From the NCBI GenBank assembly GCA_029865965.1, contig JARXAJ010000282.1, positions 1 to 40,131 of the forward strand: a stretch of 40,131 bases of DNA, written 5' to 3'. Below, one piece after another: positions 1 to 40,131 of the stretch. The notes beneath the pieces are model-generated. The model was given only the letters and a program-made list of their open reading frames with translations. It ran no database searches and was not told where the DNA came from. Positions within the stretch are counted from its first letter, which is position 1; the number at the start of each line of letters is the position of its first letter. The translations under genes and the position numbers were made by a program. The DNA comes from Aquabacterium sp. (lineage in GTDB: Bacteria > Pseudomonadota > Gammaproteobacteria > Burkholderiales > Burkholderiaceae_C).

Positions 1-921
1 GCCCTGGCCGAGGCGCAGGGCGATGGGCGGCTGGTGGCGCAGGTGCATGCGACGCTCGGCCAGGTGCTGACCGGGCTGTGCCGCTACCAGGAGGCCCTGG
101 CGCTGATGGATTTCGCGCTGCAGACCAAGCGCGGCCATGCCCGCCCGGGCAGCAGTGTGGCGGTCGGCTCGGCCTTCACGCTGGCCTGCAAGGGCAGTGT
201 GCTGGGCGACCGCGGCGACTTTGCTGCCAGCCATGCGGCCTTTGCCGAAGCCAAGCAGTTGGTGGGCGACACCACCCACCCGGTGGCCAACTCGGTGTTG
301 AGTTGGGAGGTCATGGTGCTGCTGTGGCAGGGCCGCTGGCAGCATGCCCTGGCCGTTGCAGAGCAGAGTGTGGAACTCTCGCAGCGCTCTTCGGCCTTGC
401 TGCCACTGGCCATCGCCAGCGCTGCGGCCGGCTACGCACGGTGGATGGGCCGCGGCGATGACGCCGGTTATGCCCAGATCGAGGCGGCCGTGGGCTGGAT
501 GGAGCAGCGCCAGGTCCGGTTCTACACCTCGATCTACCACGGCTGGCTGGTCGAGGGGCTGGTGCGGCAGCAGCGTCCGGCTGCAGCCCGGCGCCAGGCG
601 CTGAAGCTGCTGGAGCGTGCGCGCGCCGGCGAAGTGCTGGGCCTGGCAGCGGGCCGCCGGGCCCTGGCACTGGCCGACAGCGCGGCAGGTGACCATGCCA
701 GTGCGCTGCGCCAGTTGGCGCGCGCCGATGCGACCGCGTTGCGACGGCAATCGCGGCGGGAACTGGTCTTGAACCAGCACTGTCGCGCCCAGTTGCTCGC
801 GGCGCAGCAGCGCCATGACGCGGCGCACGACCTGGCCGAGGCTGCCAAGGCCGAGTTTCAGCGCATGGGCATGGACTGGCATGCGCTGCAGGCCGGCGCC
901 AGCGCTGCAGGCCAACGCTGA
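1..921 (+). CDS. TPR-like repeat protein, C-terminal part (5' end outside window)
   Basis: The frame is open from the first base, so the gene starts upstream and only its last 306 codons are visible. The protein is Ala/Leu/Arg-rich and made of repeated helix pairs, for example the segments starting at ATLGQVLTGLCRYQEAL and VMVLLWQGRWQHALAVAEQS. This spacing of small and aromatic residues is typical of degenerate tetratricopeptide (TPR/SEL-like) solenoids. Such tails commonly end large bacterial signalling ATPases and adenylate-cyclase-type or LuxR/MalT-like regulators, but no N-terminal domain is in view to decide. It converges on the multidomain peroxidase gene with about 20 bases between the two stop codons. 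The exact family is not assigned. Confidence 0.7.
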   Translation, partial: ALAEAQGDGRLVAQVHATLGQVLTGLCRYQEALALMDFALQTKRGHARPGSSVAVGSAFTLACKGSVLGDRGDFAASHAAFAEAKQLVGDTTHPVANSVLSWEVMVLLWQGRWQHALAVAEQSVELSQRSSALLPLAIASAAAGYARWMGRGDDAGYAQIEAAVGWMEQRQVRFYTSIYHGWLVEGLVRQQRPAAARRQALKLLERARAGEVLGLAAGRRALALADSAAGDHASALRQLARADATALRRQSRRELVLNQHCRAQLLAAQQRHDAAHDLAEAAKAEFQRMGMDWHALQAGASAAGQR

Positions 922-941
922 AGCGGGCCGCAGCGGTGGCC

Positions 942-3900
942 TCAGGCGGATGGCGCGCTTGACGCTGAGCCTGTGCCGTCGGCTGCGCCTGCAGCCAGCG
1001 CCTCGGCCGCAGCGACCGCCGGCGGCAGCACCGCCGGCAGTTTGCGCAGCAGTTCTCGGGCCAGCGCGTTGAAACCCCGCACCGTCGGGTGCAGTTCATC
1101 CCCCCACCAGCGGGTGTAGTCGCTGGCGTACCCTGGCTGGGCCGCCAGCACGCCGGTCAGCTGCACATGGTGCACGTTCTGGCCCGCCAGGCCGGCCGCC
1201 ACCCGCGCGTATTCGATGTTCAGGTCGTCGATCAGCGTGCGCATGATCTGCCGGCCGACGGCTTCGGTGTGGCCCAGCTTGCCGCTGATGACGGGGTGCA
1301 GCCAGGGCCCCTCGTTGAGGTAGCCGCGCTTGTCGGGAACCGGGTGGTCGTAGCCCAGCACCACCACCGGGATGCGGCCCCGTGTCACGGCGCTCAGCTT
1401 GGTCAGCAGGGTGTGCAGGTCGCCTGCCAGCCGCTGGCCGATGAAGATGTCCTTCTCACGTGTGAACAGCGGCTCATCGGCAGCCACGGCCGCGGCGCTG
1501 TTGAGCATCTGAAACAGCGCAGGCGTGGCCTGGCCAGGCAGGGTCTGGTGCAAGTCGTTGCCACCGGCGCTGACCAGGATCGCCCGCGGCAGGGGCTTGG
1601 GGTTCATCGGCCGGTCGGCAGCCACCAGCGCGTCGCTGATCGCGCGGTAGATGGTGCCCGGTGCAGCAGTGTCTGCCGGCGCGGCGGCCAACTCGCGCAG
1701 GCGGCCTCCGGCCGTGGCCAGCATCTCGAATGCGGAGGTGTCCCAACCCAGGTCGGCCAGCGCCTCGCCCAGGTTGCGGCGGGTGAACAGCATGTCGTTG
1801 TAGATCCACGAGTCGCCACATCCCAGCAACGCGCCCTGTGTGGCCGGTGTGCGCTTCCAGCGCAGTGCAAATGCCGTGGCAGGGCGCAGGGTCAGAGCTG
1901 TGGTGCCGGCCAGCCTGGCGTCTGGATCGTTGTCGGGCGCTTCTGTTTCGTCCGAGTCTTCATCCGGCGGCCGGCGCACGACTGGCCCTTCGAACGCCAG
2001 CACACCGCCGGCGGGACCGGGTCGCAGCGCCTCGGGTCGCCGCAGAATCTCGGCGAGCAGGCCGACGATCATGCCGATGGCGGCGCGGTAGCCCGGGCAG
2101 GCGTGCGTGGGGCTGCCGGCGCCGTTGCGGATGCCGCCGAAAGCGGCCATCACGCCGTCGGTGTCGCTTTCCAAACGTTGCTGCGTGGCCGACACCAGCC
2201 CCAGCACGATGCGGTCGCCTGCCTGCACTGGGCAGGCGCTGGCTGCCCCGGACTGCAGGCTGTGTGGCGAGACGGCCCGGCGCCAGATCTGTTCGGGCAC
2301 CGGCCGCGCCTGCATGGTCTGCATCAGCGGCTTGTGCAGCCGGCTCATCGCCGTCGCCCACCGGTCCCAGCCGGCTGCTGCAGCGTGTTGACCATGCAGC
2401 TGCCACAAGGTGCCATCGCGCAGCCACTCGAGCAGGATGCGGCGCAGGTTGCCCCCGGTGGTGGGCAGCATGCCCATTAGCGCGCCGCTGATGGTGCGGG
2501 CGGCGCGGTCCAGATCCGGGCCGCAATCATCGAGCACGGCGCGTGTCACCGGGGCCTGGATCGTCGCGCCTTGCTGCGTGAGGAAGTCCAGCATGGCCGT
2601 GCGCACAGCCTGGCCATGGCGGCGTGCCAGGTCGTCGGCGCTCGGACCGGGGGCGGGCTGGAAGGTAGCGCGCGAGAAGGCGGTGAAATGGCCGGGATAG
2701 CGCGGCCGCAGATCGGGTGCGCTGGTCTCTGGATCGAACGGCACCCAGTCGAAGCCGCCGATAGCGAAGTGCCCGGTGTCGCTGGACAGGCCGAACCAGG
2801 CCTCGGTCACCGCCGCCAGCACGCTGTCGATCAGGGGCGCTGTGTCCAGCAGCAGTTCCCAGCGGTCCTCGTCGTGCAGCGTGGCCAGGTCGCGTGCGTG
2901 GCTGATGCCGTCGTCAATGGCCTTCTGCGCCGCCACCCGGGCTGTGTTGAATCCGTGTTCGAAATCCAGCGCTGCAATGGCATCGTTGCAGGCCCGGGAC
3001 TCATGCCGGTAGTCGGCACCGTCGTCCATCCCCAGGTAAATCGGCCCGATGCCGTGCCTGATCAAGCGCTCCTGATAGCCCTGGACGGTGTAGCGCCCGC
3101 TGATGTTGGACAGCACCTCGTCCACAAGGCTGTCACTGGCCACCAGCACACCGTGGGGCGTGCGCAGTGCGCCGCTATGGAACTGGCGAATCGCCGCCCA
3201 GACCGATGCACTGCGCCATTGCGCCACGGCCTCCAGGTCTTCCAGTGCCAGCTTCCAGGCGGCTGCCGCTGCAACCTCGCCTTCGGCGTGCGCAAGCGCC
3301 TGCAGCCGGGCGATCTCGCGCTCGCCGTCGATGGCTGACCAGGGCACGCTCACCTTGGCTGCCAGGGCGCGTTGGTGCAACCAGGCCAGGCCGCTGGTGG
3401 CGGGCGTGAAGAGGTAGAACCCCCATTGAAGCTTGACGATGGGTGTGGGCTCAGCGTCCAGGGCCTCGCTGCCATCCAGGGCCATGCGGACCACGTCCTG
3501 GCCCTGGACGAACCGAAAGTGCCGCTGGCGCCCCGGTTGTGAGACGCCGAGGAAGGGGTCGGCATGGGCCGACACCATGCCGCTGCTGTTGCCACCGGCC
3601 AGCCAACGCTGGACGACCTCGAACTGCTCTGCGATGCTGGCGTTGTAGGCCATGAACACCAGGCCGCGGTCGGCGCCGTCGTCGGCGGCGGGCGTTGCCG
3701 GCCCAGTTGCCGGCTTTGCCGCCGGCCAGGCGGGCGCAGCCGGCCCGTAGGGCATGCTGCGCCGAACAATGCGCGGCGGCCGCGCACCGGGGATGCTGGC
3801 CAGCACGGCTGGTGACACCGGCTGCGTCTGCAACGTCTCACGCGGGTTGGCCAGCCGGATGTGGGCCGAAAACGGGCACTGGGCCCCGTCCTGGTCCTGG

Positions 3901-5762
3901 CTGTAGTCGAAGTCATTGGGCTGGCCGGCAGGTGCATCCACCAGGGGCAGGCCCGCCAGCGCGTGGCCGACCGGCCAGCGCCCCATCATCTTGGCGAGCA
4001 CCGCGGCACGGCCCAAGCCCGGGGTGCCCGCCACCTTGTCGACTGCCTGGCGCAGCACGCCCAGATTCTGGCGCAACTTGCGCAGCACCAGGAAGCTGCC
4101 GTCGCGCAGCAGCGCACGCTGCTCGGGATGCTGGTTCTCCGGCAGGTCGGTGGCATGGTCGGCCGCGTTGTCCTGGCCCACCAGCACTTCGCCGGGATGC
4201 ACCTGGTTGGCGAACCGCTGGCCGGGCGGTGGGGCATGGTAGGTCGGCTGCGACTGGCCATCGGTGAAGCCGAAGTGGTCGACGGTGTCACCCTGCGCGG
4301 TGACCCGCGCCAGCCATTGCACCGACAGTGGCCGTACACCCGGCATGCCGTCAAGCAGCTGGTGCGCGCGGGCCGCCAGTGCGGATTCGCCTTCGGCATG
4401 GCGGGCCAGGCCCGGGCCCGCCACCCAGCGCAGCTGCAGCACGACATGCACCGCCTGCGGTGCAATGCGCGGCGTATCGTCCGGCGCCGGCCAGGCCGGG
4501 TTGTTCAGTGCATCCGGCCAGTTGCGTTGCGGCAGCACCCAGCGCCGCGGATGGTTGTGCCGCAAGTCGCCCAGAAGCCCGGCGCGGGCGTCCATGCCTT
4601 GCCGAAACTCAGGCGGCAGCAAGGCCAGTTGGGCATCGTCCATGCCGCAGCAGCGCAGGCCTTCGGCCGTGAATCCGAGGTTGACGGTCACGCTGCCGGG
4701 TTTGAGCGGGCTGTCGCCCAGCGTCACCGACGGCTGCAGCCGCTGGAGCAGCGCGGCGGCGGCTGCGGGACCCTCCAGCGAGACCAGGCACAGGCAGCCG
4801 TGGCTGACATCGTCATAGGGATGCAGCACTCCGCCCTGGACACCGCCCAGCGGCAGCGCCGGCGCTGCTTGCAACTGCGGCGCGATGCGTGCGCGTGGCA
4901 GCGTCCGCGGCTGCCGGAACCAGGCCAGCTGCTGGCGCAGGCGGATGCCTGCCGAGTTGATGCTGCCCAGATACTGGGGCATGGTCTGCAGGCGGCTGAA
5001 CTCGGGTAGCAACTCATGCGCGGCTTCCAGCAGCACGTCACCATCGTCGGTGCCGGGCGGATAGGTGTCGGCCAGCCGGTAGATGCCGGCCAGGCCCTGC
5101 AGACCCTGGCGGATGCCGGCCTGCAGGCCGCGGCGGCCTTCCTGCGCCGGCACACCGGCGCTCGGGTCTGCCGACTTGCGCACGATGTCCCAGGCGATGC
5201 GCTCGGCGCTGGGCACGGTCTGCATGGCCAGGGCGAGGTCGTCGCCATCGCGCCGCTGCCGGTGTTCATGCGTGCGCAGGTACTGGTGGTCCTGATAGGT
5301 CTGGCCAGGCGGCGCATAGAAGAACGGCGTCTCCACCTGAACGCTGCGCAGCCATTCACGCCACACCGGAAATGGGCTGCGCCAGCCCAGCGGGTAGTTC
5401 TCGGTGTTGCAGAAGATCAGGTCGAGCAACCGCGCAGCCTTCTGCCAGATCAGCCGTACATAGGATTCATAGGCGCCGTCGAAGTTGACCGACAACAGCA
5501 CCTGGTCCTGCGGCTCGAGCACGGTCACGCGCACGGTGTGGATCACGCCCACACGCTCGACCGCATCCGACAGGGCGCGGAACAGCTGGTACTCATGGGC
5601 AGAGCGGCGGCCGCTGTGCAGCGTGGCCAACAACAGCTTGGTGCGCGTCTTGTAGCTCATCGATTCGATCGACGGCACCAGCCCCTTGCGCAGCGGCGCC
5701 AGCACCAGCAGTTCGGTGCCGCCAGCCAGGCTCGGGGTGGGATTCTTCAGTTCGGTCTGCAT
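942..5762 (-). CDS. Multidomain enzyme: accessory region, DyP-type peroxidase, P450-like domain, SGNH hydrolase
   Basis: This 1606-residue protein joins several enzymes. Residues about 15-290 form an alpha/beta region that I do not recognise. Residues about 305-800 are a DyP-type heme peroxidase: GFTDG (498-502) is the GxxDG distal-Asp motif, H634 in CPFSAHIRLANPR is the proximal heme ligand, and RRSMPYG (667-673) carries the distal Arg. Residues about 840-1240 resemble a cytochrome P450, with the heme-thiolate loop SPTHACPG giving C1222. The usual ExxR pair is not evident; QTMQ (1148-1151) sits about where it is expected. Residues about 1310-1570 are an SGNH/GDSL hydrolase: GDSW (S1318), GGND (N1402) and DELH (D1555, H1558). 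The start at 5762 is chosen because AGGAGG lies six bases upstream; an in-frame ATG at 5768 abuts that site and a TTG lies at 5816. No signal peptide is seen. It follows a LuxR-type gene by 50 bases. The substrate is unknown; fungal oxylipin synthases are the closest analogy. Confidence 0.9.
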   Translation of the reverse strand: MQTELKNPTPSLAGGTELLVLAPLRKGLVPSIESMSYKTRTKLLLATLHSGRRSAHEYQLFRALSDAVERVGVIHTVRVTVLEPQDQVLLSVNFDGAYESYVRLIWQKAARLLDLIFCNTENYPLGWRSPFPVWREWLRSVQVETPFFYAPPGQTYQDHQYLRTHEHRQRRDGDDLALAMQTVPSAERIAWDIVRKSADPSAGVPAQEGRRGLQAGIRQGLQGLAGIYRLADTYPPGTDDGDVLLEAAHELLPEFSRLQTMPQYLGSINSAGIRLRQQLAWFRQPRTLPRARIAPQLQAAPALPLGGVQGGVLHPYDDVSHGCLCLVSLEGPAAAAALLQRLQPSVTLGDSPLKPGSVTVNLGFTAEGLRCCGMDDAQLALLPPEFRQGMDARAGLLGDLRHNHPRRWVLPQRNWPDALNNPAWPAPDDTPRIAPQAVHVVLQLRWVAGPGLARHAEGESALAARAHQLLDGMPGVRPLSVQWLARVTAQGDTVDHFGFTDGQSQPTYHAPPPGQRFANQVHPGEVLVGQDNAADHATDLPENQHPEQRALLRDGSFLVLRKLRQNLGVLRQAVDKVAGTPGLGRAAVLAKMMGRWPVGHALAGLPLVDAPAGQPNDFDYSQDQDGAQCPFSAHIRLANPRETLQTQPVSPAVLASIPGARPPRIVRRSMPYGPAAPAWPAAKPATGPATPAADDGADRGLVFMAYNASIAEQFEVVQRWLAGGNSSGMVSAHADPFLGVSQPGRQRHFRFVQGQDVVRMALDGSEALDAEPTPIVKLQWGFYLFTPATSGLAWLHQRALAAKVSVPWSAIDGEREIARLQALAHAEGEVAAAAAWKLALEDLEAVAQWRSASVWAAIRQFHSGALRTPHGVLVASDSLVDEVLSNISGRYTVQGYQERLIRHGIGPIYLGMDDGADYRHESRACNDAIAALDFEHGFNTARVAAQKAIDDGISHARDLATLHDEDRWELLLDTAPLIDSVLAAVTEAWFGLSSDTGHFAIGGFDWVPFDPETSAPDLRPRYPGHFTAFSRATFQPAPGPSADDLARRHGQAVRTAMLDFLTQQGATIQAPVTRAVLDDCGPDLDRAARTISGALMGMLPTTGGNLRRILLEWLRDGTLWQLHGQHAAAAGWDRWATAMSRLHKPLMQTMQARPVPEQIWRRAVSPHSLQSGAASACPVQAGDRIVLGLVSATQQRLESDTDGVMAAFGGIRNGAGSPTHACPGYRAAIGMIVGLLAEILRRPEALRPGPAGGVLAFEGPVVRRPPDEDSDETEAPDNDPDARLAGTTALTLRPATAFALRWKRTPATQGALLGCGDSWIYNDMLFTRRNLGEALADLGWDTSAFEMLATAGGRLRELAAAPADTAAPGTIYRAISDALVAADRPMNPKPLPRAILVSAGGNDLHQTLPGQATPALFQMLNSAAAVAADEPLFTREKDIFIGQRLAGDLHTLLTKLSAVTRGRIPVVVLGYDHPVPDKRGYLNEGPWLHPVISGKLGHTEAVGRQIMRTLIDDLNIEYARVAAGLAGQNVHHVQLTGVLAAQPGYASDYTRWWGDELHPTVRGFNALARELLRKLPAVLPPAVAAAEALAAGAADGTGSASSAPSA

Positions 5763-5812
5763 GCGCATCCTCCTCGCTGTCGGGTCGTCATGGCCACGCG
5801 CATTGCCGCGCG

Positions 5813-6880
5813 TCAAGAGGCGAGCTGGCCGGCGGCCGCGCCGAGCACGCCGCCGATGGCGCTGCGCTCATGCACGCCCAGCCGCTCGAACACCCGCTTG
5901 GCGTGGTACCCGGCGGTGTTGACCGAGATGCCCAGTTCGCCGGCGATTTCCTGGTTGCTCAGCCCGCGCGCCAGCAGCAGGGCGACCTCGCGTTGCTGCG
6001 GCGACAGGCCCAGCACCGCCGCGCCCTGGGCCTGGCGCAATGGTTGCGCCGCCAGGCGCGACAGCAGCAAGGCAACGGCAGTCGAGCCGTCGCCGGCCGT
6101 CAGCGCGTGGCGGCGGAACACGAACTGGCCCCAGGTGGTGCGCACCATGTGCACCGCATTTGGCGCGCTGACCACCGTGGCCAGCACGGCAGCGATGAAG
6201 CGCGGCAGGGTTTCATGCTCACTGCGCGCCAGCGACGGGTTGATCGCGTCGCCGTGGGCCAGGCGCACCAGGCGCGGCCAATTTCCGTCGGCATACATCA
6301 CTTTGCCGCTGCGTTCGTCCAGCAGTGCAAGCCCTTCTTCGACGACTTGCTCCTGCAACTCGCGAAGTGCGGGCGGCGATGGTTCGGCCACCGCGATGCC
6401 CAGATAGTGCAGCACGCTGGCCAGGGCCTGCTCGTCGCCATCGTCGAAGGGCCGGTCGTCCGGGCCGCGGTACAGGCTGAGCTGGCCCAGGGCCCGACCA
6501 CCATGGCGGACGATGGCATACAGGAAGTGCTCGATCCCCAGTGCCGACAGCACGTCGCGGTAATAGGCGCTGCCGCGTTCGTCGGGCGTGACGGAGCGCC
6601 GGCTCAGCGCATGGCCAGCGGCACAGCGCGCCAGGTACTGCTGGCGGAACTGCGCGCTGTCGTGCTGCGCGTGGTAGCCGGCCATGCGCTCGGGCTCCAG
6701 CATGCGCTCGGCATACATGTTGGTGATGGTGCCGCGCTCATCGCAGAAAAAGAAGCCGGCGTGCGTGGCCGGCACCACCTGGCGCAGCACAGGCAGCAGC
6801 GAGGGCAGCAGCACCGGGCCCGGCAGTTCAAGCCTGCACAGCTGGCGCAAGGTCAGGCGGGCGGAGGCGGCGGAACTCAT
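5813..6880 (-). CDS. LuxR-family transcriptional regulator
   Basis: A 355-residue regulator. Residues about 288-350 form a LuxR/GerE helix-turn-helix: LGLSPQQREVALLLARGLSN, then EIAGELGISVNTAGYHAKRV and FERLGV. The N-terminal 160 residues look like a GAF-type sensor (FFFCDERGTITNMY; LGQLSLYRG), followed by a PAS-like middle section. There is no receiver domain with a phospho-acceptor Asp, so control by a ligand or by protein contact is more likely than by a kinase. The start at 6880 has GGGAAGG about seven bases upstream; an open frame runs further upstream but lacks a convincing site. The gene precedes the peroxidase-P450-hydrolase gene in the same direction with a 50-base gap, so it probably controls that gene and is co-transcribed with it. 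A perfect 14-base palindrome and a small reading frame lie in its leader. Confidence 0.9.
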   Translation of the reverse strand: MSSAASARLTLRQLCRLELPGPVLLPSLLPVLRQVVPATHAGFFFCDERGTITNMYAERMLEPERMAGYHAQHDSAQFRQQYLARCAAGHALSRRSVTPDERGSAYYRDVLSALGIEHFLYAIVRHGGRALGQLSLYRGPDDRPFDDGDEQALASVLHYLGIAVAEPSPPALRELQEQVVEEGLALLDERSGKVMYADGNWPRLVRLAHGDAINPSLARSEHETLPRFIAAVLATVVSAPNAVHMVRTTWGQFVFRRHALTAGDGSTAVALLLSRLAAQPLRQAQGAAVLGLSPQQREVALLLARGLSNQEIAGELGISVNTAGYHAKRVFERLGVHERSAIGGVLGAAAGQLAS

Positions 6881-6933
6881 CGCTGACCTTCCCGGCCGGT
6901 CGACGCGTTGGTATCTGCCTTGGTCTGATGCAT
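6877..6933 (-). CDS. Possible 18-residue leader peptide overlapping the luxR start
   Basis: On the minus strand an ATG at 6933 opens an 18-codon frame (MHQTKADTNASTGREGQR) that ends in TGA, overlapping the luxR-type ATG as ATGA. A purine-rich GGGGAGAGGGG lies five bases before this ATG, a better ribosome binding site than that of most genes in the window. The ATGA overlap would couple translation of the regulator to the small frame. The peptide is hydrophilic and has no signal sequence. It could be a coupling leader, a small functional peptide or chance; only the sequence layout supports it. Confidence 0.35.
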   Translation of the reverse strand: MHQTKADTNASTGREGQR

Positions 6934-6971
6934 CGGATCCCCTCTCCCCTGCGTTGCCTGGCGCTCGCCGA

Positions 6972-6985
6972 GTGTCGGCCGACAC
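6972..6985. promoter_or_regulatory. Perfect 14-bp palindrome upstream of the luxR-type gene
   Basis: GTGTCGGCCGACAC is a perfect inverted repeat about 92 bases before the regulator start and 39 bases before the small leader frame. A related half, GTGTCG, lies about 15 bases further upstream near 7000. Dimeric regulators bind such sites, so this is a candidate operator for the adjacent LuxR-type protein. Binding is inference. Confidence 0.35.
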
Positions 6986-7098
6986 CATGCTGACCATCAA
7001 GTGTCGCGTAGCAAGCGTATGCGCAACGCGGCGGAAGGAGCCCCACGCGCGCGGGTGGGACGTGATGCCGGCAGTTTCCGCTGCGCAGCAAGATGCAT

Positions 7099-7117
7099 CC
7101 CCAAGCGCGTGTTGGGG
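7099..7117 (-). terminator. Hairpin downstream of the MFS gene
   Basis: CCCCAA and TTGGGG arms (six pairs) flank a seven-base loop, about 33 bases past the MFS transporter stop on the minus strand. There is no run of T after the stem, so if it terminates transcription it does so weakly or with help. The rest of 6986-7150 shows no gene. Confidence 0.25.
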
Positions 7118-7150
7118 CCAATGTCGCCGCGCTTGCTGGGGGCTGGTGGA

Positions 7151-8572
7151 TCAGGTGTCGCCGGCCGCAGCGGCCGGCCTGTGCCCCGACATCTCGGCCC
7201 CCGCATCCGCCGCCAGCCTGCGATACCACCAGATCGACGCCAGCGACAGCAGGCCGATCGCGGCAAACGCGCGGGTGAAGTCCACCGCCACCAGGGCGGT
7301 GCGGCCATCGGCCAGGCGCGAGCCGTCCAGCAGCATGGCGGCCACTGCCACGCCGCCTGCCAGGCTCAGTTGCTGGGCCACGGCCACCAGGGCGGTGGCG
7401 CGGCTCAGCCGCTCCTGCGGCACGTCGGCATAACCCAGGGTGTTCAGGCTGGTGAACTGCAGCGACCGGAAGAAGCCGCCCACCAGCAGCACCGCCATGA
7501 TCACCGGCCCGGGCGTCTGGGCAGTGAACAGCGCCAGCGCGCCCATCAGCGCGCTGCTCAGCCAGGCATTCGCCAGCAGCACCCGGCGAAAGCCCCAGCG
7601 CCGCAGGATGGGCGCGGCCGTCAGTTTCATCGTCACGGCGCCCACCGCCGCGCTGAAGGTGAGCAGGCCGGATTCGAAGGCGCTCATGCCGAAGCCCAGC
7701 TGCAGCATCAGTGGCAGCAGGAAGGGCAGGGCGCCCACCGCCAGGCGGAACAGGTTGCCGCCCATGATCGAGATGCGCAGGCTGGCGCTGTGCAGCAGCG
7801 TCAGGTCAAGGATGGGGTGCGGCGTGCGCTGGGCATGGCGCACATAGGCCCACAGCAGCGCCGCGCCCGCTGCCATCATCGCCAGTGCCGGCCCGGGGTG
7901 GGTGCTGCGGCTGCCCAGCAGGGTGAAGCCGAAGATCGCCAGCGACAGCCCGGCACCGGTGAGGGCAAAGCCGCGCCAGTCCAGCGGTGGTGCATCGGCC
8001 AGCCGCACCTGCGGCACCCACCACAGCGCCAGCGCCAGGCCCAGCAGGCCCACCGGCACATTCAGCCAGAAGATGCCGCGCCAGTGGTGGTAGGTGGTGA
8101 TGAAGCCGCCCACCGGCGGGCCCAGGATCGGCGCAAACAGCGTGGGGATGCCCAGCCAGGCCATGGCCGAGACCATCTCGCGCTTGGGGATGGCGCGTAG
8201 CAGGATCAGCCGGCCCACCGGCAGCATCATCGCCCCGCCCAAGCCCTGGCAGAAGCGGCCCACCACCAGGCTGGGCAGGCTCCAGGCCAGCGCGCAACCC
8301 ACCGACGCCAGTGTGAACACCGCAATGGCGGCGGCAAACACTGTCTTGGCGCCGAAGCGGTCGGCACACCAGCCGGAAATCGGGATGAAGATCGCCAGCG
8401 CCACGAAGTAGGCGGTGAAGGCCAGCTTCAGCGTCAGCGGGTCGACCTGCAGGTCGGCCGCGATGGCCGCCAATGAGGTGGCGATCACCGTGCTGGTGAG
8501 GCTTTCCATGAACAGCGCCGCCGCCACCACCAGGGTGAGCGTCCGGGTGGTGGGGGCGCCAGGCAGGCCCAT
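7151..8572 (-). CDS. MFS transporter, DHA2-type drug/metabolite exporter
   Basis: A 473-residue integral membrane protein of the major facilitator superfamily that exports small molecules by proton antiport. Motif A between helices 2 and 3 is seen as GWCADRFGAKT (about 67-77). The antiporter motif C appears as GIPTLFAPILGPPVGG (about 141-156), which places it with drug/H+ antiporters. Length and hydrophobic pattern fit the 14-helix DHA2 group (EmrB/QacA/MdtD-like). Its ATG follows the TGA of the alpha/beta hydrolase by a single base, so it is the third gene of the fadH-hydrolase-MFS operon. It probably exports a product or toxic intermediate of that pathway. The substrate is not readable. Confidence 0.9.
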   Translation of the reverse strand: MGLPGAPTTRTLTLVVAAALFMESLTSTVIATSLAAIAADLQVDPLTLKLAFTAYFVALAIFIPISGWCADRFGAKTVFAAAIAVFTLASVGCALAWSLPSLVVGRFCQGLGGAMMLPVGRLILLRAIPKREMVSAMAWLGIPTLFAPILGPPVGGFITTYHHWRGIFWLNVPVGLLGLALALWWVPQVRLADAPPLDWRGFALTGAGLSLAIFGFTLLGSRSTHPGPALAMMAAGAALLWAYVRHAQRTPHPILDLTLLHSASLRISIMGGNLFRLAVGALPFLLPLMLQLGFGMSAFESGLLTFSAAVGAVTMKLTAAPILRRWGFRRVLLANAWLSSALMGALALFTAQTPGPVIMAVLLVGGFFRSLQFTSLNTLGYADVPQERLSRATALVAVAQQLSLAGGVAVAAMLLDGSRLADGRTALVAVDFTRAFAAIGLLSLASIWWYRRLAADAGAEMSGHRPAAAAGDT

Positions 8573-8573
8573 C

Positions 8574-9485
8574 TCAGGTGGACCGGAGGTGGCCCAGTTC
8601 GGCCTCGATCAGGTGCGCCATGCCCTGGGGGTCTTCCATCGGCAGGAAATGGGTGCGGTCGGGGCGCAACAGATCCCGGCCCTGGGGGAACTCTGGCGCC
8701 AGGCCCGGCCAGGTGGGCGAGCCCAGCGGGTCCCAGGGCTTGATGGCGGGGTCTTGCGCACGGGCGCGCACCACCAGCACCGGGATGTCCAGCGCATGCA
8801 CCAGGTCGTAGGTGCTGGGGAAGTTGCGCGCCAGCGGATACACCTGCCCCTCATGCTGCGGCGCGCAGCACAGCTGGAAGCCTTGGCCGCTGTCGGACGG
8901 GCGCAGACCGTGCACGCAATAGTCCATCAGCGCGGCGCGGTCGAACACCGCATAGGGTGGCCGGTCGGCAAAGCGGTCGAACATCGCCTGGGGCGAGTCG
9001 AACTGGTTCTTGCGCTGGGATGCCGGGTGCAGCTGGCCCAGCGGCACGGGCGGCAGCTGGTAGGCCGCCGGCTCCACCATCACCGGGTCGACCAGGATCA
9101 GGCGGCGAAAAGCGCCAGGCCGCAACGACGCCGCCTGCACCAGCGCATGCGCGCCCATGCTGTGGCCCACGCCCAGCATGCCCGCCTGGGCCAGGCCGCA
9201 GGCGTCGATCTGGGCCGCCTGGTCCTGGCCGAACAGGCGCCAGTGGTCAAACGGCACCGGGTCGCTGCGGCCATGGCAGCGTTGCTCGATGGCGATCACA
9301 TGGCGCTGGGCGGGCAGCCGGCGCACCGCCTGGTCCCACACCCGGCCATGGAAGCCGGTGGCATGCACCAGCCACACCGTCGGGCCGTGGTCGCGCTGGT
9401 CGGCATGCCATTCAAAATGGGCCAGCCGGATGCCCGGGGCCTGGGTGAAATGCAGCTGGGGTTGGTCGCTCACTGTCTGGGTCAT
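8574..9485 (-). CDS. Alpha/beta hydrolase
   Basis: A 303-residue soluble alpha/beta-hydrolase fold protein without a signal peptide. The oxyanion region is VWLVHATGFHG (about 37-47), and the nucleophile elbow GHSMGA places Ser at about 109. The strand DIPVLVVRARAQD and the late THFLPMEDP carry candidate acid and histidine residues. It could be an esterase, thioesterase or C-C hydrolase; sequence alone does not separate these. It lies three bases after the fadH stop and one base before the MFS start, so all three are almost certainly co-transcribed. That suggests it cleaves a CoA ester or ester in the same route. Confidence 0.88.
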   Translation of the reverse strand: MTQTVSDQPQLHFTQAPGIRLAHFEWHADQRDHGPTVWLVHATGFHGRVWDQAVRRLPAQRHVIAIEQRCHGRSDPVPFDHWRLFGQDQAAQIDACGLAQAGMLGVGHSMGAHALVQAASLRPGAFRRLILVDPVMVEPAAYQLPPVPLGQLHPASQRKNQFDSPQAMFDRFADRPPYAVFDRAALMDYCVHGLRPSDSGQGFQLCCAPQHEGQVYPLARNFPSTYDLVHALDIPVLVVRARAQDPAIKPWDPLGSPTWPGLAPEFPQGRDLLRPDRTHFLPMEDPQGMAHLIEAELGHLRST

Positions 9486-9488
9486 TGT

Positions 9489-11585
<2,097 letters not shown>

Positions 11586-11681
11586 CTACGGGCTGCATGG
11601 TGATGGTGGCGCAGGCCGGCGGCCCGTGGGTATCGTCGGAAGTGACGAATCTCCGCCGGCCCCGCTTGCCGCAAGCACCGA

Positions 11682-11727
11682 TGGACGGGCCTGGCCGCGC
11701 TGGCTATGGTGGCGGCCTCCGCCACCA
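11682..11727 (+). promoter_or_regulatory. Candidate promoter with 9-bp inverted repeat, upstream of the OsmC-family gene
   Basis: TGGACG (11682-11687) and TATGGT (11705-11710) are spaced 17 bases apart and each match four of six sigma70 consensus bases. A perfect inverted repeat, TGGTGGCGG / CCGCCACCA (11707-11727, three-base loop), overlaps the -10 and the expected start site and ends 15 bases before the ATG. That is the geometry of a repressor operator. The rest of the 193-base divergent gap to fadH holds a second small hairpin at 11579-11596 (GCAGCC/GGCTGC). Confidence 0.35.
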
Positions 11728-11742
11728 CCCCTGCCCAACACC

Positions 11743-12249
11743 ATGAACGCCGATGAATTGCGCGCCATCCAGGCTCCGTTGAAAGCCCTTTATCGTGAAC
11801 AACCCGAGACGGCGGTGTTCACCGTGCGGGCCGAGGGCAAGCTGGGCGCGGGCATCACCTGCAAGCTGGGCACGCCGCGCGGCGATGTCACCGCCGGCCT
11901 GCACCCGGTGGCCGGCGGCACCGGCATGGAGGCCTGCTCGGGCGACATGCTGATGGAGGCGCTGGTGGCCTGCGCGGGCGTCACCATGCAGGCGGTGGCC
12001 ACGTCACTGGGCATCGCCCTGCGCGACGCCACGGTGCATGCCGAAGGCGACATCGACAGCCGTGGCACGCTGGGTGTGGCCAAGGACGCGGCCGTGGGCT
12101 TTCGCAACATCCGCCTGCGCTTCGACCTGGACACCGACGCCACCGACGAGCAGGTGGCCACCCTGGTCAAGCTGACCGAGCGCTACTGCGTGATCTTCCA
12201 GACCCTGGCCCATCCGCCGGCCTTGTCGGCCAGCCACCGGCGCGGCTGA
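11743..12249 (+). CDS. OsmC/Ohr-family protein
   Basis: A 168-residue OsmC-fold protein. The two family cysteines are visible: Cys77 in the helix MEALVACAGVTMQAVA and Cys149 in TERYCVIFQTL. OsmC/Ohr proteins use this pair to reduce organic hydroperoxides with thiol cofactors; several members have other or unknown roles. The ATG at 11743 begins the domain naturally; the frame is open further upstream but runs through the promoter region. The gene is divergent from fadH and convergent with the EamA transporter (20 bases apart). A peroxide-detoxifying partner next to flavin-dependent CoA reduction is plausible. No clear Shine-Dalgarno is seen. Confidence 0.85.
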   Translation: MNADELRAIQAPLKALYREQPETAVFTVRAEGKLGAGITCKLGTPRGDVTAGLHPVAGGTGMEACSGDMLMEALVACAGVTMQAVATSLGIALRDATVHAEGDIDSRGTLGVAKDAAVGFRNIRLRFDLDTDATDEQVATLVKLTERYCVIFQTLAHPPALSASHRRG

Positions 12250-12268
12250 GCAGCCGCACCGCCCCGGC

Positions 12269-13243
12269 TCAGTCAGGCTGTTTCGGAGCGGTCTGGGACC
12301 GGCCCGCCACCGCATACTGGGCCCAGGCCACGCCTGCCAGGGTGAGCGCGGCGCCCGCGATCTTCAACCCGGTGAAGCGTTCACCGGTGGCCCACCAGGC
12401 CACCACGCCGGCCACCAGGGGCATCAGGTACTGCAGCGGTGCCGTGCGTGCCACGCCACGGGTCTCATTGACCCAGCCCCACACCAGCCAGCCCAGAAAG
12501 GCCGACACCAGGCTGGCCCAGAGCAGCAGGCCCCAGTGGTAGATGCCCATCTGCGCCCACTGTGCCTGCAGCGCTGCGGGCAGACCGGCCAGCACGATCA
12601 GCGGGCTGCCGGCCAGCAGTGCATAGGCCATCACCGCCTTGCCGCCGTGGCGCTGGATCAGCGGCTTGCTCATCACCGTGTAGTAGCTGAAGAACGACGC
12701 GGCCAGCAGCATCATCAGGTCGCCGCCGGTGGCGGCAAAGTTGCCGCCCAGCAGCTTGTCCGACAGGAAGATCAGCACGCCGGTGCAGGCCAGCGCCACG
12801 CCGGCCACCTGGCCGCGGGTGAGCGCCTCGATGCCGGCCCGGTGCAGGATCAGCAGGGTGAACACCGGTGCGCAGGCCATGATCAGCGCACTGGAGAACG
12901 CCGTGCTCCAGTGGATGCCGAAGGTGACCATGCTGACGTGCAGCGTGTGGGCCACGATGCCCAGCCCTGCCAGTTGCCACACATCGCGCCGGGGCAGGCG
13001 CGGCCAGCGCCAACCGTTGGCCTGCAGCAGCAGCAGGGCACCGGCGGCCGGCATCAGCAGGTAACGGGCAAACAGGAAGGCGGCCGGGGGCAGCAGGTCG
13101 AACAGCGCCTTCTGCACCGCGAAGTTGGCGCCCCACAGCACCACCACGCCCAGCCCGGCCAGCAGGGCCAGTTGCTGGTGGCTGGGCTGGTGGCTGGTCG
13201 GGCGGCCGGGCGCGCGCGCTGCGCCGGGGTCGGGCGGGTTCAA
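12269..13243 (-). CDS. EamA/DMT-superfamily transporter
   Basis: A membrane protein of about 324 residues with the two-fold EamA repeat and about ten hydrophobic helices. The first repeat starts at LLAGLGVVVLWGANFAVQKA and the second near GGDLMMLLAASFFSYYTVMS. The family exports or takes up metabolites and amino acids. The start is uncertain. A TTG at 13243 overlaps the preceding acyl-CoA dehydrogenase stop as TTGA, gives a normal family length and implies translational coupling; no ATG is available before the first helix. It closes the minus-strand operon of enoyl-CoA hydratase and two acyl-CoA dehydrogenases, so it may move the pathway's substrate or product. Confidence 0.82.
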   Translation of the reverse strand: MNPPDPGAARAPGRPTSHQPSHQQLALLAGLGVVVLWGANFAVQKALFDLLPPAAFLFARYLLMPAAGALLLLQANGWRWPRLPRRDVWQLAGLGIVAHTLHVSMVTFGIHWSTAFSSALIMACAPVFTLLILHRAGIEALTRGQVAGVALACTGVLIFLSDKLLGGNFAATGGDLMMLLAASFFSYYTVMSKPLIQRHGGKAVMAYALLAGSPLIVLAGLPAALQAQWAQMGIYHWGLLLWASLVSAFLGWLVWGWVNETRGVARTAPLQYLMPLVAGVVAWWATGERFTGLKIAGAALTLAGVAWAQYAVAGRSQTAPKQPD

Positions 13244-14376
13244 ACGGCTGCGCGGTCCAGCAGCGGGCCGGCCAGCGCCCGCCGGTGGTGGCCGGCATCG
13301 CCGAACCAGGGCTGCAGCCACAGCGCCCGGCGCAGGTAGAGCTGGGCGTCGCAATCCCAGGTGAAGCCAAAGCCGCCATGGAACTGCACCGCCCGGTCAC
13401 CGGCCTGCACGGCGGCGTCACCGGCCTCGGCCTTGGCCATGCGCAGGGCCACTTCGGCATCCTGCACTTCAGCCAGCAGGGTGGCCGCGTGGTAGACATG
13501 GGAGCGCACCCGCTCCAGCTGGCACAGGATGTCGGCACAACCGTGCTTCAACGCCTGGTAGCTGCCGATCTTGCGGCCGAAGGCATTGCGGGTGTTGAGG
13601 TAATCCACCGTGACTGCCAGTGCGCCGGCGATGCCGCCGGCGGCTTCAGCCGCCGCCAGCAGCCAGGCGGCCTGGCGCATGGCCTGCAGCGCCCCCAGGG
13701 CGGCAGCGCCGGTCAGCAGCCGGTCGGCCGGGATGGCCAGGCCGTCGAGCACCAGGCCGAAGCTGCGGCGGGTTTCGTCGATCACCGTCTCGCGCTGCAA
13801 TCTGCCGGCCACATCGGCGCGGGTCAGCAGGGCCAGGGCCGGTGCGCCCTGGTGCTGCACGCTGGCCAGCACCAGGTCGGCCACGGCGGCGTCGGCCACC
13901 AGGGTCTTGTGGCCGCTGAGCGTGGCGGTGCCGCCTGCCACCCGGGCCTGGCTTTGCAGCGCGGTCAGGTCCCAGTCGCCGTCGGACTCGAACAGCGCCA
14001 CCGTGCCCACGGCACCGGTGGCCAGGCGCGGCAGCCAGTCGGCCTGCTGCGCAGCGCTGGCGCCGGCAATCAGGCCCTGGATGGCCAGCTGCGTGGCGAC
14101 GAAGGGCGTGTGCAGCAGGTGGCGGCCCAGCGGCTCGGCCACCACGGCGCAGGCGGCAATGCCCAGGCCGCTGCCGCCGTGCGTCTCGGGCACGGCAATG
14201 CCCAGCCAGCCCATGTCGACCATGGCCTGCCAGTGGGCGGCGTCGAAGCCGGTGTCGCTGCCGAAACGGGCGCGCACGGCGCTGCTGGGCGACTGGTCGC
14301 GGCAGAAGCTGGTGGCGGCTTCGAGCAGCATGGCCTGCTCGTCGCTGAAGGTGATGCGGTTGTTCATTTGAACCAT
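13240..14376 (-). CDS. Acyl-CoA dehydrogenase, smaller subunit of an adjacent pair
   Basis: A 378-residue FAD-dependent acyl-CoA dehydrogenase-fold protein. The N-terminal helical domain begins FSDEQAMLLEAATSFCRD and contains MGWLGIAVPETHGGSGLG. The C-terminal domain contains NAFGRKIGSYQALKH and VQFHGGFGFTWDCDAQLYLR. The middle beta-domain is short and divergent (VALFESDGDWDL instead of the usual T-E-x-x-x-GSD). ATG codons at 14376 and 14367 are both possible; the upstream one is used here. It follows the larger dehydrogenase on the same strand, separated by a repeat element. Such size-mismatched neighbours often form alpha2beta2 enzymes in steroid-type side-chain degradation, in which one subunit is degenerate. 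Confidence 0.88.
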   Translation of the reverse strand: MVQMNNRITFSDEQAMLLEAATSFCRDQSPSSAVRARFGSDTGFDAAHWQAMVDMGWLGIAVPETHGGSGLGIAACAVVAEPLGRHLLHTPFVATQLAIQGLIAGASAAQQADWLPRLATGAVGTVALFESDGDWDLTALQSQARVAGGTATLSGHKTLVADAAVADLVLASVQHQGAPALALLTRADVAGRLQRETVIDETRRSFGLVLDGLAIPADRLLTGAAALGALQAMRQAAWLLAAAEAAGGIAGALAVTVDYLNTRNAFGRKIGSYQALKHGCADILCQLERVRSHVYHAATLLAEVQDAEVALRMAKAEAGDAAVQAGDRAVQFHGGFGFTWDCDAQLYLRRALWLQPWFGDAGHHRRALAGPLLDRAAV

Positions 14377-14422
14377 GTTGCGGGTCTCGGATGGTGTGCT
14401 GGCTGCAGGCTGGGACGGGTTG

Positions 14423-14511
14423 CCAAAGCGGCCGCCGCAGAGCCGGCTTTGCCGGGCTGCTGGCGGCTCCCCCTTGAGGGGGAGCGCCGCAGGCGCTTCG
14501 GGGGTGGGGCC
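14423..14511 (-). repeat. Double-hairpin intergenic repeat, copy A
   Basis: An 89-base GC-rich element fills most of the gap between the two acyl-CoA dehydrogenases. It contains two hairpins: CTCCCCCT/AGGGGGAG (14467-14484) and AGCGCC/GGCGCT (14483-14497). It begins directly after the larger dehydrogenase stop codon in the minus-strand sense. A clearly homologous copy in the same orientation lies at 15748-15834. The layout suggests a REP-like element that also acts as a 3' stem-loop (termination or mRNA stability). Confidence 0.75.
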
Positions 14512-14513
14512 AC

Positions 14514-15719
14514 TCAATCCTTGGGCAGACCCAGGACCCGCTCGCCGACGATGTTGGCCTGGATCTGGCTTGCCCCGCCGCCGATGGTGGCGGCAAAGGC
14601 GTTGAAGTAGCTGCGCTGCCACAGGCCGCCGTCCACCGCCGTGGCGTCGCCCACCCAGCGCCCGGCATTGGCGCCCTGCAGGCTGATGGCGAACTGCATC
14701 AGACGGCGGCTGTGTTCGGTCCAGCGCAGCTTCATCGACAGCGCAATGGCATCGGGCCGCTCGCTGCACAGCGCCGGGATGTGGCCGCGCGCAGCGCAGA
14801 GCTTGTCGCCCTGGGCCTCGGTGATGAAGCGCACCAGCTGGTCGCGCACCTGCGGGTCGTCGATGGCCGGGCGGCCGTCGCGTTTGGTGCGGCGCGCCAG
14901 CTCCACCACGTCGTCCACACCTAGGTGCATGCGCGCCAGGCCGCCGGCCTGGCCGCCGGCGGCGCCGCGCTCGAAGGTCAGCGTCTTCATGGCCACTGCC
15001 CAGCCTTCGCCTTCGCGGCCCATCAGGCCGTCGGCCGGCACGCGGGCGTTGTCGAAGAAGGTCTGGGTGAAGCCGTACTCGCCGGTCAGCTTGCGGATCG
15101 GCGTGGTGGTGATGCCCGGCGCGTCCATCGGGATCAGGAAGAACGACAGGCCGCTGTGGCGCTTGCTGCCGGGGTCGGTGCGGGCCAGCAGGATCATGTA
15201 CCGGGCATAGCTGCCCAGGCTGGTCCAGATCTTGGCGCCGTTGAGGATGTAGTGGTCGCCCGAACTGTCGGATACACGCGTGGCACGTGTGGCGGTGGCG
15301 GCCAGGTCGCTGCCGTTGTCGGGCTCGCTGAAGCCCTGGCACCACACATCGGCGCAGCTGAGCATGTTGCGGATGTAGCGCTGCTTCTGCGCCTCGGTGC
15401 CGATGGCCAGGATCAAGGGCCCGGCCCAGTTCAGCCCGATGGTGTTGGGCACGAAGGGCAGCTTCTGCCGCGCCAGTTCGGCATTGACGATGTCTTGATA
15501 CGCCTGCGGCCGGCCGCCGCCGCCGTAGGCTTCGGGCCAGGCCATGCCCAGGTAGCCGGCCTGGTACAGCTTGTTCTGCCAGGCCTGCAGGTACTGGAAC
15601 TGGGCATCGGTACCCACCTCCATGAAGCTCTCGGGCAGCAGGAAATCAGGCGTGGGCGGGCGGTTGTCCTGCAGCCAGGTGGCCACTTGCTGGCGGAAAT
15701 CATCCAGGTCGGTTGTCAT
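14514..15719 (-). CDS. Acyl-CoA dehydrogenase, larger subunit of an adjacent pair
   Basis: A 401-residue acyl-CoA dehydrogenase that oxidises an acyl-CoA to the 2-enoyl-CoA with FAD. Visible signatures are GYLGMAWPEAYGGGGRP in the N-terminal domain, CQGFSEPDNGSDLAATATRA (FAD/substrate loop), HYILNGAKIWTSLGSYA, and a C-terminal segment ending GGGASQIQANIVGERVLGLP. The pattern matches the large-subunit FadE type seen in paired dehydrogenases. It starts 12 bases after the enoyl-CoA hydratase stop and is followed by a repeat element and the smaller dehydrogenase. Expression as one transcript and assembly with the smaller protein are likely but not proved. Confidence 0.92.
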   Translation of the reverse strand: MTTDLDDFRQQVATWLQDNRPPTPDFLLPESFMEVGTDAQFQYLQAWQNKLYQAGYLGMAWPEAYGGGGRPQAYQDIVNAELARQKLPFVPNTIGLNWAGPLILAIGTEAQKQRYIRNMLSCADVWCQGFSEPDNGSDLAATATRATRVSDSSGDHYILNGAKIWTSLGSYARYMILLARTDPGSKRHSGLSFFLIPMDAPGITTTPIRKLTGEYGFTQTFFDNARVPADGLMGREGEGWAVAMKTLTFERGAAGGQAGGLARMHLGVDDVVELARRTKRDGRPAIDDPQVRDQLVRFITEAQGDKLCAARGHIPALCSERPDAIALSMKLRWTEHSRRLMQFAISLQGANAGRWVGDATAVDGGLWQRSYFNAFAATIGGGASQIQANIVGERVLGLPKD

Positions 15720-15731
15720 CGTCGTTGAGTC

Positions 15732-16595
15732 TCAATCAGGGTGTGAACCAAGCGAACGCCGCGGAACCTGCTCCGCCGGGCCGCTGGCGTTGCCCCCCTG
15801 GGGGGGAGCGCCGAAGGCGCTTCGGGGGGGGGCCCAGTTCGGTGCACGTTTCTCGCGGAAGGCCGCCATGCCCTCGGCCGCCTCGGGGCTGCGGAACATG
15901 CGCGCGCTCCATTCGCTGGCCTCGGCAAACGCGGTGTCGCGGTCCAGCGTGGGGATGCGGCGCACCAGCTTCTTGCATTCGCCCACGGCGATCGGCCCGC
16001 CGGCGGCCAGTGTGGCCACCAGGGCTTCCACCGTGGCCTGCAGTTGCGCGGCCGGCACGGCCTGGTGGGCCAGGCCATAGCCGACGGCCTGGGCACCGCT
16101 GAAGCGTTCACCGGTCAAAAACAGCTTCATGGCGTGCAACGGCCCCAGCTTGGGCAGGCACACCACCGAGATCACCGCCGGAATGACGCCGATCTTGACC
16201 TCGCTGAAGCTGTAGGGCGCGTCTTCGGCGGTGATGACCAGATCACAGGCGCCCACCAGGCCCAGGCCGCCGGCAAAGGCCGCGCCGTTGATCGCGCCGA
16301 TCACCGGCTTGGCGCCATCCTGCACCAGGGCCAGCACCGTGGCCAGCGGCACGCTCTGCTGGCCGTCGACCACCTGGCCGGGCGGGCTTTTCAGGTCGGC
16401 ACCGGCGCAGAAGGCGCTGCCGGCGCCCGTCAGCACAATGGCGCGCACCGCCTCGTCGGCCAGCGCGGCCTGCAGGTGGGCGTGCAACTCATTGACCAGG
16501 GCGGCCGACAGCGCGTTGCGCTGGTCGGGCCGGTTCAGGGTGATCCAGGCAGCGCCCTGGCGGACGGTGTAGAGCGTGGCGGTGGTGGCGGTCAT
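15732..16595 (-). CDS. Enoyl-CoA hydratase/isomerase with repeat-encoded C-terminal tail
   Basis: A 287-residue crotonase. The oxyanion-hole segments are AFCAGADLK (about 61-69) and NGAAFAGGLGLVGACD (about 103-118). Glu132 in FSEVKIGVIPA aligns with the catalytic Glu164 of rat enoyl-CoA hydratase, whereas the Glu144 position is Gly, as I recall for methylglutaconyl-CoA hydratase-like members. The family's usual end, REKRAPNW, falls at 247-254. The remaining 33 residues (APPRSAFGAPPQGG onward) are translated from repeat copy B. It is the first gene of the minus-strand dehydrogenase operon and is read divergently from the MoxR gene. It probably hydrates the enoyl-CoA made by the neighbouring dehydrogenases. 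Confidence 0.9.
   Translation of the reverse strand: MTATTATLYTVRQGAAWITLNRPDQRNALSAALVNELHAHLQAALADEAVRAIVLTGAGSAFCAGADLKSPPGQVVDGQQSVPLATVLALVQDGAKPVIGAINGAAFAGGLGLVGACDLVITAEDAPYSFSEVKIGVIPAVISVVCLPKLGPLHAMKLFLTGERFSGAQAVGYGLAHQAVPAAQLQATVEALVATLAAGGPIAVGECKKLVRRIPTLDRDTAFAEASEWSARMFRSPEAAEGMAAFREKRAPNWAPPRSAFGAPPQGGNASGPAEQVPRRSLGSHPD
15748..15834 (-). repeat. Double-hairpin repeat, copy B, inside the hydratase 3' end
   Basis: Homologous to copy A over its whole length and in the same orientation, with a G/C hairpin around CCCCCC/GGGGGG and the hairpin GCGCC/GGCGC with loop GAA instead of GCA. It begins exactly after the codon for Trp254 of the enoyl-CoA hydratase and is read through in frame until a stop at 15732. 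The conserved stems with a changed loop suggest that structure is under selection. Confidence 0.75.
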
Positions 16596-16742
16596 GGATG
16601 CGGGTTGCGACAGGGGTGGAGCGGGGCACTGCACCCCGCGATCATCTTCCATGCCGCGCCCCGGGGCAGGTGTCACGGCCGGAACAGTCGGCCCCCGGGC
16701 CTGCCCTGACACTGGTTGGTCCCTCTGCTTCCCTGGTCTGCC

Positions 16743-17720
16743 GTGCCCGCTGACACCTTCCATCCGCCTGGCCTCGCCTCGATCGACGCCGTCACCGCCA
16801 CCCTGGCCAGCGTGGGCTACATCGCCACCCGGCCCATCGCCACGGCGGTGTACCTGGCCCACCACCTGCGCAAGCCGGTGCTCATCGAAGGCCCGGCCGG
16901 CGTGGGCAAGACCGATCTGGCTGTGTCGGCCGCCAAGGCGCTGGAATTCGCGCTGATCCGCCTGCAGTGCTATGAAGGCCTGGACGACAGCCGCGCGCTG
17001 TATGAATGGAAGTACGGCAAGCAGTTGCTCTACACCCAGATCCTCAAGGAGAAGATCGGCCACCTGATCGGCGACAGCGACACGCTCGAAGGCGCCTTCG
17101 GCAAGCTGGCCGGCTTCCAGGACCTGTTCTTCAGCCGCGAATTCCTGCAACCCCGCCCGCTGCTGCAGGCGATGGAGCAGCCCGGCGGCAGCGTGCTGCT
17201 GATCGACGAGATCGACAAGAGCGAAGAATCCTTCGAGGCCCTGCTGCTGGAAGTGCTGGCCGACTACCAGGTGACCATCCCCGAGATCGGCACCATCAGC
17301 GCCCAGGTGCCGCCGCTGGTCATCCTGACGTCGAACAACACCCGTGAGCTGGGCGACGCGCTCAAGCGCCGCTGCCTGCACCTGCACATCGGCTACCCCG
17401 ACGCGGTGCTCGAGCAGAAGGTGCTGCGCGCCCGCGTGCCCGGCCTGCCCGCGGCGCTGCTGGCGCAGCTGGTGGGCTTCATCCAGTTGCTGCGGGTGCA
17501 GAACATCCGCAAGCCGCCGTCGATGGCCGAATCGGTGGACTGGGCCCGCACCCTGCTGCTGCTGCATGCCGATGCGCTGGACGAGACGATGGTGCGCGAC
17601 ACCCTGAATGTGCTGCTCAAGCGCGAGACCGACATCCAGGAGGTTCAGGGCACGCTGGGCCAGCTGACCCAGGCGGCCGTGCAGGCTGCGGCCGTGCCCG
17701 CCGCCCGGTCCCCCGCCTGA
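16743..17720 (+). CDS. MoxR-family AAA+ ATPase
   Basis: A 325-residue AAA+ ATPase. Walker A is GPAGVGKTD (about 50-58), Walker B is VLLIDEID (151-158) and sensor 1 is in VILTSNNTREL. MoxR ATPases act as chaperones that help assemble or activate metal- or cofactor-containing enzymes, usually with a von Willebrand factor A partner, which is the next gene (two bases between stop and start). This pairing resembles CoxD/CoxE of carbon monoxide dehydrogenase maturation, but no such dehydrogenase is in view. The GTG at 16743 is the chosen start; a TTG lies nine codons upstream. The 147-base gap to the divergent hydratase gene contains a GCGGGG/CCCCGC hairpin at 16621-16639. Confidence 0.88.
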   Translation: MPADTFHPPGLASIDAVTATLASVGYIATRPIATAVYLAHHLRKPVLIEGPAGVGKTDLAVSAAKALEFALIRLQCYEGLDDSRALYEWKYGKQLLYTQILKEKIGHLIGDSDTLEGAFGKLAGFQDLFFSREFLQPRPLLQAMEQPGGSVLLIDEIDKSEESFEALLLEVLADYQVTIPEIGTISAQVPPLVILTSNNTRELGDALKRRCLHLHIGYPDAVLEQKVLRARVPGLPAALLAQLVGFIQLLRVQNIRKPPSMAESVDWARTLLLLHADALDETMVRDTLNVLLKRETDIQEVQGTLGQLTQAAVQAAAVPAARSPA

Positions 17721-17722
17721 CC

Positions 17723-19150
17723 GTGGCCCGCGACCCGCGCATGCAGGCCAGCCTGCAGGGCATCGACAGCCAGCTCGCCGGCTTTGTGCGCGCGCTGCGC
17801 GCAGCCGGTGCCAGCGCCTCGGTGGCCGAGGCCATCGACGCCGCCCGTGCGGTGCAGCTGGTGGGCTATGCCGACCGCGAGACGCTGAAGTCCAGCCTGT
17901 CGGTGGCGCTGGCCAAGTCCGAAGAAGAAAAAGCCATCTGCGACGAGGTGTTCGAGCTGTATTTCCGCGTGCCTGAGCGTGGGCAGGACGCCGATCAGCC
18001 AGCCGATGGGCAGGGGCAGGGCGGCGACGCACCACCGGCCCCGCGCACCGGCGACGCCGAGGTCGACGCCCTGCTCGACCTGGCCGAGCAGCATGCCGCC
18101 GGCGACCGTGGCGCCATGGCCGCTGCGCTGCAGCGCGCCGGCCAGAAGGCGGGCGTCGATGACATCCGCTTCCAGTCGCAGACCGCTTACCTGACCCGCC
18201 AGCTGCTGGAGGCCATGGGCATCCGCAAGCTCGAGCAGCAGTTGCAGCCGCAGCCGGGCACGGACCCCGCTGACGCCGATCTGGACGGCGACGGCACGGC
18301 GTTGCGCCAGACCCTGGCCGCTGCGCGTGCCCGCCTGCAGCGCCAGGCCCGCGCCCATGTCGAGCAGCGCTTTGCGCTGTTCGGCAAGCCGGCCACCGAG
18401 GCGTTCATGGCCGAGGTGGCAGTGCAGCGCCCGCTGGGCCGCATGAGCCCGGCCGACATGGACCGCATGAAGACGGCGGTGGCGCGCATGGCCAAGCGCC
18501 TGGCCCAGCGCCACAGCCACCGCCGCCGCATCACCCTGCGTGGCCAGCTCGACCTGCGCCGCACCATCCGCGCCAATGCCGGCCATGACGGCGTGCCGGT
18601 CACGCTGCATTTCAAGCACAAGCGGGTGGACAAGCCGCGCATCGTGGCGGTGTGCGATGTCTCGGGTTCGGTGGCCGCGCATGTGCGCTGCCTGCTGCTG
18701 TTTTTGTATGCATTGCAGGGCACGGTGGCCGACCTGCGGACCTTCGCCTTCAGCAACCGGCTGCGCGACGTGGGCCCGCCGCTGGACACGCTGCCGTTCG
18801 ACGATGCGATGCAGTTGATCCTGAAGGAAGTGGGCGGCGGCAGCACCGACTACGGCCAGGCCTGGCAGGACATGTACGACCAGCACTGGCAGCTGATCGA
18901 CGGCCGCACCACGGTGCTGGTGCTGGGTGACGGCCGCAGCAACATGACCAACCCGCGGCTCGACCTGTTCGGCGAACTGGCCGCCCGCGCCAAGCGGGTG
19001 GTGTGGCTCAGCCCGGAGGGTGAGGGCCGCTGGGGCACCGGCGACAGCGCGCTGCTGCAGTATCGGCCGTTCTGCACCCACCTGGGCCATGCGGCCACCG
19101 CCGCCGACCTGGAACGCGCCATCGACGAGGCCTTGTCTGCCTATGGCTGA
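17723..19150 (+). CDS. CoxE-like VWA-domain protein
   Basis: A 475-residue protein with a C-terminal von Willebrand factor A domain. The metal-ion-dependent adhesion site is CDVSGSVAAH (D312, S314, S316). Further typical features are FAFSNRL, GGGSTDYGQAW and VLGDGRSN. The middle (about 85-130) is a low-complexity, Gly/Gln/Ala-rich linker, and about 190-270 is a basic helical region. It starts with GTG two bases after the MoxR stop, so the two are co-translated. CoxE-type VWA proteins act with MoxR ATPases as a remodelling pair. The client is unknown; the five CoA-metabolism and transport genes that follow make a cofactor enzyme of this pathway a reasonable guess. Confidence 0.88.
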   Translation: MARDPRMQASLQGIDSQLAGFVRALRAAGASASVAEAIDAARAVQLVGYADRETLKSSLSVALAKSEEEKAICDEVFELYFRVPERGQDADQPADGQGQGGDAPPAPRTGDAEVDALLDLAEQHAAGDRGAMAAALQRAGQKAGVDDIRFQSQTAYLTRQLLEAMGIRKLEQQLQPQPGTDPADADLDGDGTALRQTLAAARARLQRQARAHVEQRFALFGKPATEAFMAEVAVQRPLGRMSPADMDRMKTAVARMAKRLAQRHSHRRRITLRGQLDLRRTIRANAGHDGVPVTLHFKHKRVDKPRIVAVCDVSGSVAAHVRCLLLFLYALQGTVADLRTFAFSNRLRDVGPPLDTLPFDDAMQLILKEVGGGSTDYGQAWQDMYDQHWQLIDGRTTVLVLGDGRSNMTNPRLDLFGELAARAKRVVWLSPEGEGRWGTGDSALLQYRPFCTHLGHAATAADLERAIDEALSAYG

Positions 19151-19187
19151 CGCGCCGATCCAAGACAAACAACAGGAGACGACAACG

Positions 19188-20111
19188 ATGGCGACCTTCA
19201 ACCCCCGCGCAATCCTGGCCGGTGATGAACCCGGCGCCTGGAGCGCGCCGATCCCGATTGCCTATGACCAGCGCGATGCGCTGCTCTACGCCGTGGGCAT
19301 CGGCTGCAATGACCTGCGTTTCACCTACGAAGGACATCCGCAGTTCGCGGTGTTTCCCAGCTTCGCCATCCGCTGGGGCAGTGCGGGGCTGCAGATCGAC
19401 CGCACGGCTGTGCCGTCGTCGCCCGGGCCGCTGATGATCGACGCCGAGCGCTGCATCGAGCAGCTGGCACCGCTGCCGCTGCCAGCCGGCATCGGCGCCG
19501 ACAAGGCCGCCACGGTGCAGGTGCGCAGCCGACTGCTGGCGGTGCACCCGCGCGGCAAGGGCGGCGCCTTCACCGAGTTCGAGACCGAGGTGCTGGATGG
19601 GGCCGGCACGGTGTGCATGCGCATCACCACCGGCCTGTTCCAGCGTGGCGTGGCGGCACTGGGCGACATCGCACCCTTCGACGGTGCCGGTGTCAGCCGC
19701 TCGGTCAAGACCGAGGTGCCGCAGCGCCCGGCCGACGTGACCGCCAGCATCCGCATCGCCGACAACCAGGCCGCGCTGTACCGGCTGTCGGGCGACTACA
19801 ACCCGCTGCACATCGACCCCGGGGCGGCGCGTTTTGGCGGCTTTCCGGCGCCCATCCTGCATGGCCTGTGCACCTACGGCCACATCGCCCAGCTGCTGAC
19901 GGCGACCGTGTGCGGTGGCGACCCGGCGCGCTTCGGCGCGCTGCGCGGGCGCTTCTCGGCACCGGTGTACCCGGGCGACACGCTGCAGGTGCTGGGCTGG
20001 CAGGACCGGGCCGGGCGCCTGACCATCGAGGCCCGCGTGCAGGGCGGCGGGGCCGCCGGTGGGTCGGAACAGCGCACCGTCTTCAACAACGCCTACTTCG
20101 AACACCGCTGA
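19188..20111 (+). CDS. MaoC-type (R)-specific enoyl-CoA hydratase, double hot-dog
   Basis: A 307-residue protein with two hot-dog halves, as in hydratase 2 of eukaryotic multifunctional enzyme 2. The C-terminal half carries the hydratase-2 motif YRLSGDYNPLHIDP, with Asp203 and His208 as the catalytic pair, followed by GGFPAPILHGLCTYG. The N-terminal half has YAVGIGCNDLRFTYE, which normally shapes the acyl pocket. It would hydrate a 2-enoyl-CoA to the (R)-3-hydroxyacyl-CoA. The ATG at 19188 has AGGAGA about eight bases before it, 37 bases after the VWA stop. Having this enzyme beside two crotonases implies more than one hydration step or stereochemistry. Bulky substrates are typical of double hot-dog hydratases. 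Confidence 0.9.
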   Translation: MATFNPRAILAGDEPGAWSAPIPIAYDQRDALLYAVGIGCNDLRFTYEGHPQFAVFPSFAIRWGSAGLQIDRTAVPSSPGPLMIDAERCIEQLAPLPLPAGIGADKAATVQVRSRLLAVHPRGKGGAFTEFETEVLDGAGTVCMRITTGLFQRGVAALGDIAPFDGAGVSRSVKTEVPQRPADVTASIRIADNQAALYRLSGDYNPLHIDPGAARFGGFPAPILHGLCTYGHIAQLLTATVCGGDPARFGALRGRFSAPVYPGDTLQVLGWQDRAGRLTIEARVQGGGAAGGSEQRTVFNNAYFEHR

Positions 20112-20125
20112 GCGAGGACCGCCCC

Positions 20126-20950
20126 ATGACCACTGCAATCGACACCGGCACGCAAGACCTGCTGGCCACGCTGGACGCCGGCGTGCTGACGCTGACACTG
20201 AACCGCCCCGACGCGCGCAACGCGATGTCCAAGGCCATGAACCAGGCGCTGCAGGACCAGCTGGCCGCCGCCGAGTTCGACCACGCCGTGAAGTGCATCG
20301 TGCTGACCGGCGCCGGCAAGGGCTTTTGCGCTGGCGGCGATGTGAAGGGCATGGCCGCCAGCGGTGACGGCACGGTGGGCGCCCAGACCATCGACCAGGC
20401 CATCCACCGCCAGCGTGTCAACCAGCGGGCCACCGCCGGCAAGCTGTTCAAGATGCCCAAGCCCACGCTGGCCGCTTTGCCCGGCGCCGCAGCCGGCGCC
20501 GGCCTGGCGCTGGCGCTGGCCTGCGACCTGCGCATCATGGCCAGCAGCGCCATCATGACCACGGCCTTCGCCCGGGTGGGTTTCTCGGGTGACTATGGCG
20601 GCACCTACTTCCTCACCCAGCTGGTGGGCTCGGCCAAGGCGCGCGAGATGTACTTCCTGAGCGACCGGGTCGGCGCCGACGAGGCGCTGCGCCTGGGCCT
20701 GACGAACTGGGTGTGCGCGCCGGAAGAGTTGGCCGCCAAGACCGCCGAGATCGCCCGCCGCCTGGCCAACGGCCCCAGCGTGGCCTACCGCTACATGAAG
20801 GAGAACCTCAACCGCGCGATGGCGGGTGACGTGGACGACTGCCTCGACCTGGAGGCCACCCACCACATCCACTGCGGCCAGACCGAGGACCACCGCGAGG
20901 CCACCAAGGCCTTTGTCGACAAGCGTGAACCGGTCTTCCAGGGGCGTTGA
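20126..20950 (+). CDS. Enoyl-CoA hydratase/isomerase (crotonase)
   Basis: A 274-residue crotonase-fold protein. Oxyanion-hole segments are GKGFCAGGDVKGM (about 65-77) and PGAAAGAGLALALACD (about 119-134). The hydratase Glu164 position is not a Glu; Asp156 in VGFSGDYGGTYFL lies where PaaG/dienoyl-CoA isomerase-type enzymes use an Asp. A shift of a double bond may therefore be as likely as hydration. GAGGA precedes the ATG, 14 bases after the MaoC stop, inside the plus-strand operon. It is clearly different from the crotonase at 15.7-16.6 kb. Confidence 0.9.
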   Translation: MTTAIDTGTQDLLATLDAGVLTLTLNRPDARNAMSKAMNQALQDQLAAAEFDHAVKCIVLTGAGKGFCAGGDVKGMAASGDGTVGAQTIDQAIHRQRVNQRATAGKLFKMPKPTLAALPGAAAGAGLALALACDLRIMASSAIMTTAFARVGFSGDYGGTYFLTQLVGSAKAREMYFLSDRVGADEALRLGLTNWVCAPEELAAKTAEIARRLANGPSVAYRYMKENLNRAMAGDVDDCLDLEATHHIHCGQTEDHREATKAFVDKREPVFQGR

Positions 20951-20954
20951 ATCC

Positions 20955-22670
20955 ATGACTGCATCGACCACGCTGCCCACCCGCGCCCAGGCCATCGCCG
21001 AGCTGACCGCCCCCGGCCAGCCCTATGCACTAGAGCAGGCCACCATCAACGGCCGCCGCCTGCGCACCTTTGCCAACGCCCCGGCCTCGCTGCGCGCGCT
21101 GTTCGAATCGACCGCCAGCGACCTGCCGTTTATCAGCTACGAAGACGAGCACTTCACCTATGCCCAGGCCTGGGCGGCCGCCGCCCGCATCGGCCATGTG
21201 CTGGTGCACCAGTGCGGCGTGTTGCCCGGCGACCGGGTGGCGATCTCGATGCGCAACTACCCCGAATGGATGCTGGCCTTCAATGCCGCCACGTCCATCG
21301 GCGCCATCGCGGTGGCGATGAATGCGCACTGGCAGAGCGACGAGATGGCCTACGGCCTGCAGGACAGCGGCGCCAAGGTGCTGCTGGCCGACCAGGAACG
21401 GCTGGACCGGCTGGCCGGCGCCGGTGACCTGCCGGGCCTGCATGTGCTGGCCGTGCGGCCCACCAAGCCGCTGGCGCCGGGCGTGCGCAACCTGGCCGAC
21501 CTGACCGGCGCCACCGGTGATGTGCCGATGCCCCCGGTGGCCATCCAGCCCGACGACCCGGCCTCCATCCTCTACACCTCGGGCTCCACCGGCCACCCCA
21601 AGGGCGTGCTCAGCAGCCACCGCAACATCCTGAGCGCGATGCTGTCCTGGGAGCTCGACCGCTTCATCGGTGAGAAGGTCAGCGGCATCACCCCGGCGGT
21701 GCCGGCGGTGCAGCCGGGCACGCTGCTGGCGGTGCCGCTGTTCCATGTCACCGGCCTGCATGCCAGCTACCTGGCGGGCTTTCGCGGCCAGCGCAGGCTG
21801 GTGGCCATGTACCGCTGGGATGTGGAACAGGCCGCCCGCCTGATCGATGCCAACCTGCTCAGCTCGATGATCGCGCCGGCCGCTGTCACCGGCGACCTGC
21901 TGCGCCTGGCCCAGACCGGCAAGCACAGCCTGGCCAGCCTGCAGATCCTGGGCGGCGGCGGCGCGCCGCGTGCGCCCGAGCAGGTGCGCCAGATCGGCCA
22001 GAGCTTCGCCCAGTGCCTGCCCGGCACCGGCTGGGGCATGACCGAGACCAACGCCATCGGCTGCGGCATCGGCGGGCAGGACTACCTGGACCGGCCGGCC
22101 AGCTCGGGCCGCAGCGCCCTGGTGCTCGACCTGAAGGTCATCGACGAACAGGGCCAGGCCCTGCCGCCCGGCGAGCGTGGCGAACTGCTTGTGCGTGGTG
22201 CCTCGCTGTTCCAGCGCTACTGGAACCGGCCCGAGACCCATGCCCAGGTGTTCATCCCCGACGAGGGCGGCGACTGGTTCCGCACCGGTGACGTGGCCTA
22301 CTTCGACGACGACGGCTTCATCTTCATCGTCGACCGCATCAAGGACCTGATCATCCGCGGTGGCGAGAACATCGGTTGCGGCCAGGTGGAAGCCGCGCTG
22401 CTGATGCACCCGCAGGTGCATGAGGCTGCGGTGTATGCCGTGCCCGACGAGCGCCTGGGCGAAGAAGTGGGCGCCACGGTGCACGGGGATCCGCAGCTGG
22501 ATGTGGACGCGCTGCGGCTCTTCCTGGCCAGGCACCTGGCCAAGTTCGAGCTGCCGCGCTACATCGTCAAGAGCGACGCGCCGCTGCCGCGCACGCCGTC
22601 GGGCAAGGTGCTCAAGCGGCAGATCCGTGCTGCCGCGCTGGAGCAGCTGCAGCCCGGCACGGGGGCGTGA
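20955..22670 (+). CDS. Acyl-CoA ligase (AMP-forming)
   Basis: A 571-residue ANL-superfamily adenylating enzyme that activates a carboxylic acid to the acyl-CoA. The phosphate-binding motif is YTSGSTGHPKG (207-217). GWGMTETN is motif A5, and GDWFRTGDVAYFDDDGFIF with VDRIKDLIIRGGENI is the hinge and C-terminal domain. The catalytic lysine is Lys551 in RTPSGKVLKR. It starts four bases after the crotonase stop and ends overlapping the MATE exporter start (GTGA). It probably supplies the CoA ester used by the surrounding dehydrogenases and hydratases. Substrate length or ring structure cannot be told from these motifs. Confidence 0.92.
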   Translation: MTASTTLPTRAQAIAELTAPGQPYALEQATINGRRLRTFANAPASLRALFESTASDLPFISYEDEHFTYAQAWAAAARIGHVLVHQCGVLPGDRVAISMRNYPEWMLAFNAATSIGAIAVAMNAHWQSDEMAYGLQDSGAKVLLADQERLDRLAGAGDLPGLHVLAVRPTKPLAPGVRNLADLTGATGDVPMPPVAIQPDDPASILYTSGSTGHPKGVLSSHRNILSAMLSWELDRFIGEKVSGITPAVPAVQPGTLLAVPLFHVTGLHASYLAGFRGQRRLVAMYRWDVEQAARLIDANLLSSMIAPAAVTGDLLRLAQTGKHSLASLQILGGGGAPRAPEQVRQIGQSFAQCLPGTGWGMTETNAIGCGIGGQDYLDRPASSGRSALVLDLKVIDEQGQALPPGERGELLVRGASLFQRYWNRPETHAQVFIPDEGGDWFRTGDVAYFDDDGFIFIVDRIKDLIIRGGENIGCGQVEAALLMHPQVHEAAVYAVPDERLGEEVGATVHGDPQLDVDALRLFLARHLAKFELPRYIVKSDAPLPRTPSGKVLKRQIRAAALEQLQPGTGA

Positions 22671-24106
22671 GCGACTCGCAGTCCTATGCTGCTGCCGGCC
22701 GCTTCACCAGCGGCCCGATCACGCCCACGCTGGCCCGCTTTGCGCTGCCACTGCTGGTCACCAACCTGCTGCATTCCCTGACCGGCACCTGGGGTGCGGT
22801 GTGGGTGGGCCGCACCATCGGCCCCGACGCCCTGACCGCCGTGGCCACCGCCACCGTGCTGATGTACATGGTCATGGGCTCGGCCATGGGCATCGGCACG
22901 GCCGCGGGCGTGGCCATCGGGCAGAGCCTGGGCGCGCGCGACATCTCGGCCGTCAAGCGGGTGGTCGGCTGCGCCATCGCCTTCATCATCGGGCTGTCGC
23001 TGCTGCTGGCCGGGCTGGGCTGGGCGCTGACACCGTTTGTCGTCGACGGCATGGGCGTGCCGGCGGCGTCACGCAGCTATGCCATCACCCACTTGCGCAT
23101 GACCTGCCTGACCATGCCCAGCATCTTCACCTACATGGTGATGATGATGATGCTGCGCAGCTCGGGCGACGCGCGCACACCGTTCCGCTTCACCCTGGTG
23201 TGGATCATCGGCGCGGTGCTGCTGACGCCGCTGCTGGTGTCGGGCACCGGCATGTGGGGTGGCAGCGGCTGGGCCGGCTTCGGCATGGCGGGCCTGGGGC
23301 TGGCGCACCTGCTGGCCAATGGCGCAGCGCTGGGCCTGATGGTGGCCTACATCTACCTGAAGCGCTCACCGATCGCCCTGCATGGCGACGACCTGCGCCA
23401 CCTGCAGCCCGACCCGGTGTTGCTGGTGCTGCTGGTCAAGCGCGGCCTGCCGATGGCGGCCGAATCCATCATCGTGCAGGGCGCCTACTTCACCCTGCTG
23501 GCCATGGTCAACGCCTATGGTGCGGCCACGGCGGCGGCCTATGCGGCGTCGGCCCAGCTGTGGGCTTTTGTGCAGCTGCCCAGCAATGCGCTGGCCGCAG
23601 CGATGTCGGCCATGGCCGCCATGAACATCGGCGCCGGCCGCTGGGACCGGGTCAGCCAGATCGCCCGTCGCGGCTGCGTGCTGAGCTTCGGCATCAGCAG
23701 CGCCGTCACCGTGGCCATGCTGGCGGCCGGCACGCTGCCGCTGCAGTTGTTCGTGCCGCGTGACGCGGCCGTGCTCGCCCAGGCGCTGCACATCAACCAC
23801 ATCGTGCTGTGGGGCTGGATCGCGCTGTCGGTCACCATGGGCCTGTTTGCGGTGATGCGCGCCAACGGCGCGATGCTGGCGCCCACGCTGATCTTCGCGG
23901 CCACGATGTGGGCCGGCCGCGTGCCGTTTGCCCATGCGTTGCAGCCCTGGCTGGGCGCCGACGCGATCTGGTGGAGCTTTCCGTTCGGCTCGATCCTGTC
24001 GGCGCTGGTGGCCTGGGCCTGGTACCGCCGTGGCAGCTGGCGCCGCAACCGGCCGATGCTGGCGCCACTGGACAGCCAGTACGACGAGGGGCGCCTCGGC
24101 GAATGA
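22667..24106 (+). CDS. MATE-family efflux transporter
   Basis: A 479-residue, 12-helix membrane protein of the multidrug and toxic compound extrusion family. It opens with the typical SGPITPTLARFALPLLVTNL and contains the repeat hallmarks SLGARDISAVKR and NIGAGRWDRVSQIARRG. It would export organic cations or metabolites with Na+ or H+. The GTG start overlaps the ligase stop as GTGA, implying translational coupling, so it belongs to the same operon. A run of ATG codons near 23140 encodes consecutive methionines in a helix. It is the third exporter in this 17-kb stretch. Confidence 0.92.
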   Translation: MSDSQSYAAAGRFTSGPITPTLARFALPLLVTNLLHSLTGTWGAVWVGRTIGPDALTAVATATVLMYMVMGSAMGIGTAAGVAIGQSLGARDISAVKRVVGCAIAFIIGLSLLLAGLGWALTPFVVDGMGVPAASRSYAITHLRMTCLTMPSIFTYMVMMMMLRSSGDARTPFRFTLVWIIGAVLLTPLLVSGTGMWGGSGWAGFGMAGLGLAHLLANGAALGLMVAYIYLKRSPIALHGDDLRHLQPDPVLLVLLVKRGLPMAAESIIVQGAYFTLLAMVNAYGAATAAAYAASAQLWAFVQLPSNALAAAMSAMAAMNIGAGRWDRVSQIARRGCVLSFGISSAVTVAMLAAGTLPLQLFVPRDAAVLAQALHINHIVLWGWIALSVTMGLFAVMRANGAMLAPTLIFAATMWAGRVPFAHALQPWLGADAIWWSFPFGSILSALVAWAWYRRGSWRRNRPMLAPLDSQYDEGRLGE

Positions 24107-24195
24107 ACGCAAGACTGTTTCTCCGGCGGCCGGCTAAGCTGCGCCCGTCCGACTGATTTTCCAGCCACCGATCAACCCCCCCACAGGAGACCGCC

Positions 24196-25173
24196 ATGAA
24201 GACCCGCATCACCGAACTGTTCGGCATCCAGCACCCCATCATCCAGGGCGGCATGCACTATGTCGGCTTTGCCGAGCTGGCCGCTGCCGTCAGCAACGCC
24301 GGCGGCCTGGGCCTGATCACCGGCCTGACGCAGAAAACGCCCGAGCTGCTGGCCAATGAGATCGCCAAGTGCCGCACGCTGACCGACAAGCCCTTCGGCG
24401 TGAACCTCACCTTCCTGCCCACCGTCAGCAGCCCCGACTACCCGGGCTACATCCGCGCCATCCTCGACGGCGGCGTCAAGGCGGTGGAAACCGCCGGCAA
24501 CAACCCGCAGAAGTGGCTGCCGATGCTGCACGAGGCCGGCGTCAAGGTGATCCACAAGTGCACCAGCGTGCGCCATTCGCTGAAGGCCCAGAGCATCGGC
24601 TGTGATGCGGTCAGCGTCGACGGCTTCGAATGCGGCGGCCACCCGGGCGAGGACGACATTCCCAACTTCATCCTGCTGCCGCGCGCTGCCGATGAGCTGA
24701 AGATCCCGTTCGTGGCCAGCGGCGGCATGGCCGACGGCCGCAGCCTGGTGGCCGCGCTGGCCCTGGGCGCCGAGGGCATGAACATGGGCACCCGCTTCAT
24801 CGCCACGCAAGAGGCACCGGTGCACCAGAACGTGAAGGACGCCATCGTCGCCGCCAGCGAGCTGGACACCCGCTTGGTGATGCGCCCGCTGCGCAACACC
24901 GAACGTGTGCTGCGCAATGCGGCTGTCGACCGCCTGCTGGAGAAGGAAAAGGCCCTGGGCGCCAGCATCAAGTTCGAGGACATCATCGACGAGGTGGCCG
25001 GCGTCTACCCAAAGATCATGATGGACGGCACGATGGAAGCCGGCGCGTGGAGCTGCGGCATGGTGGCCGGCCTGATCCACGACATCCCCACGGTCAAGGA
25101 GCTGATCGACCGCATCATGGCCGAGGCCGATGCGCTGATCACCCAGCGGCTGGCGCGTTTCGCCGCGTCCTGA
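24196..25173 (+). CDS. Nitronate monooxygenase / 2-nitropropane dioxygenase-like enzyme
   Basis: A 325-residue FMN-dependent TIM-barrel enzyme. Typical elements are the start FGIQHPIIQGGMHYVG, the FECGGHPGEDD turn with the conserved His (about 149), and the FMN-phosphate loop ASGGMADGRSLVAALALGA followed by MGTRF. The family oxidises nitronates such as propionate 3-nitronate to the aldehyde and nitrite, though many members have unproved substrates. AGGAGA lies eight bases before the ATG. A gap of 89 bases separates it from the MATE gene, so it may be transcribed separately or by read-through. Confidence 0.88.
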   Translation: MKTRITELFGIQHPIIQGGMHYVGFAELAAAVSNAGGLGLITGLTQKTPELLANEIAKCRTLTDKPFGVNLTFLPTVSSPDYPGYIRAILDGGVKAVETAGNNPQKWLPMLHEAGVKVIHKCTSVRHSLKAQSIGCDAVSVDGFECGGHPGEDDIPNFILLPRAADELKIPFVASGGMADGRSLVAALALGAEGMNMGTRFIATQEAPVHQNVKDAIVAASELDTRLVMRPLRNTERVLRNAAVDRLLEKEKALGASIKFEDIIDEVAGVYPKIMMDGTMEAGAWSCGMVAGLIHDIPTVKELIDRIMAEADALITQRLARFAAS

Positions 25174-25216
25174 AGGCGCAGGACAACCGGCCGGGCCTGG
25201 CGCGCGTTAGGGGTGG

Positions 25217-25660
25217 ATGCACACACCACGCCACGCCTTGCCGGTTCTGGCCGCCGCCCTGCTGGTGCTGGCCGGCCTTGCCGGCGCGGCCGAGCCCACG
25301 CCCCAGGACCGCCACGCCGCGCAGTGCGTGGCCGCGCTGGAAGCCAGTGCCGACGACCTGGTGCGCCAGGTCAAGGCCGGGACTGAATCTGCCCGCAAAC
25401 CGCTGCTGGACCGGCTGACCCAGGGCGCCGCGTTCGTCGGCAACACCTACCTGCATGGTGATGCCAATGAAGACCAGGCGCGCGCCCTGATCGACCAGGC
25501 CGAGATCGCCCAGCGCACGCTGCCGCCGGCCGAACTGGCCGCCCGCCAGGCGGCCTGCGGCGCCGAAGCCACGCGCCTGCTGGCCAAGGCGAACGCGCTG
25601 GAGCGCGCAGTGGTCAAGCGCGTGGCGCGCAAGCGCATGGACAAGCTGTTGGGGTCCTGA
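25217..25660 (+). CDS. Small exported protein of unknown function
   Basis: A 147-residue protein with a clear Sec signal peptide: basic start, hydrophobic core VLAAALLVLAGLAG, and likely cleavage after AGA near residue 24. The mature part is helical and charged, with two cysteines (37 and 114) that could form a disulfide in the periplasm, and a basic C-terminus (KRVARKRMDKLLGS). I do not recognise a family. It follows the nitronate monooxygenase by 43 bases on the same strand and converges on the DTW-domain gene. Confidence 0.75.
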   Translation: MHTPRHALPVLAAALLVLAGLAGAAEPTPQDRHAAQCVAALEASADDLVRQVKAGTESARKPLLDRLTQGAAFVGNTYLHGDANEDQARALIDQAEIAQRTLPPAELAARQAACGAEATRLLAKANALERAVVKRVARKRMDKLLGS

Positions 25661-25673
25661 CCCCCACGGCAGA

Positions 25674-25690
25674 GGCTGCGGGCTGCAGCC
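25674..25690. terminator. Hairpin between convergent genes
   Basis: GGCTGC and GCAGCC arms with a five-base loop lie 14 bases after the small exported protein stop and 22 bases before the DTW gene stop on the other strand. There is no T run. It may serve as a bidirectional transcription end point. Confidence 0.25.
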
Positions 25691-25711
25691 GTACCGCGGC
25701 CGGCGCGCCGA

Positions 25712-26473
25712 TCAGCCAGCCGGGCAGGGCGCTGTGCCGTGCTGCAAGGCGGCCTGCAAAGCCTGGTGCGCCTGCCCCTGCAGGTCAGCCGGCAACTGGT
25801 GGCGGGCCTGCAGGTAGTGGTGGGTGAAGACATCCAGCCAGGCATCCAGCACCGCTGCGGCATGGTGGTCGCCCGCCAGTTGCAGGCATCGCGCGGCCAC
25901 CTCGCTGGTGCAGAAGTGGTCGCCACGCCGGCTGCGGCGCAGGCGGTAGGTGGATGCCTGGTCGGGCTGCAGATGCAGCACCGGCAGGGCGTCCAGCAGC
26001 GGCGTCTTGCGGAACATCTTGCGCGCCTCGGCCCAGGTGCCGTCCAGCAGGATGAACAGCGGGCGGCGGGCGGCCACCTTGCCAGGGCCACCGGTGCCCG
26101 CCAGGCCGTGCACCACCCGATCCGGCGCCGCGTACTCCTGCGGAAACACCACCAGCGGCTGCCATGTCGGGTCGCGCAGCAGGGCTGCCAGCCCGGGGTC
26201 GGTGGCGGTGCGGGCCCAGCCGAAGGCGCATGTGTCGGGCACCACGTCGGCCACCAGCCAGCCGGTGTTGCTGGGCTTCAGTGGCTCGGTGTCGGCCATC
26301 AGCAGGCAGATGCCGGCCTGCGTGGGCAGGCGGGGCCGCCAGGCGCACAGGCAGTGGCCGGGGCCCAGGCGGCAGCCGGCACAGCGCGCGCCCTTGGGGC
26401 CGCCACGGGCGAGAAACGGCTTGGTGCTGCGGGCCAGGCGGTCGGCCCGCAGGCGGGCCACGGCGTGCAGCAT
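25712..26473 (-). CDS. tapT: DTW-domain tRNA-uridine aminocarboxypropyltransferase
   Basis: A 253-residue DTW-family enzyme, which transfers the 3-amino-3-carboxypropyl group of S-adenosylmethionine to a tRNA uridine (acp3U). The family motif is LLDGTWAEARKM (D144, T146, W147), preceded by TEPLKPSNTG, the second conserved block. Cys31, Cys34, Cys41 and Cys43 form the N-terminal CxxC...CxC metal-binding knuckle. Length is close to E. coli TapT (YfiP). It lies 18 bases after the MetX-like hydrolase stop on the same strand, so the two may be co-transcribed. The target tRNA position is inferred from the family. Confidence 0.87.
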   Translation of the reverse strand: MLHAVARLRADRLARSTKPFLARGGPKGARCAGCRLGPGHCLCAWRPRLPTQAGICLLMADTEPLKPSNTGWLVADVVPDTCAFGWARTATDPGLAALLRDPTWQPLVVFPQEYAAPDRVVHGLAGTGGPGKVAARRPLFILLDGTWAEARKMFRKTPLLDALPVLHLQPDQASTYRLRRSRRGDHFCTSEVAARCLQLAGDHHAAAVLDAWLDVFTHHYLQARHQLPADLQGQAHQALQAALQHGTAPCPAG

Positions 26474-26491
26474 CGGGTGCGCCGCTGTGCG

Positions 26492-27535
26492 TCAGCTGGC
26501 CAGCAGCGCCAGCACATGGCCTTCGATGAAGGCGCGGTCCTCGGGCTGGGTGACCGGGTTGCCGGCGCGGTGGCCCCACACCGACGGGATGGGGTGCAGC
26601 GCGCCATGACGCAGGTGCGGCAGCTCCAGCCGGTTGTCGTCGACCTGGAAGTACAGGTCGTGGTCGCCGGGCATCAGCAGCACCTTGGCCTCGATGGCGG
26701 CCAGCGCCCGCGGCAGGTCGCCGCCATACAGCGCATTGGCGCTGATGTCGCCGTGCTGCCAGGTCCAGAACTGGGCCAGCAGGTCGGCCGGGTCGCGGCG
26801 GGAGAAGTTCGACTCCCACGACGACACCAGGTAGTCCTCGAGCGAGCTGGCGCCCAGGCTGCGCCACAGCTCCTGGCGGTAGAAGGTCTGCGACAGCGCC
26901 CAGCCGGCATAGATGCGGGCCATGGCACGGTAGCCGCGCACCGGCCGGCCGTTGAACACGCCGTCCTGGTAACTGGGGTCGGCCATCAGCGCGGCCTGCA
27001 CACCCTCGATGAACACCTGGTTGTGCGGTGCGCAGCGCGCCGCGCCGCACACCACCGCGATGCGTTCCACCGCCTGCGGGAACAGTGCCGCCCAGTGGTA
27101 GGCCTGCATCGCGCCCATCGACCAGCCATACACCAGGGCCAGGCGGTCGATCCCCCACAGGGTTTGCAGCATGCGGCGCTGCACATGCACCGCGTCGAAG
27201 CAGGTCACGTCGGGGTAGCGGCTGCCGGTGTCGGGCCAGGGCGTGTTCGACGGTGAGCTCGACAGGCCGTTGCCGAACAGGTTGGCGATGATGATGAAGT
27301 GGCGCGCCGGGTCGAGCGCGCCGCCGCTGCGCACCATGTGGGCGATGTCGTCATGCTGGGCCGCGTACGACGTGGGGTAGAGGATGGCGTTGGACTTGTC
27401 GGCGTTGAGCGTGCCGAAGGTCTTGTAGACCAGGCGCATGTTGCGGAAGGTGCGGCCGGACTGCAGCACGACATTGCCGGCGTCGAAGCTGCCTTCGGTG
27501 CCTGTGGAGGGGTCGATGGGGGTGGATGCTGGCAT
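26492..27535 (-). CDS. MetX-like alpha/beta hydrolase (homoserine acetyltransferase family)
   Basis: A 347-residue alpha/beta-fold protein of the MetX family. The nucleophile elbow is YGWSMGAMQAYHW (Ser139), where true homoserine acyltransferases usually have GGSMGGMQ. The acid is in LLMPGDHDLYFQVDDN and the histidine in IPSVWGHRAGNP. YKTFGTLNADKSNAILYPTS and FGNGLSSSPSNTPWP are also family blocks. The altered elbow suggests an acyltransferase or hydrolase with another substrate rather than methionine synthesis. It is divergent from an acyl-CoA ligase across a 161-base region with a long palindrome. Confidence 0.87.
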   Translation of the reverse strand: MPASTPIDPSTGTEGSFDAGNVVLQSGRTFRNMRLVYKTFGTLNADKSNAILYPTSYAAQHDDIAHMVRSGGALDPARHFIIIANLFGNGLSSSPSNTPWPDTGSRYPDVTCFDAVHVQRRMLQTLWGIDRLALVYGWSMGAMQAYHWAALFPQAVERIAVVCGAARCAPHNQVFIEGVQAALMADPSYQDGVFNGRPVRGYRAMARIYAGWALSQTFYRQELWRSLGASSLEDYLVSSWESNFSRRDPADLLAQFWTWQHGDISANALYGGDLPRALAAIEAKVLLMPGDHDLYFQVDDNRLELPHLRHGALHPIPSVWGHRAGNPVTQPEDRAFIEGHVLALLAS

Positions 27536-27625
27536 GGCTGGCTGGGCGGTGGGGTCAACCGATTCTCGCCCCGCGCCAGCCCCGGGCCCAGGCGTCCCCC
27601 AGGCGACAAAGCCTGCCGGTTGCGG

Positions 27626-27643
27626 GATGGTCCCGGGACCATC
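27626..27643. promoter_or_regulatory. Perfect 18-bp palindrome, candidate operator
   Basis: GATGGTCCCGGGACCATC is a perfect 18-base inverted repeat in the divergent gap between the MetX-like gene and the acyl-CoA ligase. It lies 53 bases before the ligase ATG. A TAGAGT hexamer at 27660-27665 resembles a -10 box, which would put the palindrome over the -35 region. TetR- and GntR-type regulators of acyl-CoA genes often bind such sites; no regulator gene is adjacent. Confidence 0.45.
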
Positions 27644-27696
27644 GCCGGCTCCCGGTCGCTAGAGTGGGCGATTCCCATTCCACCGGTGACATCCCC

Positions 27697-29253
27697 ATGG
27701 ACGCGCACACCCCCGAACTGCTGACCATCGACGCTTTCATCCGCCACTGGGCCGCCGACCGTCCCCGGCGCCCGGCCATGGTGGGCGAGCGCCGCATCGA
27801 CTTTGCCGAGCTCGACGCCAGCACCCAGCGCGTGGCCACCGCGCTGCTGGCCGCCGGCTTGAAAAAGGGCGACCGCATCGCCTGGCTGGGCAAGAACGCA
27901 GTGCTGTACTTCACCCTGCTGTTCGGCGCCGCGCGCATCGGCGTGGTGATGGCGCCGGTGGGCTGGCGCCTGGCCGCGCCCGAGCGGCGTTACATCGTGC
28001 ACGACACCGAAACCAAGCTGCTGTTTGCCGGCGACGGTTTTGCCGACGATGCCCGCGCGCTGGCGCCGCAGCTGCCGCTGGTGCAGCGCATCTTCTCGGC
28101 CGACGAGGCCTGGGCCTGGATCGACGGCACCACGCCGGCCGCCTTCACCGCCAGCGGGCCGGAAGACGCCATCCTGCAGCTCTACACCTCGGGCACCACC
28201 GGCAACCCCAAGGGGGTGGAGCTGTGCAACCGCAACCTGTTCGGGCTGCGCCGCCATGCCCAGCAGGCCGGTCTGCCCTGGGCCTTCTTTGCCGACGACG
28301 AGGTGGTGATGGTGGCCATGCCCTGCGCCCACATCGGCGGCACCGGCCTGGGCTTCATGGCGCTGGCCGGCGGGGTGTGCGGCTGCGTGATGGCCGAGTT
28401 CACGCCCGACGGCTGCTTCGATGCGATCGAGAACGAGGGCGTCACCCGCTTCTTCGCCGTGCCGGCGGCCCTGCAGATGCTGGTGAACCATCCGCGCTGC
28501 GCCAAGACCGATTTCAGCCGCCTGAAGTACATCTTCTACGGCGCCGCGCCCATTCCGCTGGCGCTGCTGCAGCAGTGTGTGCAAGCCTTCGGCTGCCAGT
28601 TCCTGCAGGCTTATGGCATGACCGAGACCACCGGCACCGTGGTCACCCTGCCGCCGGAAGACCATGACCCCAAGGGCAGCCCGCGCATGCGCGCCGCCGG
28701 CCGGCCGTCCCCTGGCGTGGAGGTGAAGATCGTCGGCGCCGACGGCCAGACCGTGGCCACGGGGGAGGTGGGTGAGATCGTCACCCGATCCAGCAACAAC
28801 ATGCTGGGCTACTGGAAGCAGCCCGAGGCCACGGCCCGCACCAAGACCGCCGACAACTGGGTGCACACCGGTGACGCGGGCTACATGGACGCCGACGGCT
28901 ATGTCTACATCCACGACCGGGTGAAGGACATGATCATCAGCGGCGGCGAGAACGTCTACCCCGCCGAGGTGGAGAACGCCATCTACGGCCACCCCGACGT
29001 GGCCGACGTGGCGGTGATCGGCGTGCCCGACGCCACCTGGGGCGAGGCGGTCAAGGCGGTGGTGGTGCCGCGCCCCGGCCACACGGTGGATGCGGCCAGC
29101 GTGATCGCCTGGGCGCGTGAACGCATCGCCGGCTTCAAGGTGCCCAAGACGGTGGACGTGATCCCCGAACTGCCGCGCAACCCCACCGGCAAGATCCTGC
29201 GCCGGTCGCTGCGCGCGCCGTACTGGGAAGGGCGCGAGAGGCAAGTGAATTGA
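27697..29253 (+). CDS. Fatty-acid/carboxylate--CoA ligase (AMP-forming)
   Basis: A 518-residue ANL-superfamily ligase of the FadD13-like length class. The phosphate loop is YTSGTTGNPKG (163-173). GMTETTGTVV is motif A5, HDRVKDMIISGGENVYPAEV the hinge, and Lys499 in RNPTGKILRR the catalytic lysine. It activates a medium or long acid, or an aromatic acid, to its CoA ester. It is read away from the MetX-like gene and is followed by an amidase with its own likely promoter. It is distinct from the ligase at 21-22.7 kb. Confidence 0.92.
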   Translation: MDAHTPELLTIDAFIRHWAADRPRRPAMVGERRIDFAELDASTQRVATALLAAGLKKGDRIAWLGKNAVLYFTLLFGAARIGVVMAPVGWRLAAPERRYIVHDTETKLLFAGDGFADDARALAPQLPLVQRIFSADEAWAWIDGTTPAAFTASGPEDAILQLYTSGTTGNPKGVELCNRNLFGLRRHAQQAGLPWAFFADDEVVMVAMPCAHIGGTGLGFMALAGGVCGCVMAEFTPDGCFDAIENEGVTRFFAVPAALQMLVNHPRCAKTDFSRLKYIFYGAAPIPLALLQQCVQAFGCQFLQAYGMTETTGTVVTLPPEDHDPKGSPRMRAAGRPSPGVEVKIVGADGQTVATGEVGEIVTRSSNNMLGYWKQPEATARTKTADNWVHTGDAGYMDADGYVYIHDRVKDMIISGGENVYPAEVENAIYGHPDVADVAVIGVPDATWGEAVKAVVVPRPGHTVDAASVIAWARERIAGFKVPKTVDVIPELPRNPTGKILRRSLRAPYWEGRERQVN

Positions 29254-29277
29254 TCCAGCCCGCCGCTGGCCTAGACT
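29250..29277 (+). promoter_or_regulatory. Candidate sigma70-type promoter for the amidase
   Basis: TTGATC (29250-29255) and TAGACT (29272-29277) are separated by 16 bases and each match four of six consensus bases. The -35 box overlaps the end of the upstream ligase gene. The amidase ATG follows about 50 bases downstream with AGGAA as ribosome binding site. Confidence 0.35.
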
Positions 29278-29326
29278 GGACCGTCGCCGGTGCCGTGCCG
29301 GCACAGCGCAACAGGAACCGGGTGAC

Positions 29327-30802
29327 ATGACACTGGCCATGGGGTGGGACGAATGGGCCGCGCACGACGCGGTGGCCCTGGCGGTGCGGGTGCGCCAAGG
29401 TGATGTGACAGCGGCCGAACTGGCCGCCCAGGTGGCCGCCGGCGTAGCCAAGGTCAACCCGCAACTGCAGGCCGTGGTCGCGCTGTTCGACGATGCGGTG
29501 GCCGACCCGGTGGCTGCGGGTGCCAACGCCGACGGCTTTTTCGCCGGCGTGCCCTTTCTGATGAAGGACCTGGGGCCCGGCATGGCCGGCCGGCTGCAGG
29601 AAATGGGCTCGCTGTTCATGCGCGGCAACTGCGCCACCGAAGACGCCTTTCTCACGCAGCAGATGCGCCGCGCCGGTCTCAACCTGATGGGCCGCACCAC
29701 CACGCCGGAATTCGGCGTCTGCTCGTCGGCCGAGAACCCGGCCGTCTACATCACCCGCAACCCCTGGGACACTGGCTACACCACGCTGGGCAGCAGCGCC
29801 GGCACCGCAGCGGCGGTGGCCGCAGGCGTGCTGCCGATGGCGCATGCCACCGACGGCGGCGGCTCGATCCGCATCCCCGCCGGCGCCAACGGCAATATCG
29901 GGCTGAAGCCCTCACGCGGCGTGCTGTCGATCGCGCCTAGGCTGTCCGACCTGACCGGCCTCGTGTCCACCCAGGGCTGCCAGAGCCGCACGGTGCGCGA
30001 CACCGCCGCCTTCATCGACCACTGCCGGGGCGGTGCGCCGGGCGAGTTCATGCCCTACTGGAGTCCGGCCGAGCCCTACAGCCAGCTGATCGCCCGCGAC
30101 CCCGGGCGGCTGCGCATCGCGCTGTCGCACCAGTGGGGCGCCTACAGCGCCACGCCGCAGTTCGTCGACGAGCTGACCCGCGTGGGCCGTTTGCTCGAAG
30201 GCCTGGGCCACCAGGTCGACTGGGCGCTGCCGGCCATCGACTACGAGGCCGCCTTCGCCGCCCAGACCACCTGCTACATCAGCAACTTTGCCCAGACGAT
30301 TGCCAACATGCTGGCCGCGCGTGGGCTGACCGCGCCGCCGCCGGGGCTGATCGAGCCGATCAACATCCGCATCTGGCAGGCCGGCATCGGCACCAGCTTC
30401 AGTGAGCGGGCGCAGATGCAGGCGGTGTTCAACACCACCGCGCGCGGCTTCGGTGCCTTCTTCGAGGACTGGGACATCATCCTGACGCCGATCACCGCGC
30501 TGCCCACGCCGCGCATCGGCACCACCGAGTACCTGACCACCAGCACCAATCCGTCGGTGCTGGACTGGTTCCACAACCTGTGGAAGAGCTTCGCCTACAC
30601 GCCGCTGACCAACCTGTGCGGCATCCCGGGGGTGTCGCTGCCGCTGGGCTGGCAAGACAACGGCCTGCCGCTGGGCCTGCACTTCCAGGCGAAGCAGGCC
30701 AACGACGGCCTGCTGCTGCAGCTGGCAGCGCAGATCGAGCGATCGCTGGGCGGCCGCTGGAACAGTGGCCGCCTGCCGGCCACCCATGTCACCCACGCCT
30801 GA
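29327..30802 (+). CDS. Amidase, amidase-signature family
   Basis: A 491-residue amidase that hydrolyses a carboxamide. The Ser-cisSer-Lys triad is in place: Lys80 (FLMKDLG), Ser156 (LGSSAGTAAAVAAG) and Ser180 (ATDGGGSIRIPA). The spacing of 76 and 24 residues fits fatty acid amide hydrolase. The usual GGSSGG box is altered to LGSSAG. GatA function is unlikely, since no gatB or gatC is near and the C-terminal half differs. The preceding ligase could in principle use an acid released here, but they seem to have separate promoters. No signal peptide. Confidence 0.9.
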   Translation: MTLAMGWDEWAAHDAVALAVRVRQGDVTAAELAAQVAAGVAKVNPQLQAVVALFDDAVADPVAAGANADGFFAGVPFLMKDLGPGMAGRLQEMGSLFMRGNCATEDAFLTQQMRRAGLNLMGRTTTPEFGVCSSAENPAVYITRNPWDTGYTTLGSSAGTAAAVAAGVLPMAHATDGGGSIRIPAGANGNIGLKPSRGVLSIAPRLSDLTGLVSTQGCQSRTVRDTAAFIDHCRGGAPGEFMPYWSPAEPYSQLIARDPGRLRIALSHQWGAYSATPQFVDELTRVGRLLEGLGHQVDWALPAIDYEAAFAAQTTCYISNFAQTIANMLAARGLTAPPPGLIEPINIRIWQAGIGTSFSERAQMQAVFNTTARGFGAFFEDWDIILTPITALPTPRIGTTEYLTTSTNPSVLDWFHNLWKSFAYTPLTNLCGIPGVSLPLGWQDNGLPLGLHFQAKQANDGLLLQLAAQIERSLGGRWNSGRLPATHVTHA

Positions 30803-30823
30803 GAAATTGTGAGAGAACCCAAC

Positions 30824-31654
30824 ATGCCCACCGTTCTGCAACGCCGCAGTTTTTCTGCCGCCATGCTGGCCGCCTGCCTGCCCGGCTGCGCCCTGCAGCC
30901 GGCAGCAGCCGACGACGCACGGCTGCGCGCCGCCATCGCCGGCGCCCACCGCAGCGCTGCCAACCGCGCCCGCGATGGCGCCCGCCATCCCTATGAGATG
31001 CTGCGCTTCTTCGGCCTGGCGCCCACCCAGCAGGTGGTCGAGCTGGCGCCCGGTGGTGGCTGGTTCACCGAGATCCTGGCGCCCTACCTGCGCGACACCG
31101 GCCGCATCTTCGCCGCGCATGAATCGGCCACCGACGCCAACGACTACCGCCGCCGCAGCCGCCAGGGCTTCGACGCCAAGCTGGCACGTGAGCCGGCGGT
31201 CTACAGCCAGGTGCAGGTGGGCCTGATGCCGCGCACACCGCGCTTTGCCGACATCGCCCCGCCCGGTGGCGCCGACCTGGTGCTGACCTTCCGCAATGTG
31301 CACAACTGGATCGAGGCCGGCCACTTCGATGCCACGCTGCAGGCGGCATTCGCGGTGCTCAAGCCCGGCGGCGTGCTGGGTGTGGAAGAGCACCGCGCGC
31401 CGCCCGGCATGCCGACCGACTGGATCGCCAAGAACGGCTATGTGACCGAGGCGCTGATGGTCGAACGGGCGGAGGCAGCGGGCTTCCGGCTGGATGCGCG
31501 CAGCGAGGTCAATGCCAACCCCTTGGACACCAAGGACCACCCCAACGGCGTGTGGTCGCTGCCGCCCACGCTGCGCGGTGGTGATGTGGACCGTGCGCGG
31601 TTCATGGCCATCGGCGAATCCGACCGCTTCACCCACCGCTACCGCAAGCCCTGA
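30824..31654 (+). CDS. Predicted exported class I SAM-dependent methyltransferase (COG4798-like)
   Basis: A 276-residue protein. The N-terminus has a twin-arginine-like QRRSFSAAML and a lipobox-like LPGC (Cys22), so export by Tat or Sec, possibly as a lipoprotein, is suggested. The remainder is a Rossmann methyltransferase: VVELAPGGGWFTEIL (about 71-85) is motif I, VLTFRNVHNWI lies near motif IV, and AFAVLKPGGVLGVEEHR is motif VI. This resembles the predicted methyltransferase group COG4798, many of which I recall as having signal peptides and no known substrate. It is 21 bases after the amidase stop. A GTG at 30809 is an alternative start. Confidence 0.85.
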   Translation: MPTVLQRRSFSAAMLAACLPGCALQPAAADDARLRAAIAGAHRSAANRARDGARHPYEMLRFFGLAPTQQVVELAPGGGWFTEILAPYLRDTGRIFAAHESATDANDYRRRSRQGFDAKLAREPAVYSQVQVGLMPRTPRFADIAPPGGADLVLTFRNVHNWIEAGHFDATLQAAFAVLKPGGVLGVEEHRAPPGMPTDWIAKNGYVTEALMVERAEAAGFRLDARSEVNANPLDTKDHPNGVWSLPPTLRGGDVDRARFMAIGESDRFTHRYRKP

Positions 31655-31680
31655 CCGGCAGGGCAGGGCGTCTGCACAAT
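31651..31680 (+). promoter_or_regulatory. Candidate promoter before the hexarate operon
   Basis: CTGACC (31651-31656) and CACAAT (31675-31680) are separated by 18 bases and each match four of six consensus bases. The glucarate dehydratase ATG follows 22 bases after, with AGGG as ribosome binding site. The -35 box overlaps the methyltransferase stop. Confidence 0.25.
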
Positions 31681-31702
31681 CGCTGCCAGCCAGGGCCTGC
31701 CC

Positions 31703-33037
31703 ATGATCGCGTCGTCCACTCCCGTCATCACCACCTTGCGCGCCATCCCGGTGGCGGGGCGCGACAGCATGCTGCTGAACCTGAGCGGCGCGCACGGCCC
31801 GTTCTTCACCCGCAACCTGCTGATCCTGACCGACAGCGCCGGCCGCACCGGCGTGGGCGAGGTGCCCGGCGGCGAGGCCATCCGCCAGACCCTGGTCGAC
31901 GCCGCCGCCCTGGTGGTGGGCCAGCCCATCGGCGCCCATCTGGGGCTGCTGCAGCAGGTGCAGCAGGCCTTTGCTGACCGCGACAGCGGCGGGCGCGGGC
32001 TGCAGACCTTCGACCTGCGCACCACCATCCATGCAGGCACCGCCATCGAGTCGGCGCTGCTCGATCTGCTGGGCCAGCACCTGGGCGTGCCGGTGGCCGC
32101 CCTGCTGGGCGAAGGCCAGCAGCGCACGGCAGTGCAGATGCTGGGCTACCTGTTCTTCGTGGGTGACAGGCGCCGGACGGATCTGGCCTATGCCGATGGT
32201 GATGGTGCCGACAACGCCTGGTTCCACCTGCGCCACCAGCACGCGCTGACGCCCGAGGCCATCGTGCGCCAGGCCGAGGCAGCGCAGGCGCGTTATGGCT
32301 TCCAGGATTTCAAGCTCAAGGGCGGCGTGCTGCCGGGTGACGACGAGGTGGACGCGGTGACCGCGCTGCACCAGCGCTTCCCGGATGCGCGCATCACGCT
32401 CGACCCCAACGGCGCCTGGCCGCTGCGCGACGCCGTCCGCCTGGGCCAGCGTTTGCGCGGCGTGGTGGCCTATGCCGAAGACCCCTGCGGTGCCGAAGGC
32501 GGATTCAGCGGCCGCGAGGTGATGGCCGAGTTCCGCCGCGCCACCGGCCTGCCCACCGCCACCAACATGGTGGCCACCGACTGGCGCCAGCTGGCCCATG
32601 CGCTGGCGCTGAAGAGCGTGGACATCCCGCTGGCCGACCCGCATTTCTGGACCATGGCCGGCAGCGTGCGCGTGGCCCAGACCTGCCGCGACTGGGGCCT
32701 GACCTGGGGCAGCCATTCCAACAACCACTTCGATGTGTCGCTGGCGATGTTCACCCATGTCGGTGCGGCTGCGCCTGGCAAGGTGACCGCCATCGACACC
32801 CACTGGATCTGGCAGGACGGCCAGCACCTGACGCAAGAGCCGCTGCAGATCGTTGGCGGCATGGTGCAGGTGCCGCAAGCGCCTGGCCTGGGCGTGACGC
32901 TGGACATGGCTGCGGTGGAGCGGGCCCACCAGCTCTATCTGCAGCACGGCCTGGGCGCGCGTGACGATGCCGTCGCCATGCAGCACCTGGTGCCCGGCTG
33001 GTGCTTCGACCCCAAGCGGCCGGCGCTGGTGCGCTGA
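31703..33037 (+). CDS. gudD: Glucarate dehydratase
   Basis: A 444-residue enolase-superfamily enzyme, nearly the same length as E. coli GudD (446). It dehydrates D-glucarate (and L-idarate) to 5-keto-4-deoxyglucarate. Catalytic and metal residues are all visible: the KxK pair Lys204/Lys206 (FKLKGGV), metal ligands Asp234 (LDPNGAW), Glu259 (AEDPCG) and Asn288 ([10 protein letters not shown]), Asp312 (LADPHFW), and general base His338 (GSHSNNHFD). Each lies one position before the E. coli number. It opens a three-gene operon with an aldolase and galactarate dehydratase. Confidence 0.95.
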
Positions 33038-33059
33038 CTGCAGCACGCGCCCGGCCCAC

Positions 33060-33079
33060 CATCCCATCCCATCCCATCC
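33060..33079 (+). repeat. Four CATCC units between gudD and the aldolase gene
   Basis: Four tandem copies of the pentamer CATCC lie 22 bases before the aldolase ATG, just upstream of its ribosome binding site AAGGA. Short tandem repeats of this kind can change copy number by slippage and alter the spacing or structure of the leader. Confidence 0.8.
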
Positions 33080-33100
33080 AACCCGCCAAGGACCGACCCC

Positions 33101-33889
33101 ATGCGACCCAACAATCTGCGCACCCTGTGGCAAGCCGGCGGCGCCGCCGTCAATGGCTGGCTGGCCATCCCCAACAGTTTTTCTGCCGAAGTCATGGCCC
33201 ACCAGGGCTGGGACACGCTGACCATCGACCTGCAGCATGGCGTGGTGGATTACCAGGCCATGGTGACCATGCTGCAGGCCATCAGCACCACCGCCACCGT
33301 GCCGGTGGTGCGCGTGCCCTGGCTGGAACCCGGCATCCTGATGAAGGCGCTGGACGCCGGCGCCTATGCGGTGATCTGCCCGATGGTGAGCACCCGCGAA
33401 GAAGCGCAGAAGCTGGTGGCCTGGACCACCTACGCGCCCAAGGGCACGCGCAGCTTCGGCCCGGTGCGCGCGCTGTACTACGGCGGGGCCGACTACCCGG
33501 CGCATGCCGACAAGACCGTGGTGCGCTTCGCGATGATCGAGACCGCTGCCGCGCTGGACAACCTGGACGACATCCTGTCGGTGGAGGGGCTGGACGCGGT
33601 CTACATCGGCCCGTCCGACCTGTCGCTGGCACTGGGCTGCAAGCCCAGCATGGACGACCTGGAGCCCAAGGCGCAGCAGGCTGTCGAGCACATCCTGGCC
33701 CGCGCCAGGCACCATGGCGTGGTCGCCGGCATCCACAACGCCGGCCCGGCGTCGGCGTTGCGGCGCATCGGCATGGGCTTCCAGTTCGTCACCGTCAGCT
33801 CCGACGCCAGGCTGATCGCCGAGGGTTCGCAGCAGGTCATGGCCGCGATGCGCGCCGGCCAGGCAGCCAAGCCGGCCGGTGGCGACTGA
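33101..33889 (+). CDS. HpcH/HpaI-family aldolase (probable 5-keto-4-deoxyglucarate aldolase)
   Basis: A 262-residue class II aldolase of the HpcH/HpaI family. The base is His46 in IDLQHG, and Arg71 in VVRVPW binds the substrate carboxylate. The metal ligands are Glu147 (AMIETAAAL) and Asp173 (IGPSDLSLAL), and GTRSFGPVRA is the phosphate/hydroxyl loop. Its position between glucarate and galactarate dehydratases makes cleavage of 5-keto-4-deoxyglucarate to pyruvate and tartronate semialdehyde (the GarL reaction) the best guess. Hydroxyheptanedioate-type aldolases share the fold, so the specificity is inferred from context. Confidence 0.9.
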   Translation: MRPNNLRTLWQAGGAAVNGWLAIPNSFSAEVMAHQGWDTLTIDLQHGVVDYQAMVTMLQAISTTATVPVVRVPWLEPGILMKALDAGAYAVICPMVSTREEAQKLVAWTTYAPKGTRSFGPVRALYYGGADYPAHADKTVVRFAMIETAAALDNLDDILSVEGLDAVYIGPSDLSLALGCKPSMDDLEPKAQQAVEHILARARHHGVVAGIHNAGPASALRRIGMGFQFVTVSSDARLIAEGSQQVMAAMRAGQAAKPAGGD

Positions 33890-33907
33890 TCCCGTCACGC
33901 TCTTGCC

Positions 33908-35488
33908 ATGACAGCCGTTGCGCACACCATCCGCATGCATGCGGCCGACAACGTCGCCATCGTCGGCAATGACGGCGGGCTGGACGCCGGCACCACCCTC
34001 ATCAACGACCCCGGCGCCGGCCTGGTGCTGCGCGACCGCGTGCCGCAAGGCCACAAAGTGGCGCTGGTCGACATCCCCGCCGGCGCACCGGTGCTGCGCT
34101 ACGGCGTCCCGATCGGCCAGGCGTTGAAGCACATCGAGGCCGGCTGCTGGGTGCATGAGCGCCTGCTGCAGATGCCCGACGCCCGAGGCCTGGTGGATCT
34201 GCCCATGGCCACCGCCACGCCCGTGCCGCAGCCTCCCTTGACCGGCCACACCTTCGAGGGCTTTCGCAATGCCGACGGTTCGGTGGGCACACGCAACATC
34301 CTGGCCATCACCCAGACGGTGCAGTGCGTGGCCGGCGTGGTCGACTTCGCGGTGCAGCGCATCCGCAGCGAGCTGCTGCCGCGCTACCCGCAGGTGGACG
34401 GCGTGGTGTCCCTGGCCCATGGTTATGGCTGCGGCGTGGCCATCGATGCGCCCGATGCGGTGGTGCCCATCCGCACGCTGCGCAACATCAGCCTGAACCC
34501 CAACTTCGGCGGCGAGGTGATGGTGGTCAGCCTGGGCTGCGAGAAGCTGCAGCCCGAGCGGCTGCTGCCGCCTGGCAGTTTGCGCAGCTTCCAGATCCGT
34601 GACGATCGCGCCGCCGCAGAGGCCAGCCTCGACGTGACCTGTCTGCAAGACGACGCCCACATCGGCTTCATGTCGATGGTCGACAGCATCGTGCGGCAGG
34701 CCGATGTGCACCTGCAGCGCCTGAACGCCCGCCGCCGCACCACCGTGCCCGCCAGTGAACTGGTGGTGGGCGTGCAGTGCGGCGGCAGCGATGCCTTCAG
34801 CGGCGTCACCGCCAACCCGGCCGTGGGCTTCTGCACCGACTTGCTGGTGCGCGCCGGCGCCAGCGTGCTGTTTTCCGAGACCACCGAAGTGCGCGACGGC
34901 ATCGCCCAGCTGACTGCCCGTGCCGCCACAACCGAGGTGGCCCAGGCCCTGGTGCGCGAGGTGGCCTGGTACGACGCCTACCTGCAGCGCGGGGGCGCTG
35001 ACCGCAGCGCCAACACCACGCCGGGCAACAAGGCCGGGGGCTTGTCGAACATCGTCGAGAAGGCGATGGGCTCGATCGTCAAGAGCGGCAGCGCGCCCAT
35101 CAGCGCGGTGCTGGCACCGGGCGAGAAGCTGCGCAGCAAGGGCCTGGTCTACAACGCCACGCCGGCCAGTGATTTCATCTGCGGCACGCTGCAACTGGCC
35201 GCCGGCATGAACCTGCATGTGTTCACCACCGGCCGCGGCACACCCTATGGCCTGGCCGAGGTGCCGGTGGTGAAGGTGGCCACCCGCACCGACCTGGCGC
35301 GCCGCTGGCATGACCTGATGGACCTGAACGCCGGCACCATCGCCGATGGCACCCAGACCATCGAGCAAGTGGGCTGGCAGCTGTTCCACCTGCTGCTGGA
35401 CATGGCCAGCGGCCGCCAGCGCACCTGGGCCGAGCGGTGGAAGCTGCACAACGCGCTGGTGCTGTTCAATCCGGCGCCGGTGACGTGA
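33908..35488 (+). CDS. garD: Galactarate dehydratase
   Basis: A 526-residue protein, close to E. coli GarD (523). An N-terminal SAF domain (about 12-90: [25 protein letters not shown]) precedes the large UxaA/GarD catalytic region, seen as [51 protein letters not shown] and [19 protein letters not shown]. It dehydrates galactarate to 5-keto-4-deoxyglucarate, the same product as GudD. It lies 18 bases after the aldolase stop and completes the operon. The downstream steps (tartronate semialdehyde reductase, glycerate kinase), the transporter and a dedicated regulator are not in the window. Confidence 0.94.
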
Positions 35489-35870
35489 CAGGCCGGGCAG
35501 CCGCCCACCCGGCCAGCGCGGCCGCCAGCCCCAGGCCCAGCGCAATGCCGATGCCATCGGCCAGCAGATCAGCCCATTCACCCACCCGGGTGGGTGTGAA
35601 CGCTTGCAGCACTTCGATCGGCCCGCCATAGGCCAGCAGGCCCAGCGCCACTGCCCACCAGCGGCGCTGGAAGCCCAGGGTGCCGGCCACCGCCAGGCTG
35701 GCAAAGGCGGCGCAGTGGTTCAGCTTGTCCCACAGCAGGCCGGCCTGGGACGGGGGCGCAGGTGTCAGCGCCAGCCAGGTGACCACGGCCAGCAGCAGGC
35801 CCAGCACGGCGCGCCAGCAAAGCGCGGCGCGCGGGTGGGCAGACAGGGCGTCAACCAGGATCTTCGTCAT
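35466..35870 (-). CDS. VanZ-like membrane protein
   Basis: A 134-residue protein with about four hydrophobic helices and the VanZ signatures [17 protein letters not shown] and [20 protein letters not shown]. The founding member confers low teicoplanin resistance, but most chromosomal homologues have no known role. Its 3' end overlaps the end of garD by 23 bases on the opposite strand. The start at 35870 gives the normal family length. The 246-base divergent gap to the CBS gene contains GCTGCC/GGCAGC (35979-35993) and a CCT repeat (36051-36064) but no gene. Confidence 0.82.
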
Positions 35871-36116
35871 GCCAGCGCTGGTGCGGGGTGGGGGCGGCCT
35901 GTGGGGTGGCGTGTGGGTGGCGTTCAGGACAGGCAGTGCGGCCAGCGGTGCAGACCAGCAGCAGGGATTGTGTCCCCGGCTGCCGCTGGCAGCGCGACCG
36001 CATCGCCCACTGCCAGCCTGGGCTGTGCAGCGCGCTGTACCCTTGGCGTGCCTCCTCCTCCTCCACCAACAGCAGACACCAGCGCTTGCTTTCGGGTCTG
36101 CACACAAGGAAAAGAC

Positions 36117-36560
36117 ATGACGACTGTGAAAACCTGCCTCGCGCAGAAGCCGCAACCCGTGGTCCTGGTCACCGCCGGCCCGGACGACAAGGTGTCGACC
36201 GCCTTGCTGTCGATGCGCGACAAGCGTGTGCGTGCCGTGCTGGTGATGGACGCCGGGCGATTGCTGGGCATCGTCACCCAGGGCGACTGCGCCATCAAGG
36301 TGCTGCTGCCCGGCCTGGACGCCCGACAGGTGGCAGTGCGCGACATCATGACATCCAGCCCGATGACGGTGCGCCCGGGCGACCCGATCGAGGCCTGCAT
36401 GGGCCTGATGGCGACACGCAACTTCCGCCATCTGCCGGTGCTGGACGGCGACCTGGTGGTGGGCGTGGTGTCGATCGGCGACGTGGTCAAGGAAAGCATC
36501 CGGCAGATGGGTCAGCAGATCGACTTTCTCGAAACCTACATCAAGGGCCACGGCGCCTGA
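36117..36560 (+). CDS. CBS-domain pair protein
   Basis: A 147-residue soluble protein made of two CBS domains: about 8-64 (VSTALLSMRDKRVRAVLVMD, GRLLGIVTQGD) and about 76-130 (IMTSSPMTVRPGDPIEACMG, FRHLPVLDGDLVVGVVSIGD). Such stand-alone pairs bind adenine nucleotides or SAM and act as energy or redox sensors on partner enzymes. AAGGAAAAG before the ATG is a good ribosome binding site. No partner enzyme is adjacent; the next open frame is a decayed oxidoreductase fragment. Confidence 0.9.
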   Translation: MTTVKTCLAQKPQPVVLVTAGPDDKVSTALLSMRDKRVRAVLVMDAGRLLGIVTQGDCAIKVLLPGLDARQVAVRDIMTSSPMTVRPGDPIEACMGLMATRNFRHLPVLDGDLVVGVVSIGDVVKESIRQMGQQIDFLETYIKGHGA

Positions 36561-36599
36561 AGTCCCAGGCCGGGCTGCCCGTTCCTGCGGACTGACCCG

Positions 36600-36914
36600 C
36601 GCCGCCGCCGATCGGCGGTGGATTGGGTGGACGGCGGCACCACGCCCGACGACGCGGTGGCCATCGCCAGCGCCTCCAAGCCAGTGGGCGCCGACATGGT
36701 CGACTGCTCGTCGGGCCAGGTCAGCGCCAACCAGAAGCCCGCTGACGGCCGCACTTACCAGGTGCCGTTTGCCGACCGCATCCGGCAAGAGGCGGGCATC
36801 GCCACCCTGGCCATGGGCGCCATCAGCGAGGCCGACCACGTCAACAGCATCACCGCCGCCGGCCGGGCCGACCTGTGCGCCATCGCCCGCCCGCGCCTGG
36901 CCGGCGCGGTCACA
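36600..36914 (+). pseudogene. Fragment of an Old-Yellow-Enzyme-type oxidoreductase (salicylyl/anthraniloyl-CoA hydroxylase-like)
   Basis: About 100 codons encode DWVDGGTTPDDAVAIA, GADMVDCSSGQVS, YQVPFADRIRQEAGIATLAM and ADHVNSITAAGRADLCAIAR. This is the distal barrel region of flavin oxidoreductases fused in bifunctional salicylyl-CoA 5-hydroxylase or anthraniloyl-CoA monooxygenase. The rest of the roughly 400-residue barrel is absent upstream, and the C-terminal end is cut where the VC0807-like gene ends at 36915. There is no credible start. Conservation of the remaining codons suggests a recent deletion. Confidence 0.75.
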
Positions 36915-37619
36915 TCAGGCCTTGGGTGCGGCCTGGTGCAGCATCTGCTCCAGCGTCAGCCCGGTCAGCTGGGTGGCACTGCGCGACAGAAACCACAGCA
37001 CCGCCATCATCATCACCATCGACGGGATGGCGATCACCGGGTAGCTCAGCAGCGTCATGCGGCCCAGTTCGGTGTTGAAGGCCTCGGTGCCGGCGGGGCT
37101 GGTCACCACCCAGCGGGCCAGCAGGTAGTTGGCTGCCGACGAGAACAGAAAGGTGCCGGCGAGCAGCACCGTGCCGACGTGCAGGCGGCGCTCGAAGGCG
37201 GCTTCGGTGCCGCGGCTTTGCAGGGCTTGCTGCACCCGGTCGACGTCGAACAGCGTGCGGTTGAAGACCAGCAGGCGCACCAGCGGGTGCCGTGTGCGTG
37301 CCGACACCAGCACCGCCAGGCCGATGGCGCCGGGAATCGCGGCCTCCTTCACGGCCAGCCATTGGGCGTCCAGCGCCAGCAGGCCGATGCCGCCGGTCAG
37401 CAAGGTGCTGACCACGCCGATGCTGGCCATCAGGTTGAGCTTGCGCTCACGCAGCAGGCGCCAGCCGCCATAGCCGAGCGGAAAGGCCAGCGCCAGCAGC
37501 AAGGCACCGACGGGCCCCAGCCGGCTGGCGCTGCTGAGCTGCATCAGCACCAGTGCCGGTGCGGCAATCGTGACCAGCAGTTCCAGCCAGGGGTTGGGTT
37601 TGGTGGGGGCTTGCGGCAT
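36915..37619 (-). CDS. VC0807-like integral membrane protein
   Basis: A 234-residue protein with about six hydrophobic helices. It begins with the family-typical NPWLELLVTIAAPALVLMQL, then GPVGALLLALAFPLGYGGWRL, STLLTGGIGLLALDAQWLAVKEAA and GLAVLVSARTRHPLVRLLVFN. I recognise this as the VC0807-type family, which has no established function. The ATG at 37619 is chosen because it starts the conserved region; the frame is open further upstream without a start signal. Its 3' end abuts the oxidoreductase fragment. Confidence 0.8.
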   Translation of the reverse strand: MPQAPTKPNPWLELLVTIAAPALVLMQLSSASRLGPVGALLLALAFPLGYGGWRLLRERKLNLMASIGVVSTLLTGGIGLLALDAQWLAVKEAAIPGAIGLAVLVSARTRHPLVRLLVFNRTLFDVDRVQQALQSRGTEAAFERRLHVGTVLLAGTFLFSSAANYLLARWVVTSPAGTEAFNTELGRMTLLSYPVIAIPSMVMMMAVLWFLSRSATQLTGLTLEQMLHQAAPKA

Positions 37620-38022
37620 GGTCGGGCGGCAGCATAGCGGCATTGCAAGGGTGTGCCGGGGCCATGCAGGGGCACAACGTGAGGTTGTCACCACCCGGCC
37701 GTGCGCAAACCCGCGCCAGGGTTTCACTTTTGTCAGTATCCGCAGCAGGGGTTCAACCGACCAGGACCGAGGCAAATCATGGTTCGCCCAGCATGGCGAG
37801 CACAGCCAGGCCGAACCGGCCGCGCCTGCGCACGCCAGCCTGATCGCATGGCGGCGGCTGCCCGCCATGCGGCGCAGACCGCATTCACCACGGTCATGCC
37901 CAACGGCATATACCGCCGGATTTCCGCCCGCGAGGAACTGACGCGTGACAGCGCCAAGATCGGCGCCTTGAAGCCCGGCTGATCGCCGGCGTACCGGCCC
38001 GCCTGCTGGTGCGGCCATCAAC
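37620..38022. other. 403-base intergenic region with no confident gene
   Basis: This gap lies between the start of the VC0807-like gene and the end of the acyltransferase gene, both on the minus strand. A plus-strand frame ending at 37982 encodes a hydrophilic tail (ISAREELTRDSAKIGALKPG) that has gene-like composition but no credible start or recognised family; it may be a remnant. A small inverted repeat, ACAAC/GTTGT, lies at 37674-37688. I see no strong promoter or terminator. Confidence 0.5.
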
Positions 38023-39150
38023 TCACAGCACGCGCCGGGCGCCGGGCAGCCGCCGCAGCGCTGCGGCCAGCATGAACGACGCCAGCGTGGCCCCCACCAG
38101 CACCAGGCAGAACTTCAGCACCGGCGGTGCGCCCCAGCCCGCCACCGCCACCGCCAGCCCGGTGAGCACCGGCGCATGCAGGATGAAGGCGCCGTAGGCG
38201 CAGGCGTCCCAGCGCTGCCAGCGCGGATGGGGCGTGTTGGGCCGGGCCTGGAAGCCGACCAGCAGGCGCGCGATCACGCCCCAGGCAACGAACGGCTCCC
38301 AGAAGGCATAGACCACGGCTGCCACGCCCAGCCCGCTGTTGAAGTTGACCGCCTGGCCGGCCAGCGCGCCGGTGGCGGCAGCGGTGGCCACCAGCAGCGG
38401 CACGGTGTAGAGCGCCACCCGGCCCCAGCGGCGGGCCTGGGCCCGGTCCACCCGTTCCAGCCAGCGGTGGCGCCACGCAGCGCAGCCCAGCGCGAACAGG
38501 AAGACATAGGACGCGAAGTAGCCCAGTTGCAGGCCCCAGCGGTTCTCACCCACCGGCACCCATTGGCGCATGGCCAGGGCCGCCGCGCCCACCGCCAGCG
38601 CGGCCAGCACCCAGGCCCGGTCACCGGGAACCGGCAGCGGCGTGGCAGGCGGTGGCACGGGCGGGTGGGTCAGCCGCCATGCCAGCCAGCAGGCCAAGAA
38701 CAGCAGCAGCGCCCAGGCAAACCACAGTGGGCCGATGAAGAACACGCCGTGCTCCATCAGCCCCAGCCACCGCGCCCAGAACGGCCGGCCCTGCTGGATG
38801 CCCGCCAGCGCCACCGCCAGCGGCCCCAGCACCAGGCCAAACACCAGCAAGGGCAGGCCCAGCCGCAGCAGCCGGTCGGTGATGAAGCGGCGCAGCCCCT
38901 TGGCAGCCAGTGCCGGCGGCGTGAAGTAGCCCGCCAGCAGGAAGAACAGGCCCATGAAGAAGGCCTGGTTGACGCTGCAGAACAGCGTCAGCAACAGGCT
39001 GAACGGCACGCCGCTGTCGGTCACTTCGCGGTAGAACCAGCCGCCGCTGCCGCCGTAGGTGATGGCCGTGTGATGGGCAATGACCAGCACCGTCAGCAGC
39101 GTGCGCAGGCGGTCGATGAAGACCAGCCGACCGCCTGGCGCAGCGGCCAT
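38023..39150 (-). CDS. Acyltransferase-3 (OpgC/OafA-like) membrane protein
   Basis: A protein of about 375 residues with about ten hydrophobic helices. The first segment FIDRLRTLLTVLVIAHHTAI carries the R and H residues typical of acyltransferase-3 proteins, which O-acylate glucans, polysaccharides or antibiotics at the inner membrane. FFLLAGYFTPPAL and FITDRLLRLGLPLLVFGLVLG are further family blocks. The ATG at 39150 is preferred over a TTG three codons earlier. Its start is 37 bases after the SDR stop on the same strand. No surface-polysaccharide genes are adjacent, so the acceptor is unknown. Confidence 0.87.
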   Translation of the reverse strand: MAAAPGGRLVFIDRLRTLLTVLVIAHHTAITYGGSGGWFYREVTDSGVPFSLLLTLFCSVNQAFFMGLFFLLAGYFTPPALAAKGLRRFITDRLLRLGLPLLVFGLVLGPLAVALAGIQQGRPFWARWLGLMEHGVFFIGPLWFAWALLLFLACWLAWRLTHPPVPPPATPLPVPGDRAWVLAALAVGAAALAMRQWVPVGENRWGLQLGYFASYVFLFALGCAAWRHRWLERVDRAQARRWGRVALYTVPLLVATAAATGALAGQAVNFNSGLGVAAVVYAFWEPFVAWGVIARLLVGFQARPNTPHPRWQRWDACAYGAFILHAPVLTGLAVAVAGWGAPPVLKFCLVLVGATLASFMLAAALRRLPGARRVL

Positions 39151-39187
39151 CAATTGCAATGGTCAGGGCCGTCGGTGGCGCGGCTGG

Positions 39188-39949
39188 TCAGAACTGCACG
39201 CCCTTGGTCAGCGCGCCGTCGACCACCAGGTTGGTGCCGGTGATGAAGCTGGCCGCCGGGCTGGCCAGGAAGGCGGCGGCATTGGCCATTTCCTGCGGCG
39301 TGCCCATGCGGCCGGTGGGGTTCAGGCCCAGCGCCATGTTGTAGAGGTCGGGGTTGCCGTGCTGGATCTTCTCCCACACGCCACCGGGGAAGTAGGTGTT
39401 GCCGGGCGACACGCTGTTGGCGCGGATCTTCTGCCCTGCCAGGTGGTAGGCCAGGCCCTGGGTGTAATGGATGATGGCGGCCTTGAACGCGCCGTAAGGG
39501 CCGGCGGCAAAGTCGATCTCGCGGCCCGACACGCTGCTGATGGTGACGATGGAGGCGGCGCTGCTCTTCTGCAGATAAGGCATGGCGGCATTGACCAGGC
39601 GCACCGTGCCCATCATGTCGGTGTCGAAGCCGGCCTTCCAGCCGGCTTCGTCATTGGGGATGGCCAGCGCGCTGACATTGGCCACCACGATGTCGAGCCC
39701 GCCCATCGCGGCGGCGGCCGCATCGACAAACGCTGCCAGCGCCGCGCCGTCTGACACATCCACCACTTTGCCCAGCGCGGTCACGCCCGTGGCTTGCAGC
39801 GCGGCTTGCGTGGACGCTACTTCGTCGGCGTTGCGGGCGCAGAAGGCCACATGCGTGCCTTCGGCCGCCAGGGTGTCGGCAATCGCGCGGCCGATGCCCT
39901 TGGTGCCGCCGGTGACCACGGCCCGCAGGCCTTTCAATCCGAGATCCAT
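39188..39949 (-). CDS. Short-chain dehydrogenase/reductase
   Basis: A 253-residue classical SDR. The NAD(P) motif is TGGTKGIG (13-20). The catalytic residues are Ser138 or Ser139 (VTISSVSG) and Tyr152/Lys156 (YGAFK). DVSDGAAL binds the adenine ring. The NNAG motif is replaced by NVSA (91-94), and SVSPGNTYFPGG forms the substrate loop. It would reduce a ketone or oxidise a secondary alcohol. AAGGAAA before the ATG is a good ribosome binding site. It starts 34 bases after the acetamidase/formamidase-like gene on the same strand and may be co-transcribed with it. Confidence 0.92.
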   Translation of the reverse strand: MDLGLKGLRAVVTGGTKGIGRAIADTLAAEGTHVAFCARNADEVASTQAALQATGVTALGKVVDVSDGAALAAFVDAAAAAMGGLDIVVANVSALAIPNDEAGWKAGFDTDMMGTVRLVNAAMPYLQKSSAASIVTISSVSGREIDFAAGPYGAFKAAIIHYTQGLAYHLAGQKIRANSVSPGNTYFPGGVWEKIQHGNPDLYNMALGLNPTGRMGTPQEMANAAAFLASPAASFITGTNLVVDGALTKGVQF

Positions 39950-39983
39950 GATGTTTCCTTGGGGTGTGTTGAGAAAGGGGAAC

Positions 39984-40131
39984 TCAGGCCGCCGCAGGCG
40001 CCAGGTATTTTTTGTCGATGGCCGCGCCCACCGTGTATTTCGGGTCGACGAAGTTGCCCAGGCGCACCTGCCCGCACTGGCTCAGCATCATGTAGGCGTC
40101 CCAGCGGTCGTAGCCGAACTCGGCCTCCATC
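39984..40131 (-). CDS. Acetamidase/formamidase-family protein, C-terminal end (5' part outside window)
   Basis: Only the last 48 codons are visible. The sequence YDRWDAYMMLSQCGQVRLGN followed by FVDPKYTVGAAIDKKYL is typical of the FmdA/AmdA family C-terminus. These enzymes release ammonia from short amides. The rest of the gene lies beyond the window. It precedes the SDR gene on the same strand. Confidence 0.75.
   Translation of the reverse strand, partial: MEAEFGYDRWDAYMMLSQCGQVRLGNFVDPKYTVGAAIDKKYLAPAAA

Follow-up and report, generated by a model that had tools for sequence, protein, structure and literature searches.

A DyP peroxidase–P450 fusion protein of Aquabacterium recurs in shuffled and split forms, often beside class III cyclases

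Does a single bacterial gene encode a peroxidase, a cytochrome P450, and a hydrolase in one chain, and if so, what could such an enzyme do? The question is raised by a gene in the window analyzed here, a 40,131-nucleotide stretch of an Aquabacterium sp. genome, for which a first-pass annotation had proposed one uninterrupted frame of 1606 residues joining a DyP-type peroxidase, a P450-like domain, and an SGNH hydrolase, and had likened the product to the fungal Ppo-type fusions. Profile and structure comparisons bore out all 3 domain types (Table 1). We number residues in the longest frame, in which no stop interrupts the 1624 codons read from the TTG; this adds 18 to the earlier, ATG-based numbers, and all 6 residues given at the time were found at the corresponding places (H634 = H652, C1222 = C1240, S1318 = S1336, N1402 = N1420, D1555 = D1573, and H1558 = H1576). 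The GFTDG motif lies at 516–520, and the distal Arg is in the sequence RRSMPYG, which begins at 685. The chain further includes an N-terminal (N) domain of about 295 residues, absent from the earlier description.

Table 1. Features of the fusion locus, with positions in the window and residues numbered in the TTG frame.
Feature	Position	Strand	Remarks
C-terminal TPR part of class III cyclase-AAA-TPR gene	1..921	plus	converges on fusion gene; cut by contig end
Fusion gene	942..5816	minus	1606 aa from the ATG at 5762, the likely start; 1624 aa from the TTG at 5816, the longest frame
SGNH (GDSL) hydrolase domain	1002..1844	minus	residues 1325–1605; S1336, N1420, D1573, H1576
P450-like domain	2007..3350	minus	residues 823–1270; heme Cys1240; Pro at the I-helix acid position; ExxR lost
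DyP-type peroxidase domain	3351..4826	minus	residues 331–822; D519 (GxxDG), proximal H652, distal R685
N domain	4827..5711	minus	residues 36–330; no Pfam family

The genome is fragmented (317 contigs), and a sequencing error that joined separate genes had been named beforehand as fatal to the fusion. Such an error, like one of assembly, is ruled out by colinear full-length relatives in other genomes, namely those of a congener (L006, 57% identity), Bradyrhizobium (L021–L024 and L034), and Piscinibacter sakaiensis (L031), which are 40% to 57% identical to the window protein. The codon signature is also even along the gene, with GC3 of 0.79–0.90 except in the last short block (0.64), and we regard the probability of an artefact as negligible. 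In a further relative (L026), the fusion reaches into the SGNH part, where the contig ends, and shorter N-DyP-P450 proteins that stop after the P450 are found in other Bradyrhizobium, in Roseateles, and at L007 and L008; on a 23-row tree, the presence and absence of the SGNH part amounts to 2 changes, which fits 1 gain and 1 loss. No signal peptide was seen by eye in the fusion protein, and the enzyme is probably cytoplasmic.

Both its catalytic residues and its profile matches place the peroxidase part in the DyP superfamily. The region matched solved DyP structures in the PDB (E = 1.3e-27), NCBIfam TIGR01413 (E = 1.1e-20; 74.2 bits, under the curated cut-off of 100.5), and, also under the cut-off, Pfam Dyp_perox_C (E = 0.0069). 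The catalytic Asp of GxxDG, the proximal His, and the distal Arg are invariant in 16 of 16 diverse DyP rows, and a Bradyrhizobium protein (L034) that reads GFVDS retains the Asp. The domain thus shares these 3 residues, together with a clear sequence match, with known DyP-type peroxidases (TIGR01413; PDB 8re3/8re2 and 7anv), but differs from them in scoring under the NCBIfam cut-off and in its association with the N domain at most surveyed loci and, often, with a P450. For the dimeric alpha+beta barrel fold, the predicted model of the N and DyP parts reached a mean pLDDT of 46. The first-pass annotation was also right that the peroxidase family is unrelated to that of the fungal fusions: the matches are to DyP, and the cyclooxygenase-superfamily peroxidase was not matched.

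The N domain showed no convincing Pfam match in any member of its alignment and no relation to the DyP domain by hhalign. A His at alignment position 58 is invariant in 10 of 10 rows, and elsewhere the core of the domain forms a separate gene or a C-terminal extension of a P450.

Identification of the P450 part rests on a chain of comparisons. The Pfam p450 profile did not match the window protein at E ≤ 1. At E ≤ 0.1, it also missed all 15 fused domains, a set drawn from the 24 family rows by setting aside L032, which is truncated, and 8 Bradyrhizobium near-duplicates; across the window's genome, it recognized 4 P450s, all on other contigs. The earlier note had set a failed profile match as evidence against a P450, and on this count its expectation was disappointed; the P450 identity is nevertheless accepted on profile–profile, structural, and motif grounds. 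By hhalign, the profile of the 15 fused domains aligned with that of 5 DyP-partner P450s from other loci (341 columns, 98.4%, E = 6.7e-15), and these partners in turn matched solved P450s in the PDB at E = 3.7e-37; the fused-domain profile by itself matched PDB P450s weakly (best E = 0.02, with P450s making up 32 of the 34 listed sequences). The predicted structure of the P450 and SGNH parts (mean pLDDT 71.6) was compared with the PDB using Foldseek, and the best 50 of 800 chains at E ≤ 0.001 were all P450s (best E = 1.1e-8), mostly with TM-scores by target of 0.49–0.60; against a viral structure library, the model matched P450s and, weakly, esterase/SGNH structures. The loop around the heme Cys runs F-G-G-x-R, then an insertion, then H-x-C-x-G, with every lettered position invariant in the 15 fused domains. 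The domain therefore has the fold and the Cys loop of bacterial P450s (PF00067) but departs from them in its replaced I-helix acid, its lost ExxR, its longer Cys loop, and its silence to Pfam, which we attribute to the latter 2 sequence changes. Of 13 P450s partnered with DyP through split or permuted genes and scanned with Pfam, 11 scored above the cut-off, the exceptions being L067 and L068.

The SGNH assignment is weak in the window protein itself, where PF13472 scores under the cut-off (E = 7e-4), but is secured by its relatives, since 9 of the 10 aligned SGNH members match that family at E ≤ 0.01 (best 1.7e-12). The family profile matched thioesterase I weakly (E = 0.035). The characteristic Ser, Gly, Asn, and His blocks are present; the Ser, Asn, and His are invariant in all 10 rows, and the position 3 residues before the His holds Asp in 4, including the window protein, and Asn in 6.

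To ask what chemistry the P450 part might support, we considered the residues that it has lost. We aligned 36 DyP-partner P450s, several of them near-duplicate rows, with 4 control P450s that the same genome as the window encodes on other contigs. The controls all carry Asp or Glu at the I-helix acid position, whereas the partners carry Pro (31), Gly (3), Ala (1), or Glu (1, L052, the sole partner in which the acid is kept); the heme Cys is kept in 36 of 36. In the fused domains, the acid position is Pro and the alcohol position Thr without exception (15/15), so that the acid–alcohol pair expected of an O2/NADPH monooxygenase is incomplete. The I-helix acid serves O2 activation in NADPH-driven P450 monooxygenases, and its loss would speak against ordinary monooxygenation with O2 and NADPH and in favor of either peroxide use or the rearrangement of a hydroperoxide. 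A parallel is found in the CYP152 fatty-acid peroxygenases, which use peroxide and likewise lack the acid–alcohol pair; CYP152 enzymes have an Arg-Pro pair, whereas the fused domain has no Arg at those columns.

The second loss concerns the ExxR motif of the K helix, reported as conserved across P450s with few exceptions (PMC3990721): none of the 15 N-DyP-P450 fused domains keeps both residues, whereas 19 of the 21 P450s from split or permuted sets do. Together with the loss of the I-helix acid, this makes it probable that the fused P450 is not driven by O2 and NADPH. The loss of ExxR could also mean that the domain is catalytically dead or merely structural, in which case the protein might be an ordinary DyP, its active-site residues intact, that detoxifies peroxide or xenobiotics and retains a noncatalytic P450 remnant as a scaffold. 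We consider this improbable: a dead scaffold would hardly be expected to keep the F, G, G, R, H, C, and G of its Cys loop invariant in 15 rows, and the pairing of P450 with DyP recurs in several layouts.

These layouts are of 3 kinds, N-DyP-P450(-SGNH), P450-N-DyP, and neighboring split genes. The permuted P450-N-DyP proteins, of about 1415 aa, include L058, L059, and L063 (the last on a Pararhizobium plasmid). Split gene sets include L067, L068, and L070–L072, with a P450-N gene followed by a DyP gene in L067, L068, and L071; in Skermanella, the N, DyP, and P450 parts are encoded by 3 overlapping genes, and Bacteroidetes loci carry the N domain as a gene of its own upstream of DyP. To avoid selecting on the P450, we chose survey loci by DyP similarity. 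The first set comprised 11 DyP loci among 59 relatives, after an SGNH-only match (L020) was dropped, and the second came from 299 genomes of the phylum, of which 24 matched at 1e-20 and yielded 27 loci; 25 of these were used, the window and G050, already in the first set, being left out. Of these 25, 21 have the N domain and 5 the P450-N-DyP order; in the first set, broader profiles found the N domain in L069 and L070 as well. A P450 was fused or nearby in 20 of the 36 DyP loci and missing from 16. The DyP–P450 partnership thus recurs in both fusion orders and as split genes.

The same recurrence bears on the comparison with fungal Ppo-type proteins, which holds in logic though not in ancestry and is backed by the 2 fusion orders, the split sets, and the loss of the acid in 35 of 36 partners. 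In fungal dioxygenase-P450 proteins, the P450 is described as acting on the product of its partner, an unrelated peroxidase (PMC13049297), and oomycete fusions are described as having the reverse domain order (PMC5919972). The fungal DOX-CYP proteins (linoleate diol synthase type, CYP6001–6005) and oomycete CYP5619 likewise combine a heme peroxidase-type enzyme and a P450 within a single polypeptide, in either order depending on the lineage; an HxCxG Cys pocket reported for the P450 companions of fungal DOX (PMC13049297) is shared by the fused P450, and self-sufficiency of the P450 is probable in the bacterial fusion, as in DOX-CYP. The differences are equally clear. The bacterial peroxidase is a DyP, whereas that of DOX-CYP belongs to the peroxidase-cyclooxygenase superfamily; the additional N domain, the SGNH domain, and the cyclase neighbor are peculiar to the bacterial fusion; and ExxR, lost in N-DyP-P450 fusions, is kept in oomycete CYP5619 (PMC5919972).

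That neighbor is a conserved feature of the surroundings. The protein encoded at the edge of the window resembles class III cyclase-AAA-TPR proteins (4 relatives scanned). A matching N-terminal part, which holds the cyclase domain, extends to the end of contig C111 in the same genome; we infer that C111 adjoins the window, with no exact overlap found between their ends. Of the 21 family loci whose sequence continues for over 1 kb past the fusion on its downstream side, 20 have a convergent class III cyclase-AAA-TPR gene there. It is the next gene in 19, and in L038, 2 TRAP transporter genes set it about 3 kb away; the exception, L022, has an MFS-like frame at the expected place, and L026 and L032 fall outside the count, their contigs ending inside the fusion gene. 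A cyclase gene also flanks 7 of 8 permuted fusions (not L090) and 5 of 13 split sets (L067, L068, L070, L071, and L092), and was not found in the flanks of L052, L066, L072, L081, L082, L091, L093, and L097; a Crp/Fnr gene adjoins L058, L059, and L063. Seven N+DyP loci (L041, L042, L045, L050, L051, L060, and L061), most of them labeled as Bacteroidetes groups, adjoin a gene for a cyclase some 1700 aa long, which in L041 is interrupted by the end of the contig; the 2 scanned have a kinase-AAA-GAF-cyclase architecture.

In the 36 surveyed DyP loci, a cyclase was nearby in 13, together with a P450 in 12 and alone in 1, with 15 loci showing neither and 8 a P450 alone, so that 8 of the 20 P450-bearing loci show no cyclase. 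The association between P450 and cyclase (Fisher p = 0.0013) is optimistic, since the loci are related (for example, 4 genomes of one genus), and is to be taken as a guide, some contigs being short and the profiles having been built from loci of the same study; the P450 and cyclase calls in the 11 loci of the first set did not change between narrower and broader profiles. Carrier genomes have 6 or fewer cyclases in 10 of 15 cases and 9 to 38 in the other 5, and the only cyclase in the 6.3 Mb of G256 is the one that adjoins the fusion. All 23 aligned cyclases retain both metal-binding Asp residues, but several lack the Asn or the Arg of the N...R pair that comes later in the sequence, which makes cyclase activity uncertain.

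The conserved partner of the fusion is thus the cyclase and not the LuxR regulator that the first-pass annotation had pointed to: a tie to signaling stands by way of the cyclase and falls as far as LuxR is concerned. Of the genes that lie upstream of the fusion in the window, those for GAF-LuxR, MFS, and hydrolase proteins were found among relatives only in the same-genus genome G007, as was the one for OYE save for a weak match in L064; their identity to the G007 genes is 85% to 93%. We rejected LuxR and lipid-pathway genes as conserved partners.

A cyclase with AAA and TPR parts or, in other loci, kinase-AAA-GAF parts could instead act in conflict or defense, a STAND-like cyclase sensing an invader and turning on an oxidative, lipid-attacking enzyme. 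The cyclases match the models of Pycsar cyclases (PADLOC PycC, down to 1.5e-15), with which they share the class III cyclase domain; PycC models may, however, match class III cyclases generally, and unlike Pycsar, the fusion-linked cyclases carry AAA/TPR or kinase parts, with no Pycsar effector among the proteins scanned. PADLOC on 6 proteins gave generic cyclase, TPR, and kinase matches, and for the fusion, a weak Cas5 model alone (1.2e-4), taken as noise. The enzyme itself had no match to a cyclic-nucleotide-binding domain in the Pfam scan. Divergence is equivocal: between the window and G007, the fusion (57% identity) and the cyclase (61%) differ far more than the flanking genes (81% to 93%), but of the 4 Bradyrhizobium pairs whose flanks could be read, 2 show the cassette conserved to the same degree as its flanks and the other 2 show it less conserved (91/86% versus 93% to 95%, and 76/84% versus 86% to 96%). 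Rapid evolution, strong in the window/G007 comparison and absent or mild in these pairs, was therefore rejected as a general trait of the cassette, and exchange is as likely as fast evolution; a swap of fusion and cyclase as one unit would explain the window/G007 contrast. On balance, a role as defense effector seems to us rather improbable.

The reading that we favor, whose chances we judge about even, is that the protein is a reductase-free two-heme oxidative enzyme that acts on peroxides and is tied to cyclic-nucleotide signaling. That the chain holds 2 heme-enzyme domains, with the DyP site intact, the acid missing from the P450, and no reductase domain matched in it by Pfam and NCBIfam profiles, suggests a peroxide-driven two-step sequence. 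The DyP domain would use peroxide either for oxidizing a substrate or for generating a hydroperoxide or radical; the P450-fold domain, which keeps its heme thiolate and probably does not activate O2 with NADPH, would more likely rearrange or peroxygenate an intermediate made or supplied by the DyP partner; and the SGNH domain, in the members that have it, could free or transfer an acyl group. The product, or the oxidant handled, would most likely feed a cyclic-nucleotide response through the convergent AAA/TPR cyclase. The domain composition, its conservation, the permuted and split versions, the missing O2-activation acid, and the linkage to the cyclase are observed; the use of electrons and peroxide, the order of the 2 heme steps, a shared substrate, the SGNH role, and the direction of signaling are all inferred.

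A more specific version would make the protein a bacterial oxylipin synthase, in which DyP makes or takes a fatty-acid hydroperoxide, the P450 isomerizes it to a diol, epoxy-alcohol, or allene oxide, the SGNH domain releases acyl chains, and the oxylipin signals via the cyclase. The eukaryotic peroxidase- or dioxygenase-P450 fusions, described in both orders (PMC5919972) and, for the fungal ones, with P450s termed self-sufficient (PMC13049297), speak for it. So would the SGNH domain, the patatin gene that follows DyP in L010/L071, the genes for OYE-family and alpha/beta-hydrolase proteins that lie upstream of the fusion in the window, and an AMP-binding ligase gene beside TRAP transporter genes in some Bradyrhizobium loci. 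The lipid hints from the SGNH domain and the patatin gene in L071 are, however, circumstantial: most DyP-P450 proteins seen lack the SGNH part, and the OYE and hydrolase neighbors are confined as described above. We also know of no DyP with fatty-acid dioxygenase chemistry. Moreover, genes for a DctP-DctQM TRAP transporter lie close to the fusion in 8 of the 20 family loci that have flanks (7 Bradyrhizobium and 1 Roseateles, L038, at 59% to 75% identity), which hints at an imported organic acid; TRAP transporters usually carry small organic acids, and such a substrate would fit as well as a lipid. We therefore regard an oxylipin synthase as possible but unlikely.

To our knowledge, peroxidase-P450 fusions had been described in eukaryotes alone, and there only with a partner of the cyclooxygenase type. 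Among the literature matches listed, which comprised titles and the openings of abstracts and mostly lacked subscription journals, none described a DyP-P450 fusion or a DyP-P450-cyclase cluster. What is new here is a different peroxidase superfamily coupled to P450s without the acid, in both orders and as split genes, often beside cyclases, and the DyP and P450 parts together with the cyclase point to an uncharacterized oxidation-and-signaling unit. In its boldest form, which we offer only tentatively, the proposal is of a widespread, undescribed bacterial signaling unit in which a DyP-P450 pair, independent of the eukaryotic dioxygenase-P450 fusions, would make an oxidized, possibly lipid-derived messenger without a reductase, a dedicated adjacent AAA/TPR class III cyclase would read or gate this chemistry, and the trimodular protein would be the most compact form. 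If the proposed chemistry is true, these proteins would be reductase-free two-step oxidation catalysts, would give a role to a little-understood group of DyPs, and would provide a testable link from heme oxidation to cyclic-nucleotide signaling in soil and plant-associated bacteria.

The four genes upstream of the fusion gene in the window are conserved with a same-genus relative (G007). The cyclase-AAA-TPR gene, which lies convergently downstream in most family loci, still adjoins the Sphingopyxis plasmid copy despite the missing N-terminal part of the latter, and mercury-resistance genes are close by.

Immediately after a pair of the unnamed N domain and DyP, the Bradyrhizobium locus L047 encodes a RoxA-like cytochrome c of the rubber-oxygenase type, based on a scan of the protein; a gene of similar appearance directly follows the pair in another Bradyrhizobium locus (L055). 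The I-helix acid is retained in only 1 of the 36 aligned partner P450s, that of the Bacteroidetes locus L052.

The patatin-like frame of L071, which is the same gene as L010:2561-4048, overlaps the DyP end in a cluster comprising cyclase, P450-N, and DyP. The genome G018 encodes an N-DyP-P450 fusion without SGNH and carries a separate SGNH gene, related to the fused domain.

Features of the window and of the family loci
Feature	Location	Context
OYE-type flavoenzyme, alpha/beta hydrolase, MFS, GAF-LuxR	window 5813-11549	co-directional, upstream of fusion gene
1930-codon frame	window 29912-35704	minus strand; long opposite-strand frames across same stretch
Copy without N-terminal part	L064:9992-12421	Sphingopyxis plasmid; directly adjoins Tn3 transposase gene
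RoxA-like cytochrome c	L047:11741-13597	immediately follows N-DyP pair
GST-P450 fusion gene	L052:11458-13599	follows N-DyP; Bacteroidetes bacterium
Patatin-like phospholipase frame	L071:10201-12210	
Stand-alone SGNH	L078:9102-9932	G018
TRAP transporter	L038:13611-16480	Roseateles; between fusion gene and cyclase
TRAP transporter	L021, L025, L028, L029, L035, L036, L039	upstream flanks

Of the 20 flanked family loci, 8 carry genes for a DctP-DctQM TRAP transporter close to the fusion gene; in six of them, all from Bradyrhizobium, these genes adjoin one for an AMP-binding ligase. The transporter possibly functions in substrate uptake.
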